Source: Bacillota bacterium
GTDB taxonomy: Bacteria > Bacillota > Clostridia > Peptostreptococcales > Anaerovoracaceae
Length of the DNA: 57,590 bases
Direction of reading: 5' to 3'
Assembly: GCA_017431785.1 (NCBI GenBank)
Contig: JAFRKJ010000016.1
Span: forward strand, 1 to 57,590
Part shown: piece after piece, positions 1 to 57,590 of the stretch
Layout: every line of letters begins with the position of its first letter
How positions within the stretch are numbered: position 1 is the first letter of the stretch
Notes under the pieces: generated by a model
The model's input: the letters and a program-made list of their open reading frames with translations, nothing else
What the model was told of the DNA's origin: nothing
The model's database searches: none
Translations under genes and position numbers: made by a program

Positions 1-247
1 CACCGCCGACACGTCTTGCCTTTACTTCAAGAACCGGCATAATGTTGTTCATAGCCTTTTCGAATACTTCCATTGGATCTTCGCCAGTAGTTTCCTTGAT
101 CTGGTCGAAAGCATCGTACACGATCTTCTGAGCTGTTCCCTTCTTGCCGTCCAGCATGATGCTGTTGATCAGCTTGGCAACAACTACACTGCCGTATACA
201 GGATCCGGAAGTACTTCACGCTTAGGTACATTTCCTTTTCTTGGCAC
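1..247 (-). CDS. rpsG: 30S ribosomal protein S7, N-terminal part
   Basis: Ribosomal protein S7 nucleates assembly of the 16S rRNA 3' domain and contacts the E-site tRNA. The readable 82 codons begin [11 protein letters not shown] after a GTG start and continue through the [12 protein letters not shown] region, which is typical S7. The full protein is about 156 residues, so the rest lies beyond the left edge. The start is GTG at 247; an AAGGAGGA Shine-Dalgarno sits 8 bases upstream and no ATG fits better. It lies 171 bases after rpsL in the same direction, the usual str-operon order. Family assignment is secure; only truncation by the window limits it. Confidence 0.95.
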
Positions 248-418
248 TTCACTTTCCTCCTTAATTTCTAATTCGGTACTCGTTGAAACCTGCCGGAAAT
301 TCTTCGGACAGCGCTTATATGGTCTGCCTTACTCCGGCGGGAGTCCCCGTGAGCGCTCCTTTATCTTCAAAAAAGTTGCGCTACTATTACCTTGTTGATT
401 GATTTGCACTAGCTGTGC

Positions 419-832
419 TTACTTCTTAGGCCTTTTAGCTCCATACTTGGATCTGGCCTGTCTTCTTTCTGCAACGCCTGCAGTATCGAGTGTTCCTCTT
501 ACGATGTGATATCTAACACCTGGGAGGTCCTTAACTCTGCCGCCTCTGATCAGAACAACACTGTGCTCCTGAAGGTTGTGACCGATTCCAGGAATATATG
601 CTGTTACTTCAATACCGTTTGTGAGACGTACTCTGGCAACCTTTCTAAGAGCTGAATTAGGCTTCTTAGGTGTTACCGTCTTTACGGAAGTGCAAACTCC
701 ACGCTTCTGAGGTGAGTTAACATCTGTAGCAACTCTTCTCAGTGAGTTCATGCCCTTGTTCAGAGCTGGTGCAGTTGACTTCTTTTCACTGCTTGTTCTG
801 CCGTTACGTACAAGCTGGTTAATTGTAGGCAT
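419..832 (-). CDS. rpsL: 30S ribosomal protein S12
   Basis: S12 sits at the decoding centre of the 30S subunit and controls accuracy. The product is 137 residues, the Firmicute length, with the PTINQLVR start, the [11 protein letters not shown] loop (Lys56/57) and the [20 protein letters not shown] segment. The lysines whose mutation gives streptomycin resistance are unchanged. I start at ATG 832, not at the longer reading frame to 910, because an AAAGGAGA site lies just upstream of 832 and the extension overlaps the promoter. It has its own promoter at 901-930 and is followed by rpsG. The L7Ae-like ribosomal gene often found between rpoC and rpsL in Firmicutes is absent here. Confidence 0.97.
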
Positions 833-900
833 CCTTTTTCTCCTTTCTTCAAAAATTTTGCTCGGCAAAAATGGGCACACTAAGCCCACAGCCGTCTGAT

Positions 901-930
901 ATTTTATCACGCATAATCCTTATGTGTCAA
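901..930 (-). promoter_or_regulatory. sigma-A promoter of rpsL-rpsG
   Basis: On the minus strand a perfect TTGACA (-35, 925-930) is separated by 18 bases from TAAAAT (-10, 901-906). Transcription would start near 894, giving a leader of about 60 bases before the rpsL ATG. This separates the str genes from rpoBC, which end in a terminator at 1532-1560. Confidence 0.75.
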
Positions 931-1190
931 CGATTTTATCTTGTGTGAAAAGTGTTGATAGGTAATGGTGTCCAAAGAATGAAAGAATTGACCTTGGAAT
1001 GGATACTTTTCATGTATTATGCCTGGGATTTTAAGATAAACTATCCAATAATGTAAAGAATCATCCTATTTTGGATACTTGAAAGGCAGGAAAGAGAATA
1101 AAAGCATCTCAAAATATGCAAAAGCAATAACATCTCAGATGAAATGGATACCTTTACCCTCTTCCGATGCGGATGGAACCTACAGTCCCA
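931..1190. other. AT-rich intergenic stretch, no gene seen
   Basis: Together with the rpsL leader and promoter this makes a gap of about 360 bases without a convincing gene. The heptamer TGGATAC occurs three times on the plus strand (starting at 1000, 1072 and 1145), spaced 72-73 bases. I see no terminator, tRNA or open frame with a ribosome binding site. The repeats may be chance. Confidence 0.4.
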
Positions 1191-1400
1191 TCATGCATCT
1201 TCCCAATCTTCAACAATCAGCTTGATTTCCGGTACAGAATTCTTTGTGTAGGAGTCGAGACTTCCTCCCTTAACATTGATGTCTGCATAACCCTGCTCAC
1301 AGTCGGGCACGATTTCGCTTGTAAATTCAACGAGTGTTTTCTTATCATTGACCAACAAGTAATAGCTTCCATCTTCGTAATAAACTCTTATCTTTTCCAT
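1191..1400 (-). CDS. small acidic protein of unknown function between rpoC and rpsL
   Basis: A 69-residue acidic protein with alternating hydrophobic and charged residues that suggests a small beta-rich fold. It starts MEKIRVYYEDGSYYLL and ends EIKLIVEDWEDA. No signal peptide, membrane segment or known motif is visible. I do not recognise the family. An AAAGGAAA site precedes the ATG with normal spacing, which supports it as a real gene. It lies just after the rpoC terminator, so it needs its own promoter or readthrough. Its place is where many Firmicutes carry the L7Ae-like ribosomal protein, but the sequence is not L7Ae. Confidence 0.6.
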   Translation of the reverse strand: MEKIRVYYEDGSYYLLVNDKKTLVEFTSEIVPDCEQGYADINVKGGSLDSYTKNSVPEIKLIVEDWEDA

Positions 1401-1531
1401 GATTTTTCCTTTCTTCGTTCCTCTTGTGAGAAATCATTGGGTCTTCCTGAGGAGAAAATATCACAAATGGTAATCAAAGGCAAGCATGTGCCAAAGCAGC
1501 TGCCGCACAATAGCGCGATAACGATGATAAA

Positions 1532-1560
1532 AAACGTGCAGGTTATTCACCTGCACGTTT
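1532..1560 (-). terminator. intrinsic terminator of rpoBC
   Basis: A perfect 12-bp stem (1532-1543 with 1549-1560) and 5-base loop, followed on the minus strand by a run of T residues. It lies 25 bases past the rpoC stop codon. Confidence 0.9.
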
Positions 1561-1584
1561 CTTATTTTATCTTTGATGATGAAC

Positions 1585-4500
1585 TTACTCTTCAACCTCG
1601 ATTTCCGTCTCATTGACGAATTCATCTTCAGCTGCATAAGCTTCTGCTGATTCAAGATCATCCGCTGTCGCCATTTCAGGCGCTACGCCTTCCATGTCCT
1701 CAGTGTATTCTTCTTCCTCTTCTTCCGCCTCAAGCATTGCCTGCTTGTATGCTTCGATGAGAGCTTCGTTTACACCGTAGTCGAGCTGGATGTTCCTGTA
1801 CTTTCTCATACCTGTTCCGGCAGGAATGAGCTTACCGATGATGACGTTTTCCTTCAGGCCTTCCAGATGGTCTGTCTTACCCTTGATCGCCGCATCCGTC
1901 AGGACTCTTGTTGTCTCCTGGAATGATGCTGCGGAAAGGAATGAGCTTGTTGCCAGGGATGCCTTTGTGATTCCCAGAAGCAGGCGCTCTGCATCAGCAG
2001 GCTCTTTTCCTTCTGCTTCGGCAGCAGCATTGGCTTCTTCCACCTCGAATTTGCCGTACTGTCCGCCAGGGAGCAGTCCTGTATCTCCAGGATCATTGAC
2101 TTTCATCTTCGAAAGCATCTGTCCTACAATGACTTCGATGTGCTTATCGTTGATGTCTACACCCTGATTCTTATATACTCTCTGCACTTCCTTCAGCAGG
2201 TACTGATAAACACCTTCAACACCCTGCAGTCTCAGGATATCCTTTGGATCCAGAGGACCTGTCGTGATGTTGCCGCCGGCTTCCACATAGTCGCCTTCTG
2301 CAACAGCCAGTCTTGCACCGTAAGGAATGATGTATCTCTTCTCTTCCTCGCCGCGGACAACGACTTCCGTCTTGTTATCCGGCGTTGAACTGATGGATAC
2401 TACGGTTCCGTCTGCTTCGCAGATCGTAGCAAGTCCCTTAGGCTTTCTCGCTTCGAAGAGCTCTTCTACTCTCGGAAGACCGTGGGTGATATCTGAACCG
2501 GCAACACCACCGGTATGGAATGTTCTCATTGTAAGCTGTGTACCAGGTTCTCCGATGGACTGTGCAGCCTGGATGCCGACCGCCTCACCGATGTTGACGC
2601 TTTCACCTGTTGCCAGGTTGCGTCCATAGCACTTCGCGCAAACGCCGGACTTGCTCTTGCAGGTCATGACCGATCTGATTGCAACAGATTCGATTCCGGC
2701 CTCTTCGATTGCTTCAGCTGCAGCTTCCGTGATTTCACAGTCTTCTTCAACGATGACTTCACCTGTCTCCGGATGGATGATATCTGTAAGCGCTGTTCTT
2801 CCTACGATACGCTCTTTCAGCTTTTCGATGACTTCCTTGCCATCAGTGAATGCTGCTACTTCGATACCTTCCACTGTTCCGCAGTCGTCTTCCCTAACGA
2901 TAACATTGTGGGAAACGTCTACCAGTCTTCTTGTCAGGTAACCGGAGTCTGCAGTTCTGAGGGCTGTATCGGCAAGTCCCTTACGGGCTCCGTTCGATGA
3001 AAGGAAGTATTCCAGTACGGAAAGTCCTTCACGGAAGTTCGCCTTGATTGGGATTTCGATTGTCTTACCTGTAGCATTTGCCATCAGACCACGCATACCG
3101 CCGATCTGTCTGATCTGGTTCTTGGAACCTCTGGCTCCTGAGTGGGCCATGATGTAAAGGTTGTTCAGCGATCCCAGTGATTCCATGAGCGCGTCAGCTA
3201 CATCATCTGTCGTCTTGTTCCAGATTTCGCAGACTTTGCTGTATCTTTCAGCCTCAGATACGAGACCTCTTCTATACGCTTTGTCATACTTATCTACGAG
3301 TGCGTCTGACTCAGCGATGATTCTTTCCTTCGCTTCAGGAATCTCCATGTCGGAAATACCGATGGTGATTGCTGCTACTGTTGAATAGTGGTAGCCTGTA
3401 GCCTTTATATAGTCCAGCATCAGTACTGTATCCGTGTTGCCGTGGATACGGTAGCATCTGTCGATGATCTGTCCCAGTTTCTTCTTATCGCAGAGGAAGT
3501 CGATTTCCAGTGAATACGGATCTGCTTCTCTGTCCGGTACATAGCCAAGATCCTGCGGGATTCCCTGGTTGAAGATAAATCTTCCTACTGTTGACTCAAC
3601 CAGTCTTCCTCTCTCATCATCTTCACCGGCAAACATTCTGACTTTGACTCTCGCGTGTACGCCTACTGCACCTGTCTGATACGCCATAAGCATCTCGGAC
3701 ATGTCAGTAAATACACTTCCGTCACCCCTCTCAGCGTGAGACGTTCTCTCGCCCTCCGGCTGTCCCGGATGTGTGAGGTAGTATGATCCGAGGATCATAT
3801 CCTGTGTCGGTGTCGTGATTGGGGAGCCGTCCTTCGGTGCCAGAATGTTGTTGACTGACAGCATCAGGAATCTGGCTTCCGCCTGCGCTTCCACACTGAG
3901 CGGTACGTGAACAGCCATCTGGTCTCCGTCGAAGTCGGCATTGAATGCTGTACATGCCAGAGGATGCAGCTTGATCGCCTTACCTTCTACGAGTACAGGT
4001 TCAAATGCCTGGATACCCAGTCTGTGAAGGGTCGGGGCACGGTTAAGCATAACAGGGTGTTCCTTGATAACATCTTCAAGTACATCCCATACTTCCGGGC
4101 TGACCTTCTCGACCATTCTCTTTGCACTCTTGATGTTGTGCGCATTCTGGTTTTCAACCAGCTTCTTCATGATGAAAGGCTTGAACAGCTCCAGAGCCAT
4201 CTTCTTAGGAAGACCGCACTGATAGAACTTCAGTTCAGGTCCTACTACGATTACAGAACGTCCTGAATAGTCAACACGCTTGCCCAGCAGGTTCTGTCTG
4301 AATCTTCCCTGTTTACCCTTCAGCATATCTGAAAGTGACTTGAGAGGTCTCTGTCCAGGGCCAGTTACAGCCTTGCCTCTTCTGCCGTTGTCGATCAGGG
4401 CGTCAACAGCTTCCTGAAGCATTCTCTTCTCATTTCTTACGATGATATCAGGAGCATTCAGTTCCTGGAGTCTCTTAAGTCTGTTGTTTCTGTTGATTAC

Positions 4501-5295
4501 TCTTCTGTAGAGATCATTCAGGTCTGAAGTTGCGAATCTGCCGCCGTCCAGTTGTACCATCGGTCTGAGATCAGGCGGGATGACAGGAATGACATCCAGT
4601 ACCATCCACTCAGGTCTGTTGCCTGATACTCTCAGGGCTTCGATGACTTCGAGTCTTCTGGTGATTCTGATTCTCTTCTGGCCTGTGGACTTCTTCAGCT
4701 TCTCTGTAAGATCTGCTGACAGTTCTTCCAGATCAACATGGCTGAGCAGTTCCTTAACAGCCTCTGCACCGCTTCCTGCTCTGAACTTGATAGCAGGATC
4801 GTCCATAGCTTCCCTCCACTGCGTCTCGCTGAGGATTTCCTTGTAAGCAAAGTTGGAGTTGCCTGGATCGATGACGATGAAGTTTGCGAAGTAAAGCACT
4901 TTTTCCAGGGTCTTCGGTGAGATATCGAGTACCAGTCCCATTCTGCTAGGGATTCCCTTGAAGTACCAGATGTGGGAAACCGGAGTGGCCAGTTCGATGT
5001 GGCCCATTCTCTCTCTTCTTACCTTGGCCTTTGTTACTTCTACACCGCACTTATCGCATACGATGCCTTTGTATCTGATTCTCTTGTATTTACCGCAGTG
5101 ACATTCCCAGTCCTTAGTAGGTCCGAAGATTCTCTCGCAGTAAAGGCCGTCCATTTCCGGCTTGAGTGTCCTGTAGTTGATTGTTTCAGGCTTGGTAACC
5201 TCACCATGAGACCAGCTTCTGATCTTATCCGGAGAAGCAAGTCCGATCTGCAGGGCTTCAAAATTGTTCATTTCGTAATTCGTGTTTTCACTCAT
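1585..5295 (-). CDS. rpoC: RNA polymerase subunit beta'
   Basis: Largest catalytic subunit of RNA polymerase, 1236 residues. Visible landmarks are the N-terminal zinc ribbon (Cys65, 67, 80, 83), the catalytic Mg-binding loop NADFDGDQM at 452-460, the bridge-helix segment around [20 protein letters not shown], and the second zinc site (a Cys in REDDCGT plus the [11 protein letters not shown] cluster). The C-terminal 50 residues are strongly acidic with a run of Glu. The gene follows rpoB by 16 bases and ends before a strong terminator. Start and identity are secure. Confidence 0.98.
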
Positions 5296-5311
5296 TTTGT
5301 TTACCCCTTTC

Positions 5312-8300
5312 TTAGTCCTCTACTACTTCAACATCGGATCCGCTTTCGGCCTTTTCGATTTCCTCGATGTCCTGCTCATTGAGATCGATGATTTCTTCTT
5401 CCTCGATGATTTCGAAGTCTTCACTGTCTTCTACATCTTCCGGCTCTTCTTCATCAAACTCGTCTTCTTCCTCGTCGATTTCCTCGTATTCGGCCTCTTC
5501 CTCAAGTCTTCTGGCATCGATCTCACGGTCTACCATTCTTTCGATAGCAGCAATTCCGTCAGCCTCTGTCTCTTCCTTGATTTCTATTTCTTCGCTGTTC
5601 TCATCAAGCACCTTGATGTCCAGGCAAAGGCTCTGCATCTCCTTGATCAGAACCTTGAAGGACTCAGGAATTCCCGGTTCAGGAATGTTTTCGCCCTTGA
5701 CGATTGCTTCATAAGTCTTAACACGTCCGACGATATCGTCTGATTTGACGGTCAGGATTTCCTGGAGCGTGTATGCTGCACCATATGCTTCCAGAGCCCA
5801 TACTTCCATCTCTCCGAAACGCTGTCCGCCGAACTGGGCTTTTCCGCCGAGCGGCTGCTGCGTTACCAGTGAGTACGGACCAACAGAACGTGCGTGTATC
5901 TTGTCGTCTACCAGGTGGTGGAGCTTGAGCATGTACATGTATCCGACTGTAACAGGATTATCGAAGTACTCTCCTGTTCTGCCATCTCTCAGTCTCAGCT
6001 TACCTGTTTCGCTGAATCCTGTTTCCTCAAGGAGCTTGATGATATCCTTCTCATTAGCTCCGTCGAATACAGGTGTAGCGATGTACCAGTCTTTGCTCTT
6101 GGCTGCCAGTCCGAGATGTACTTCCAGTACCTGTCCTACGTTCATACGTGAAGGAACACCCAGTGGGTTCAGCATGACCTGCAGGGACTGTCCGTCTTCC
6201 AGGAACGGCATGTCGTTTTCAGGAAGGATTCTGGAAATAACACCCTTGTTTCCATGTCTTCCTGCCATCTTGTCGCCAACCTGAATCTTTCTCTTGGTTG
6301 CGATGTATACTCTGACCAGCTTGTTGACTCCCGGTGAGAGTTCGTCTCCGTTCTCTCTTGAGAAGATCTTTACGTCAACAACAATACCAGTCTCTCCGTG
6401 AGGAACCTTGAGAGATGTGTCTCTTACTTCTCTGGCCTTCTCGCCGAAGATCGCTCTTAAGAGTCTCTCTTCTGCTGTCAGCTCAGTCTCGCCCTTTGGT
6501 GTTACCTTTCCGACCAGGATGTCGCCTGAATCAACTTCAGCACCGATTCTTACGATACCTTCTTCATCCAGATCCTTCAGTGCATCCTCGCCGACATTCG
6601 GAATGTCTCTTGTGATTTCTTCCGGTCCAAGCTTTGTATCTCTCGCTTCGGACTCATACTTTTCGATGTGGATGGATGTGAGAACATCCTCCATGATGAG
6701 TCTTTCGTTGAGGATGATAGCATCCTCATAGTTATATCCTTCCCATGTCATGAAGCCGATGAGAAGGTTCTTGCCAAGTGCAACTTCACCGTTTGCTGTT
6801 GAAGGGCCGTCTGCAATGACTTCGCCGGCCTCAACATGTTCGCCCTTGAATACGATCGGTCTCTGGTTGATGCATGTTCCCTGGTTCGATCTCTTGAACT
6901 TGAGAAGTACATGTTCTTCAACACCTTCGCCATCATCTCTGGTAATCTTGATTCTGGTCGCATCGACAAATGATACTGTACCGGAATGCTTGGCAAGCTG
7001 AACAACTCCTGAGTCTCTTGCTGCCTTGTATTCGATACCTGTACCAACCATCGGCGCCTCTGTAACCATGAGTGGTACAGCCTGACGCTGCATGTTCGAT
7101 CCCATCAGAGCACGGTTTGCGTCGTCGTTCTCGAGGAACGGTATCATAGCAGTTGCTACTGATACAACCTGCTTCGGTGAAACATCCATGTAGTCAACAG
7201 CTTCTCTAGGTACCAGGTCGATGTCGCCGCCTTTACCTCTTGCTGCAACCTTCAAGTTGGCGAAGTGACCCTCACTGTCGAGAGGTTCATTTGCCTGAGC
7301 TACGATCTTATCCTCTTCATCATCTGCTGTCAGATAGTGGATCTCTTCTGTAACGATTCCGGTTTCCTTATCTACTACTCTATATGGAGTCTCGATGAAG
7401 CCATACTGGTTGATAACTCCATAAGTAGTCAGGGAACCGATCAATCCGATGTTCGGACCTTCAGGTGTCTCGATAGGACACATTCTTCCATAGTGCGAGT
7501 GATGAACGTCTCTTACCTCAAATCCGGCTCTTTCTCTTGAAAGACCGCCAGGTCCGAGTGCTGAAAGTCTTCTCTTATGAGTCAGCTCTGCAAGAGGGTT
7601 CGTCTGGTCCATAAACTGCGACAGCTGTGAACTTCCGAAGAACTCCTTCACTGCTGCAGTAACTGGTCTGATATTCATCAGGGACTGCGGCGTTACTTCC
7701 GCAATATCCTGTGTGTTCATTCTTTCTTTGATGGTTCTCTCCATTCTGGTCAGACCAATTCTGATCTGGTTCTGGAGAAGTTCACCAACTGTTCTGAGTC
7801 TTCTGTTGCCCAGGTGGTCAATATCGTCAATATTGCCGATGCCGTAGTTGAGGTTCAGCAGATAACTTACAGAAGCAACGATATCTGCAACCAGGATGTG
7901 CTTCGGTGACAGATCGTTCTTGCGCAGTCTGAGGGCTTCCTTCAGTTCGTCCTGTCCTGCATCTGCATTCTCTGCGAGGATTTCCATAAGAACCGGATAG
8001 TAAACTCTCTCTGCGATCTTCAGATCTGAAATATCAAATTCGATGTACTGATCGATATCTACGAACTGGTTTCCGATGACCTTTGTTGACTGTGTTTCAT
8101 CGTAATTGCTGCGAACCTGAACAGAAACGATGCCGGAGTTCTCGATCTGGCGCGCCAGTTCTTTGCTGATGCGCTGTCCCTCTTCAGCCAGAATCTCACC
8201 TGTATTCGGATCTGCTACATCTTCAGCAACAATGTTGCCTGCGAGTCTGTTGTACAGACCCAGCTTCTTGTTGTACTTATATCTTCCGACCTTAGCGAGA

Positions 8301-9103
8301 TCATAACGCTTAGGATCAAAGAACATGGAATTGAAAAGCTGCGTAGCACTTTCAATTGTAGGCGGTTCGCCAGGTCTCAGTCTCTTGTAGATTTCCTTGA
8401 TACCATCTTCATGGTTCTTGGTAGGGTCCTTCTCAAAAGTCCTGTGGATTCTTGGTTCATCTCCGAGAAGCTCTATGATCTCCTCATCTGTACCATAACC
8501 AACGGCTCTGAGAAGAGTCGTAATCGGCTGTTTACGGTTTCTGTCAACTCTAACGGAAAGAACTTCGTTAGAATCTGTTTCATATTCCAACCATGCGCCT
8601 CTGTTAGGAATTACCTGTGTTGAAAACAGGAACTTACCCGACTTATCGATCTCCCTGTCATAGTATGGTCCAGGGGAACGAACGAGCTGAGTAACGACTA
8701 CTCTTTCCGCACCATTGTATATAAAGGTACCCTTCTCAGTCATGAGAGGGAAATCACCCATAAATACTTCCTGGTCTTTTACTTCCTTGATCTCACCGTT
8801 TTCCTTGTTGATCAGTCTTACTTTGACCTTAAGAGGAGCAGCATAGGTAACATCACGTTCCTTACACTCTTCCTGTCCGTACTTCGGAGGATCTGAAAGT
8901 GAATAGTCGATGAATTCGAGAACGAGATTGTCTGAGTATTCCTTGATTGGCGAAACGTCCTCAAAAACCTCACGAAGACCTTCCTCAACAAACCATTTAT
9001 AGGAATCTGTCTGAATCTGAATCAGATTCGGCATCTCCGCCACTTCATTGATTTTTGAGAAGGTCATTCGCTCTGTTCTTCCTAACTTGATAGGATTTGG
9101 CAT
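5312..9103 (-). CDS. rpoB: RNA polymerase subunit beta
   Basis: Catalytic beta subunit, 1263 residues from the ATG at 9103. An upstream in-frame GTG at 9112 overlaps the Shine-Dalgarno (AAGGAG, 9112-9117), so 9103 is the true start. The rifampicin pocket [13 protein letters not shown] (492-504), His509 and Ser514 are of the sensitive type. The beta conserved C-terminal elements are present, up to the segment around [12 protein letters not shown]. The last 90-100 residues form an unusually long, strongly acidic tail. It has its own promoter after the rplL-rpoB hairpin. Confidence 0.98.
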
Positions 9104-9154
9104 TATTATCACTCCTTATAAACTTAACAAACTACAGTTGCAGGGCAATTTAAT

Positions 9155-9183
9155 AATATACCACCGCGTTGTCAAGGTGTCAA
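9155..9183 (-). promoter_or_regulatory. sigma-A promoter of rpoBC
   Basis: TTGACA (9178-9183), 17-base spacer, TATATT (9155-9160) on the minus strand. A second TTGACA lies inside the spacer. The start site would be near 9148, about 45 bases before the rpoB ATG. It lets polymerase genes be made independently of the L10/L12 transcript. Confidence 0.75.
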
Positions 9184-9205
9184 GTTTTTTTGCACACATA
9201 TCATA

Positions 9206-9237
9206 AAGAAACCCTGTGGTCTCCCACAGGGTTTCTT
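9206..9237 (-). terminator. rplL-rpoB intergenic hairpin, probable attenuator
   Basis: A perfect 14-bp stem (9206-9219 with 9224-9237) with a TCTC loop on the plus strand. On the minus strand it is followed by TATGATATG, not by a T run, so full termination is doubtful. A partial attenuator or RNase processing site at this junction is known in other bacteria. It sits just upstream of the rpoB promoter. Confidence 0.6.
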
Positions 9238-9260
9238 AAGCAGTTTGTCTGTGTAACTAA

Positions 9261-9626
9261 TTACTTCAGTTCTACAACAGCGCCTACTTCTTCCAGCTGT
9301 GCCTTCAGTGTTTCTGCTTCGGCCTTCTCGCAGCCTTCCTTTACGTTTGAAGGAGCTCCGTCTACCAGGCCCTTTGCTTCCTTCAGACCAAGACCGGTGA
9401 TCTCTCTTACAGCCTTGATAACCTTGATCTTTTCAGGTCCGATCTCCTTCAGTACTACTGTGAATTCGGACTGTTCTTCTTCAGCTGCTGCTCCGCCGTC
9501 TGCTGCTGCTACAACAACGCCTGCTGCTGCGCTTACGCCAAACTCTTCTTCACATGCTTTTACCAGCTCGTTCAGCTCCAGAACTGACATCTCTTTTATT
9601 GCTTCGATGATCTGATTCTTATCCAT
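9261..9626 (-). CDS. rplL: 50S ribosomal protein L7/L12
   Basis: Stalk protein that recruits translational GTPases, 121 residues. The N-terminal dimerisation domain is followed by an Ala/Gly-rich hinge around residues 36-50 and the C-terminal factor-binding domain with the [18 protein letters not shown] segment. It follows rplJ by 40 bases. The next feature downstream is a hairpin and a new promoter for rpoB. Confidence 0.98.
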
Positions 9627-9666
9627 TTTATTTCTCCTTATTTAATAATAATTCTTAAACTCTTAA

Positions 9667-10167
9667 TTACTCAGCTTTTGCTTCTGCAATCTGTGATACA
9701 ACTCTTGCAAAGTTTGCAATTGGTGACTGGATGCTGCCCATGAACTTGGAGATGAGTGCATCTCTTGATGGGATTGATGCAATCTGCGTGATAGCATCCT
9801 TGTCGTAGTAATCGCCTTCTACGAAGCCGCCCTTGAACTCCATCTTTTTGAATTCCTTGATTGCTTCATTAAGAACTCTCGCCGGTGCTGTAGCATCATC
9901 ATAGCTGAATGCGAATGCACTTGGTCCTTCCAGGACTTCTGCTAATGCTGCGTAATCAGTTCCGTCGATCGCTCTCTTGACGAGTGTGTTCTTGTAAACT
10001 GTGTAGTCGACATTCGCTTCACGGAGCTTTGCTCTCATAGCGTTTGCCTGCTCTACAGTAATACCCATATAATCAACAACTACTGCTGATTCAGCTCTTT
10101 CGAACTTGTCTTTAATTTCGTCAATAACTACCTGCTTTTCAACGAAAGCTTTTTTCATTTCTGACAT
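9667..10167 (-). CDS. rplJ: 50S ribosomal protein L10
   Basis: Base of the ribosomal stalk; it anchors L7/L12 dimers to 23S rRNA. 166 residues with the typical VVVDYMGITVEQANAMRAKL N-terminal segment and an Ala-rich C-terminal helix that binds L12. An AAAGGAG site lies upstream of the start. The preceding 190-base gap carries the L10 leader, where L10-L12 is expected to bind its own mRNA and control expression. Confidence 0.97.
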   Translation of the reverse strand: MSEMKKAFVEKQVVIDEIKDKFERAESAVVVDYMGITVEQANAMRAKLREANVDYTVYKNTLVKRAIDGTDYAALAEVLEGPSAFAFSYDDATAPARVLNEAIKEFKKMEFKGGFVEGDYYDKDAITQIASIPSRDALISKFMGSIQSPIANFARVVSQIAEAKAE

Positions 10168-10189
10168 TTAGCGTCTTTCTCCTTTCGTA

Positions 10190-10345
10190 AGATTTTTTGT
10201 ACGCCGTAAAAAAACCCCATCCTGTTGTCAGACCGAACGGGGAATGTATATTTACATTGTACCTCGGCTGGATTCATTGTTTAAAGGCTTCTTGATAAAA
10301 TCCGCCTTCCAGCTGTCTACGGTCTGTAGTATTCTTTTTTGTAAT
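10190..10345 (-). promoter_or_regulatory. L10 leader (autoregulatory mRNA element)
   Basis: The 189-base gap between rplA and rplJ carries paired segments and ends in a G/C-rich hairpin (CCCC/GGGG, 10215-10242) followed on the minus strand by seven T residues (10208-10214). This matches the known Firmicute L10 leader layout, where L10(L12)4 binding favours the terminator. Exact limits are approximate. Confidence 0.7.
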
Positions 10346-10356
10346 CAGTCTTCAGA

Positions 10357-11052
10357 TTAACCGAGCTTCTGAGGATTGATCTTGACTCCAGGACCCATTG
10401 TTGAAGCAATAACTGCGCTTCTGATGTACTGACCTTTTGCTGCTGCAGGCTTAGCCTTGATAATAGCAGATGCCAGTGCATTGAAGTTCTCACTCAGTTT
10501 CTCTGCGCCGAATGATACCTTACCAATTGGGCAGTGGACGATATTTGTCTTGTCGAGACGGTACTCAACCTTGCCGGCTTTAGTTTCTGCGATTGCCTTT
10601 GCAACATCCATAGTAACTGTGCCTGACTTAGGGTTTGGCATGAGTCCCTTAGGTCCCAGCAGCTTACCAAGTCTTCCTACAACGCTCATCATGTCAGGTG
10701 TTGCAATAACAGCGTCGAAGTCGAACCAGCCTTCTTTCTGGATCTTCTGAGCCATTTCTTCAGCACCTACGTAATCTGCGCCGGCTTCCTCAGCTTCTGT
10801 TGCCTTAGGTCCCTTAGCGAATACCAGTACTCTCTTTGTGTTACCTGTTCCGTTCGGAAGAACAATTGCGCCTCTGATCTGCTGATCTGCGTGTCTTCCG
10901 TCCAGACCCATCTTAAAGTGGGCTTCTACTGTTTCATCGAACTTAGCTTTAGCTGTCTGCAGAACGATGTCCAGTGCCTGATCAACATCATAGAGCTCCT
11001 GCTTGTTGTACAGCTCTGCTGATGCTTTGTAATTCTTACCTCTTTTAGGCAT
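10357..11052 (-). CDS. rplA: 50S ribosomal protein L1
   Basis: L1 forms the mobile stalk near the E site and is a translational repressor of its own operon. The product is 231 residues, the normal length, when started at ATG 11052 ([11 protein letters not shown]), which is preceded by AAAGGAAG. A longer frame to 11076 adds eight residues not seen in the family. Conserved stretches [20 protein letters not shown] and [11 protein letters not shown] are intact. It follows rplK by 73 bases. Confidence 0.96.
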
Positions 11053-11125
11053 TTCATCTTCCTTTCTGTGGTTCATGCGACTCCACCGCTACTGGAAAAA
11101 CGCGGCTTCCATGTCTCCCACTTAA

Positions 11126-11560
11126 CTATTCAACTTTGTCTTCAATAACGATTCCCATGCTGCGGGCAGTTCCTTTGATCATCTCAGTTGCTGCCTCGAG
11201 ACTTGCTGCATTCAGATCTTTCATCTTAGTCTTTGCGATCTCTTCTGCCTGCTCATAAGTCAGTGTAGCCACCTTTGTTCTGTTAGGCTCACCTGATGCT
11301 GCATCGAGACCTGCTGCCTTCTTCAGTAATACTGCTGCAGGCGGAGTCTTCGTAATAAATGAGAAGCTGTGGTCTGCGTAGACAGTGATTACTACCGGAA
11401 TGATCATACCAGGCTGATCCTGTGTCTTAGCGTTGAACTGCTTACAGAAGTCCATAATGTTTACGCCATGCTGACCAAGAGCTGGTCCTACAGGTGGTGC
11501 TGGGTTTGCATTTCCGGCTGGGATCTGAAGCTTGATATAGCCTTCGATCTTCTTTGCCAC
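11126..11560 (-). CDS. rplK: 50S ribosomal protein L11
   Basis: L11 binds the GTPase-associated region of 23S rRNA and is needed for stringent-response signalling. 144 residues, near the usual 141. The N-terminal [15 protein letters not shown] segment (thiostrepton-binding face) and the C-terminal rRNA-binding domain ending GTARSMGI are clear. It lies in the nusG-rplK-rplA order seen in almost all bacteria. Confidence 0.97.
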
Positions 11561-11614
11561 TTCACGTCCTCCTTTCCTTAGTTGTAGTTTGCCTGAAGCA
11601 TACGCTTCCTGCGG

Positions 11615-12196
11615 TTAGTCAAGCTTGTCTACCTGTGCGTAGTCGAGCTCAACCGGTGTATCTCTTCCGAACATCGACACTTTGGCTCTCAGAGTCTGCT
11701 TCTCCGGATTGACTTCCAGTACAGAACCCATAAAGTTCTCGAAAGGTCCGTTGATGACTTTGATCGTGTCGCCGATGTGGATATCCAGATCGATGTAGAT
11801 TTTTTCGATGCCCATTCTTCTTACTTCTTCAAGAGTAAGTGGAACAGGATCGGAACCATGTCCAACAAATCCTGTAACGCCCTGCGTATTTCTGACCAGG
11901 TACCAGGATTCGTTCGTAACAATCATCTTAACAAGCACATAGCCAGGGAACATCTTCTTTGTCTTGATTTTTCTCTGACCATTTTTGATTTCAACTCTAT
12001 CTTCTGTAGGTACAACAACATCGAGAATCAGATCCTGCATTCCTCTGCTCTCAACTAGTTTCTCGATATTCACTTTAACCTTGTTCTCGTGACCGGAATA
12101 GGTATGCACTACATACCATTTAGCCACGCCATCGCCTCTCAGACCTTCCAGTTCGTCCAGGTTAAGCGCCGGTCTCGTTTCTTTGTCTTCACACAT
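11615..12196 (-). CDS. nusG: transcription elongation/antitermination factor NusG
   Basis: NusG binds the RNA polymerase clamp and links it to Rho or ribosomal S10. The NGN domain starts at about residue 26 (KWYVVHTYSGHENKV) and the KOW domain lies near the C-terminus (GDTIKVINGPFENFMGSV). At 193 residues it is longer than the usual 170-180 because of about 24 extra charged N-terminal residues. The ATG at 12196 has a GGAG about 10 bases upstream, so I keep the extension. It follows secE. Confidence 0.95.
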   Translation of the reverse strand: MCEDKETRPALNLDELEGLRGDGVAKWYVVHTYSGHENKVKVNIEKLVESRGMQDLILDVVVPTEDRVEIKNGQRKIKTKKMFPGYVLVKMIVTNESWYLVRNTQGVTGFVGHGSDPVPLTLEEVRRMGIEKIYIDLDIHIGDTIKVINGPFENFMGSVLEVNPEKQTLRAKVSMFGRDTPVELDYAQVDKLD

Positions 12197-12239
12197 TGTA
12201 CCTGTACTCCAATCTCACCTTATATATAATGTAATAAAC

Positions 12240-12590
12240 TTAGAAGCAGATTGCCTTGATTCCTGCCAGTACTGCTGAGTCTACACCCCAGAACAGCAAT
12301 GCAAAGGCAGCGCAAACAGCAAGAACAACAGCCGTATAGGAACCGAGCTCCTGTCTGGTAGGCCATACGACCTTCTTCATTTCGAGTTTCACGCCTCTGA
12401 AGTATTCCTTCATGCGGCCTTTTTCTCTCTTTTCCTTTGGCTTGTTCTTGTTCTTCTGACGCTTCTCTGCTCTATCCTGTGCTTTAGCTAAGGTGCTCTT
12501 CTTTTCAGGCTTATTCTCCTCAGTAGCAAGAATAGCAGAAGATTTGTTGTAGTCTGAGTTCTTTCTCTTCTTTGTCTTGGACTTTGCCAT
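12240..12590 (-). CDS. secE: preprotein translocase subunit SecE
   Basis: Small essential subunit of the SecYEG channel. The first 65 residues are a Lys-rich, disordered-looking extension. Then comes the conserved amphipathic segment KLEMKKVVWPTRQEL and one membrane helix at about 86-110. At 116 residues it is long for a Gram-positive SecE (about 60), the surplus being the basic N-terminus. It sits between rpmG and nusG as expected. Confidence 0.95.
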   Translation of the reverse strand: MAKSKTKKRKNSDYNKSSAILATEENKPEKKSTLAKAQDRAEKRQKNKNKPKEKREKGRMKEYFRGVKLEMKKVVWPTRQELGSYTAVVLAVCAAFALLFWGVDSAVLAGIKAICF

Positions 12591-12606
12591 TTTACTCTCC
12601 CGTTAA

Positions 12607-12756
12607 TTACTTTGTTTCCTTATGAAGAGTGTGCTTCTTGCAGAATGGACAATACTTGTTCAGTTCGATTCTGTCCGGTGTGTTCTTCTTGTCCTTCATC
12701 GTATTGTAGTTTCTCTGCTTACACTCAGTACATGCCAGTGTGACTTTAACTCTCAT
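12607..12756 (-). CDS. rpmG: 50S ribosomal protein L33
   Basis: 49-residue zinc-binding L33 with two CxxC pairs (CTEC and CPFC) and the family start [17 protein letters not shown]. The ATG at 12756 is preceded by GGAGG; a longer frame to 12795 is not needed. It is the first gene of the rpmG-secE-nusG transcript, directly behind a strong promoter. Confidence 0.96.
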
Positions 12757-12834
12757 TTTTTCTGTCCTCCATTTAATCCAAACATAGAGCGTCACCGCTC
12801 TTTAATCTGTTTATTTCCATAAAGTCGCTCAATA

Positions 12835-12863
12835 ATTATATATTAGAGCCATGTCAACGTCAA
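12835..12863 (-). promoter_or_regulatory. sigma-A promoter of rpmG-secE-nusG-rplK
   Basis: TTGACG (12858-12863), 17-base spacer, perfect TATAAT (12835-12840) on the minus strand. As at rpoB, a second TTGACA lies inside the spacer. Transcription would start near 12828, about 70 bases before the rpmG ATG. Confidence 0.85.
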
Positions 12864-12904
12864 GGTGTTTTTTTAGAACAATGGAACATGTCTGTTGGAA
12901 CAAA

Positions 12905-12928
12905 CAGGCCCGGATTACTCCGGGCCTG
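12905..12928 (-). terminator. terminator of the Ech hydrogenase operon
   Basis: A perfect 10-bp G/C-rich stem (12905-12914 with 12919-12928) with a 4-base loop, then TTTGTT on the minus strand, 25 bases past the last hydrogenase gene. Confidence 0.85.
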
Positions 12929-12952
12929 AAATGCTAAATTTATCAGGAGTAT

Positions 12953-14059
12953 TTATACTTCTTTCATTTCGAGAGCATCTACCGGACATGCGTCTACGCA
13001 AGCTCCGCAGCCGACGCACTTCTCTTCCTCGAGTTTCCACTCGCTCTCAACAACCGGTGGAATTGCATCAGCAGGGCACTGGTTTACACAAGCGTTGCAG
13101 CCAATGCACTCTCCTTCTTTCACGGAAGCAATGCTCTTCTTAGGAGCTTCCTTCGGTTCTGCCGGTGCAGCCTCTTCAGCTGCTCCACCAAACGAAAGGC
13201 TTCCCTTCGGGCACTTGTCGATGCATGCGCCGCACTTAACGCATGATTCAACGTCTACCTTCCAGAGCTTTTCTTTCCTGTCTACTTCAATTGCGTCAGC
13301 CGGACATGCCTTAGCGCAAAGTCCGCAGAATACGCAGCTGTCAGCACAGGTCAGATCTCCATCCTCATCAGCAGGTGCTTCTGCCGGTGCAACTTCTGCA
13401 GCTGCTCCGCCAAATGAAAGGCTTCCCTTAGGACACTTGTCAATGCAGGCACCGCATTTCACACAGCTTTCCGTATCAACTTCCCAGAGTTTTTCCTTTC
13501 TGTCCACTTTGATCGCATCAGCAGGGCAGGCCTTAGCGCAAAGTCCGCAGAATACGCAGCTGTCAGCGCAAGTCAGATCTCCATCATCAGGTGAAGATGC
13601 AGGTGCTGCAGCATCGTCTTTCTTCGGAGCCTTAGGTGCCTTCTTCGGAATATCGAACTCATCGACTACCTTGACAACGTCAGGAATCGTGTAGAGATTT
13701 TCCATTGTGAGGCACTTCTTAGGACAGCAGTCTACACAGGCGCTGCACTGGATGCACTGCATTCTCTGGATGACCCACTTGCCTTCAGCCTTATCGATTG
13801 CGATGGCATTTGTCGGGCAAGCTCTTTCACACATTCCGCAGGCGATACAGTTGTCTCCGTCGATTGAAACTGCTCCTCTGGTTCTTTCTTCCCACTCTCT
13901 AGGTACTACAGGGTACATAAGAGTAGCAGGTTTTTTGCCTATGCTTCCCAGTATGGTCTTGCCGAACCTGAAGAATCCAAGTCTGGCAGTAATGACCGCA
14001 CTTAACAGGAGAGCGGCTATGACTATTGCTATTTTAGCTACTATAATCACTACCCTCAC
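12953..14059 (-). CDS. EchF-like polyferredoxin subunit with eight [4Fe-4S] motifs
   Basis: Last gene of the Ech-type operon, 368 residues against about 130-150 for ordinary EchF. Residues 4-28 form a hydrophobic helix. A NuoI/EchF-like pair of CxxCxxCxxxC motifs follows (Cys71-81 and 102-112). Three further pairs follow: 168-178/199-209, 242-252/273-283 and 318-328/348-358, joined by Ala/Pro/Glu linkers. Modules two and three (residues 159-218 and 233-292) differ at only three positions, so they arose by duplication. The predicted load is eight [4Fe-4S] clusters. The likely role (inference) is to wire ferredoxin electrons to the hydrogenase, with ferredoxin domains built in. GTG at 14059 directly follows the upstream stop; a second GTG at 14050 is also possible. 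Confidence 0.85.
   Translation of the reverse strand: MRVVIIVAKIAIVIAALLLSAVITARLGFFRFGKTILGSIGKKPATLMYPVVPREWEERTRGAVSIDGDNCIACGMCERACPTNAIAIDKAEGKWVIQRMQCIQCSACVDCCPKKCLTMENLYTIPDVVKVVDEFDIPKKAPKAPKKDDAAAPASSPDDGDLTCADSCVFCGLCAKACPADAIKVDRKEKLWEVDTESCVKCGACIDKCPKGSLSFGGAAAEVAPAEAPADEDGDLTCADSCVFCGLCAKACPADAIEVDRKEKLWKVDVESCVKCGACIDKCPKGSLSFGGAAEEAAPAEPKEAPKKSIASVKEGECIGCNACVNQCPADAIPPVVESEWKLEEEKCVGCGACVDACPVDALEMKEV
13184..13363 (-). repeat. internal ferredoxin-module repeat, copy 2
   Basis: Codes for residues 233-292 of the polyferredoxin. It matches residues 159-218 with three amino-acid differences, while many third codon positions differ. This implies an older duplication held by selection rather than a fresh one. 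Confidence 0.9.
13406..13585 (-). repeat. internal ferredoxin-module repeat, copy 1
   Basis: Codes for residues 159-218, the partner of 13184-13363. Each copy carries two CxxCxxCxxxC motifs and ends in an SLSFGGAA linker start. Confidence 0.9.
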
Positions 14060-15142
14060 CTACCTTTCTGTACAACTGATGCAAGGGTCGATTGTCAGTA
14101 CCAGGATAGGTACGTCAGCCAAATCGGCTCCGGCAAGCATCTTAACTAACGCAGGAATATTGATGTTGGTCGGTGTCCTTACTCTCATTCTCTTCAGGAA
14201 CTTTGTGCCCTGGCCCTTTGCATAGTAGAATGCTTCGCCACGAGGCTGTTCCAGTCTGATTGCAAATTCACCCTCGACCTTCTTAGGAACCTTCACGTCT
14301 ACAGGACCGTCAGGAATCATCTCTACCGCCTTCTCGATCAGTTCGATGGACTGGAAGATTTCTCTGATTCTTACAACAGTTCTTGCCATGCAGTCGCCTG
14401 CTTCTTCTACGCAAGGTTCAAAGCCGAGTTCTTTGTAGACGCCGTGGTCTCCTGTAAGTCTGATGTCCTGTCTTACGCCTGAACCTCTTACTGTAGGTCC
14501 TACCGCGCAAAGTTCCATGGCCTCTTCCTTAGTCAGGACGCCGACGCCTGTCATTCTGTTTTTAACTGATGAATCTTCAATGAATACATCAGTGATTTCC
14601 TTGATCTCAGCCTTCAGACCGTTCAGGATTCTAACCATCTCCTGCAGGTTTTCATTGCTGATATCTTTTCTCATTCCGCCAGGCTTACAGATAGAGAATA
14701 CTACTCTGCCGCCTGTGTTCTTTTCGAACAGATCGAGAACCGTCTCTCTGATTCTCCAGCAGTGGTTGAACAGACTTTCAAATCCGAAACCGTCTGCCAT
14801 GAGACCCAGCCACAGCAGGTGGCTGTGCACTCTTCCGAGCTCATGAAGAATCGTTCTGAGATATTCTGCTCTTTCCGGGATTTCAACGCCCAGAGCGCCT
14901 TCCATGGATGCGCATGCGCCCCATCCATGTCCGAAGCTGCAGATTCCGCAGATACGTTCTACAACATAAACCATCTGTTCAAAATCTTTTATTTCGCACA
15001 GTTTCTCCAGACCTCTATGGATGTATCCGATAGATGGAATGGCTTCCACAACTGTTTCGTCCTCGAGTACCAGGTCGAGGTGAATAGGCTCAGGAAGCAC
15101 TGGATGCTGTGGTCCAAATGGAACTATAGTTCTTTTAGCCAT
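14060..15142 (-). CDS. Ech-type [NiFe] hydrogenase large subunit (EchE-like)
   Basis: Catalytic large subunit related to NuoD. Both nickel-binding pairs are present: RICGIC at Cys65/68 and DPCISC at Cys354/357, so this is a hydrogenase and not a complex I subunit. The product ends three residues later (CTER-stop), so there is no C-terminal peptide to cleave. I start at ATG 15142 (MAKRTIVPFGPQHP) because AAGGAAGG lies upstream and a longer frame overlaps the preceding gene. 360 residues. It sits in the order A-B-C-D-E-F. No hyp maturation operon is in the window. Confidence 0.93.
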   Translation of the reverse strand: MAKRTIVPFGPQHPVLPEPIHLDLVLEDETVVEAIPSIGYIHRGLEKLCEIKDFEQMVYVVERICGICSFGHGWGACASMEGALGVEIPERAEYLRTILHELGRVHSHLLWLGLMADGFGFESLFNHCWRIRETVLDLFEKNTGGRVVFSICKPGGMRKDISNENLQEMVRILNGLKAEIKEITDVFIEDSSVKNRMTGVGVLTKEEAMELCAVGPTVRGSGVRQDIRLTGDHGVYKELGFEPCVEEAGDCMARTVVRIREIFQSIELIEKAVEMIPDGPVDVKVPKKVEGEFAIRLEQPRGEAFYYAKGQGTKFLKRMRVRTPTNINIPALVKMLAGADLADVPILVLTIDPCISCTER

Positions 15143-15162
15143 TATCTTTCCTTCCTTTCCTA

Positions 15163-15525
15163 TTACTTCTTCGGCTTCCAAGGTGTTTCTTCAACGATTC
15201 TGAAGAATGTTCCCTGGTAGTCTAACTGACTGTGGTTGAACTGAACACCGAACAGGTCGTGTATTTCATTCTCATAGATGAATGCCGGCCAGTAAATACC
15301 GGTGATACTTTCAACTTCATCAACATCGATCTTGATATCAAGTCTGAGAGTCTTCAGAAGATGATCCTTATCGAATGAATACAGAATTTCGTAAGTTTCA
15401 TCATCAAGAACTACTCCGCAGATCTGTACCAATCTGTAGCCCTCTGCTTTGAGATCGCTGACTTTAGAAATAAGGTTCGAAAGCTCAACGTATTCAAAGT
15501 CCTGCACTGCAGTAATTTTATCCAT
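15163..15525 (-). CDS. Ech-type hydrogenase subunit EchD-like (NuoC family)
   Basis: A 120-residue protein of the NuoC/30-kDa subunit family. The diagnostic segment is FIYENEIHDLFGVQF near residues 82-96, followed by the short proline-rich end. It binds no cofactor and supports the NuoB/NuoD-like pair at the membrane arm junction. AAGGAGGG precedes the ATG. It lies 12 bases after the small-subunit gene. Confidence 0.9.
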   Translation of the reverse strand: MDKITAVQDFEYVELSNLISKVSDLKAEGYRLVQICGVVLDDETYEILYSFDKDHLLKTLRLDIKIDVDEVESITGIYWPAFIYENEIHDLFGVQFNHSQLDYQGTFFRIVEETPWKPKK

Positions 15526-15537
15526 TATTCTCCCTCC

Positions 15538-16110
15538 TTATTTCTTCAGAAAATCCATTGTGTTCACTTTGATCTCAGCCATTGTGAAGATCGGTGGAAC
15601 AGCGCCGGCTTTCTTTTCTTCAGTTGCGACTTCTTCAGCTACTGCTTCTGCAGCTTCCTCTGCAGGAGCATCTACAGCCTTGACCATAGCGTCTCTCTTA
15701 GCCTGGAGAACGCCGAGGCCCTTAACTACAGCATCGATGATAGCTTCAGGTCTTGCTGCACATCCCGGAACGTATGCGTCTACAGGAATAACCTGATCAA
15801 CGCCGCCCATAACGTTATAGCAGTCTTTGAAGATACCGCCTGAGCAAGCGCAGATTCCTACGGCAACGACTACCTTAGGCTCCGGCATCTGCTCATATAT
15901 CTGCTTTACGATGCCTTTGTTCTGCTCATTGACTGAGCCGGTTACCAGGAACACGTCTGCGTGCTTCGGGTTACCGCAGTTGATAATACCGAATCGTTCT
16001 ACGTCGTACATAGGAGTAAGACATGCCAGAACTTCGATATCGCATCCGTTACAGCTTGAACCGTCATAATGTACGACCCAAGGCGACTTTGTTACATATG
16101 CTGCTGACAT
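15538..16110 (-). CDS. Ech-type hydrogenase small subunit (EchC-like)
   Basis: NuoB-like small subunit carrying the proximal [4Fe-4S] cluster. Candidate ligands are Cys20 and Cys23 (SCNGCD), Cys87 (GICACSGG) and Cys117 (YVPGCAARP). The core ends near residue 135. An added tail of about 50 residues is rich in Ala and Glu and ends TMAEIKVNTMDFLKK; this tail is unusual for the family. AAGGAGG precedes the start. It would sit between EchE and EchF and pass electrons to nickel-iron. Confidence 0.92.
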   Translation of the reverse strand: MSAAYVTKSPWVVHYDGSSCNGCDIEVLACLTPMYDVERFGIINCGNPKHADVFLVTGSVNEQNKGIVKQIYEQMPEPKVVVAVGICACSGGIFKDCYNVMGGVDQVIPVDAYVPGCAARPEAIIDAVVKGLGVLQAKRDAMVKAVDAPAEEAAEAVAEEVATEEKKAGAVPPIFTMAEIKVNTMDFLKK

Positions 16111-16122
16111 TCTTTCACCTCC

Positions 16123-16992
16123 TTAGAAACAAATGTAGAGAACGAACAGGTTGATCATGCCGAGAACAATGGCAACAACCCATGCCGACTTGAACGCAAA
16201 CTGCCACTTCATTCTTGCGAAACAGTTGTCGATGAACACTTCGAAGAAGTATGCCAGAAGGGCAACTACGATACCGATGATCCATCCCCAAGCAGTTCCG
16301 TTCGCGAAGAACAGGAATACAAATCCAAGAAGGAATACGTTTTCATACCAGTGTGATATCTCGATCCAGCCCATCGTTCTGCCGACGAACTCAGTGGTAA
16401 CACCTCTTACCAGTTCCTGGTGAGCATGGTGTGACATACTCAGGTCGAACGGTGACTTTCTGAACTTGAGTGTCAGAATGAATACCCATCCGAAGAATAT
16501 GCCGATCATAGGCAGGAATGCCATGTTGTCTGCAGCCATGATTTCACTAACCTTGAAGCTGCCGCCATACATATAGAAACCGATAACAGTGATCAGAACC
16601 ATTGGTTCATAAGCCATCATTGCCAGCAGTTCTCTCTCAGCACCGATTTCTGCATACGGTGAGTTTGAGGAGTACGCTGCGATGATGAGGAACGCTGCGC
16701 CGATGGTCAGTGTGAATATTACCAGGAGCAGGTCTCCGCCCATGAAGAATAATACACCTGACGCGATTATGAATACTACGAACAGGAGTACATAGAAGTC
16801 CTGGAATCTCGTAGGAGTCTGCTTTTCTTTCTGGAAAAGCTTGCCGACATCGTAGAACGGCTGAAGTACCGGAGGTCCTACTCTTCTCTGCATCTTAGCA
16901 GAAAGTTTTCTGTCCAGACCTGCGAGAAGTCCTCCGAGGAACGGTCCCAGTACGAGGAAGGCAACGACTGAAATTATTGCTTTAATAATCAT
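16123..16992 (-). CDS. Ech-type hydrogenase membrane subunit EchB-like (NuoH family)
   Basis: Multi-pass membrane protein of 289 residues, homologous to NuoH, which joins the hydrophilic arm to the ion-pumping arm. Visible family features are the GLDRKLSAKMQRRVGPPVLQ loop near residue 25 and an acidic loop around AEIGAERELLAMMAYE. About seven to eight helices are predicted by eye. Its ATG overlaps the stop of the upstream gene (TAATG), indicating translational coupling. Confidence 0.93.
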   Translation of the reverse strand: MIIKAIISVVAFLVLGPFLGGLLAGLDRKLSAKMQRRVGPPVLQPFYDVGKLFQKEKQTPTRFQDFYVLLFVVFIIASGVLFFMGGDLLLVIFTLTIGAAFLIIAAYSSNSPYAEIGAERELLAMMAYEPMVLITVIGFYMYGGSFKVSEIMAADNMAFLPMIGIFFGWVFILTLKFRKSPFDLSMSHHAHQELVRGVTTEFVGRTMGWIEISHWYENVFLLGFVFLFFANGTAWGWIIGIVVALLAYFFEVFIDNCFARMKWQFAFKSAWVVAIVLGMINLFVLYICF

Positions 16993-18926
16993 TATGCGAT
17001 ACCTCCCATCAAACTTACTAATGTGGCGATCATGTATCCGAGTCCGATGACGAGCATCGCAACACAGAGAACGTCGCCGATAAGATTCATCTTATGCTCA
17101 CCGAAGTACTTCTCCATGTGCCAGTTTCTAAGAGCGAACTGAACTTCTTTCTGCATGGAGCCGTAGTATGTTCTGTTGTCTCCGGTGTTGGCACCAGCCA
17201 GGTAGATCGGAACTGTCGGCTTCTTTGACTTGCCGAATCCGAACAGTGCCAGCAGGACGATAACTGCTACCATGATAACCATGATGAGCATGTTGCCTGA
17301 TGACATGATTCCGCCGGCCAGTCCGCCGAAAGTGATCTCAAGATATGGTACCAGGAGATATGACGACATCAGAGGGAAGAGCAGACATACAAGCACTACC
17401 AGTACAACCAGAGTAATGTGTACGAATGTCTCTGTTCTGTGAACGTCATACTCAATGCTCTCCTCGCCGGCAACTACTGCTGTGAGCTTGCCCATCCACT
17501 TGAGCCAGTAGAATGCTGTTACAGCACTACCGAAGCAGATGCAGCCGATGAGCAGTATATTACCTGAATCAACGAAGGATACCATGCATCCCCACTTGGA
17601 GATCAGCATTCCGAACGGTGCGAGGAACATGCCTGCGATACCGATGATCATGCACATTGCAAGTCTCGGCATTCTGTTGAACAGACCGTCCATGTCTTCG
17701 ATCATTCTTGATCCAATATGATGCTCTGCAGTACCTACGCAGAGGAAGAGTAATGACTTGGTGATTGCGTGGAATATGATCAGCATGATTCCTGCCCAAA
17801 CAGCACCAGCTGTTCCAACGCCGCCGCAGGCAACGATCAGACCAAGGTTAGCAATGGTTGAGTAAGCAAGTACTCTCTTTGCATTGACCTGTGAGATTGC
17901 TGCGCATGACGCGAACAGGAATGTGATTCCGCCTACCATCATGGTCATGATTCCTGCGAAGTTGCTCATTCCGAGAACAGGAGCCAGTTTGATGATCATG
18001 AAGACACCTGCTTTAACCATTGTTGATGAGTGGAGTAATGCAGATGTTGGAGTAGGTGCGACCATTGCTCCGAGCAGCCAGCTGTTGAACGGCATCTGCG
18101 CTGTTTTTGTAATACCTGCGAATGCGAAGAATGCAGCAGGGATAGCAACCAGATCTCCGTAAACTGATCCGATCAGGAGCATAGTGCTCATTTCCACTGT
18201 CTGGAATACGATTCCGAGAATAACGATACCAACTGCGAATCCGAGACCGCCGAGCAGGTTCATGATCAGCGCTCTGAACGCATTGTTCGTAGCTTCTTCG
18301 GTCTTTGTGTAGCCGATGAGCCAGAATGATGACAAGCTGGTGATCTCCCAGAAGAAGTACATCCAAATCATGTTGTTGGATGTTACCAGTCCTACCATTG
18401 CGCCCAGGAACAGGAACATAACGAAGAAGAACCACGGTCTTCTGTCTTTATTTCCCTTCTCGTCTTCATGGTGCTGGAAATCTTTCATGTAGCCTAATGC
18501 ATAGACTGCAATAAGTGTTCCGATGATTCCTATGATGAGAATCATAATGATCGAAAGTCTGTCAACATACAGATTGCTCTCGACCTCGATGCCATGTCCT
18601 CTGGAGAATTCGAACCACATGATCAGTGGTGTCTGAATAATGGCAAAGATAAATGCAAGCCACTTTCTGTGCATTGCTGACGTGATGCAGATGTAGATGC
18701 ATAGCCCTGCTTCTACAGCCATCATTATGTAGCCTATCACTTCACCGTTGAAGGAGAAATAATCTCCGCCTCCCGCGGCAAACTGGATAGCAACAACTAT
18801 CGACATTGCGGCAATGATAACTGAGCCTGCAATGACGATCACGTCTCTACCCTTGTCACTTTTAACTACCAGAAGAATGAAGGCAACGATCATCGGGAAA
18901 AGGATGAGAAATACTATTGTGCCCAT
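16992..18926 (-). CDS. Ech-type hydrogenase membrane subunit EchA-like (NuoL/Mrp antiporter family)
   Basis: Ion-translocating subunit of 644 residues related to NuoL and MrpA. Conserved helices include the stretch around MIWMYFFWEITSLSSFWLIG with its key Glu, the AGITKTAQMPFNSWLLGAM segment with Lys, and SALLHSSTMVKAGVF. It is the first gene of the operon, preceded by AGGAGG and a promoter at 18981-19010. It would pump H+ or Na+ as ferredoxin electrons reduce protons (family knowledge). Confidence 0.94.
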   Translation of the reverse strand: MGTIVFLILFPMIVAFILLVVKSDKGRDVIVIAGSVIIAAMSIVVAIQFAAGGGDYFSFNGEVIGYIMMAVEAGLCIYICITSAMHRKWLAFIFAIIQTPLIMWFEFSRGHGIEVESNLYVDRLSIIMILIIGIIGTLIAVYALGYMKDFQHHEDEKGNKDRRPWFFFVMFLFLGAMVGLVTSNNMIWMYFFWEITSLSSFWLIGYTKTEEATNNAFRALIMNLLGGLGFAVGIVILGIVFQTVEMSTMLLIGSVYGDLVAIPAAFFAFAGITKTAQMPFNSWLLGAMVAPTPTSALLHSSTMVKAGVFMIIKLAPVLGMSNFAGIMTMMVGGITFLFASCAAISQVNAKRVLAYSTIANLGLIVACGGVGTAGAVWAGIMLIIFHAITKSLLFLCVGTAEHHIGSRMIEDMDGLFNRMPRLAMCMIIGIAGMFLAPFGMLISKWGCMVSFVDSGNILLIGCICFGSAVTAFYWLKWMGKLTAVVAGEESIEYDVHRTETFVHITLVVLVVLVCLLFPLMSSYLLVPYLEITFGGLAGGIMSSGNMLIMVIMVAVIVLLALFGFGKSKKPTVPIYLAGANTGDNRTYYGSMQKEVQFALRNWHMEKYFGEHKMNLIGDVLCVAMLVIGLGYMIATLVSLMGGIA

Positions 18927-18980
18927 TTAATCCTCCTAATAAATAAAAATAACTTCTCAGTGAAAAAAACTTTTCATATT

Positions 18981-19010
18981 ATTATACATATACTGTCTGT
19001 CATTAATCAA
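18981..19010 (-). promoter_or_regulatory. probable promoter of the Ech operon
   Basis: TTGATT (19005-19010), 18-base spacer, perfect TATAAT (18981-18986) on the minus strand, about 50 bases upstream of the echA-like start. Confidence 0.6.
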
Positions 19011-19070
19011 GTTCGAAAGAAAATACATAATGCAAAAACGCCTAATTGGCAAGAAAATTAACAAACAAAT

Positions 19071-19093
19071 AAGCGGCATATCATATGCCGCTT
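19071..19093 (-). terminator. terminator of the signal-peptidase-like gene
   Basis: A 10-bp perfect stem (19071-19080 with 19084-19093) with a short loop and a T-rich tail (ATTTGTTTGTT) on the minus strand, 24 bases past the stop codon. Confidence 0.7.
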
Positions 19094-19116
19094 CAGTGCC
19101 CTAAAGAAATGTCAGA

Positions 19117-19659
19117 TTATTTCAACTTTCCAGGCGGCCACGCCCTCAGCAATACCTTCCCTTTGATTTCCTCGGCGCTCATGACACCGATGTCTTCATT
19201 CCTGCTGTCAAACTTCTGCTTCGTGTTTCGGTTGTCGCACAGCACGAAGACTTGTCCGTCTTTGATTTTTACTTTGGCAACGTCATCTTTACACCCTTCG
19301 ATTCCGTTCGGTGTCACATATTCTTCGTCGTTGACGAGAACCTTACCTTCTGTGATTTCAACAGTATCCCCAGGCACGCCTATGACTCTTGTAATGATGT
19401 TGTCACTGGCACCTGCTTCCTGAGAAAACGGTTTCTTCAGTATGACAAGCTGTCCGCGGTCCGGCATTCCTCTGTTCATGGAAAAAGCTGTTTTTGATGT
19501 GACCAGCACCTGTCCATCGCTGATGGTCGGGTCCATGTACTTACCATTATTGACCTCCGGCGCGAGAAGAATAAATACAACAATGGCTGCTACAAAAGCA
19601 AGCCTGTACCATCTGTGTGCTCTTTCTTTTTCTGTTCCGCCCGGACGCAAAAGCTGCAT
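19117..19659 (-). CDS. signal peptidase I-like protein lacking the catalytic Ser/Lys dyad
   Basis: S26-family fold of 180 residues with one N-terminal membrane helix (about 19-34). The box that normally reads GxSMxPT is GKYMDPT, so Tyr41 replaces the nucleophile Ser. The box that normally reads KRVIGxPGD is TRVIGVPGD, so Thr90 replaces the general-base Lys. The late box CDNRNTKQKFDSRNEDIG is kept. The protein therefore looks catalytically dead but structurally intact. ATG 19659 is chosen because GGGAGGA lies 7 bases upstream; an in-frame TTG at 19665 sits too close. It is a single gene between two terminators. Confidence 0.8.
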   Translation of the reverse strand: MQLLRPGGTEKERAHRWYRLAFVAAIVVFILLAPEVNNGKYMDPTISDGQVLVTSKTAFSMNRGMPDRGQLVILKKPFSQEAGASDNIITRVIGVPGDTVEITEGKVLVNDEEYVTPNGIEGCKDDVAKVKIKDGQVFVLCDNRNTKQKFDSRNEDIGVMSAEEIKGKVLLRAWPPGKLK

Positions 19660-19703
19660 GCGCAAGTCCTCCCTCTTATTGATTCAAACTGATTTTACCA
19701 CTA

Positions 19704-19729
19704 AAAAAGGGCTCTCGCGAGCCCTTTTT
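19704..19729 (-). terminator. terminator of the first APC permease gene
   Basis: An 11-bp stem (19704-19714 with 19719-19729) with a TCGC loop and flanking A/T runs. It lies 40 bases past the permease stop. The A and T runs on both sides make it potentially bidirectional. Confidence 0.8.
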
Positions 19730-19768
19730 ATTTCTGTCTTTCGAGATTCGCAATCTGCTTTTCGGAAG

Positions 19769-21595
19769 TTACTTTTTCACTTCTTCCTCAGCAGCCGCCG
19801 CAGCTCTTTCCACTGCATCAGCTGCTACTGCAATTTCCTCTTCCGCGATCATCTCTTCCAGTTCCTTGTTATGTCTTGCACTGATTGCATCACAGCTCTT
19901 CTTGAAGGCTGCCTTACATTCTTCCTTAGAAGGCTCAACCTTCTTGGAAAGCAGGTAAATGATAATGCATGCAAGTGCACATACGATGGTTACGACCCAG
20001 AGAACGACTCTGATTGTTCCGACGATGGTATCTACGTTGGCTGCTTCCAGAATTCCATCGAAGTAGTCCCCGGACTCCCATGCATCTTCTGTTCCCCAGC
20101 CTTCGTACCAAGGTTCGAAGACCAGAGCGAACAAGTTCATGATGGTGATAACCAGAAGCAGGAAGGAAATTCTTCTCGTGTCGCCGACTGCCAGACCTGT
20201 TCTCGGGTTGCAGACAAATGCCTCAGGATCTTTCTTGGAAAGTCCGCCGTACATCCTTCTCCAGATCAGGTACAGGATCGGACCTGTGAGCAGACCGATC
20301 ATTCCGCCGAGATAATAGTCGGATCCATTTACGAAGAATGCGAAGATCGCTACGCATGTAGGAACGATGCAGATCACTCCGAGGAGTCCGTTTCCTCCAG
20401 GAATACGGAAGATGTAATCCTCTTCCGGAATTCTCCTTCTCAGAACCATAGCTGAGATATATACCATGACGTAGGATGACAGCAACAGCGCAACATCCAG
20501 TACGATGATGAATCCGAATGGGAACATGCAGAAGAGCAGGTTGAAGATACCAACTGACAATACTGCAATGTAAGGTACACCGTACTTCTTGTCGACCTTG
20601 ACCATAACCGGAGGTGTCAGATTATCGTCCGCAAGTGCGAAGAATCCTCTGGATCCGGATGCGATATATGTGTTGTAAATCGAGCACTGTGCCAGAATCG
20701 CGACGATGACGAAAATGATGCCCCATACAGGACCCCAGAAAGTTGATACGACGGTCGCATATCCGACAGAGTCTCCGTCAGTTCCCCAGTTATCGAACTG
20801 ACCGATGGAGCCGAGACCTGCAACAGTCGGCAGGATATAAACTGCCATGATCAGCGGAATCGTAATCAGAGTTCCTTTCGGAATGACCTGCGGATTCGCA
20901 ACTTCTCCCGCAATGGTCGACATGGACTCATATCCGGAGTACATCCACATACCAATGGAGATGCCTCCCGCGATGTAGAAGAACCAGTCGCCGATTCCTT
21001 CTGCTGGCTCCGGTGTCATCTGGAACGTAACGGATGGATCGCTGCCCCAGTTGAGGAATCCACAGAGTGCAACAACACCGAACGCAACCATAACAAAAAT
21101 GGAAAGGGCTGTACTTACGGCACCTACATCCTTAACACCTCTGATGTTGATTAATGTGAAGATACCGATCATGCAGAATTTCAGAGCAAATTCTCCGCCA
21201 ATACCCATGTCCCATACAGTCGCTGCATAGCCGCCTGCCAGAATTACATATGAGGTATTGTCAATGTAGATGGAGATTGTTCTCCACCAACCTGCCTGGA
21301 ATCCCCAGAATTCTCCAAGAGCTTCCTGTACCCACTTGTAGTAGCCGCCTTCCTGCGGACGAACTGATCCGAGTTCAGATGCAACCAATCCGAATGGAAG
21401 ACCCCATACAAACGGAAGTATGCAGAGCATCGCTATGGTAAGTCCAGGTCCGCATTCCGGGATCATTTCCTCGATACCATAGCATCCTGCTGCTACCAGG
21501 CAGAAAATCATGAATACGACAGTGGAGACCCTGATCTCATGTTTTTTTAAGCCATGTTCTCCGGTCTGAGCCACTGCTGCCTGTGCCTGACTCAT
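19769..21595 (-). CDS. APC-superfamily amino-acid permease
   Basis: Membrane transporter of 608 residues with about 12-14 hydrophobic helices. The substrate-gate helix 1 reads AAGCYGIEEMIPECGPGL, and the following ELGSVRPQEGGYYKWVQEAL segment is typical of APC exchangers or symporters for amino acids and amines. A cytoplasmic tail of about 60 residues, rich in Ala, Glu and Lys, is added. I start at ATG 21595 (MSQAQAAV), which has AAGGAGG upstream, instead of the frame to 21664. Substrate is unknown. The promoter overlaps a GTTGTTT/AAACAAC inverted repeat shared with the second permease. Confidence 0.88.
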   Translation of the reverse strand: MSQAQAAVAQTGEHGLKKHEIRVSTVVFMIFCLVAAGCYGIEEMIPECGPGLTIAMLCILPFVWGLPFGLVASELGSVRPQEGGYYKWVQEALGEFWGFQAGWWRTISIYIDNTSYVILAGGYAATVWDMGIGGEFALKFCMIGIFTLINIRGVKDVGAVSTALSIFVMVAFGVVALCGFLNWGSDPSVTFQMTPEPAEGIGDWFFYIAGGISIGMWMYSGYESMSTIAGEVANPQVIPKGTLITIPLIMAVYILPTVAGLGSIGQFDNWGTDGDSVGYATVVSTFWGPVWGIIFVIVAILAQCSIYNTYIASGSRGFFALADDNLTPPVMVKVDKKYGVPYIAVLSVGIFNLLFCMFPFGFIIVLDVALLLSSYVMVYISAMVLRRRIPEEDYIFRIPGGNGLLGVICIVPTCVAIFAFFVNGSDYYLGGMIGLLTGPILYLIWRRMYGGLSKKDPEAFVCNPRTGLAVGDTRRISFLLLVITIMNLFALVFEPWYEGWGTEDAWESGDYFDGILEAANVDTIVGTIRVVLWVVTIVCALACIIIYLLSKKVEPSKEECKAAFKKSCDAISARHNKELEEMIAEEEIAVAADAVERAAAAAEEEVKK

Positions 21596-21668
21596 AATAA
21601 TCCTCCTTAAAAATATTAACGAATGATGACGATTAACTGAATAATTATGATTAGTTCTTAACACCTAA

Positions 21669-21696
21669 ATTATAGCACTTCATTACGTTGTTTCAA
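21669..21696 (-). promoter_or_regulatory. promoter of the first APC permease
   Basis: TTGAAA (21691-21696), 16-base spacer, perfect TATAAT (21669-21674) on the minus strand, about 75 bases before the ATG. Confidence 0.6.
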
Positions 21697-21709
21697 GCAC
21701 AAAAACAAC
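21687..21709. promoter_or_regulatory. operator-like inverted repeat at the first APC permease promoter
   Basis: GTTGTTT (21687-21693) and AAACAAC (21703-21709) form an inverted repeat with 9 bases between. The first arm overlaps the -35 box. The same heptamers flank the -35 box of the other permease gene. Confidence 0.45.
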
Positions 21710-21715
21710 ATAAAA

Positions 21716-21738
21716 ACGGCGTCAAACAATGACGCCGT
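21716..21738 (-). terminator. terminator of the DUF2442-like gene
   Basis: A 9-bp perfect stem (21716-21724 with 21730-21738), 5-base loop, followed by TTTTTA on the minus strand (21711-21715 plus stem end), 15 bases past the stop. Confidence 0.8.
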
Positions 21739-21753
21739 CCTTGCTTTTTCTTG

Positions 21754-22140
21754 CTAGTTGTTGATATACCACCACACAGTTCCGATCAGTCCGCATATGG
21801 CCATCAGTGGAAATAATACAATTGCGATCCTCTCTCCCCAGATATCCTTTTTTGTACGGACATATTCACGCGCCACCGCATTGTCATCATAATGGACACT
21901 GCGGTCGTAAATATATTTTGCACTGCAAGTGATGTCCAGATCTTCCCATCCGAGTTTCCCGTCTTCTGTCACAATCGGTTTCGTGAATATTTCTTCGTTC
22001 ATCAAGGGTATGAATGCCGGTCCCCTTAGACGGTGACTGTCGAACAACCTCACATCCCCATTGTTAAATTCCAATCGCAGTGACCTGGGATTCAGCGCCC
22101 TAACTGCCGTAATCTCAAGCTTTTGATTTGTATCTGCCAT
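21754..22140 (-). CDS. DUF2442-like domain protein with C-terminal membrane anchor
   Basis: A 128-residue protein. Residues 8-75 resemble the DUF2442 fold: a VRALNPRSLRLEFNNGDVRL start, then a segment like EEIFTKPIVTEDGKLGWEDLDI. Residues 100-125 form one membrane helix ending in a short tail, so the domain would face the cytoplasm. DUF2442 proteins are usually soluble and often lie near toxin-antitoxin genes; I see no toxin here. ATG 22140 is chosen because an upstream GTG at 22149 overlaps the Shine-Dalgarno. Function is unknown. Confidence 0.65.
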   Translation of the reverse strand: MADTNQKLEITAVRALNPRSLRLEFNNGDVRLFDSHRLRGPAFIPLMNEEIFTKPIVTEDGKLGWEDLDITCSAKYIYDRSVHYDDNAVAREYVRTKKDIWGERIAIVLFPLMAICGLIGTVWWYINN

Positions 22141-22192
22141 GGATCGCACCTCTCTATTGATAATTCATCGCAGAGTGATTATATAACATAAA

Positions 22193-22223
22193 AGGGCTGT
22201 GACGCAAATGCCGTCACAGCCCT
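22193..22223 (-). terminator. terminator of the second APC permease gene
   Basis: A perfect 12-bp stem (22193-22204 with 22212-22223) with a 7-base loop, followed by TTTTATG on the minus strand, 29 bases past the stop codon. Confidence 0.85.
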
Positions 22224-22252
22224 ATTCAGCTTAGTCACTCATCAAACAACAC

Positions 22253-23866
22253 TTATTTGTTGATTGGAGGGAATGCTTCCTCAAATGTCTTCTCATCTCC
22301 ATGCAGTGTTACGATATGACCAACCTTACCAGTCTTATTCAGAATCTGATATACGATCATTGGAATAACGATTGCTGATGTTGCGATGATGAAGATAACG
22401 AGACCGCCGCCTGTGTCGCCAACTGCGATATCAGGTTCAAGACCCTGTGCTTCCATACCGTTGATGTAAGCCTTCTCAACAGGTGTTGCGAATGCCAGCA
22501 TGATCAGGCAGATGATCTGTGCAATGAGTGCGAACCATGGTACCCATGCCAATGGTTTAGGCACTTTCGCCTTGAGGACCTTCTCCGGGTCGTATCCATT
22601 TCTCTTCAGTCTGACACGCATTCTCTTCTGAGCTGCGATGATACCTACCCAGGCAAGTGTGCCGGTGAATCCGGACATGCACAGCAGTGAACCGTACAGG
22701 TCGGACAGTGCTCCGGTTACTTCTGAAATCAGACCTGTGATCAGAACGAGCCACATGAATGCCATCGTGAAGAATACGGCATTTCTCGGTGCCTGGTTCT
22801 TTGACAGGTGGCTCAGGAACTTCGGAGCCAGACCTTCTGTGGAAAGTCCGTACATCGCACGTACTGTTCCATAGAATCCTGTATTACCACAGCTGAATGC
22901 TGCTACCATTACAACTGCGCAGAAGATGTAGAAGAATGGTGACAGCCCGTAATCTCTTGCTACTTCTGCAAATACCGGTGTCGCATCGTCTGCCAGTGCA
23001 GTCGGGTAGATCAGGATGACCAGAAGGATTGGTGCCAGGTACAGAGCGACAATACGATATACGACGCTTCTGCATGCCTTTGGTACCGCAACTTCAGGAT
23101 TCTTTGATTCCGCTGCCGCCAGACCTACGATCTCAGTACCCTGCATGGTTACAAGTACTACTACCATCATTACAGAGATGATCAGGATACCATGAGGGAA
23201 CCAGTTGTCGAATACGCTGTATTCAGGCTGGAAGTTGATTCCTGCACCCTTGAATCCTTCGGTGATGTTGTAAGCTGCCAGTTCGCCCTGCGGGCTGCCC
23301 CAGAAGCCGACCCAGATACCGAGTCCCATAAGGATGAACAGGATGATGATGATAACTTTTGTGATAGCCAGACCTGATTCGATCTTCGCGAAGATGTCTA
23401 CTGCGAAGCAGTTGATCAATGTCAATGCCATCATGGTGCCTATCGCAAAGGCAACATACGCGACCGTACTGGTAATACCGGTGATGGCCTGCAATGCTGC
23501 TGATACAGCGATTGCTTCTGACGGTACATAACATACCCAGTTGAACCAGAATGCCCAACCGAAACCGGTAGATACTGTTGGTCCAAGGAATTCATTGGTG
23601 TACGCAATGAATGATCCGGAACGCGGCAGGTTTACCAGAAGTTCCGCATAGGATATCATCAGACCAAATACGATGACGCCTACGAGCAGGAACGCCCAGA
23701 ATACACCAGGACCCATGACTTCGATGTCCCAGCCTACGCCCAGGAAGTAGCAGGATCCGATAACGCCGCCCAGGCCGATGAATGCGACCTGCCATTCAGC
23801 GATGCCTCGCTTTAGATCCTGTGAACCTTCTTCAGCTGTTGCTACAGCCTTTTTTTCTTCGTCCAT
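22253..23866 (-). CDS. APC-superfamily amino-acid permease
   Basis: Membrane transporter of 537 residues with about 12 helices. The first helix carries GGVIGSCYFLGVG, the glycine-rich substrate-binding turn of the AAT/APC amino-acid transporters. Later segments such as MQGTEIVGLAAAESKNPE also fit this group. ATG 23866 has AGGAGG upstream; the frame extending to 23917 is not needed. It is a single gene with its own promoter and terminator. Substrate cannot be told from sequence; a basic or aromatic amino acid is possible. Confidence 0.88.
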   Translation of the reverse strand: MDEEKKAVATAEEGSQDLKRGIAEWQVAFIGLGGVIGSCYFLGVGWDIEVMGPGVFWAFLLVGVIVFGLMISYAELLVNLPRSGSFIAYTNEFLGPTVSTGFGWAFWFNWVCYVPSEAIAVSAALQAITGITSTVAYVAFAIGTMMALTLINCFAVDIFAKIESGLAITKVIIIILFILMGLGIWVGFWGSPQGELAAYNITEGFKGAGINFQPEYSVFDNWFPHGILIISVMMVVVLVTMQGTEIVGLAAAESKNPEVAVPKACRSVVYRIVALYLAPILLVILIYPTALADDATPVFAEVARDYGLSPFFYIFCAVVMVAAFSCGNTGFYGTVRAMYGLSTEGLAPKFLSHLSKNQAPRNAVFFTMAFMWLVLITGLISEVTGALSDLYGSLLCMSGFTGTLAWVGIIAAQKRMRVRLKRNGYDPEKVLKAKVPKPLAWVPWFALIAQIICLIMLAFATPVEKAYINGMEAQGLEPDIAVGDTGGGLVIFIIATSAIVIPMIVYQILNKTGKVGHIVTLHGDEKTFEEAFPPINK

Positions 23867-23938
23867 AAGATTCCTCCTAAAAGCTTGTTCAGATAATAGC
23901 GAATAAATAAAAAACAACTATAATTATTCAGACATCTA

Positions 23939-23967
23939 ATTATATTCTTATCGTAAAACAACGTCAA
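23939..23967 (-). promoter_or_regulatory. promoter of the second APC permease
   Basis: TTGACG (23962-23967), 17-base spacer, perfect TATAAT (23939-23944) on the minus strand, about 70 bases before the ATG. Confidence 0.8.
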
Positions 23968-23985
23968 TGAATTAAAGTGTTGTTT
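23956..23985. promoter_or_regulatory. operator-like inverted repeat at the second APC permease promoter
   Basis: AAACAAC (23956-23962) and GTTGTTT (23979-23985) flank and touch the -35 box. The plus-strand stretch AACAACGTCAATGAA closely matches AACAACGTAATGAA on the minus strand at the first permease, suggesting one regulator for both genes. Confidence 0.45.
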
Positions 23986-24015
23986 CGCATTATTATTTTG
24001 TTCTTTGTAAAAAAA

Positions 24016-24043
24016 TACAGCTGTAAATCAAAATACAGCTGCA
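24016..24043 (-). terminator. terminator of the dnaX-ybaB-recR transcript
   Basis: A 10-bp stem (24016-24025 with 24034-24043, one G-U pair) followed on the minus strand by a run of T residues. It begins right after the stop codon of the small membrane protein gene. Confidence 0.8.
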
Positions 24044-24045
24044 TA

Positions 24046-24246
24046 TTAAAACAAAAAATATTTGACTGCGCTAAGCACGATGATAATGCCCAGTATGCCC
24101 CCTGCAAAAGCGAGACTTTCCCTCATAGAATGCCGGCGCACGCGCATGAATCCGAGTCCGAGCAAAGCCAGAACGACTGCTCCGGACCACTTCATCACCG
24201 CAGGGTTTCTGCCGATTTCTTCAAGGGTTTCCATGAAACCATCCAT
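24046..24246 (-). CDS. small membrane protein of unknown function
   Basis: 66 residues with two hydrophobic helices (about 20-35 and 46-64) separated by an Arg-rich turn (RVRRHSMRES). AGGAGG precedes the ATG with normal spacing. It lies 24 bases after recR and before the shared terminator, so it is probably co-transcribed. I do not recognise the family; the place resembles the small genes found after recR in Firmicutes. Confidence 0.7.
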   Translation of the reverse strand: MDGFMETLEEIGRNPAVMKWSGAVVLALLGLGFMRVRRHSMRESLAFAGGILGIIIVLSAVKYFLF

Positions 24247-24270
24247 ACATTCCTCCTCTGGAACTCCTTC

Positions 24271-24870
24271 CTAGAGTTCTCTCCTTCCTTCTATCGCCTT
24301 CAGAAGTGTAACCTCATCGGCATATTCCAGATCCCCTCCCACAGGAATGCCGTGGGCGATTCTGGACACTTTGATGCCGCTCGGCTTGATCAGCCTGGCG
24401 ATGTATACCGCGGTTGCCTCTCCTTCTATGGTTGGATTCGTCGCGATGATCAGCTCCTTTACGGCCGGATCCTGCAGCCTTGTAATCAGGCTCTTAAGAT
24501 TGATATCATCCGGTCCCTTCTGGTCCATCGGAGAAATGACACCGTGCAGCACATGATAATAACCTCTGTACTCCCGGATCTTCTCCATTGCCAGAACATC
24601 CTTAGGGCTTTCAACCACGCAGATCGTACTGGCGTCCCTGCTTTTGTCTGAGCAGATGGCGCACGGATCTGTATCTGTCAGATTGCCGCAGACGGAACAG
24701 AACTTCATCGTTTCCTTTGCATCTCTGATAGCATCAGACAACGCAAAAGCTTCCGCGTCGTTCATTGACAGAATATGCAGAGCAAGTCTCTGTGCAGTCC
24801 TCTCTCCGATTCCCGGAAGACGTGCAAGCTCATTGATCAGTCTGTTCAGCGGTTTCGCGTAGTACTTCAT
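24271..24870 (-). CDS. recR: recombination mediator RecR
   Basis: RecR helps load RecA onto gapped DNA with RecO and RecF. 199 residues, the family length. The N-terminal helix-hairpin-helix ([20 protein letters not shown]), the zinc finger (Cys58, 61, 70, 73) and the Toprim domain ([13 protein letters not shown] onward) are in order. It starts 2 bases after ybaB, so translation is probably coupled. The scr-dnaX-ybaB-recR order matches Bacillus. Confidence 0.97.
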
Positions 24871-24872
24871 CT

Positions 24873-25223
24873 CTAGAATCCCGGAATGCCAAGTCCTGAA
24901 GTGAACTTGCTCATTTCATTTTGTGATATTTCTTCCATCTGACGGAGGGCTTCGTTCACGGCTGCCATGATGAGATCCTGCAGCATTTCAACATCATCAG
25001 GATCGCATGCTTCCGGCTGGATCTGGATATCTTTGATTTCTTTCTTGCCGGTTACTGTTACCGTAACTGCACCGCCGCCTGATGTGGCGGAAGCTTCCAT
25101 CTTCTCAATCTCTTCCTGGACCTTGTCCATCTCTCTTTGCATTGCCTGCATCTGGGCCATCTGCTGTGCATTTCCCATCTTCGGCTGTTTCGGCCTTTTG
25201 CCGGCTTTCATTCCTTTACCCAT
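24873..25223 (-). CDS. YbaB/EbfC family nucleoid-associated protein
   Basis: 116-residue DNA-binding protein of the YbaB family. A Lys/Met/Gln-rich N-terminus is followed by a helix with [20 protein letters not shown], a beta segment and the [20 protein letters not shown] helix typical of the family. It binds DNA as a dimer. AGGAGG precedes the start. It sits between dnaX and recR as in most bacteria. Confidence 0.95.
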
Positions 25224-25253
25224 ATTTCCTCCTGTCTTTCTTTATATATCTGT

Positions 25254-26909
25254 CTATTTTACTTCCACTTTTATGCCAAGAATATCTGACGCCTCAGCTG
25301 CGATCTCCTCCGCTGACCGTTCTGTTTCACTGCTGTTTGCCAGCTTGATGTTCATCCTTCTGCGGCTGCCGGTGTGTTTTTCCACCAGATGCTCTATGAA
25401 CTGCCGGTTCTTCTCCGCCAAGTCCTTAAAGAATGCATTGTTCGCTTCTACAGTAAAAGTGTTTTCGTCAATGGATTTAAGCCGGGCACTGTTCCGTATG
25501 ATATTGATGCTGCCCTTCTCGTTTTCACCGTCTTCAAAGACCTTGTTCCAGATATCCTCACAATCGAACCCATTCTGCATCTCAGCAAGTGCCGGCCCAA
25601 CTGGTGCTGCTTCAACCGGCGCAGGTTCAACCGGCATCTCTATCACCGGTTCTTCGGTCTGCACCTGCATTGATTCTTCCTGCTTCACCGGTGCAGGTTC
25701 TTCAACTATCACCGGTGCAGGTTCTTCCGCCTTTTTTACTGGTGCCTTTGCGGGTGCTGTCTTTTTGACAGGTGTCAACACAGGTTCTGGTTCCGTGAAT
25801 TCAACCTCTGTCAGTTCACGGATCTGTCCTGCTCCCATGCAGAGCCTTACAATGGCCAGCTCCAGGAGGATACGCGGCTGTGTCGACCATCTTGCTTCAT
25901 TCGCCATGGTGGACAGCTCCATAATGCCTCTGTTGATGTCCTCCAGTTCCAGTACTGCCGCCTGACGTCTCATGCGTTCAATGTTCTCCGCAGACATACT
26001 GACGACGGTCTCCGGATTTCTCATGAACTTGACCATCATCAGGTTTCTGTAGTGACTGATCCAATCGCGCATGAACTGGCGGACATCCTTGCCGTCGGAT
26101 AGAATTCCGTTCAGGAACGCAATTGCTTCCTCTGTTCTCTTCTTGCGGACCATATCGGTCAGCTCGATGAAATCCTCATAGCCTGATGCTCCGAGGAATT
26201 CCAGAACTTCTTCCGCATCCACTTTCATATCCCGTCCGGAAATACACTGGTCGAGAATGCTCAGTCCGTCTCTGACAGAGCCATCCGCATTGGCGGCGAT
26301 GATCCTGAGTGCGTCCTCCGTCACATCGATACCAATCTTGACACAGATGTCTGCCATGCCTTCCATCAGCACGCTCTCGGGCACTCTTTTGAAATCAAGA
26401 CGCATACATCTCGAGAGAACAGTTGCGGGAAGTTTGTGGACTTCCGTGGTCGCCAAAATGAACGTCACATATTCCGGTGGTTCTTCCAATGTCTTCAGAA
26501 GCGCGTTGAACGCTTCTGTGGAGAGCATGTGCACTTCGTCGATGATGTACACCTTCCTGCGTCCTGCTGACGGCGGGTACTTGACGCTTTCTCTCAGTTC
26601 CCGCACATTATCGACACCGTTGTTCGAAGCAGCATCGATTTCAATCACGTCGAGAAAGCTTCCTTCTTTGATTGCCTGACAGTTCGCGCAGACACCGCAT
26701 GGACGTTCCCCGTCGGAAAGACAGTTCAGTCCCTTGGCCAGCAGTCTTGCTGTGGTGGTTTTGCCTGTACCCCTTGTTCCGCAGAACAGGTAGGCGTGGC
26801 TGGTGCTGTCCGTCGCTATTTGATTTTTCAGTATCCGCACGATGTGATCCTGTCCGAGGACTTCCTCGAAGACCTCCGGGCGGTACTGTCTGTAAAGCGC
26901 TTTGTACAT
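25254..26909 (-). CDS. dnaX: DNA polymerase III subunits gamma/tau
   Basis: Clamp-loader ATPase of 551 residues. Walker A is GTRGTGKT (44-51). The zinc module uses Cys63, 71, 74 and 77. Walker B and sensor segments (IDEVHMLS; EPPEYVTFILATTE) follow. A Pro/Ala/Glu-rich linker at about 385-450 leads to a tau-like C-terminal domain. I start at ATG 26909 (MYKALYRQYRP), the family start, with GGGAG upstream, not the longer frame to 26981, which runs into the SRP RNA. Confidence 0.97.
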   Translation of the reverse strand: MYKALYRQYRPEVFEEVLGQDHIVRILKNQIATDSTSHAYLFCGTRGTGKTTTARLLAKGLNCLSDGERPCGVCANCQAIKEGSFLDVIEIDAASNNGVDNVRELRESVKYPPSAGRRKVYIIDEVHMLSTEAFNALLKTLEEPPEYVTFILATTEVHKLPATVLSRCMRLDFKRVPESVLMEGMADICVKIGIDVTEDALRIIAANADGSVRDGLSILDQCISGRDMKVDAEEVLEFLGASGYEDFIELTDMVRKKRTEEAIAFLNGILSDGKDVRQFMRDWISHYRNLMMVKFMRNPETVVSMSAENIERMRRQAAVLELEDINRGIMELSTMANEARWSTQPRILLELAIVRLCMGAGQIRELTEVEFTEPEPVLTPVKKTAPAKAPVKKAEEPAPVIVEEPAPVKQEESMQVQTEEPVIEMPVEPAPVEAAPVGPALAEMQNGFDCEDIWNKVFEDGENEKGSINIIRNSARLKSIDENTFTVEANNAFFKDLAEKNRQFIEHLVEKHTGSRRRMNIKLANSSETERSAEEIAAEASDILGIKVEVK

Positions 26910-26930
26910 CAAGAATCTCCCTGTTTTACA

Positions 26931-27086
26931 AATTGCCCTTTGATGATCCCGCAGGCGTTGGAGAAGGCTTATCTGCGGCACATAAGATTTTCCGCTTATT
27001 GCTGCTTCCTTCCGGACCTGACAAGGTTCACGGCATCCTATTGCGCAGGACCCAAACCATGCTTACGGAACCATCAAAGGGCAATT
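26931..27086 (-). ncRNA. ffs: signal recognition particle RNA, small bacterial type
   Basis: The minus strand carries the conserved SRP domain IV with TCAGGTCCGGAAGGAAGCAG and the flanking helix. The ends pair as a perfect 15-bp helix (26931-26945 with 27072-27086). Total length is about 150 bases. It lies just upstream of dnaX, the classic Bacillus scr-dnaX arrangement, and just downstream of a very good promoter. Exact mature ends cannot be read. Confidence 0.93.
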
Positions 27087-27098
27087 TGATTACACTTG

Positions 27099-27127
27099 AT
27101 TATAGTATTTATACTTTTTACCGTCAA
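27099..27127 (-). promoter_or_regulatory. promoter of SRP RNA and dnaX
   Basis: TTGACG (27122-27127), 17-base spacer, perfect TATAAT (27099-27104) on the minus strand. The start would fall near 27092, at the 5' edge of the SRP RNA helix. Confidence 0.88.
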
Positions 27128-27130
27128 TTA

Positions 27131-27862
27131 TTATTTATTGTCAATGCGCACCATCTGCTCCAGGTAGAAGCCTGCATGCCAGTCTTCGTTTGAATATTTA
27201 TTGACGCACTTCACTGCCACGATGTACATGAGCAATACGAAGGCGAGCAGAATGAACGTCGTTCCGTATTCGCCCATAAAGGCCAGGGAATCATATATTC
27301 CGTGGATGAGCATCGGGCTGATCAGAGCAAGTATCGTATGCAGCGTCGTCTGACTCTGGTTCCCTTCAACGGAATACCGCTTGGCTGCACCGTAGTGCAC
27401 ACCCATGAATACTCCGCAGAACGCATGGAGCGGTACTGCCATGACGCCTCTCATCAGCGCCACATACAGACCTCCCTCCATGACGTACAATACATTCTCA
27501 AGAAGGGCAAAACCAACCGCAACAGCAACGCCATAAACAATGCCGTCAAACCGGTAATTGTAGTTCGGATTCCTCCAGGAACCGATCCTGAGCAGAATAA
27601 ACTTGCACAGCTCTTCGCAGAGGGCCGCTACCGCAAAAGCATCAAATACTGCGTAGCTGACCGTTCCGGGAACAGCTCCCGCCGGCATGAAGTTTCCCAT
27701 GAACATCTCCATGAACATTGCCGGAACGCATGAAAAAGCACCGAGGACCAACAGCTTGAAAATGAGACTCCACGGTTCATGCTCTACTTTATCCTTTCTG
27801 AAGATAAAGATGATAATGACGATTCCCGGAATCAAAGCCAGGAAGAGAAGATTGACTTCCAT
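27131..27862 (-). CDS. PrsW-family intramembrane metalloprotease
   Basis: A 243-residue multi-pass membrane protein. PrsW motifs are present: CEELCK (Glu83/84, Lys87), FDGIVYG (105-111), LENVLY (Glu122) and a His in the following MAVPLHAFCG, plus a late HGIYD. In Bacillus PrsW cleaves the anti-sigma factor RsiW; no sigma or anti-sigma gene is nearby, so the substrate is unknown. AAGGAG precedes the ATG. It is the last gene of the ppiB-to-prsW leftward array; its stop lies only 4 bases from the -35 of the SRP promoter. Confidence 0.85.
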   Translation of the reverse strand: MEVNLLFLALIPGIVIIIFIFRKDKVEHEPWSLIFKLLVLGAFSCVPAMFMEMFMGNFMPAGAVPGTVSYAVFDAFAVAALCEELCKFILLRIGSWRNPNYNYRFDGIVYGVAVAVGFALLENVLYVMEGGLYVALMRGVMAVPLHAFCGVFMGVHYGAAKRYSVEGNQSQTTLHTILALISPMLIHGIYDSLAFMGEYGTTFILLAFVLLMYIVAVKCVNKYSNEDWHAGFYLEQMVRIDNK

Positions 27863-27865
27863 CTT

Positions 27866-28936
27866 TTATTCTCCTTGTTCTGATGATTTATATGTTTTGT
27901 ATATTTCATCTGCATATGGCGGATCGATTTTCACTTTGATCCTTCCCATGCAGCCTGAGCCGCACGTGAGGGTGTGCTTCGCCATGCAGATTCCTTCTTT
28001 TTCTTCTGTGATGATACCGATGACGGATGCGTCCACTCCGGCAGTCTTCATAGCGTCTTCCATTGCCGCCCTCTTTTCCTTCGGAACGATGATGATCATT
28101 GAGCCGCTGGAGATGAGCCGCAGCGGATCCACATTGAAGAGCCCGCAGATTTTCTCTGTTTCCGGATGCATCGGAATGGCGTCTTCCCAGACCTCCGCAC
28201 CTGTATGGGAAATCTGACACATCTCCCAGACTGCTCCCAGGATACCGCCTTCTGTAATGTCATGCATACCGTGCGTGCCGACCTTTCCTGCTGCAACGCC
28301 CTCCGGTACGACGCTCACAAGATCAAGGAATGATTTCGCCTTTTCAATTTCTTCATCGGTAACCAGTCTGCTTCCATCCTCCTTCAGCGCTTCCCTGATT
28401 TCCTCTTCATGATCGCAGGCGATGATCCCTGTGCCCTCCAGACCGACGGCTTTCGTCATCATGATGAAATCGCCGGGAATCATATCATTGCCGTTCTGTG
28501 ATGTCCCTGCCGGTGCTTTGCCGATCGCTGTCGATACAATCAGAGGCTGCTTGACGGACGGTGTGATCTCAGTGTGCCCACCGATGATCTCAACGCCGAC
28601 CTGCGCAGCAGTAGTTCCAGCCTGATCCATGATTTCTTTCACATCATCATCCGTCGTTCCTTCCGGCAGCATGCATGCCAGCATGATACCCAAAGGCTGT
28701 ACACCGTTCGACGCAATGTCATTGCAGGTGATATGAATGGCAAGTCTGCCGATGTCGCTGACCGTCGAGGAAATCGGATCTGTCGACATGACACAATCGT
28801 AATCCCCGAAATCTATCAGCGCACAGTCCTCCCCTATTCCGGGGCGGACCTTGACATCTTCATTTCTATATGTGATCTTGCCGAATACGATTTCCTTCAG
28901 CAGATCGCTGTCCAGTTTTCCTACAGCCAGTTTCAT
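27866..28936 (-). CDS. AIR-synthase-fold protein, HypE-like
   Basis: A 356-residue protein with the PurM/HypE/ThiL/SelD fold. The N-terminal half shows GIGEDCALIDFGDYDCVMSTD and AIHITCNDIASNGVQPLG; the C-terminal half shows the GMHDITEGGILGAVWEMC glycine-rich ATP-binding loop. True HypE ends in a PRIC-type motif whose Cys is modified; this protein ends in a charged tail without it, though it has a Cys-rich patch LTCGSGCMG. It may be a HypE paralogue or a related kinase or synthase. Its ATG overlaps the ligA stop (ATGA). Confidence 0.7.
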   Translation of the reverse strand: MKLAVGKLDSDLLKEIVFGKITYRNEDVKVRPGIGEDCALIDFGDYDCVMSTDPISSTVSDIGRLAIHITCNDIASNGVQPLGIMLACMLPEGTTDDDVKEIMDQAGTTAAQVGVEIIGGHTEITPSVKQPLIVSTAIGKAPAGTSQNGNDMIPGDFIMMTKAVGLEGTGIIACDHEEEIREALKEDGSRLVTDEEIEKAKSFLDLVSVVPEGVAAGKVGTHGMHDITEGGILGAVWEMCQISHTGAEVWEDAIPMHPETEKICGLFNVDPLRLISSGSMIIIVPKEKRAAMEDAMKTAGVDASVIGIITEEKEGICMAKHTLTCGSGCMGRIKVKIDPPYADEIYKTYKSSEQGE

Positions 28937-30885
28937 TTTATCATCTCCAGGAATGTTTCTTCTGTTATGATTGGTACTCCCAGCTCCTTCGCCTTTTTAT
29001 TCTTGGAGGAAGCCGAGTTGATATCGTTGTTGATCAGGTAGTCGGTCTTCTTACTCACGGACCCAGCCGTCTTGCCGCCCAATTCTTCGATCTTAGCCTT
29101 TGCGGCATCTCTGTTTTCAAAGTGTTCAAGGCTGCCGGTGATGACGAAGGTCTTGCCCGACAGCACGTCGCCTGCCTCCTCGAAACGTTCATCGATCGTC
29201 AGGACTTCCAGAAGATCCTCCACTATCTTCATATTATCAGCTTTTGCAAAAAAATCCACATAGGCTTTCGCCATGATGTCCCCAACACCTTCGATACTGA
29301 CGAGCTCTTCTTCCGTCAGACTCATAATGCGTCCCCAGTTGTTCTTGCAGGAACGGGCGATCATCTTCGCATTGGCAACGCCTATATTCGGAATTCCCAG
29401 GGCGTAGAGAAGTCTGTCTGGTGTTGTGTGAGATGCTTTCTCAGCCGCCGCCAACAGGTTCTCGAATGATTTGTCGCCAAAGCCTTCCATCGAGACGATG
29501 CGTTCTCTGCATCCCTCCATCCGGAATAGATCAACGGGCGCTTTGATGATTGCCTCATCGACCAATTTCTCAAGAGTCGCCTCAGAAAGTCCTTCTATGT
29601 TCATAGCGTTCCTTCCGACGAAATGGGTGAAGGATTTGATTCTCTTCGCCGGGCATTCCTCGTTCACACAGTGGACTGTCTCAATGCCGTTCTCACTTTT
29701 GACAACCGTTTCATGTCCGCAGACAGGACAGATTTCAGGCGGTCCCAGGAGTACTCTAGGCGCGCCTTCGTCCGTTTTGTCTTTGCCTTTGGATTTGTTC
29801 TGCGCAATCTGCGGAATGATCATGTTGGCCTTGTAGACACTGATCGTGTCGCCCTGGCCCAGTTCCAGTTCCTTTACGATGCTCAGATTGTGGACAGATG
29901 CTCTGCTTACTGTCGTTCCTTCCAGCTCAACCGGTTCAAACACAGCAATCGGATTGATCAGTCCTGTTCTGGATGCGTTCCAGATGATTTCTTTGAGCTT
30001 CGTATCGCTGATTTCATCCTGCCACTTGAACGCGATGGAATCCCGCGGGAATTTCGCAGTGGTGCCAAGTGATCTTCCATATTCAATGTCGTCATAAACA
30101 AGCACCAGCCCGTCAGATGGAATATCGAACTCTTCAATGTCATGTGCGTAGCCTTCTACCGCCTTTGCAATAGTCTGCGCAGTTACAGGAACATTGTGCA
30201 CCGTTTCAAATCCCTGATTTCTCATCCATTCGATCTGCTCGTGACGAAAGCGGAACTCTCCTCCGCCTGCTGCAAGGGAAAATGCATAAAATCTCACATG
30301 CCGCTGCGCTGTGATTTCACTGTTCAGCTGCCGGACAGAACCGCTGCAGAGGTTTCTCGGGTTCTTATACGTGCCGTCGGTATTGATCTTCTCAAAATCA
30401 CTGTAGCTGATGACGGCCTCACCTCTTACAACCACCTGCCCCTTCTCCGGAATCAAAACCGGAATATTAGCAAAGGTTCTCGCATTGGCGGTGATGACTT
30501 CTCCAACAACGCCATCGCCTCTCGTCACTGCCTTCGACAGGCTGCCGTTCTCGTAGGTCAGAACAACGGTCAGTCCGTCGAGTTTCCAGGAAAGCAGTCC
30601 ATCCTTATCACCCAGCCAGCTCTCCAGTTCGCTGACTTCCTTTGTCTTGTCCAAAGACAGCATCGGCGATGGATGGGGTTCTTTCGGCAGGTTGCTCACG
30701 ACCTCGTAACCAACGTTTACTGTCGGGCTCTGCGCCATGACGATGCCTGTTTCCTTCTCAAGGGCAACGAGCTCGTCATACAGGGCATCATACTCCTGGT
30801 TGCACATGATCTCCGTATCCTGCTGATAGTAGGCCTTCGAAGCTTCATTCAGTTTATTAACAAGTTCTTCAATTCTCTTCTTCAT
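28933..30885 (-). CDS. ligA: NAD-dependent DNA ligase
   Basis: Replicative and repair ligase of 650 residues. Order: Ia/adenylation domain with the catalytic lysine in SWKLDGLTV, OB fold, a four-Cys zinc finger (CPVCG and CVNEECP), HhH repeats (YALGIPNIGVANAKMIARSC; LVSIEGVGDIMAKAYVDFF) and a C-terminal BRCT domain from about residue 570. I start at ATG 30885 (MKKRIEELV). The Shine-Dalgarno is weak, so coupling to pcrA, which ends 16 bases upstream, is likely. A longer frame to 30963 overlaps pcrA. Confidence 0.94.
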   Translation of the reverse strand: MKKRIEELVNKLNEASKAYYQQDTEIMCNQEYDALYDELVALEKETGIVMAQSPTVNVGYEVVSNLPKEPHPSPMLSLDKTKEVSELESWLGDKDGLLSWKLDGLTVVLTYENGSLSKAVTRGDGVVGEVITANARTFANIPVLIPEKGQVVVRGEAVISYSDFEKINTDGTYKNPRNLCSGSVRQLNSEITAQRHVRFYAFSLAAGGGEFRFRHEQIEWMRNQGFETVHNVPVTAQTIAKAVEGYAHDIEEFDIPSDGLVLVYDDIEYGRSLGTTAKFPRDSIAFKWQDEISDTKLKEIIWNASRTGLINPIAVFEPVELEGTTVSRASVHNLSIVKELELGQGDTISVYKANMIIPQIAQNKSKGKDKTDEGAPRVLLGPPEICPVCGHETVVKSENGIETVHCVNEECPAKRIKSFTHFVGRNAMNIEGLSEATLEKLVDEAIIKAPVDLFRMEGCRERIVSMEGFGDKSFENLLAAAEKASHTTPDRLLYALGIPNIGVANAKMIARSCKNNWGRIMSLTEEELVSIEGVGDIMAKAYVDFFAKADNMKIVEDLLEVLTIDERFEEAGDVLSGKTFVITGSLEHFENRDAAKAKIEELGGKTAGSVSKKTDYLINNDINSASSKNKKAKELGVPIITEETFLEMIK

Positions 30886-30901
30886 ATTATCTAAATCGTT
30901 C

Positions 30902-33145
30902 TCACAGTTTTTTGATTGGTGCGATTCCAAGGGCCAGTTTCCTGACCTGATCTGCGAACTCAATTCTTATGACCTTGCCGTTCACTTCAAGCACAGTGCC
31001 TTCCCCGAACTTGGAATGGGCTACCCGGTCGCCGGCCGTGAAGCTCTCTGCGTTGGCCTTTGCCATCGCCTCTGCCCTCTGCTTCGTTTGCGCCCTGGCG
31101 TATTTGAGCTGATCGAACGGCTTCATCGCTACATTTTCCGATGCGCCGTCTCTGAACACGCCCTCTGCTCTGCGATCTTTCTTCTCGTATATTCCATCAC
31201 CTTCGAGCAGCTTACTATCCAGTTCATGCAGGAAGACTGACTCGCGGGTGTAATCTGTTCTCCCGTAAATAGTTCTCGTTCTGGCGCTCGTCATCCAGAG
31301 ACGTTTTTTCGCTCTGGTGATTCCTACATAGCAAAGGCGACGCTCCTCTTCCAGTCCGTCTTCCCGGTCAAAGGCTCTCCATCCCGGGAAGAGCCCGTCC
31401 TCCATACCGGGCATGAACACATAAGGAAACTCCAGGCCCTTGGCGCTGTGGAGCGTCATGAGCGTCACTGCGTTTTCTTCTGAATCGTGATTATCCACAT
31501 CCGCAAGCAGCGCAATTCTCTCCATGAACTCAGCCAGACTCATGTTCGGATCTTCCTTCTCATAACCGACGATGACAGACTTGAACTCCATGAGGTTCTC
31601 CAGTCTCCCCTCAGCCTCCACGGTATGCTGATCCTCTAAAGCTTTCATATAACCTGAGTTGACCAGTAATCCGTCATACAGGTCCGAGATCTTCATATTG
31701 TCTTTTTCGATTCCGTAGGTCGCAATCAGACCTGCCAGCTGTTTGAGATTGTCTGATACCTTTGAACTGAAGGATTCGATCACGTCATCATCGAGCAGAA
31801 CATCAAAGAGACTGGTTCCTCTTACCTGAGCAAGTGCCTGCAGTTTCTGCAGGGTTTTGCCGCCCACTCCCCTCTTCGGCTCATTGATGATGCGGACCAG
31901 AGCCAGATCATTCGCCCTGTTCTGCACAAGGCCCATGTAGCTCATCATATCCTTGATTTCTTTTCTGTCGTAGTATCTGAGACCGCCCAATACGCGGTAT
32001 GGGATGTCTCTCCTTGAGAGGGCCTCTTCAAAAGTTCGTGACTGTGCGTTTGTGCGGTACAGCACAGCGAACTGTCTGTAGTCCGCGTTGTCTGAACCCG
32101 CAACTCTGTTTATTTCGCTGGCAATGAAATATGCCTCATCCTTTTCATCATCCGCATTGTAATATACGATCTTCCTGCCGTCTTCTGCGTCAGTCCAAAG
32201 CTTTTTGTCCTTTCTTCCCCTGTTGTGTGAGATGACACTGTGGGCTGCCTCCAGAATGTTGGCTGTTGAACGGTAATTCTGTTCGAGCTTTACTGTCTTT
32301 GCACCAGGGAAATCCTTTTCGAATTCAAGAATGTTCCGAATATCGGCTCCGCGCCACTGATAGATGCACTGATCGTCATCACCGACGACGCAGAGATTCC
32401 TGCGGATATTTCCATCCCGGTCGCGAGCGTCAGCCAAAAGCCTGACAAAGGTGTACTGTATCATATTCGTATCCTGATACTCGTCCACCATGATGTACTG
32501 GAATCTATCCTGATACCGGAGCAGCACTTCCTCATCCTGTTCAAAAAGCTCTACCGTCTTGAGCAGTAAATCATCGAAGTCCATAGCATTGTTTTTCTTA
32601 AGGATCTTCTCATACCCGCCATACACCTGACCGATCATCTGCTCCTTGAAATCCGTGCCGTAAATGCTGCTGTATTCCCGCGGAGAAATGCGCTGCTCTT
32701 TGCAGTGGGATATAATGCCCAGAAAGTAGCTCGGTGAGAATTTCTTGGTGTCGATATTGAGTTCTTTGCAGATGTTTTTGACAACGGTCTTCTGATCCGT
32801 CGGATCGTAGACGGCGAAGTCTCTTCCGTATCCAAGCACTTCCGCATGTCTTCTCAGTATTCTAAGGCAGGCTGAATGGAAGGTGAGGATCCACATGTTC
32901 ACGCCTTCACCGATGAGGCGCTGCACTCTCTCACGCATTTCCTTGGCGGCCTTATTGGTGAAGGTCACAGCGAGGATGTTGTACGGATGCACGCCCATCT
33001 CGCGGATGAGATAGGCGATCCTGCAAGTCATCGTGCTGGTTTTGCCGCTGCCCGCTCCTGCCAGTATGAGAAGCGGTCCTTCAGTGTACATGGCCGCTTC
33101 TTTTTGTTTGTCATTCAGTTTGTCAAGATAATCTGTTCTTCCCAT
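30902..33145 (-). CDS. pcrA: ATP-dependent 3'-5' DNA helicase PcrA/UvrD
   Basis: SF1A helicase of 747 residues. Walker A GAGSGKT at 30-36, the motif II DEYQDTN, motif III VVGDDDQCIYQWRGAD and late motifs such as VTLMTLHSAKGLEFPYVF are intact. It works in repair and in removing RecA or stalled polymerase. ATG 33145 (MGRTDYLDKLNDKQKEA) has AGAGGAAGG upstream; the frame to 33289 overlaps the preceding gene. pcrA-ligA adjacency is common in Firmicutes. Confidence 0.96.
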   Translation of the reverse strand: MGRTDYLDKLNDKQKEAAMYTEGPLLILAGAGSGKTSTMTCRIAYLIREMGVHPYNILAVTFTNKAAKEMRERVQRLIGEGVNMWILTFHSACLRILRRHAEVLGYGRDFAVYDPTDQKTVVKNICKELNIDTKKFSPSYFLGIISHCKEQRISPREYSSIYGTDFKEQMIGQVYGGYEKILKKNNAMDFDDLLLKTVELFEQDEEVLLRYQDRFQYIMVDEYQDTNMIQYTFVRLLADARDRDGNIRRNLCVVGDDDQCIYQWRGADIRNILEFEKDFPGAKTVKLEQNYRSTANILEAAHSVISHNRGRKDKKLWTDAEDGRKIVYYNADDEKDEAYFIASEINRVAGSDNADYRQFAVLYRTNAQSRTFEEALSRRDIPYRVLGGLRYYDRKEIKDMMSYMGLVQNRANDLALVRIINEPKRGVGGKTLQKLQALAQVRGTSLFDVLLDDDVIESFSSKVSDNLKQLAGLIATYGIEKDNMKISDLYDGLLVNSGYMKALEDQHTVEAEGRLENLMEFKSVIVGYEKEDPNMSLAEFMERIALLADVDNHDSEENAVTLMTLHSAKGLEFPYVFMPGMEDGLFPGWRAFDREDGLEEERRLCYVGITRAKKRLWMTSARTRTIYGRTDYTRESVFLHELDSKLLEGDGIYEKKDRRAEGVFRDGASENVAMKPFDQLKYARAQTKQRAEAMAKANAESFTAGDRVAHSKFGEGTVLEVNGKVIRIEFADQVRKLALGIAPIKKL

Positions 33146-33165
33146 TGACCCTTCCTCTGGCTGTG

Positions 33166-33888
33166 TTAAATGAGAATACCCCATACGATGTTCATCAGGA
33201 ACTGGATGCACGGCATAATCACAATACCTGTTACTCCTGTTACGATGATGAGCACCAGAATCCAGCTTCCGTATCTGTAAATATTCCAATATGTCTGCGT
33301 TCCGGCAAACCCGAAGATGTTCGCGATGATATTGAATCCGTCAAGCGGCGGACACGGAATCAGGTTGAAAATCATCAGCACAAAATTGATCTGGATGATG
33401 TAGATGAGAATCTCCCAGATGCCCATGCCGAGCGTGTTTCCGCTGACCCAATCTATTCCCACTGCCATCAGATACACTTTCGCTACGACTGTAAACAGCG
33501 CAGCAAGCAGCAGATTCATCACAACACCTGCGAGCGCCACAAGCAGCTCATCTCTTCTTCTGTTTTTGAAATTGTATGGATTGATCTGTACTGGCTGTCC
33601 CCATCCGAATCCGCAGAAGAACAGCGCTGCCAGACCCATCCAGTCTATATGTGCCAGAGGATTGATCGTGACTCTTCCCTGCAGTTTCGGCGTATCGTCC
33701 CCAAGCTTATAAGCGACGACCGCATGACCGAACTCATGCAAAGACAGAGCAATGATGATGCCCGGGAGAATCAGGAGTTTATCCATGATCCACTCCTGCG
33801 GATTGCTGAAACCTCCGCTTCTTAACGAGCTCATCGCCAGAATCACGATGATCACTATGAACGTAATGTCGATATTACTTCTTCTCAA
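33166..33888 (-). CDS. site-2-type M50 membrane metalloprotease
   Basis: A 240-residue multi-pass protein with the zinc motif HEFGH at 51-55 and the second motif NLIPCPPLDG near 180. It fits the short SpoIVFB/Rip-like class without a PDZ or CBS domain. Substrate is unknown. The start is probably TTG at 33888, with AGGGGTGAG just upstream; no ATG is available before the first helix. It lies between etfA and pcrA. Confidence 0.85.
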   Translation of the reverse strand: MRRSNIDITFIVIIVILAMSSLRSGGFSNPQEWIMDKLLILPGIIIALSLHEFGHAVVAYKLGDDTPKLQGRVTINPLAHIDWMGLAALFFCGFGWGQPVQINPYNFKNRRRDELLVALAGVVMNLLLAALFTVVAKVYLMAVGIDWVSGNTLGMGIWEILIYIIQINFVLMIFNLIPCPPLDGFNIIANIFGFAGTQTYWNIYRYGSWILVLIIVTGVTGIVIMPCIQFLMNIVWGILI

Positions 33889-33899
33889 ATGCTCACCCC

Positions 33900-34838
33900 T
33901 TATTCTGTCATTTCCAGCAGAGCGTCAATGATCTGCTCTGCATCAAATACACCTTTGTAATCGGACGCTGCAAATACCTCTGCATCCTTATCATTGTTAA
34001 TACTTATAATCGTATCAGCGCCTGTGATTCCGCACAGATGGTGTGCTGCGCCTGAGATGCCGAACCCTATGTATACCTTCGGCCGCACTGCCTTACCGCT
34101 AGTGCCGATCATGGAATCCTCAGCGCATCCCCATTCAGCATCAAGGGCTGCCCGGGTGCATGCTGCCGCACCTCCCAGCCTCTGCGCCAACATCTCGAGT
34201 TTTCGCCAGACGCCTTCGCTGCCCAATCCGTAACCGCCACAGACGATAATGTCCGCCCCGGTAATGCTACCTGCGCTTCGCTCACGGGGAACGATCTCAG
34301 TCATCCGGAATCCACCCTGGACTTTTTCGCCCGGATCCAGCTTGCCGTCTGCTGCCATGGTGTCTATATCTATAACCTTGTATCCCGGAATCTCTTCCGC
34401 AAAGGCAGCATCCTCCGGCTGTGGGAAGATCCCCGGTTTCACCGTCGCTATGGCAGGCCTTCCGGCTTCTGCTTCCGGAATGAAGATCTCACCGACCGCA
34501 CGTCCTCCGATTGCCGGAATCATACATGTGAGCCGGCCTTCTTCGTTTACTTTGATGTCCACACAGTGTGCTGCCACACCTGTGCCCAGACGAACGCCAA
34601 GAGCCGGCGCGACTTCCTCCCCGAGGGCAGTAGCCCCAAGGAGAACCAGTTCCGGTGCTTCCTCCCGTACGGTTTCATCCATCATCGCCAGAACCAGATT
34701 ATGAGTTCTGTGGGCTTTGAGCATCACATACTGAACCCCATCTGTTCCGAAGACTTCCGTCGCCTTCTGCAAAAGCTGCCCTGCTACCGGATTGCCCTGA
34801 TCCAATATGAGAACTTTTCTGATGTCCTTTGCCTTCAT
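33900..34838 (-). CDS. etfA: electron transfer flavoprotein, alpha subunit
   Basis: FAD-binding alpha subunit, 312 residues. The C-terminal FAD site shows RPKVYIGFGISGAAHHLCGI and later SINNDKDAEVFAASDYKGVFDA, as in all EtfA. It pairs with the beta subunit encoded just upstream (1-base gap) and with the adjacent acyl-CoA dehydrogenase. I see no extra ferredoxin domain, so bifurcation cannot be argued from a domain fusion. Confidence 0.95.
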   Translation of the reverse strand: MKAKDIRKVLILDQGNPVAGQLLQKATEVFGTDGVQYVMLKAHRTHNLVLAMMDETVREEAPELVLLGATALGEEVAPALGVRLGTGVAAHCVDIKVNEEGRLTCMIPAIGGRAVGEIFIPEAEAGRPAIATVKPGIFPQPEDAAFAEEIPGYKVIDIDTMAADGKLDPGEKVQGGFRMTEIVPRERSAGSITGADIIVCGGYGLGSEGVWRKLEMLAQRLGGAAACTRAALDAEWGCAEDSMIGTSGKAVRPKVYIGFGISGAAHHLCGITGADTIISINNDKDAEVFAASDYKGVFDAEQIIDALLEMTE

Positions 34839-34839
34839 A

Positions 34840-35646
34840 TCAGACCCCTGCCTTTCTCACGATCTGCAGAATCTTTGCTGCAGCTTCCTCGGCAGTCACG
34901 CCCAGTTCATCTCCTGCCCTGTTCTGTTCATAGGCCAGGAGTCTTCCGGGTTTTGTCGGCGATCCTTCCAGTCCGATGTGCTGCAGATCTATTCCCAGAT
35001 CTTCTGCACTCCAGACTGTCAGCGGCTTTTTGCGGGCTTTGATGATTCCCATCGCTGTCACAAATCTAGGTTTGTTGATATCTCTTGTCACTGCAATGAC
35101 GGCCGGTTCCTCTCCTTCGAACGTCAGCATGACTTCCTCGCTTCTCTTGACGGCGCGTACCACTCCATCTGCAGTTTCTATGCTGCAGACATTGGAAATG
35201 TGCGTGCGTCCGAGCCACTCCGCCGTCTGCACAGGCACATGGGCTGTGCCCCCGTCAGAACTGGATGTGCCGGCGAGAATCAAATCGAATTGGGCTGCCT
35301 TTGCATCCTCAATCTTACGGACTGCCGCGGCCAGTGTGCGGGAAGTCGCATAGGTATCCGCGCCGCCGAAGGCCTGATCCGAAAGCAGATACGCTTCATC
35401 CGCACCCATGGCGAGCGCTTCGGTCAGCTTATCCGAAGCGGACTCCGGTGCCATCGCCAAAACAGCGACCAGACCCTGACTGGACTCGTCCCTCAGCTGT
35501 AGCGCCGCTTCAAGGGCGTTCCTGCTCTCCGCGTCGATCACCTGCTTCACGCCCTCGCGGATGATTCTTCCGCTTGCTTCATCTATTCTGATGTCCTTCT
35601 CGTTCTCCGGATCGGGAACGGGCTTAAGTAACGTAAGTATGTTCAT
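34840..35646 (-). CDS. etfB: electron transfer flavoprotein, beta subunit
   Basis: Beta subunit of 268 residues from ATG 35646 (MNILTLLKPVPDP). The family core includes NALEAALQLRDE, a GADEAYLLSDQAFGGAD loop and the signature near INKPRFVTAMGIIKARKK. There is no Shine-Dalgarno: the 10 bases before the ATG abut the right arm of a 143-base inverted-repeat element on the mRNA. Initiation may depend on that structure or on the element having displaced the original site. Confidence 0.93.
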   Translation of the reverse strand: MNILTLLKPVPDPENEKDIRIDEASGRIIREGVKQVIDAESRNALEAALQLRDESSQGLVAVLAMAPESASDKLTEALAMGADEAYLLSDQAFGGADTYATSRTLAAAVRKIEDAKAAQFDLILAGTSSSDGGTAHVPVQTAEWLGRTHISNVCSIETADGVVRAVKRSEEVMLTFEGEEPAVIAVTRDINKPRFVTAMGIIKARKKPLTVWSAEDLGIDLQHIGLEGSPTKPGRLLAYEQNRAGDELGVTAEEAAAKILQIVRKAGV

Positions 35647-35655
35647 ATTCTTATA

Positions 35656-35798
35656 CAGAGAACGTCGCGGAAAGTGCGAAGCCGACCTCCGCAACGTCGG
35701 TTCTTAGCGGGTTCGAACGGCAGTGAGAAGACGGTTAGAACCGCTACGTGAGGACAGAGCGCGAGCGTTCGGCGGAGTACTTTCCGCGACGTTCTCTG
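35656..35798 (-). repeat. 143-bp inverted-repeat element between acd and etfB, MITE-like or structured leader
   Basis: A perfect 20-bp inverted repeat (35656-35675 with 35779-35798) encloses 103 bases with further pairing: 35687-35692 with 35772-35777, 35682-35686 with 35696-35700, and 35705-35714 with 35738-35746 (one bulged G). The sequence is richer in CG dinucleotides than its neighbours. No gene is inside. It could be a miniature transposable element or a cis-acting RNA element. No clear target duplication is visible at the flanks. Confidence 0.75.
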
Positions 35799-35808
35799 CC
35801 CTGTAGAA

Positions 35809-36954
35809 TTAGAATTTCTTGAGCGTTTCTCCCGCAATGATCATCTTCTGAATCTCACTGGTTCCGCAGGACGGAATGCATCCCATTGCGTCGCGCAGAT
35901 ACCTTCCAGCCGGATATTCATTGACGAATCCATATCCGCCCATGATCTCCATGAGTCTTTTGGCCGATCTGACGGCAGCCTCAGATGTGAAGTACTTGGC
36001 CATGGAGAACTCTGCACCTACTTTGCCTGCATCTTTCATTGCCGCAGCATTGTAGAGCATGAGTCTTGCCGCTTCATAATCGCATCTGATCTCTGCGATC
36101 TGGAACTGGATCGCCTGTAGTTTTGCAATCGGCTTACCGTAGAGAATCCTCTCCTTGGCAAACTTCACTGCGTCCTCAAGGCAGGCTCTGAGAATACCGA
36201 GTTCAATCGCCGCCATACTGGCTCTGCCTACTTCACCCAGCTCCTTCATGGTGATCGGCATGCCTTTGCCTGCCGCACCTACAGTATTCTCTTCGGGAAC
36301 CTTCACCTGATCCATGATGAGCTCTCCGGTATAGGAACCTTTCAGACCCATCTTGTTTTCTTCTCTTCCCGGCTTAAATCCTTCTGTACCTGCTTCGATC
36401 GCAATCGTCGACATGAGCGGGCGTCCTTTTTCATCTTCGCCTGTTCTGCATGTGACAACGGTTACACCTGCGCAGTGTGAGTTTGTAATGAAGCACTTTC
36501 TTCCATTGATAGTCCATACACCATCTTCCAAAGACGCTTCTGTCTTGATACCTGCAACATCGCTTCCACCACCCGGTTCCGTCACAGCCAGTCCGCAGAC
36601 GCAGCTTCCGTCACAGATTCCCGGGAGCCACTTCTGTTTCTGTTCTTCTGTTCCGTAATCCAGTATTGCAGCTGCGCCCAGATGATGTGTGAACACCATC
36701 ATCGCAAGACCAGCTGAGTATCTGGCAATCTCTTCGAGTGCAATGCATCTCTCGACGTGGCCGAGTCCGGCACCGCCGTACTGCTCTGGGATGAACACGC
36801 CCATGATACCCATTTCGCCCAGTTTCGGAACGATATCCATCGGCACGTGATCTTCTTCGTCCCATTTGGCCGCAAACGGTGCGATTTCTTCCTTCGCGAA
36901 CTGTGCAAAAGCTTCACGAAGCATTTCCTGTTCCGCCGTGAAATTAAAATCCAT
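35809..36954 (-). CDS. acyl-CoA dehydrogenase family flavoprotein with altered catalytic residue
   Basis: A 381-residue acyl-CoA dehydrogenase. FAD and substrate segments are normal: AVTEPGGGSDVAGIKT, CFITNSHCAG, MEIMGGYGFVNEYPAGRYLRD. At the C-terminus, where most members read YEGTSEIQ with the base Glu, this reads SCGTSEIQ, so Cys363 takes that place. The alternative Glu site of isovaleryl-type enzymes (before the Arg of GEVGRASM) is Gly. It probably works with EtfBA, either as a reductase of an enoyl-type CoA or on an unusual acyl-CoA (inference). It follows ppiB. Confidence 0.88.
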   Translation of the reverse strand: MDFNFTAEQEMLREAFAQFAKEEIAPFAAKWDEEDHVPMDIVPKLGEMGIMGVFIPEQYGGAGLGHVERCIALEEIARYSAGLAMMVFTHHLGAAAILDYGTEEQKQKWLPGICDGSCVCGLAVTEPGGGSDVAGIKTEASLEDGVWTINGRKCFITNSHCAGVTVVTCRTGEDEKGRPLMSTIAIEAGTEGFKPGREENKMGLKGSYTGELIMDQVKVPEENTVGAAGKGMPITMKELGEVGRASMAAIELGILRACLEDAVKFAKERILYGKPIAKLQAIQFQIAEIRCDYEAARLMLYNAAAMKDAGKVGAEFSMAKYFTSEAAVRSAKRLMEIMGGYGFVNEYPAGRYLRDAMGCIPSCGTSEIQKMIIAGETLKKF

Positions 36955-36957
36955 CGA

Positions 36958-37440
36958 TTAGTCCTCCTCTAATGTAACCTTGGCCATTCTCTGCGCCTTC
37001 TTCGGCTTGTCGTTCATGTCGCGCGGCGTGCTGACGATGGCGTCAGCAACTTCCATACCTTCGATGATCTTTCCGAATGCCGCATACTCTCCGTCGAGGA
37101 ATGGAGAATCACTGACCATGATGAAGAACTGTGATCCTGCTGAGTTCGGGAATGGAGTTCTGGCCATGGACATAACGCCTCTTTCGTGCTTCAGGTTGTT
37201 TTCAAATCCGTTGTTGGTGAATTCGCCCTTGATCGTCCAGCCCGGACCGCCTGTTCCGTTACCCTTCGGACATCCTCCCTGGATCATGAATCCAGGTATT
37301 ACTCTGTGGAAGATGAGTCCGTCATAGAAACCGTCGTTGACCAGTTTCTCAAAGTTTGCAACTGTTTCCGGAGCGATTTCAGGATACAGTTCTCCTCTCA
37401 TAACGCCGCCGTCTTCCATTTCGATTCTTACGTATTTCAT
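36958..37440 (-). CDS. ppiB: cyclophilin-type peptidyl-prolyl isomerase
   Basis: A 160-residue cyclophilin. Catalytic segments FHRVIPGFMIQGG, GVMSMAR and SAGSQFFIM are intact. There is no signal peptide when the start is ATG 37440 (MKYVRIEMEDGG), which has AGGAGG upstream; a longer frame to 37572 overlaps the Nudix gene. It is cytoplasmic. It starts the leftward array with the acyl-CoA dehydrogenase 3 bases downstream. Confidence 0.94.
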   Translation of the reverse strand: MKYVRIEMEDGGVMRGELYPEIAPETVANFEKLVNDGFYDGLIFHRVIPGFMIQGGCPKGNGTGGPGWTIKGEFTNNGFENNLKHERGVMSMARTPFPNSAGSQFFIMVSDSPFLDGEYAAFGKIIEGMEVADAIVSTPRDMNDKPKKAQRMAKVTLEED

Positions 37441-37480
37441 TTGCAAGTCCTCCTGTTGTTCAGTATTTGCTGTTTTTGCT

Positions 37481-37936
37481 TTATTCATCACGCATTCTGA
37501 ATGCGTCGTAATCAATAGTCCCCTGTTCCAGATGCTCCCACAGTTCCCTGCGGAGAAATTCCGGATACACATGCTCCAATTCCGCTACCTCTTCCCGGCT
37601 CATGAACCTGACCTCTGACAGCACCTGGCCGTTCTCGGGCAGCTCCGGATCGTCACCAAGTTCCAACTCGCCGCCTGTGACGTGCGCTTTAAAAAAGTTT
37701 ACGAAACGCTGCCCTCTATCTGAAACTTCTTCGACATGCCATATGAGGCCGTCCGTTTCAACTTCCAGTCCTGTTTCCTCCATCACTTCGCGCACTGCTG
37801 CCTGAACTGAACTCTCACCATCCTCAATGCCTCCGCCGGGTACCATCCAAACTGAGCGCTCCGGATGGTCATGCCGCACCATCAGTATTCTATTTATATC
37901 ATCGAGTACAATAACTCTGACTCCACCTGTCCACAT
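37481..37936 (-). CDS. Nudix hydrolase
   Basis: A 151-residue Nudix protein. The Nudix box runs from Gly35 to Gly56 with Glu41, Arg49-Glu50 and Glu53-Glu54, all conserved. The N-terminus (VRVIVLDDINRILMVRHDHPE) and Trp in VPGGGIEDGE context fit the MutT/ADP-ribose-type group. The substrate is unknown. GGAG lies 9 bases before the ATG. It follows the chromate transporter pair. Confidence 0.9.
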   Translation of the reverse strand: MWTGGVRVIVLDDINRILMVRHDHPERSVWMVPGGGIEDGESSVQAAVREVMEETGLEVETDGLIWHVEEVSDRGQRFVNFFKAHVTGGELELGDDPELPENGQVLSEVRFMSREEVAELEHVYPEFLRRELWEHLEQGTIDYDAFRMRDE

Positions 37937-37937
37937 A

Positions 37938-38510
37938 TCACATTACTCCATATATCAAAGCACCTGCTGCTCCCATCATCAAAATCACATGCAAAGGCTT
38001 CATTTTCAGTATCGCTATCAATACGATTGAAAGACCGAAGATTGCGATTGGGAGCGGATTGTAGTATCCGGGATCCGCCATGGATGCCGATACGATCGAT
38101 CCTTTGACGAGCACTGAGTCCATAATAAATATCACGGCGGTCAGCAGAAGTCCTACGGTCACAGGCCTGATTCCTGCGAAAGCACCCTCTACGATCGTGC
38201 TTCCTCTATATTTGTCGATCAGTCGGATGACAATCAACATGATGATGAAACACGGCAGGCAGACCCCGATTGTCGCCACAATGGATCCCGGTACGCCTGC
38301 TGCCCTAAGACCGATATATGTTGCCGCGTTTACAGCGACCGGACCAGGCGTGACCTGTGAGAGCGCCACCATGTCAGAGAAATCGGCCGGGGTCAGTTCT
38401 CCAAATGTTATCACTGTCTGATATATCAGCGGGAGCATGGCATTGCCGCCGCCAAAGGAAAACAACCCTATCTTAAAAAATGCAAGGAACAATCTCAGAA
38501 GCAGCATCAT
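37938..38510 (-). CDS. chromate transporter half-size subunit
   Basis: A 190-residue CHR-family protein with about five to six helices. The motif FSFGGGNAMLPLI near residue 20 and the segment ALSQVTPGPVAVNAATYIG are typical. Single-domain members work as pairs; the partner is encoded just upstream and the genes overlap (ATGA). The family exports chromate in some bacteria but the true anion in anaerobes is unknown. Confidence 0.88.
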   Translation of the reverse strand: MMLLLRLFLAFFKIGLFSFGGGNAMLPLIYQTVITFGELTPADFSDMVALSQVTPGPVAVNAATYIGLRAAGVPGSIVATIGVCLPCFIIMLIVIRLIDKYRGSTIVEGAFAGIRPVTVGLLLTAVIFIMDSVLVKGSIVSASMADPGYYNPLPIAIFGLSIVLIAILKMKPLHVILMMGAAGALIYGVM

Positions 38511-39094
38511 TGATCCGCCTCCTGACTGCCCTTCAGGCTCGTAATCCTGTAATACACGATTCCTATGACAATACCGGCAAGGATCACCAGTATCGCTGTG
38601 ATTCCCAGGAAACCGACTGCGATCAAGGATGCCAGGCTGAGAATCACAGCAAGCACCACATAACTGCGTTTTACTGGCCTGGCGTTCTTACCTTTCCCAC
38701 ACATCTGCAAAAGAAGCTTGATGGATGATACGATAATCAGTCCGCATACTGCTGCCTTGATGCCCATGAATGCACCCTCGACGAATCTGTTGTCGCCGAT
38801 GAATCTGAGCAGAACCGCCAGTATCAAGATTGAAATAAAGGCCGGAAGCACAACACCAAAAGTTGCTGCTGCCGCACCGGCCAATCCGCGTTTCCTGTAT
38901 CCTACGTAAGTCGCTATATTTACCGCGATGACACCGGGCAGGGACTGTCCCATGGCGATGCAGTCCAGCATTTCCTCATCATCCAGCCAGCCCTTCTCAA
39001 CAGTGGCAACATGCTGGATCTGGGGAATCATAGCTGCACCTCCCCCAATAGTAAACAAACCTATTTTGAAAAACTCCCAAAACAGGTTTGCCAT
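38507..39094 (-). CDS. chromate transporter half-size subunit, partner
   Basis: A 195-residue CHR-family protein, partner of the next gene. The N-terminus has GLFTIGGGAAMIPQI and then IAMGQSLPGVIAVNIATYVG. ATG 39094 (MANLFWEFF) starts at the family position, 17 bases after the proS stop; a frame to 39145 overlaps proS. No strong Shine-Dalgarno is seen, so coupling to proS is likely. Confidence 0.85.
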   Translation of the reverse strand: MANLFWEFFKIGLFTIGGGAAMIPQIQHVATVEKGWLDDEEMLDCIAMGQSLPGVIAVNIATYVGYRKRGLAGAAAATFGVVLPAFISILILAVLLRFIGDNRFVEGAFMGIKAAVCGLIIVSSIKLLLQMCGKGKNARPVKRSYVVLAVILSLASLIAVGFLGITAILVILAGIVIGIVYYRITSLKGSQEADQ

Positions 39095-39110
39095 TCTATC
39101 GTCGGATCTT

Positions 39111-40865
39111 TTATTTGAAATAGCACCTTCCGTCTTTTTCTGCATTTACCGTTTCTATTGCCTTTGCAATTCCTTCGTCGACAGTCAGCTCGACTTTATC
39201 TGTATCACGTCTCATTTTGTATTCGATGATTCCGTCAGCTGCTCCCCTGCCAACTGTGATTCTGATTGGTATTCCTATAAGGTCTGCATCCTTGAACTTG
39301 ACGCCCGGACGTTCTTTTCTATCATCCAGAATGACTTCCACACCGGCTGCTTCCAGTTCGCGTTCGACCTTCTCGGCGACTTCCTTCTGTACCTCGTCTT
39401 CCGGTTTCATGACTGTGATGATCACATGATACGGAGCCACTGACATCGGCCAGATGATACCGTTCTCATCGTGGTTCTCAGGCATATCGATGATTGCCTG
39501 GAATGTTCTGGAGATGCCGATTCCGTAGCATCCCATGAGAATCGGATGATCTTTCTGGTTATCATCTTTGTAGTATGCTCCCATGGCTGCGGAATACTTG
39601 CTTCCCAGCTTGAAGATCTGACCGACTTCCACACCGCGCGCATGCTTGATCGGTGCTCCGCATACAGGGCAAGGATCTCCCTCCAGCAGATTCTTGACAT
39701 CCGTCACGATATCTGCCTTCCAATCGCGTCCATAGTTTACATTCTTGATGTGGTGATCTTCCTCGCATGCGCCTGCCACCAGATTCTTCAGTCCCGGCAC
39801 TTCGCTGTCTGCAACGATGATACAGTCATGCAGGCCGACAGGACCTGTAAATCCGCCGACGCAGCCGCACTTCTCCGCCATCTTTTCTTCATCTGCAAAA
39901 GCAATCGCGTACTCATGCACACCAAGAGCATTGACGAGTTTCGTCATGTTCAGTTCCCTGTCTCCACGGACAAATACAGCCACATATCCATTGACCTTAT
40001 CATCTTCTCCGTAAGTTTCGAACATGAGCGCCTTCAGGGTCTGTTTCTGATCCATTCCCAGATAGTTGGCTACTTCTTCGATGGTTGTCGTACCAGGTGT
40101 ATGCACTTTTTCCATCGGCAGCATTTCTGCCGGATCCTCCGGCGCGTCTTTGCATGCTGCTTTTTCTATTGTAGTAGCGAGGTTGCAGGAGTCACAATAG
40201 CAGATCTGGCTTTCACCGTATTCACAAAGTGCTGTGAATTCATGTGATCCGGATCCACCGATAGCGCCGTTGTCTGCCTCTACCGGTCTGAATGTGAGAC
40301 CGCATCTGGTGAACACATTGGTGTAAGCGTCATACATCTGCATGTAGCTCTTTTCCACACCTTCTTCATCTTTATCGAAGGAGTAGTTGTCCTTCATGAT
40401 GAAGTTCCTTGACCGCATCATACCGAAGCGAGGTCTGGCCTCATCTCTGAATTTGTCTGTAATCTGATACAGCATCATTGGAAGCTGTCTATAAGAGGTA
40501 ATATCATTTCTGATGATATCTGTGAACACTTCCTCCGCTGTAGGACCAAGGCAGAAGCCTCTTCCGTTTCTGTCATTCAGTCTCCACATTTCAGGGCCGT
40601 AGGCATCCCACCTGCCTGACTCTTCCCAGAGCTCGCCGGGCTGCAATATGGATGTGCTGATTTCCTGCGCGCCTTTGGCGTCCATTTCTTCTCTTACAAT
40701 GTTCTCGATCTTCTTGATCGTTCTGTATCCCATCGGCATGTAGCTATAGATTCCGGCAGCGGTCTTCTTGATCATGCCGGCTCTGAGCAGCAGTATATGG
40801 CTTGGGATTTCTGCTTCGTTCGGTACTTCTCTCAGTGTTCTGAAAAAGCTTTTCGATAACTTCAT
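39111..40865 (-). CDS. proS: prolyl-tRNA synthetase, bacterial type
   Basis: Class II synthetase of 584 residues. Motif 1 region around MGYRTIKKIENIVREEMDAKGAQE, motif 2 FRDEARPRFGMMRSRNFIMKD and the HPILMGCYGIGISRT motif 3 region are present. An inserted editing domain (about 230-390) makes it the bacterial type that clears Ala-tRNA(Pro). The C-terminal anticodon-binding domain follows. AGGAGACC precedes the start. Confidence 0.97.
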   Translation of the reverse strand: MKLSKSFFRTLREVPNEAEIPSHILLLRAGMIKKTAAGIYSYMPMGYRTIKKIENIVREEMDAKGAQEISTSILQPGELWEESGRWDAYGPEMWRLNDRNGRGFCLGPTAEEVFTDIIRNDITSYRQLPMMLYQITDKFRDEARPRFGMMRSRNFIMKDNYSFDKDEEGVEKSYMQMYDAYTNVFTRCGLTFRPVEADNGAIGGSGSHEFTALCEYGESQICYCDSCNLATTIEKAACKDAPEDPAEMLPMEKVHTPGTTTIEEVANYLGMDQKQTLKALMFETYGEDDKVNGYVAVFVRGDRELNMTKLVNALGVHEYAIAFADEEKMAEKCGCVGGFTGPVGLHDCIIVADSEVPGLKNLVAGACEEDHHIKNVNYGRDWKADIVTDVKNLLEGDPCPVCGAPIKHARGVEVGQIFKLGSKYSAAMGAYYKDDNQKDHPILMGCYGIGISRTFQAIIDMPENHDENGIIWPMSVAPYHVIITVMKPEDEVQKEVAEKVERELEAAGVEVILDDRKERPGVKFKDADLIGIPIRITVGRGAADGIIEYKMRRDTDKVELTVDEGIAKAIETVNAEKDGRCYFK

Positions 40866-40888
40866 CTGGTCTCCTTCTGATTATGTTT

Positions 40889-42040
40889 CTATCTGTATAT
40901 TGAGCAGACCGCTTCACACGCGATCCCTTCTTCTCTTCCTGTAAATCCTAACTTTTCTGTTGTTGTTCCTTTGATATTGATCCTGGACTTGTCCAGTTCC
41001 AGGACTTCAGCAATGTTGCTTCTCATCTCATCGATGTACGGGCTGATCTTCGGTCTCTGAGCAATCAGTGTCACATCGATATTACCGATGTTGTAGAAGT
41101 TCTCCTCCAGCATCTTTTTGACTGCGGCAAGCAGTTCCAGGCTGCTGATGCCTTCATATGCATCATCGCTGTCCGGGAAGTGTCTCCCGATATCTCCCAG
41201 AGCTGCCGCACCCAAAAGTGCATCCATCACAGCATGGATGAGCACATCGGCATCGGAATGTCCCAGAAGACCCCGGTCATATGGTATATCCACGCCGCCG
41301 AGAATCAGTCTCCTGCCTTCCACAAGCTGATGCACATCGAAGCCTGTTCCCACTCTGTTCTCCATCGGTAAGTCCTCCTTCGTTGTGATCTTGATGTTGC
41401 CGTAGTCTCCGTCCACGATGGAGACATCGTAACCTGCCCGTTCCACGATCGACGCATCGTCCGTTCCTATGTAACTGTCGTCGTAGGCTTTGTCATAGGC
41501 TTCAATCAATATGGATTTCCGAAACCCCTGCGGTGTCTGTACAGAGTAGTAGTCCGCCCTGTCCACACTTTCGCTGGAAGTGCTGCCCTGCTCCATTCTG
41601 CGTACGCTGTTCTTCATAGCAACACAGGCGACAGCCGCACCATTGTTGTCAGTTTCCCGAAGGACGTTCAATATGACATCCTTCTCAACGAAAGGTCTCG
41701 CTCCATCATGGATCAGCACCATAGAAACGCCCGGTTTTCGTGCGTTGATTTCCTGCAGCGCATTGAAAACGGAATCTTGTCTTTTATTCCCGCCTGCAAC
41801 GATGCCATCGACTTTACTGAAGCCTCTCTCCTTCACGATCTCAGCACAGGTGTCCCTGTACTCTTCGTTTGTAACGACAAAGATGTGATCGATCTCATCG
41901 ATGTTCTCGAAGGCTTTGATTGTCTTTGCAATCACATATTCACCGCCGATTTTGAGATACTGCTTGGGGACAGGGGCTCCGAGGCGTGTGCCCCGTCCTG
42001 CAGCAGCGATGATGACTGCGACTTTACTGTTGTTGTACAT
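40889..42040 (-). CDS. ispDF: bifunctional IspD-IspF enzyme of the MEP isoprenoid pathway
   Basis: A fused 383-residue enzyme. Residues 1-225 are IspD (MEP cytidylyltransferase): [19 protein letters not shown] and [11 protein letters not shown]. Residues 226-383 are IspF (MECDP synthase): VGTGFDVH with the metal residues Asp235 and His237, then [20 protein letters not shown] and a [17 protein letters not shown] end. In the pathway IspE acts between the two steps, so the fusion joins non-consecutive steps. It overlaps nothing and follows the PIN-TRAM gene by 1 base. Confidence 0.96.
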
Positions 42041-42041
42041 T

Positions 42042-43163
42042 TCAGTTTCCCTTAACGTTGCCCGCAGGCTTTGCGAATATCATTCTGCCTGCCGATGTCT
42101 GAAATACACTGCTCACTACGACCTTGATAGTCTGTCCTATGAACGGTTTGCCTTCTTCTACGACGATCATGGTCCCGTCGTCGAGATAAGCCACCGCCTG
42201 ATCGTTTTCCTTGCCCTCCTTGACGAGCGTGAGTATCATCTCCTCGCCAGGAAGCACGACTGGCTTTAAGGTGTTCGCCAGTTCGTTGATGTTGAGCACA
42301 GGTATACCTTTGATCGCGGCTACTTTATTCAGGTTGAAGTCGTTGGTAACGACCTTGCCGTTCATAATCTGCGCAAGTTTCAGGAGCTTGACATCCACTT
42401 CTGGTATCTCATCAAGCACCTTCTCTGAAGCCGTATTGTAAATTTCGACTCCATATTCTTCCTGGATCGAGTTCAATATGTCCAGTCCGCGTCTTCCTCT
42501 CTGCCTTTTGAGAGTGTCCGACGAGTCTGCGATATGACGCAGTTCAACAAGGACAAATTCGGGGATGATAATCGGTCCCTCAATGAACCCTGTTTCCAGG
42601 ATATCTGCTATTCTTCCATCTATGATGACGCTGGTATCAAATATTTTCGGTGTTGCATCGCCTTTATGCCGGCCGCTTTTGGATGACTGGGAGGAACCCT
42701 TTCTGTTCAGAACCAGTGCTCCGATTTCCTTAGCCTTGCTGTTCACAACCAGAATTCCCAATGATCCGAGTATGAGATAGGTGATGATATTGAGAATGAT
42801 ACTTACCACCGGCATCTCAATACTGGTGTAAATTCCTCTGCTTATAAGGTAAGCAACAAACAGACCTATAATAAGCCCTGCTACCGTTGATATGATGTCA
42901 TTGACGGATGTGTCTTTAAGGTCGGACTCCAGATTTCCGGCGGCTTTCATACCACCTCTTCTGAATACCGGAAACAGTTTGTAAAAAATAATTGCGAAAA
43001 TAAGTGCGATTGCTGTGACGATGAACATTATCTCCGCCACCGAAAAGATTGTCTCCAGATCGTATCCCTTAAGTCCAGCCAGATACTTTATAAGCAGATA
43101 GAAGCCGTAACCAACGATTGCGCCAATGATGGTCACAATAGCTCTTACCAGCTTTTCAAGCAC
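42042..43163 (-). CDS. PIN-TRAM membrane-anchored nuclease-like protein (YacL type)
   Basis: A 373-residue protein. Four membrane helices fill about 1-150. A PIN domain follows ([19 protein letters not shown]) with its acidic residues, then a C-terminal TRAM domain that ends near [13 protein letters not shown]-like sequence. The start is GTG 43163, with AAGGAGGG 9 bases upstream. The family (YacL) lies next to ispD in Bacillus too. RNA or DNA cleavage is inferred from the PIN fold only. Confidence 0.88.
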
Positions 43164-43238
43164 TTTGTCATTCCCTCCTTTCTTCTGAGATTCGCATTGC
43201 CCGGGATGACTTTGTTTCCGCACTGAAACCAGATTGAA

Positions 43239-43712
43239 CTATATTGCCGATTCAATCATTTCAAGTGCTTCTTCCTCAGTCACATCGAGAGCCAGCATGA
43301 CTTCACTCTGAAGTATTTTTCGGGCGTTGGAAAGCATCTTCTTCTCACCGGCGGAGAGCCCGCTCCGACGGTCGTGTCTCGTCAGGCTTCCGACAACTTC
43401 GGCGACGAGAATAATATCGCCGGATTTAAGCTTTTCCATGTTTGCCCTGTACCGTTTGCTCCAGGTTCCTCCTATTTCCTCGGAATCCTGGCCAAGAACA
43501 GAAATCGCCTCGTCAATTTCTTCTTGTGTCCCTACAGGTCGTACTCCAATGTCATCACAAGCTTCGACGGGAATCATTACTTCCATATCCCCGCAAGGAA
43601 CATGAAGTAGATAGTAGTCCTTCACTTCCCCGAGGATATTGCATTCTTTTATCTGCTGAATGACTCCTGCTCCATGCATAGGGTACAGGATTTTGTCTCC
43701 TGTTCTATACAT
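43239..43712 (-). CDS. CarD/CdnL-family RNA polymerase-binding regulator
   Basis: A 157-residue CarD_CdnL_TRCF protein. The N-terminal domain reads GDKILYPMHGAGVIQQIKE and would bind the RNA polymerase beta lobe; the helical C-terminal part contacts promoter DNA. ATG 43712 (MYRTGDKILYP) has AGGAGG upstream; the longer frame to 43739 adds nine residues beyond the family start. It heads the CarD-PIN/TRAM-ispDF-proS leftward group. Confidence 0.9.
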   Translation of the reverse strand: MYRTGDKILYPMHGAGVIQQIKECNILGEVKDYYLLHVPCGDMEVMIPVEACDDIGVRPVGTQEEIDEAISVLGQDSEEIGGTWSKRYRANMEKLKSGDIILVAEVVGSLTRHDRRSGLSAGEKKMLSNARKILQSEVMLALDVTEEEALEMIESAI

Positions 43713-43740
43713 ACGAAACCTCCTGGTCATACGTATCAAT

Positions 43741-43770
43741 ATTATAGCATGACGGCTATACTTCAGTCAA
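43741..43770 (-). promoter_or_regulatory. promoter of the CarD-family gene
   Basis: TTGACT (43765-43770), 18-base spacer, perfect TATAAT (43741-43746) on the minus strand, about 30 bases before the ATG. Confidence 0.75.
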
Positions 43771-43803
43771 AGACATGAATATCACGGTTTCAACACATTT
43801 GTA

Positions 43804-43812
43804 TGTTATAAT
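43804..43812 (+). promoter_or_regulatory. extended -10 promoter of the two-component system
   Basis: TGTTATAAT on the plus strand (TG at 43804-43805, TATAAT at 43807-43812). No good -35 hexamer lies 16-18 bases upstream, so an extended -10 element is likely. The start of the response regulator is 60 bases downstream. Confidence 0.6.
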
Positions 43813-43871
43813 GCATTCAAAATTGAGATAACAAGGTCCCCATTCCGGGGCCGGATAAGGAGATTATACTT

Positions 43872-44549
43872 ATGGCTAAGCTTCTCATCGTTGATGATGA
43901 AAAAGGCATACGCGATGTCATCCGTGAATATTCAGAGTTCAACGGTCACGAAGTCACCGAAGCAGAAGATGGTATGACTGCTGTCGGATTCTGCAAACTG
44001 AATGAATACGATCTGATCATCATGGATATCATGATGCCGAAACTGGACGGTTTTTCCGCATGCAAGGAAATACGCAAAATCTGCGACACTCCTGTTATCA
44101 TGCTCTCTGCCAGAGGGGAAGAGTATGATAAGCTCTTCGGATTTGAGCTGGGAATCGATGATTATGTGGTAAAGCCATTCAGCCCTAAGGAACTCATGGC
44201 CAGAGTCAATGCCGTACTTTCACGCCGCAGCAAAGCCGCCAAAGCAGATGAGGACATCCTCAGATTTGACGGACTTGAAATCAACATTCCTGCCCGCACT
44301 GTGACGATTGACGGGGAACGAGTGGAACTGACGCCAAAAGAATACGATCTTCTCTTCTATCTTGTAGAGAATAAGAACATCGCGCTTTCCAGGGATAAGC
44401 TTCTGTCAGATATCTGGGGATATGACTTCTTCGGTGACGACAGAACAATCGATACCCATATCAAAAACCTCAGAAGCAATCTCGGCGAATACAGAGACTA
44501 TATTGTTACCCTCAGAGGAGTAGGATACAAATTTGAAGTTAAAGATTGA
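43872..44549 (+). CDS. OmpR-family response regulator
   Basis: A 225-residue regulator. The receiver domain has the acidic pair Asp8/9, the phosphoacceptor Asp52 (IIMDIMMPKLDG), Ser79 and Lys101. The winged-helix DNA-binding domain runs from about 130 to 222 and ends in the family's RGVGYKFE. AAGGAG precedes the ATG. The histidine kinase gene overlaps its end by 17 bases. Confidence 0.96.
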   Translation: MAKLLIVDDEKGIRDVIREYSEFNGHEVTEAEDGMTAVGFCKLNEYDLIIMDIMMPKLDGFSACKEIRKICDTPVIMLSARGEEYDKLFGFELGIDDYVVKPFSPKELMARVNAVLSRRSKAAKADEDILRFDGLEINIPARTVTIDGERVELTPKEYDLLFYLVENKNIALSRDKLLSDIWGYDFFGDDRTIDTHIKNLRSNLGEYRDYIVTLRGVGYKFEVKD

Positions 44550-46038
44550 TACCAAAAGCATTAAATTCAAATCCTGGCTCTATTTCATCCTGTTTGCTGC
44601 TGTGCTTATGGCGGCGTTGTGGATCGTACAGGTCCTTCTGCTGAATAATCTGTACGGAACCATGAAGACATCCCAGACACATAGAGTTTCCCAGGCAATC
44701 GAAGAATCCTTCAAGAGCAATGATCTGGAGGACTTCTTTGATGATGTCGCTCTTTATTCTGACTCCCACGACATGTATATCTATGTCGTCTCTTTGGATG
44801 GCACCACCACTTATTACAGCCCGTCAAACGGCGATTATGAGATGCACAGTCAAGGCGCGGCCGGCGACAGCGGGCAAGCTGGCGAAAGTGAGCAGAATGA
44901 AGCGCCTGCACCAAAGGGCCCGTCTGTGGATCCTCAGTACATCTCACAAATGCAAAGTCTGAATGAGGAGATGTTCAAAAACGGCGGACCGGCCTATATG
45001 ACTTTCGGCAGCGATGATAAATCACAGCGGCTTCTGGCCTGCGGCAACGTTCTCCACGCGGATGATAAGGAAGATATGATCGTCTATATTTTCTCACCGC
45101 TGTGGCCAATGTCTTCCACGATTGAGATTCTTGCCGATCAGTTGATCATCGTAACGATCATCTCGCTGATTCTGGCGTGCCTTATCTCTTTCTATCTTTC
45201 CAACAGAATTACACGTCCAATCAGAAAAATCAACAATTCAGCCAAACGACTGGCAGCAGGGGAATATGGTATTGTCTTCGGAAGCGGACACTATACAGAA
45301 ATCGACAGCCTGGCTGACACTCTGACCGGAGCATCGATTGAGCTTGAAAAATCCGACCTGATGCAGAAAGACCTTATTGCGAATGTCTCCCATGACCTCC
45401 GCACTCCACTGACCATGATCAAGTCCTATGCGGAAATGATCAGGGACATCTCGGGAGATGATCCGGAAAAGCGTGAAAAACACCTTCAAGTCATCATTGA
45501 TGAAACCGACAGGCTGAACAATCTCGTTGGAGACCTTCTGACTGTTTCGAACATACAATCCGGCAGAATGGTATTGGAAAAGAGCAGATTCTCTCTCAGT
45601 GAATCTGTGAAATCCATCGTTGAAACATACCGTATCAAAGAAGTGGACGGAGGATATACAATCAACATGAAGTGTCCTTCCGACTTCATGGTTCTTGCTG
45701 ATGAGGATAAGATCAAGCAGGTTGTTTCGAACCTCATTTCCAATGCAGTGAAATTCTGCGGTGACGATAAGACAATAAATGTAGCCCTGAAAAAGCAGGG
45801 CCGACAGGTTCTTGTTACCGTTGAGGATCACGGATGCGGCATTTCTCCGGAAGATCTGGAGCACATTTGGGAACGTTACTACCGCAGCAGTTCCAATATG
45901 GTCCGCTCTGTTGAGGGCTCCGGCCTCGGGCTGTCCATCTGTAAGGAAATACTGGCGCTTCACAAGGCGGATTTCGGCGTGAACAGCACCGTTGGCGAAG
46001 GTTCAACATTCTGGTTCAAACTTGATACTGTGAAATAA
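44533..46038 (+). CDS. sensor histidine kinase
   Basis: A 501-residue membrane kinase. Two helices (about 13-38 and 201-222) frame an extracellular sensor domain of about 160 residues with a Gly/Ser/Glu-rich loop near 105-130. HAMP, then HisKA with the phosphorylated His287 in NVSHDLRTPL, then HATPase with NLISNAVKF, DHGCGI and GSGLGLSI. It probably starts at TTG 44533 inside the regulator gene, with AGGAG upstream. The stimulus is unknown. It ends 33 bases from the convergent radA. Confidence 0.94.
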   Translation: MKLKIDTKSIKFKSWLYFILFAAVLMAALWIVQVLLLNNLYGTMKTSQTHRVSQAIEESFKSNDLEDFFDDVALYSDSHDMYIYVVSLDGTTTYYSPSNGDYEMHSQGAAGDSGQAGESEQNEAPAPKGPSVDPQYISQMQSLNEEMFKNGGPAYMTFGSDDKSQRLLACGNVLHADDKEDMIVYIFSPLWPMSSTIEILADQLIIVTIISLILACLISFYLSNRITRPIRKINNSAKRLAAGEYGIVFGSGHYTEIDSLADTLTGASIELEKSDLMQKDLIANVSHDLRTPLTMIKSYAEMIRDISGDDPEKREKHLQVIIDETDRLNNLVGDLLTVSNIQSGRMVLEKSRFSLSESVKSIVETYRIKEVDGGYTINMKCPSDFMVLADEDKIKQVVSNLISNAVKFCGDDKTINVALKKQGRQVLVTVEDHGCGISPEDLEHIWERYYRSSSNMVRSVEGSGLGLSICKEILALHKADFGVNSTVGEGSTFWFKLDTVK

Positions 46039-46071
46039 CTTCGATCAGATTATGTGAATAGATCTTTCAGA

Positions 46072-47490
46072 TTATGCAAACAACTCTTTGACTTGCGCAA
46101 TGTTTCGAATGCCTATGATATCTATGCTGAGGGATTCTCTTTCCTTCGCGCGAAGATGCTGGGCATTTTTGATTGGAAGCACGATACGGCTGAATCCCAG
46201 TCTCTGCGCTTCCCGTATGATTTTCTCACAGTTCTGTACAGCGCGAAGATCGCCAGTCAGACCGATTTCTCCAATGACGATCGTTCTGCTGTCCATCTTT
46301 TTTCCAGTGTATGAAGAGTATACAGCCAGTGCGACGGCCAGATCTGTATAGGTTCCTTCCGGTCTGATACCGCCAACAATGTTGACGTAGACATCCTGAT
46401 CGAGCAGTTTGAGCCCCATCTTCTTCTCAAGGACCGCAATCAGCATGCTCAGTCTGGAGTTATCGATTCCCAGCGCCGTCCGGCGCGCAAAACCGATGTT
46501 GCATGAACTGGTCAATGCCTGGACTTCAAGAATCAGCGGCCTCGTCCCTTCGTATACTGCTGTAGCGATGGCACCCTCGCTGTCCTTATCCATCTCTTCC
46601 ATCAGAATTCCGGACAGATTCTCGATTTCGATCAGACCTTCTTCTGCCATTTCAAACGCACCGATTTCACTGGTCGTTCCAAATCTGTTCTTCTGGGAAC
46701 GCAGAATCCTCATCTCATGGCTCCTATCGCCCGTGAAGCTGAGCACACAGTCAACCATATGCTCCACGATACGTGGACCGGCCAGATCGCCGCTCTTGGT
46801 AACATGCGCAACGATAAAAACAGGAATGTTATAAGACTTGCCGATTCTCATCAGCTCATTGCCGCAGGCTCTGACCTGGGAGACGCTCCCCGGCGCCGAC
46901 TCCAGGTCTGCGCTGTACATGGTCTGGATCGAATCGACGATCAAAAAGACAGGGTTCAAATTCTGGCAAACTGCGCTTACATTTTCTATATTGGTCTCTG
47001 CCAATATGAACAGGTTATTACTGATTCCGGCATCGCCGCAGACTCTGTCCGCCCTCATACGAATCTGTTCTTCCGACTCTTCTCCGGAAACATAAAGGAC
47101 GATCCCCTTCTCCTCAGCAATATGCTGAGCCGCCTGAAGGATGATCGTCGATTTACCGATTCCCGGCTCCCCTGATATCAGGCAAAGAGAGCCCGGAACA
47201 AGTCCGCCTCCCAGTACCCTGTTGAGTTCTCCGATCCCGGTATTGATTCTTGCTGCTTCAGATGATTTGACTTCCGCAAGTCGCTCCGGTCTTCCGGCTT
47301 TTGCCGGACCGTTTCCATCACTGACTTTGCTGCCGGAAGTCCTTCTTCTCCTATCGTCTTCCGCAAAATCAGGAACTTTCTGTTCGAACATGGTGTTCCA
47401 GGCTCCGCAGACAGGACATTGACCGACCCATTTGGAACTTTCGCTTCCACATTCATTACAGACAAAAACTGTTTTCCCCTTTTTCGCCAT
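46072..47490 (-). CDS. radA: DNA repair protein RadA
   Basis: A 472-residue branch-migration helicase related to RecA. N-terminal zinc finger (Cys11, 14, 25, 28), Walker A GEPGIGKS (107-114), the KNRFG motif near 268, and a C-terminal Lon-like domain (DVYVNIVGGIRPEGTYTDLA). GAGGAAG precedes the start. It has its own promoter. The disA gene that often follows in Firmicutes is not here. Confidence 0.96.
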   Translation of the reverse strand: MAKKGKTVFVCNECGSESSKWVGQCPVCGAWNTMFEQKVPDFAEDDRRRRTSGSKVSDGNGPAKAGRPERLAEVKSSEAARINTGIGELNRVLGGGLVPGSLCLISGEPGIGKSTIILQAAQHIAEEKGIVLYVSGEESEEQIRMRADRVCGDAGISNNLFILAETNIENVSAVCQNLNPVFLIVDSIQTMYSADLESAPGSVSQVRACGNELMRIGKSYNIPVFIVAHVTKSGDLAGPRIVEHMVDCVLSFTGDRSHEMRILRSQKNRFGTTSEIGAFEMAEEGLIEIENLSGILMEEMDKDSEGAIATAVYEGTRPLILEVQALTSSCNIGFARRTALGIDNSRLSMLIAVLEKKMGLKLLDQDVYVNIVGGIRPEGTYTDLAVALAVYSSYTGKKMDSRTIVIGEIGLTGDLRAVQNCEKIIREAQRLGFSRIVLPIKNAQHLRAKERESLSIDIIGIRNIAQVKELFA

Positions 47491-47528
47491 CTTTGCTTCC
47501 TCCGCGCAAACATTTGTTCTTTTTTCTT

Positions 47529-47557
47529 ATTGTACTGCCTTTGCGCGGTCCTGTCAA
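47529..47557 (-). promoter_or_regulatory. promoter of radA
   Basis: TTGACA (47552-47557), 17-base spacer, TACAAT (47529-47534) on the minus strand, about 35 bases before the radA ATG. Confidence 0.78.
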
Positions 47558-47564
47558 CCTGTAA

Positions 47565-48416
47565 TCAATAGGTTGTTCCGAAGCCAAATGCCCCTTCGCT
47601 CATACATACCTGCGCGGAAAAATCAGCTCCTTTCCAGGCTGCTGCATTGATGTCTTCCTCAGTCACCTCTGTTCCCTTCCGGTATCCCCTTCTTACCAGT
47701 TCTATCACAAAAGCAGTAAAGAACGAATCGCCGGCGCCCATGGTATCCACAGCATCGACCATCTTTACGCAGCCTGTATATTCCTTTGTCCCATCCCAGA
47801 TGATCTGTCCTTTGGAGCCGTCTGTAATCAGGACTAAGCCAGTACCCAGACTGACTGCCTTCTCACGAACGCGAAGACGTTCTGCTTCATCCATTGACGA
47901 TCCGGAAAACAACGCAATATCGATATGCGGACAGACCGTCTCCAGATACGCATCTGTCCTGTACTCCTCCTCTTCAGAGAAATCATAGGTTTTTACTGCC
48001 TTACAGACATCGAGTTTCACCATCTCTTCCGGCATTTCTCCATAACATCCGCAGTGGATCACATCAAATTGTTCCAGATACGCAATATGTTCATCTTTCA
48101 AGCGAAGCGGTTGCCAAGTCCCTTCTCCAAACTCCACGCCAACGAACACTCTGTCTCCGCTTTTCACGGTCACATCGCATCGCTCCGTCGTGAGACCCTC
48201 CTGCAAAGGCGACATACTGACATCCACACCGAGCGTTTCCAGCGAATCCCTGATAAGACGGCCCTCCGGTTCATCTGCCAGTAGTCCCAGATAGGCGGCA
48301 TCCGCTCCGCACTGTTTCGCATATACCGCGAAGTTGACAGCGTTTCCTCCGGGAAACATGATCCGTCTGTCCGTATAACGATCAACTACATTATCTCCAA
48401 TTCCTATTACGCGCAT
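47565..48416 (-). CDS. PfkB-family kinase, fructoselysine-6-kinase (FrlD)-like
   Basis: A 283-residue ribokinase-fold sugar kinase. The N-terminal GIGDNVVDRY and FPGGNAVNFAVYAKQCG match the FrlD pattern (GDNCVDIYP, GGNAVNVAVY), and the C-terminal DTMGAGDSFFTAFV carries the catalytic Asp. FrlD enzymes phosphorylate fructose-amines at C6. It lies just after the Pot transporter operon but beyond a hairpin terminator, so it may be transcribed by readthrough. ATG 48416 has AGAGGAA upstream. A second such kinase is encoded at 53798. Substrate is inferred. Confidence 0.82.
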   Translation of the reverse strand: MRVIGIGDNVVDRYTDRRIMFPGGNAVNFAVYAKQCGADAAYLGLLADEPEGRLIRDSLETLGVDVSMSPLQEGLTTERCDVTVKSGDRVFVGVEFGEGTWQPLRLKDEHIAYLEQFDVIHCGCYGEMPEEMVKLDVCKAVKTYDFSEEEEYRTDAYLETVCPHIDIALFSGSSMDEAERLRVREKAVSLGTGLVLITDGSKGQIIWDGTKEYTGCVKMVDAVDTMGAGDSFFTAFVIELVRRGYRKGTEVTEEDINAAAWKGADFSAQVCMSEGAFGFGTTY

Positions 48417-48474
48417 TACATTCCTCTTTCTCAAGCATGCTTCTTGTATATACCAGGGTTCATCAAGAGATAAA

Positions 48475-48496
48475 GGCCGCCAAGTGATCGGCGGCC
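48475..48496 (-). terminator. terminator of the Pot-type transporter operon
   Basis: A 7-bp G/C stem (48475-48481 with 48490-48496), extendable with flanking A/T pairs, followed by TTTATC on the minus strand, 25 bases past the binding-protein stop. Moderate strength; readthrough to the kinase gene is possible. Confidence 0.7.
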
Positions 48497-48520
48497 CTTA
48501 TCGTGAAAGTATGGTTTATC

Positions 48521-49636
48521 TTACTCTACTTCTCCTGCCTCAGACTGGAATTTTGTCCAGTATTCGTCATAGATCTTTGCTGCATCGCCAACATCCAGCT
48601 GGAGATAGTAATTGTTCTTCATCTTCTCAGGAAGATTGATTGCAGGGCTGCTCTTGTACTCATCGCTCATAAGATCAAGTGCTGCTGCGTTCGGGCAAGA
48701 TACAACATTACCCTCTTCATCATACATGTACTGGAGATTGGAAGCCATTACATCAGCATCGAGGAGGAAGTTCAGGAATGCTTCTGCATTTTCCTTGTTC
48801 TTTGCTCCTGCAGGAATGACGAATTCATCGACGCCCAGCTGAATAGGATCCTCGTCAAATTCTGCGATAACGATTTCATCTCCGGAACCTGCCTTTGTCT
48901 CGTTGATTGCCTTTGTGACCTGACCGTCAAATACGTATGCAGCTGTTGCACCGCCGTTGATCAGCAGAGTCTCAGGGCTGTCGGAATCAAAGGCAACAAC
49001 GTTCTTGGAGTACTCAAGGCACCATTCATAAGCCTTTTCGATATCAGCTTCTTCCTTGCTGTTAGGATCAAGACCCTGTGCTGCCAGTGCCATTGCGAAC
49101 AGGTTTCTAACACCAGTTACAGATGAAATCTGTCCCTTCATTTCCGGCTTAAGAAGGTCATTGTAGGATGTGATTTCAATTGGGCACTTATCCTTATTAT
49201 AGATGACATATACATAGTTCATCAGATAAGGAATTGCGTATTTGTTTTCCGGGTCGAATTCTCTGTACTTGTACGCATCATCCAGATTATCGAAGTTCGG
49301 CAGATTGTCCAGATTGATCTCTTCCAGATATCCACCTTCGATCAGGGATGTCATGTCAGCATCCGAAGGCATGATCAGGTCATATTCGCTGCCGCCTCCG
49401 CTGGTGATCTTTGCAACTGCTTCTTCAGTTGTGCTCATGTAAGAGAAGTTAACCTTGATTCCAGTTTCTTCTTCAAACTGTTCTGCAAGTGACGGTGCCA
49501 TATATTCTGACCACATATAAATGTTGACCTCACCTGCTTCACCGCTGCTTCCGCCGCATCCGGTCAGCACGCCGCCGGTCAGTGCTGCCATCATTACGAT
49601 CAGCAGAACAGCGATTGATTTTCTGAGCTTCTTCAT
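48521..49636 (-). CDS. Pot-type ABC transporter substrate-binding lipoprotein
   Basis: A 371-residue PotD-like protein. A signal peptide with lipobox LTGC (Cys27) is clear. The mature part starts VNIYMWSEYMAPSLAEQFEEETG, as in spermidine/putrescine and opine-binding proteins, with MPSDADMTSLIEGGYLEEI after it. ATG 49636 has AAGGAGG upstream. In this locus with Amadori-type enzymes, the ligand may be a glycated amine rather than a free polyamine (inference). Confidence 0.9.
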   Translation of the reverse strand: MKKLRKSIAVLLIVMMAALTGGVLTGCGGSSGEAGEVNIYMWSEYMAPSLAEQFEEETGIKVNFSYMSTTEEAVAKITSGGGSEYDLIMPSDADMTSLIEGGYLEEINLDNLPNFDNLDDAYKYREFDPENKYAIPYLMNYVYVIYNKDKCPIEITSYNDLLKPEMKGQISSVTGVRNLFAMALAAQGLDPNSKEEADIEKAYEWCLEYSKNVVAFDSDSPETLLINGGATAAYVFDGQVTKAINETKAGSGDEIVIAEFDEDPIQLGVDEFVIPAGAKNKENAEAFLNFLLDADVMASNLQYMYDEEGNVVSCPNAAALDLMSDEYKSSPAINLPEKMKNNYYLQLDVGDAAKIYDEYWTKFQSEAGEVE

Positions 49637-49713
49637 TTGTTCCTCCTTATTCAATCAACAATAACTAAATGGTAATAACGTTTCTATCTCACCTCTGGCG
49701 AGGTTGTTGAACC

Positions 49714-50559
49714 TTAGAAATATGTTTTTACAGTTCCCATCGAACGCTTTCTCAATGCGGCCTGCACGAGATTGTTCACCAGGATACCCAGGATCAGCAC
49801 CGCAATCATGATTGTCGTCAGCGCGTTGACGTCAGGATGCAGACCCATCTTAACCATGGACAGAATCTTAACCGGCAATGTGGTCGAATACGGTCCCGCC
49901 ACAAAGTTGGTGATGATAACGTCATCGATCGACAGCGTAAATGCCATGAAAGCGCTGGATAACAGACCCGGCACAAGCATCGGCACCGTAATGCGGAAGA
50001 ATGTCTCCAGACGGTTAGCGCCCAGATCCATTGAAGCTTCCTCAACAGATAAATCCATACCTGACATTCGACCTCTCATAATGATGACGACGAACGGCGC
50101 ACAGAATGTGATATGAGCCAATGTTACCGCCGGAAGGCCAAGCGGGAAGTTGCAGATCTGATACAGCATCAGCAGGGAAATACCCATGACGATCTCCGGG
50201 ATGATGACCGGGATATACAGTGAGCTGTTGATCACTTTCTTAAGCATGAATTCGAACCGCATCAGTCCCATAGCTCCCAGCGTACCGATGATGACGGAGA
50301 TGATCGTTGCCAGAACCGCTACGACGAGGGAATTCCAGAGGTATCCCCAAAGTTCTGAGCCACTGAATAATTTTACGTACCACTTGGTGGTAAATCCGAC
50401 CCAATAGTAGTTGTTCAGCTGGTCATTGAATGAGAAGATGACCATAACTGCAATCGGTACGTATATGAACGCATATATGATAGCCGCATAGACATTGCTG
50501 ACTCTTTTCCCGAGTCTTTTGCGCCTGAGCCGTTTGCTGAGTCTTCTGTTCTCTTCCAT
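49714..50559 (-). CDS. Pot-type ABC transporter permease, PotC-like
   Basis: A 281-residue permease with six helices. The EAA loop reads VEEASMDLGANRLETFFRIT and contacts the ATPase. An Arg/Lys-rich N-terminus precedes helix 1. Its ATG overlaps the stop of the PotB-like gene (TGATG). With PotA, PotB and PotD it forms one importer. Confidence 0.93.
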   Translation of the reverse strand: MEENRRLSKRLRRKRLGKRVSNVYAAIIYAFIYVPIAVMVIFSFNDQLNNYYWVGFTTKWYVKLFSGSELWGYLWNSLVVAVLATIISVIIGTLGAMGLMRFEFMLKKVINSSLYIPVIIPEIVMGISLLMLYQICNFPLGLPAVTLAHITFCAPFVVIIMRGRMSGMDLSVEEASMDLGANRLETFFRITVPMLVPGLLSSAFMAFTLSIDDVIITNFVAGPYSTTLPVKILSMVKMGLHPDVNALTTIMIAVLILGILVNNLVQAALRKRSMGTVKTYF

Positions 50560-51422
50560 CAGACCACCTCCAGCTCTTCCAGCTTACCGACCCTCGTGTA
50601 GATCAGCAGCATAGCGATCGTGCTGAACATCAGCAGAATCGCCATCGACGCACCGAACGGCCAGTTCTTTGTCATCAGGAACTGATTCTTGATCAGAGTA
50701 CCTACGAGCATGACTTTGCCACCGCCCAGAACTTCCGGAACCTGATACATTCCAATCGATGGGATGAACACTAGTAAAATGCATCCAACGATGCCTCCCA
50801 TGGTCTGTGGGATCGTCACCTTGCGGAAGGTGGTTACAGAATTTGCTCCCAGATCCTTCGATGCCTCGATCAGTGACTTGTCCATCTTCTCAATAGATGA
50901 ATACAGCGGCAGTACTGAGAATGGGAGCATTGCAGTAAGCAGCCCCATCAACACCATTCCGTCGGTGTATAAAAACTGAATCGGTTCACTGATGATATGC
51001 AGTTTCATCAGGAACAGATTTACAAATCCATTCGGCATTCCGAGCAGATTGACACTGTATAATCTGACAAGGGAATTCGTCCAGTACGGAATCATGACGA
51101 GCAAAAGCCATTTCGCCGCGGATTTCGCAGGCTTTTGCGCGATCCAGTATGCTAACGGATACCCCATGATCAGGCACATCGCTGTCGTCAGGAACGCCAG
51201 TTTGAGAGACTTCCATATGATTTTGAGATACAGCGGCTGCAAAAGCATCGTGTAATTCTCAAAAGTGAAATGCCAGTCGATTCCGCCATAGGTCCCTCTC
51301 GACATGAAGCTGATCACAAACACGTAGACCAAAGGCAGGAGTACGAATATAATCAGCCAGATGGATATCGGTCCTGCGGTGACCATGGCTGGCAGTTTTC
51401 CGCGGATCCCGCTTCTATCCAT
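50559..51422 (-). CDS. Pot-type ABC transporter permease, PotB-like
   Basis: A 287-residue permease with six helices. The EAA loop reads IEASKDLGANSVTTFRKVTI. AGGAGG precedes the ATG at 51422, which lies inside the end of the ATPase gene (8-base overlap). Segment PYWTNSLVRLYSVNLLG fits the family. Confidence 0.93.
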   Translation of the reverse strand: MDRSGIRGKLPAMVTAGPISIWLIIFVLLPLVYVFVISFMSRGTYGGIDWHFTFENYTMLLQPLYLKIIWKSLKLAFLTTAMCLIMGYPLAYWIAQKPAKSAAKWLLLVMIPYWTNSLVRLYSVNLLGMPNGFVNLFLMKLHIISEPIQFLYTDGMVLMGLLTAMLPFSVLPLYSSIEKMDKSLIEASKDLGANSVTTFRKVTIPQTMGGIVGCILLVFIPSIGMYQVPEVLGGGKVMLVGTLIKNQFLMTKNWPFGASMAILLMFSTIAMLLIYTRVGKLEELEVV

Positions 51423-52497
51423 TTGCTACCTCCTGATTTCTGATGCCTGTCGAATCTTCAACATCCCAGTGGAAATACAGCGTATCTCCTTCCTGATAGG
51501 ACCCATCGTATTTCACGCGGTTGATCTTGACATCGTATCCGTTCTCCATCGTAACTAATGTCCTGAACACTGCACCGACGAAGATCATGTTTTTGACTTG
51601 TCCCTTCAGTGTGAATCCATCGACTGGTTCCTTTGAAAAACCAATTGTTTCAGGCCGGATGCACACGTGCGCCTTGTCGCCTACGGCGAACCCTTCCGCC
51701 GGCATTTTGCAGCAGCCGCATTCTGTTTCCAGCGTTGCTTCGTTTCCATCGATTTCGATTACGGTTCCAGAGAAGATATTCGATTCGCCGATAAAATCAG
51801 CGACGAACTTTGTCGCAGGTTTATTGTAGATTTCCTGCGGCGATGCCAGCTGTTCGATGATGCCATCCTTCATGACCGCAATTCTGTCACTCATGGTCAT
51901 GGCTTCCTCCTGATCGTGGGTAACATACACGAACGTAATATTCAGCATCTGCTGCAGTCTCTTCAGCTCGATTTGCATCTGCTTACGCAGTTTCAAATCC
52001 AATGCGCCTAATGGTTCATCAAGGAGCAGCACTTTAGGATTGTTGATCAACGCTCTTGCAATTGCAACACGCTGTTTCTGTCCGCCGGACATGGCATCAG
52101 GCTTTCTGCCTTCAAAGCCCATGAGCTGGACAAGTTCCAGCATTTCTCGGACTCGTTCCTTGATCTCTTCCTTTGGAACTTTTTTAACTTTCAGTCCGTA
52201 CCCTATATTGTCATAGACTGTCATATGAGGGAAAAGAGCATAGCTCTGAAATACGGTGTTAACGTCTCTCTCGTATGCTTCCTTATCCTCAACACGGTCC
52301 CCCTGCACTTCAATGATCCCGTCGGTCGCATCCTCAAATCCCGCAATGAGCCTGAGTGTCGTTGTCTTGCCGCATCCTGACGGACCCAGCAGCGTAAGAA
52401 ACTCACCCTCTTCAATTTCAAGATTGATATCCTTTAGTACATGATTCTCGCCAAAATACTTGTTCACATGTCTCAGGGATACAATTGACTCTGCCAT
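51415..52497 (-). CDS. Pot-type ABC transporter ATP-binding protein, PotA-like
   Basis: A 360-residue ATPase. Walker A GPSGCGKT (38-45), signature MSGGQKQR (136-143), Walker B LLLDEPLGALD, H-loop in VTHDQEEAM, and a C-terminal OB/TOBE domain. That domain has an unusual Cys cluster, ECGCC (Cys260, 262, 263), in a beta turn. It starts 20 bases after the SIS-domain gene and is the first transporter gene of the operon. Confidence 0.94.
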   Translation of the reverse strand: MAESIVSLRHVNKYFGENHVLKDINLEIEEGEFLTLLGPSGCGKTTTLRLIAGFEDATDGIIEVQGDRVEDKEAYERDVNTVFQSYALFPHMTVYDNIGYGLKVKKVPKEEIKERVREMLELVQLMGFEGRKPDAMSGGQKQRVAIARALINNPKVLLLDEPLGALDLKLRKQMQIELKRLQQMLNITFVYVTHDQEEAMTMSDRIAVMKDGIIEQLASPQEIYNKPATKFVADFIGESNIFSGTVIEIDGNEATLETECGCCKMPAEGFAVGDKAHVCIRPETIGFSKEPVDGFTLKGQVKNMIFVGAVFRTLVTMENGYDVKINRVKYDGSYQEGDTLYFHWDVEDSTGIRNQEVANG

Positions 52498-52517
52498 AGC
52501 GTTCTCCTCCGATTTTA

Positions 52518-53528
52518 TTAATACTCGAACTGTCTGTAGTATCTGCGGAATTCAAGACTATGCCCTGTGTTGTACTCATACCAGCAAGCCAGTCTTTCTG
52601 TTACGATCGCTGTCAGAATCATCGGTGAGCAGATGACTCTGAATTCATCGTCGATTCCTTCCAGCTTGAATTCCTTTGTATCGATCACTGTCAGTTTGTC
52701 TGTGAACTTGCTGCAGAATCTTTCTACTCTTTCGTCAAGTGCTCTGTACTCATCCTCTCCTTTGAACAGGAATACCGGCACACCATCTTCTACAAGTTCC
52801 AGAGTTCCGTGGAAGAAGTCTGCCGATGTAACAGACTTTGTGCGTACCCACTGCATTTCTTCGAGTATGCACATGGAGAACAGATACGTTTCTCCCCAAA
52901 GCGCCCCGGAACCGACGAAAATGTTATATGGTTCCCGTGCATATTTCTTAGCGATCTCCTGTGCGCGCGGTTCGAATTCTTCACGGATTCTGAGCAGGTT
53001 CTCGTGAATGCATCCCATCTGTTCCGCAAACTTCGGATAGCTTGGGAAGTCTCCTCTGTCATACAGCATTCTCAGCGTCAGCAGGAAGAACATGATATAT
53101 GTGTCCTCGCAGTCGCCTGTAGTGATCGTTGCTATGTAATCAAGTCTTTTGCCGAGTTCGTTTTCCTTTGATTTTGTAAATCCGGCAATCTGAACGCCCA
53201 TCGCCTTGCACATATCGACTGCTTCAATGATCTCCTTTGTATTGCCTGAGTCCGAAGCTGTCAGGACGATGGAATCCTTTGTCAGATATCTCTTGTCTTC
53301 TTTGATGCAAAACTCTGCAGCATTTTCCAGATATACGGGTACGTCTGTATAGTGACGGAGTACGTGCGCAACCGGATGCCACTCAGCCCAGGTTCCGCCA
53401 ATACCAAGAAGTATGATGTTGCTGTATCCTCTTTCATGGATCGCATCGGCCATTTTCTCTATATCGCCTAACTGCCCATATATCCTTTTCGCATTTTCTC
53501 TGTATGCCTCAGTATCAAATTTTCGCAT
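52518..53528 (-). CDS. SIS-domain protein, fructoselysine-6-phosphate deglycase (FrlB)-like
   Basis: A 336-residue protein with two SIS domains. The first holds LLGIGGTWAEWHPVAHVL and VLTASDSGNTKEIIEAVD; the second holds GSGALWGETYLFSMCILEE and SADFFHGTLELVEDGVPVFLF. The late RRYYRQFEY resembles the FrlB end. FrlB-type enzymes split fructose-amine 6-phosphates into glucose 6-phosphate and the amine. ATG 53528 is chosen; an upstream GTG overlaps the AGAGAGGTG site. It is the first gene of the leftward operon and divergent from a FrlD-like kinase. Confidence 0.85.
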   Translation of the reverse strand: MRKFDTEAYRENAKRIYGQLGDIEKMADAIHERGYSNIILLGIGGTWAEWHPVAHVLRHYTDVPVYLENAAEFCIKEDKRYLTKDSIVLTASDSGNTKEIIEAVDMCKAMGVQIAGFTKSKENELGKRLDYIATITTGDCEDTYIMFFLLTLRMLYDRGDFPSYPKFAEQMGCIHENLLRIREEFEPRAQEIAKKYAREPYNIFVGSGALWGETYLFSMCILEEMQWVRTKSVTSADFFHGTLELVEDGVPVFLFKGEDEYRALDERVERFCSKFTDKLTVIDTKEFKLEGIDDEFRVICSPMILTAIVTERLACWYEYNTGHSLEFRRYYRQFEY

Positions 53529-53621
53529 GTGAATCACCTCTCTTTTCTACTTTAACTGTGTAACAGAATATCAACAGTGGAATGGCATTTCAATAAAATC
53601 AAGGCAAAAAAACACCTACCA

Positions 53622-53709
53622 CTTTTGAGAAACTTATATACCAAAATGTCGTTTGCTATGATAGTTGTAGTTTAATATTCTGATATTTGGGTATTCTCAA
53701 AAGAGTACC
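53622..53709. promoter_or_regulatory. operator-like sites in the divergent frl-type promoter region
   Basis: The 269-base gap between the SIS gene and the kinase has a palindrome at 53690-53709 (arms GGTATTCT/AGAGTACC with one mismatch) and the decamer CTTTTGAGAA at 53622-53631, repeated inverted at 53694-53703. These are candidate sites for the GntR/UTRA repressors encoded at 55931-57422. Confidence 0.45.
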
Positions 53710-53726
53710 AGTTTTCTGCCGTTTGT

Positions 53727-53754
53727 TTGACATGTTTTTTTCAGCTGATATAAG
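53727..53754 (+). promoter_or_regulatory. promoter of the kinase-hydrolase-yjbQ operon
   Basis: TTGACA (53727-53732), 16-base spacer, TATAAG (53749-53754) on the plus strand, 44 bases before the kinase ATG. The operator-like palindrome lies just upstream of the -35. Confidence 0.65.
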
Positions 53755-53797
53755 ATAACTACTGCAAAGAGGTTGTTTTTCAAGGGAGTATTGCTGT

Positions 53798-54628
53798 ATG
53801 AGCAGGATAAAAAAAACAGTCGCCGCTCTTGGCGACAACTGTGTTGATATCTATCCGGATCTTGGCTTATGGTATTGCACCGGCAATGTCGTTGATTTTG
53901 GTGTCCATATGCAAAGATTAGGCATACCCGTTTCCATCATCACCACAACAGGCAATGACAGCTACGGTACTGCCATGCGGGAGTTGTTTCAACGTGAAAA
54001 GCTGGACACCTCACATGTGCAAACTGCGGAAGGCAATACTGCCCGTTCCTATATGAAACTGATAGACAAGGAACGCATTTATGATAAATGGGACGGCGGT
54101 GTCATGGACACCATCTCGTTCAGTAAAGAAGATATTGCCTTTGCAAAATCCCATGATCTGGTTCATTCCGCTATGTGGGGCAACGCCCACATGCATATCC
54201 CTGAGATTCACAACAGCGGCGGTCTGGTCAGCTTTGATTATGCAGATGAATTTCTTTCGGATGGCTTCGACGTTTTCGAACAGACGATTGAGCACGTGGA
54301 TTTCGCCTTCTTTTCTTTTCAGAGAGATGGAGATGAGGCGCGTGATTTTCTGCAGCATGTTGTAGCGCGCGGCCCTAAAATCGCTGTCGCAACATTCGGC
54401 AGCGAAGGCAGCCTGGTTTGGGATGGCACTGTGTTCATCCACTGCGGGATCATGCCGTCGAATCTTGTCAATACGATTGGTGCTGGCGATTCTTATATTG
54501 CCGGGTTCATGCACGGAATTCTCAACGGTATGGACATTGCGGACTGCATGATGCAGGGTGCCAGTGTTGCTGCAGAAACAGTCAGTGTCTTTGGTCCCTG
54601 GTCTGAAAAACAAAAAGGAGGTATTTGA
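53798..54628 (+). CDS. PfkB-family kinase, fructoselysine-6-kinase (FrlD)-like, second copy
   Basis: A 276-residue ribokinase-fold kinase very like FrlD at the start (ALGDNCVDIYPDLG). Two motif positions differ from the other copy: the usual GGN is CTGN (TGN), and the usual DTxGAGD is NTIGAGD, keeping the catalytic Asp. AAGGGAG precedes the ATG. It heads a plus-strand operon with a hydrolase and YjbQ. Substrate specificity may differ from the 47565 copy (inference). Confidence 0.82.
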   Translation: MSRIKKTVAALGDNCVDIYPDLGLWYCTGNVVDFGVHMQRLGIPVSIITTTGNDSYGTAMRELFQREKLDTSHVQTAEGNTARSYMKLIDKERIYDKWDGGVMDTISFSKEDIAFAKSHDLVHSAMWGNAHMHIPEIHNSGGLVSFDYADEFLSDGFDVFEQTIEHVDFAFFSFQRDGDEARDFLQHVVARGPKIAVATFGSEGSLVWDGTVFIHCGIMPSNLVNTIGAGDSYIAGFMHGILNGMDIADCMMQGASVAAETVSVFGPWSEKQKGGI

Positions 54629-54632
54629 CGAT

Positions 54633-55505
54633 ATGAAAACGCCCGTCATCGATATTCACGCACATCCATGGCTCTTCGAGGATGTATGTACCACAGAAGA
54701 ACAGGAGGCCTTTGTGATAGATATGACCGGACTCTACAGGTCCGGATCTTTTCCAGCTGAAGAGCACTTCATTCAAATGGATTACAACGGCGTAGATAAA
54801 TGTGTACTGCTTCCGCTGGATCTGACCACAACACATGGGGGCAGCCTCGGAACCAATGAGCAAGTCCGTGCATTGCAGGATGCTTTTCCTGACAGGTTCA
54901 TCGGCTTCGCAAGTGTGGATCCGTTCAGGGATGACGCATGTGATGTCCTGGAACATGCTTTTGGCACACTGAAGCTCTCCGGATTGAAACTGCACCCTGG
55001 GAAACAGCGTTTTTACCCTTCCGATGAAAGACTTGAATCCATTTGGCAGATTTGTGAGAAGTACAATAAACCGGTCATGTTCCACGCAGGAATGTCCGTA
55101 GAGCCATACACTCTTTCGAAGTATTCTCATCCGATGGAGTTCGAAGAACTGGCATACAATCATCCGAACCTTCGTATCTGCCTGGCACACATGGCCTGGC
55201 CGTGGGTCAAAGAGGCCTGCATGCTCATGTTGAAATACGGCAATGTCTTTGCTGATACTGCCTGCCTTTATTTCGATTCCGCCCGCGAATTCTATGACCA
55301 GGTGCTGACAAAGGATATCCCTATCACCTGGGTTGACCGGGGACTTCGCCATCAGATCATGTTCGGCACCAACGACCCGAGGCTTGAAGCGATAAGAATG
55401 AAAAAGGCTTTGGAGGCACTGCCGCTTCGCCCTTCCACAAAAGAACTGATTATGGGAGGCAACGCGCTGGTATTTTTAGGACTGGAGGAATATACACGTG
55501 ATTGA
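54633..55505 (+). CDS. metal-dependent amidohydrolase-type TIM-barrel protein
   Basis: A 290-residue amidohydrolase-2-like protein. Metal ligands in order: HAH (His9, His11), His151 (VMFHAGMS), His186 (LAHMAWPW) and Asp248 (FGTNDPR), with KLHPGKQ near 119-125. Members hydrolyse or decarboxylate small cyclic or amide substrates. I start at ATG 54633 (MKTPVIDIHAHPW), with AAAGGAGG upstream; the longer frame from 54558 overlaps the kinase. It overlaps yjbQ by 8 bases. The substrate is unknown; an amide or lactam of the imported compound is plausible (inference). Confidence 0.85.
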   Translation: MKTPVIDIHAHPWLFEDVCTTEEQEAFVIDMTGLYRSGSFPAEEHFIQMDYNGVDKCVLLPLDLTTTHGGSLGTNEQVRALQDAFPDRFIGFASVDPFRDDACDVLEHAFGTLKLSGLKLHPGKQRFYPSDERLESIWQICEKYNKPVMFHAGMSVEPYTLSKYSHPMEFEELAYNHPNLRICLAHMAWPWVKEACMLMLKYGNVFADTACLYFDSAREFYDQVLTKDIPITWVDRGLRHQIMFGTNDPRLEAIRMKKALEALPLRPSTKELIMGGNALVFLGLEEYTRD

Positions 55506-55926
55506 GCATAATGAAATACAGATCATGACAACTGAATACAATACGTTCATCAGAATCACTGAAAAGGTCCGTGATATCGTTTCAAACAGCAAAATCAAAA
55601 ACGGCGTAGTGTATGTAATCACAGCCCATACAACAACCGGCATCGCTGTGAATGAGGGATTGGAATGTCTGGAAAGTGATATCCATGACTTGCTCAGCAA
55701 TCTGGTTCCGGAAGATGGAAACTACGCTCATGCGCGTTTTCTGCACTCCTACGGAGCTATGGGAAACAACCCGACTGGTCATCTGAAATCTCATCTGACG
55801 GGAAACCACTGCGTCTTCCCGATTGCAGACGGAACAATCCGTCTCGGCAAAGCGCAGGAAATCTACCTGTGTGAATTTGACGGACCACAGGACAGAACGG
55901 TATACATTACATTGATGGGTGAATGA
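55498..55926 (+). CDS. YjbQ/UPF0047 family protein
   Basis: A 142-residue YjbQ-family protein. The family core VITAHTTTGIAVNEGLE, NPTGHLKSHLTGNHCVFPI and IYLCEFDGPQDRTVYI is intact, including the buried His residues that could bind a metal. The start is GTG 55498 inside the hydrolase gene with GGAGG upstream. Some members show weak thiamin-phosphate synthase activity; no role in an Amadori locus is known to me. It ends 4 bases from the convergent GntR gene. Confidence 0.9.
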   Translation: MIEHNEIQIMTTEYNTFIRITEKVRDIVSNSKIKNGVVYVITAHTTTGIAVNEGLECLESDIHDLLSNLVPEDGNYAHARFLHSYGAMGNNPTGHLKSHLTGNHCVFPIADGTIRLGKAQEIYLCEFDGPQDRTVYITLMGE

Positions 55927-55930
55927 TAGA

Positions 55931-56680
55931 TTATCTGGAATCCAGATTCAGTTCGAACATATCACATCTGGCAAACATCTCCGTATATTCAACAACACGG
56001 TTATCTTTGTCAAATCCGATGAATTTGCAGGAATAAACAGGTACATTTTCAGGGAGCGCCATATAAGTGCGCTCTCTTTCTATGATTTCAACAATCTGTA
56101 TGATCTCGTTGAATCTTACAGGCATATGGTTTTTACTGTCCATGTACTGGTACAGTGAATTTGCTGCAAAGTCCACAGTATCGATATCTTCAAAAAGCTC
56201 TGCCGGAACATAGGTATACTCCAATGCAACCGGAATCCCATTGCCGCACCGAACCCTATGAAGCGCGTAAACCGGAGCATCTTCTTCAAGTTGGAGCTTA
56301 TGGGTGAAAAAGCTGCCGGTGATAATGCCTTTGGTCAAAACAATACTGGAAGCAACACCTCCAACTCTTTCTACTAAAGATGTAATACCTCCATCAATAT
56401 GATCCGTCAGCCGCCTGAATTCCAGTCTTCCCAGATCGGCTTCTTTCACAAAAGTACCCGCCCCGTGTGAACGGACGATCAATCCATCCTTTGCAAGTTT
56501 TTGGAACGCGTACTGTACAGTCGCCCTTGTTGTACCATACTTGCTTGCCAGATAACGTTCAGAAGGCAGCTTCTCTCCCGGCCGCCAAATGCCCCCTTTT
56601 ATCTGCGACCTGATCTGACAAACTACTTCAGACGCCGTTGCCTTTTTCTTTTCTTTTATCTCATCAGATGTCGACTTCAT
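55931..56680 (-). CDS. GntR/HutC-family transcriptional regulator with UTRA domain
   Basis: A 249-residue repressor. The GntR winged helix (about 18-78) has WRPGEKLPSERYLASKYGTT and FVRSHGAGTFV-like ends; the UTRA ligand domain follows (YALHRVRCGNGIPVALEYTY). This is the FrlR-type layout. It is convergent with the yjbQ gene and overlaps the second GntR gene by 17 bases. It probably senses a phosphorylated sugar-amine (inference). Confidence 0.88.
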   Translation of the reverse strand: MKSTSDEIKEKKKATASEVVCQIRSQIKGGIWRPGEKLPSERYLASKYGTTRATVQYAFQKLAKDGLIVRSHGAGTFVKEADLGRLEFRRLTDHIDGGITSLVERVGGVASSIVLTKGIITGSFFTHKLQLEEDAPVYALHRVRCGNGIPVALEYTYVPAELFEDIDTVDFAANSLYQYMDSKNHMPVRFNEIIQIVEIIERERTYMALPENVPVYSCKFIGFDKDNRVVEYTEMFARCDMFELNLDSR

Positions 56681-57422
56681 TGCTGAAAAACTCCACCTTT
56701 TCCTTTAACAATATGTCATCATAGTATTCAATCAGCCTGCCTTCGCTGTCAAACACAATTCCCTCATACCGCATGACCGGTTTTTTCATGTCGATATTCA
56801 ACAGTTCCGATTCCAGTCCATTCGCATATACAGCTGTGATTCTCGTGTAGGCTCTTTTCATTTTGATGCCGTACTTATCGTTGAGCATTTTATAGATAGA
56901 ACGGTCATGAACATCTTCTTCTTTCAGATCCGGCGTAAGATCGCACTGGATATTTGTACGCTCGATAGCGATTGGTTCCCCATCGACAAAACGCAGCCGC
57001 ATGATCCGGTATACATGCACGTCCGGTGATAGCTCGCTGCGGACTGAATTATCTTCCGCAGACATTTCTTCCGCTTTTTCCAGCACTTTTTCCGGAATAA
57101 TCGTCTTTTCAAAACTAAGAAGCTTGACAAATGCTTTCTTGCCGCTCTGCTTAATGATATTTCTTCTGGAATTATACTGATCTTTATCGAAACGTATTCT
57201 GGATGCCGCTACGTAATAACCGGAACGGTCTCTCGCCTCAATCAGTCCTCTGTCGATCAATAACTGCAACGCATTCCTGATTGTTCCACGCTGCACATCA
57301 AACTGGTCCGCAAGCAGACGTTCAGACGGAAGCTTGTCACCTTCTCCGAACATCCCGGTTTCAATCATATATTCAATTTCTCTGGATATCAAAACATCCT
57401 TTGTCAAAATTGTCTTTCTCAT
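56664..57422 (-). CDS. GntR/HutC-family transcriptional regulator with UTRA domain, second copy
   Basis: A 252-residue paralogue. The winged helix has FGEGDKLPSERLLADQFDVQRGTIRNAL-type sequence with the LPSERLL core; the UTRA domain has VYRIMRLRFVDGEPIAIERT. ATG 57422 is the family start, but no good Shine-Dalgarno lies before it and a terminal element begins about 20-35 bases upstream. The element may have removed its promoter. A GTG at 57461 would start within the element and is less likely. Confidence 0.85.
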   Translation of the reverse strand: MRKTILTKDVLISREIEYMIETGMFGEGDKLPSERLLADQFDVQRGTIRNALQLLIDRGLIEARDRSGYYVAASRIRFDKDQYNSRRNIIKQSGKKAFVKLLSFEKTIIPEKVLEKAEEMSAEDNSVRSELSPDVHVYRIMRLRFVDGEPIAIERTNIQCDLTPDLKEEDVHDRSIYKMLNDKYGIKMKRAYTRITAVYANGLESELLNIDMKKPVMRYEGIVFDSEGRLIEYYDDILLKEKVEFFSNEVDI

Positions 57423-57439
57423 ATTCTGTATTTTACCAT

Positions 57440-57590
57440 ATCCGATTGAAATCGGTGCCACCCGTAAAACGGGTGGTTCGAACCGGGGCTATAAGCCCCT
57501 GACACTGACCCGCGCCTAAAGACGCGGGTTTCACTTCGTTCAAGCCTCAGTGTCTTTGTCTCTTTGGCAAGCCCCTAAAGGGGCTTTCTA
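57440..57590. mobile_element. dense hairpin cluster at window edge, possible end of an IS200/IS605- or OMEGA-type element
   Basis: At least four hairpins lie in 150 bases: 57458-57464 with 57470-57476 (7 bp); 57485-57490 with 57494-57499; 57508-57514 with 57523-57529, enclosed by GACACTGA (57501-57508) and TCAGTGTC (57547-57554); and 57569-57576 with 57579-57586. A self-complementary GGTTCGAACC lies at 57475-57484. This density is typical of transposable-element ends with folded RNA such as TnpB or IscB omega RNA. No transposase or nuclease gene is visible, as the window ends. Orientation is unknown. Confidence 0.45.

Follow-up and report, generated by a model that had tools for sequence, protein, structure and literature searches.

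We propose that the genes between positions 47565 and 57461 of the window (the whole 57,590-nucleotide stretch of Anaerovoracaceae DNA analyzed here) form a locus for the acquisition of fructosamines (Amadori products) to which a cassette encoding a kinase (FrlD1), an Amidohydro_2-fold protein (AMH), and YjbQ has been added, widening the substrate range; we assign this reading a probability of about 0.62. The novelty lies in the cassette, in which AMH and a distinct clade of YjbQ travel together, usually beside a FrlD-like kinase. All genes are open frames in the order given in the initial annotation, as judged from the open reading frame (ORF) list and family profile scans, and conservation tests place the arrangement far beyond chance. 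The minus strand carries a PfkB kinase, the PotD-, PotC-, PotB-, and PotA-type components of an ABC importer, and an SIS protein; a PfkB kinase, the Amidohydro_2 protein, and YjbQ lie on the plus strand, and two GntR-UTRA regulators on the minus strand.

47565..48434, minus strand: FrlD2, PfkB-family kinase (PF00294, 89.4 bits; best NCBIfam match FrlD, 166.9 bits, cut-off 247); the true start is likely the ATG at 48416.
48521..49654, minus strand: PotD-type binding lipoprotein of a frl-linked subfamily (SBP_bac_8; PotD model 172.5 bits, cut-off 582; assigned by site and neighbor comparison).
49714..50559, minus strand: PotC-type permease (254 bits, cut-off 326).
50559..51422, minus strand: PotB-type permease (284.2 bits, cut-off 348).
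51415..52497, minus strand: PotA-type ATPase (TIGR01187, 377.7 bits, cut-off 355.6; PotA equivalog, 431.8 bits, cut-off 482).
52518..53537, minus strand: SIS-domain protein, likely a phospho-fructosamine deglycase (closest to PDB 2a3n/8glr).
53538..53797, no strand: divergent promoter region with a candidate operator, the inverted repeat GGTATTCT-CAAA-AGAGTACC.
53798..54628, plus strand: FrlD1, fructoselysine-6-kinase family (NCBIfam NF007321, 311.9 bits, cut-off 247).
54633..55505, plus strand: AMH, Amidohydro_2-fold cassette partner of YjbQ (PF04909, 106 bits, cut-off 26.4; HHHH plus Asn at ligand-type columns); a mechanical rule starts the ORF at 54558, but translation likely begins with the ATG at 54633, 4 bases past the kinase stop.
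55498..55926, plus strand: YjbQ, cassette-specific clade (TIGR00149, 114 bits, cut-off 67.75; subfamily features and tree).
55931..56680, minus strand: GntR/UTRA regulator 1, gntR1 (Pfam).
56664..57461, minus strand: GntR/UTRA regulator 2, gntR2 (UTRA 96.4 bits, GntR 59.5 bits); its start may be 57461.

The Amadori-type plan put forward in the initial annotation is supported: FrlD-type kinases, an SIS protein, an importer, and two GntR/UTRA regulators are present. From what is known of these families, the Pot-type importer would take up a glycated amine or amino acid, the FrlD-type kinases would phosphorylate its sugar at C6, the SIS enzyme would cleave the 6-phosphate to a hexose 6-phosphate and an amine, and the GntR/UTRA proteins would repress until the phosphorylated intermediate binds. 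Congener loci retain the gntR2-gntR1 pair. The operator search in the divergent promoter region returned the single inverted repeat listed above, and another mapped locus (L023) carries GGTATT...AATACC at the matching position.

By its own account, the initial annotation would be refuted if the kinase and SIS proteins fell outside the FrlD and FrlB clades. Judged by curated cut-offs, this is half the case: FrlD1 falls inside, and FrlD2 and the SIS protein (88.4 bits against a FrlB equivalog cut-off of 430) fall below. For this reason we do not file the SIS protein as FrlB, though its SIS fold and relatives fit a deglycase function. Its nearest PDB sequences are 2a3n and 8glr (314 bits each), which we take to be Salmonella GfrF/FrlB-type, followed by 3eua (127 bits), a named fructose-aminoacid-6-phosphate deglycase that is presumably B. 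subtilis FrlB. The same 314-bit matches, if they are indeed GfrF, would liken the locus to gfrABCDEF of Salmonella and Enterococcus (PTS, GfrE, GfrF); it differs in having cytoplasmic kinases, and no PTS family, including the mannose-type GfrABCD, appeared among the locus proteins scanned. E. coli frlABCDR and B. subtilis frlBONMD are described as combining a kinase, an SIS deglycase, an importer, and a repressor (PMC12735817, PMC12632257). The same four components occur here, with FrlD1 passing the FrlD model, but here the importer is Pot-type, the SIS protein scores under the FrlB model, AMH and YjbQ are extra, and FrlC is absent from the locus. The Intestinimonas AF211 fructoselysine cluster (AF_00949 to AF_00955) is likened by description: the portion of the report that covers it places a kinase, a deglycase, and an ABC importer (AF_00952 to AF_00955) in one cluster, as here, and names neither the transporter class nor AMH or YjbQ (PMC4697335).

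The kinase-AMH-YjbQ genes look like an inserted cassette, because seven congener loci have the same genes without those on the plus strand. Neither AMH nor YjbQ occurs within the stretch fetched for any of nine congener potABCD loci (L220 to L228; SIS in view in 8). At survey thresholds of E<=1e-60 or 1e-80 (weaker relatives were unused, except L158 and L159, which were read), AMH was found in 55 places, 54 of them mapped; G305 was covered for its small locus alone, and L028, where 22 residues matched, was left out. A full-length YjbQ follows AMH on the same strand in 53/54 mapped loci, and a FrlD-cluster PfkB kinase lies within 1.2 kb in 47/54, counts that do not represent independent events since many loci are close kin. 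The L023 kinase is present, though hidden in the locus map by an overlapping ORF, and in L024, a close relative, the yjbQ match spans just ~43 residues. An SIS protein accompanies AMH in 29 of the 38 loci having more than 6 kb on either side; in 9 of these 38 well-covered loci none lies within 9.5 kb. Mirror-tree correlations over 42 dereplicated loci (of 50) were 0.81 for AMH-YjbQ, 0.74 for AMH-kinase, and 0.63 for YjbQ-kinase, and are suggestive only, because shared species history is still included in them. No AMH-YjbQ fusion was recognized in the mapped loci; long ORFs overlapping both genes (e.g., L107, L025) were rejected as fusions, their starts having been called too far upstream.

Named cassette hosts include Olsenella porci (L026), Enterococcus faecium DO (plasmid 2), and Niallia taxi (plasmid). 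In Olsenella's family, 17 of 140 genomes carry AMH and those very 17 also carry the cassette YjbQ, with 18 copies of each. Across the phylum sample, YjbQ-type matches were present in 199/299 genomes, and cassette-level YjbQ (>=198 bits) in 2/299, both adjoining a kinase and AMH; the next match scored 123.6. None of the 28 ordinary yjbQ loci read has AMH, FrlD, or SIS within ~1.5 kb. The transporter beside the cassette varies from locus to locus among six kinds, which beyond Pot are APC, DcuC, amino-acid ABC, Opp/Dpp, and ribose-type. The claim that kinase, amidohydrolase, and YjbQ stand beside an SIS gene and a Pot importer describes a real and conserved arrangement, and we found no description of the trio among the papers available to our searches.

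The cassette YjbQ belongs to the same family as ordinary YjbQ (UPF0047; PDB 1ve0, 2p6c, 1xbf) and sits on a separate branch of the tree (98/84; 56 versus 31 rows). It is distinguished from the ordinary form by an inserted stretch with L82 and YG, by A-to-G at 94 and W-to-A at 119, and by C57/E59. Residues H44, D61, H78, N91, H95, D128, and G129 are common to it and all five comparators. The protein looks catalytically intact. A 2021 review lists YjbQ function as unknown (PMC7954711); the protein is described as a suppressor of pdxB and listed among alternative thiamine condensation enzymes (PMC7954711, PMC5613172).

How might the cassette widen the range of the base locus? FrlD1 would phosphorylate a ketosamine outside the base locus's reach, AMH would serve as a companion or pocket-supplying subunit of YjbQ, and the two together would convert the phosphorylated ketosamine, or a ketose 6-phosphate derived from it, into a substrate for glycolysis or for SIS. 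That YjbQ acts on a phosphorylated ketosamine with AMH as partner is a guess. Somewhat improbable, yet worth stating, is the bolder possibility that the cassette-specific YjbQ clade and an AMH that is shedding its metal site make up a new two-part enzyme whose substrates are phosphorylated ketosamines or ketose phosphates. It would deglycate by another route than the SIS deglycases and would give a YjbQ protein its first physiological role. Besides FrlD1, the 8 kinases scanned from cassette loci include 4 more that pass the FrlD cut-off (L026, L029, L134, L135). The substrate may not be a fructosamine in every host, since the L027 kinase falls under that cut-off (218 against 247), and in L055 and L056 the kinase paired with AMH-YjbQ is tagatose-kinase-like (252 and 253 bits, cut-off 420), joined in L055 by a glycyl radical enzyme.

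Alternatively, AMH and YjbQ could have no catabolic role and instead be a damage-control pair that clears toxic or dead-end by-products (deoxyosones, mis-phosphorylated sugars) arising when fructosamines are phosphorylated. The pair accompanies kinases regardless of transporter, the base locus occurs without it in congeners, and YjbQ is known for weak or promiscuous effects (PMC7954711, PMC5613172). A general repair function for FrlD should, however, be needed by the base loci too, and the 0/9 count in congener potABCD loci goes against this, though the pair could be encoded elsewhere; we regard the explanation as unlikely.

Still less likely, in our view, is that AMH works as an ordinary metal-dependent hydrolase or lactonase, with YjbQ as a helper. 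It would then open an amide, peptide, or lactone of the substrate, such as a glycated amide or an opine-like lactone, either ahead of the kinase step or following it. The ligand pattern of metal-dependent Amidohydro_2 proteins is HxH, His, His, and Asp, the last-strand Asp being normally catalytic in amidohydrolases. We compared these positions in 54 AMH rows, taken from the 54 loci after removing the L052 fragment and adding Niallia (the 5'-truncated E. faecium AMH was left out). The PF04909 match, the retention of all four His in 32/54, and the presence of HyuA/HyuB or a second amidohydrolase (PF07969) in several loci speak for hydrolysis. Against it, at least one of the four His is lost in 22/54 with gene order intact, and the last-strand Asp is aligned in just 12/54 and missing from 42/54, including this locus, whose AMH has HHHH plus Asn by alignment with an Asp one residue further on. 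The complete HHHH+D set occurs in 8/54, so some AMH proteins may be ordinary metal enzymes. The sole PDB sequence match is 3irs (BB4693, uncharacterized; 45.9 bits), though the cassette family often lacks ligand-type residues, and an NCBIfam scan assigned AMH to no family. The initial annotation's label "TIM-barrel hydrolase" is doubtful because AMH often lacks the usual metal ligands.

The initial annotation had also taken the Pot-type importer to indicate polyamines or opines, and a glycated polyamine or opine-like substrate, held by PotD at its amine end, has to be weighed against a fructosamine. The PotABCD polyamine importer has gene set, family, and part of the binding site in common with the proteins here: the PotD fold is present, and this locus's PotD retains the W34, E36, Y37, S83, D257, and Q327 types. 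PotA, PotB, PotC, and PotD all score under their PRK equivalog cut-offs, however, PotA alone passing the broader TIGR01187 subfamily, and at Y85, D168, E171, and W255 of E. coli PotD, which we take to be spermidine contacts, our protein has A, G, N, and G. These four changes occur jointly in 16/16 proteins of the subfamily and in 0/6 ordinary ones, the latter being presumed polyamine carriers that themselves differ from E. coli PotD (Ser/Asn at D168, Asp at E171, Phe at Q327). Subfamily members were found in 18 places, of which 14 were fetched, the other four being this locus, the genome's second locus, and the near-identical copies G008 and G014; 6 of 38 ordinary PotD places were fetched. SIS genes are present in 13/14 fetched subfamily loci versus 0/6 ordinary Pot operons, and FrlD genes in 12/14. 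Both PotD-like genes of the assembly lie within frl-type loci, the second of which has a FrlC-like gene (287 bits, cut-off 305), and no opine oxidase- or cyclase-type enzyme turned up in a Pfam scan of the 11 locus proteins. Because of this site and neighborhood comparison we set the polyamine or opine interpretation aside as very unlikely: the subfamily adjoins SIS/FrlD in the genus even without the cassette, and elsewhere the cassette stands beside amino-acid, peptide, and sugar transporters, so that the importer gives no support for polyamines. That the Pot genes encode a standard polyamine importer which happens to adjoin unrelated sugar genes is scarcely credible, as PotA to PotD are the best named matches but the order SIS-potABCD or potABCD-SIS recurs in 13/14 fetched subfamily loci and the site residues are changed.

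Amadori products form when food is heated (PMC9749803). For diet studies focused on frlD it matters which bacteria import them and which transporter those bacteria use. Annotations of PotABCD can mark likely fructosamine importers and should be read with that warning in mind. A discrete YjbQ clade tied to AMH, and in most cases also to a kinase whose chemistry is known, limits what the substrate can be and opens the function to direct testing; the cassette is a concrete lead on what YjbQ is capable of.

All of the genes claimed in the initial annotation were found in the window as open frames without interruption, and Pfam and NCBIfam models assigned them as follows.

Window 47565-57461, minus strand: PfkB kinase (FrlD2); SBP_bac_8 (PotD-like); two BPD_transp_1 permeases (PotC, PotB); ABC ATPase with TOBE_2 (PotA); SIS protein, a predicted phospho-fructosamine deglycase
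Same locus, plus strand, the cassette: PfkB kinase (FrlD1); Amidohydro_2-fold protein (AMH); UPF0047/YjbQ
Same locus, after the cassette: two GntR-UTRA regulators
L157 (contig 8 of the same genome), 6365-10047: PotD-type, SIS, FrlC-like and FrlD genes, a second, separate frl-type locus

The proposed Amadori-type plan was supported. The locus appears to work like the known fructosamine loci frl and gfr, and FrlD1 scores above the curated NCBIfam fructoselysine-6-kinase cut-off (311.9 bits against 247), but FrlD2 (166.9 bits) falls below it and the SIS protein lies far below the FrlB equivalog cut-off (88 bits against 430). By sequence, the PDB chains nearest to this SIS protein, at 314 bits each, are 2a3n (presumably of GfrF type, from Salmonella) and 8glr; 3eua, presumably B. 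subtilis FrlB, comes next at 127 bits. Despite its apparently similar working, we do not class the locus as FrlB-type or gfr, because its SIS protein misses the FrlB cut-off and the locus proteins scanned include no PTS family. The closest named kin are the uncultured Clostridiales MAGs RUG10876 and SIG260. The SIS-frlD1 interval (53538-53797) contains an inverted repeat, GGTATTCT-CAAA-AGAGTACC, a candidate GntR operator; a similar repeat occurs in L023, a relative's locus.

The importer belongs to a discrete group. Among 120 genomes, PotD matches fell into 18 places scoring at least 326 bits and 38 scoring at most 178.5 bits, of which we examined the neighborhoods of 14 and 6, respectively. 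SIS adjoins potABCD in 13 of the 14 subfamily loci and an FrlD-type kinase is present in 12; L220, which begins at a contig end, has no kinase in view, and the short contig of L224 shows neither gene. Each was absent from all six ordinary Pot operons examined. Four residues that we take to be spermidine contacts of E. coli PotD (Tyr85, Asp168, Glu171 and Trp255) are replaced, as Ala, Gly, Asn and Gly in that order, in 16/16 subfamily proteins (the window, the second locus and 14 relatives). Gln327 is retained in the subfamily, unlike in the six ordinary proteins, which have Phe there and also depart from E. coli in having Ser or Asn at 168. In these six, position 85 is still Tyr, 171 still acidic (Asp) and 255 still aromatic. 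The assembly to which the window belongs is 81% complete and contains two PotD-like genes at E ≤ 1e-5, the second likewise in an frl-type locus at a contig end. There, in L157, the FrlC-like epimerase gene scores below its cut-off (287 against 305 bits) and FrlD above (304 against 247), with neither AMH nor YjbQ in the stretch examined, where the contig stops at potD. Given the SIS and FrlD neighbors, the PotD site changes and the frl-type setting of both PotD-like genes, the Pot-type importer of the window is very likely to carry fructosamines.

The cassette looks like an addition to this base locus. Seven congener loci (L221-L223, L225-L228) share the single-strand order frlD2-gntR2-gntR1-SIS-potABCD and lack AMH and YjbQ, as do L220 and L224 within the stretch examined. 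The window has the same base genes, but here FrlD1-AMH-YjbQ separates gntR1 from SIS and runs the other way, and frlD2 follows potD. The simplest reading of these gene orders is that the cassette was inserted and frlD2 relocated.

The set of kinase, hydrolase and yjbQ that the initial annotation proposed searching for proved recurrent. In 53 of 54 mapped loci, AMH is followed by a full-length YjbQ encoded on its own strand; in the other, L024 (1340-1993) from MAG SIG260, a near relative, the yjbQ match covers only about 43 residues and adjoins gntR1, reflecting a deletion or an assembly fault. In 47/54 loci, an FrlD-cluster PfkB kinase is found no more than 1.2 kb away. Of the 38 loci flanked on both sides by over 6 kb of sequence, 34 have an FrlD-cluster kinase, 26 at least two kinases, and 29 an SIS protein within 9.5 kb, leaving 9 without. 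Five of eight cassette-locus kinases scanned against NCBIfam exceed the FrlD cut-off (window FrlD1, L026, L029, L134, L135); that of L027 falls under it (218 bits), and those of L055 and L056 are nearest to tagatose kinase (252 and 253 bits; cut-off 420).

Hosts include Olsenella porci (L026), an uncultured Ruthenibacterium (L025) and a Lachnospiraceae MAG (L027), and plasmids carry the cassette in Enterococcus faecium DO (plasmid 2, where AMH is shortened) and Niallia taxi (pMEGANia). At E ≤ 1e-60, AMH relatives occur in 12/349 genomes of the window's family and 5/391 of its class (own genome counted in both); at E ≤ 1e-80, they occur in 17/140 of the O. porci family and 19/397 of the family to which a Lachnospiraceae MAG belongs. 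The distribution is therefore patchy. The window and L031 pair the cassette with a Pot-type transporter; elsewhere it stands beside APC permease (PF13520), DcuC family (PF03606), amino-acid ABC (SBP_bac_3), Opp/Dpp-type or ribose-type transporters. Extra genes, labeled from one scanned representative per cluster, encode FrlC-like TIM barrels (PF01261), a second amidohydrolase (PF07969), FGGY kinases, BtpA-family proteins and HyuA/HyuB. By cluster, FGGY kinase and BtpA recur in 17/54 and 14/54 loci (L026, 13203-15619; L031, 11304-13653; several of L098-L106). HyuA-like genes occur in L027 (11328-15273, HyuA and HyuB by Pfam) and, by cluster, L120 and L054, a hint that in some hosts the amine part of the substrate is of lactam, hydantoin or oxoproline type.

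E. faecium DO plasmid 2, which also carries IS elements and resistance genes, has the cassette genes with an APC permease, GntR, frlD, GntR and SIS (L134); its AMH is annotated at 208 aa without its start, and a beta-galactosidase gene comes after. In the variant L055 (about 3600-11000; L056 alike), a tagatose-kinase-like PfkB, AMH and YjbQ precede a LacI-family regulator and a glycyl radical enzyme (TIGR01774, 662.6 bits, below the 678.2 cut-off), as well as a radical-SAM protein and a member of the transaldolase/fructose-6-phosphate-aldolase family, with no SIS near the cassette.

AMH is tightly linked to a single YjbQ clade. In 140 genomes of the Olsenella family, an AMH search and a separate cassette-YjbQ profile search returned the identical 17 genomes, with 18 copies of each at adjacent positions, including the single two-copy genome. 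A YjbQ-type match was present in 199 of 299 genomes sampled from the phylum, yet scores at cassette level were confined to two places (242 and 198 bits, against 123.6 for the following match): the window and G1340, another kinase-AMH-YjbQ site. None of 28 high-scoring ordinary YjbQ loci examined had a gene for AMH, FrlD or SIS closer than about 1.5 kb. A maximum-likelihood tree, built on few columns and with Niallia on a long branch, splits 56 cassette from 31 ordinary YjbQ by one branch (support 98/84). Across 55 cassette rows, L82 and G86 occur in all, Y85 and G94 in 54, and A119, C57 and E59 in 53; five ordinary comparators have Ala at 94 and Trp at 119 in place of Gly and Ala. With these clade-specific residues, and with H44, T46, N52, E53, D61, H78, N91, H95, D128 and R133 invariant, cassette YjbQ looks catalytically intact and specialized.

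AMH itself is less conventional, and "TIM-barrel hydrolase" is an unsafe label. We matched its columns to what we take to be the superfamily metal-ligand pattern (HxH, two further His and a last-strand Asp). The complete set occurs in 8 of 54 sequences; 24, the window among them, have HHHH with Asn, 22 have lost at least one His, and 12 keep the last-strand Asp. One residue past this Asn the window protein has an Asp, so that the column assignment there depends on the alignment. Since ligand residues are often lost and the gene order with YjbQ is unchanged either way, we regard AMH not as a standard amidohydrolase but as a putative YjbQ companion or an enzyme that works without metal. In L159, an AMH-like protein (PF04909; 8394-9743) with an intact-looking ligand pattern directly adjoins an ordinary YjbQ, and neither FrlD nor SIS was matched across the 18 kb stretch; the AMH-YjbQ pairing may thus be older than its link to FrlD.

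The open-access papers searched yielded neither a kinase-AMH-YjbQ set nor a Pot-type fructosamine importer, in keeping with the earlier claim that no such locus is described, although subscription papers may describe one. Intestinimonas AF211, going by its published description (PMC4697335), also has a kinase-deglycase-ABC cluster. From family knowledge, and on the scheme outlined for E. coli FrlD/FrlB and Salmonella Gfr in PMC12735817 and PMC12675984, the substrate would be imported, phosphorylated at C6 by the kinase and deglycated by SIS. For AMH-YjbQ, the proposed target is the phosphorylated product of the adjacent kinase, given that the third gene usually encodes a PfkB sugar kinase with any transporter and that 9/38 well-covered loci have no nearby SIS. 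The effects known for YjbQ (PMC5613172, PMC7954711), as an alternative enzyme for thiamine condensation and as a suppressor of a pdxB block, each concern small compounds that are phosphorylated.
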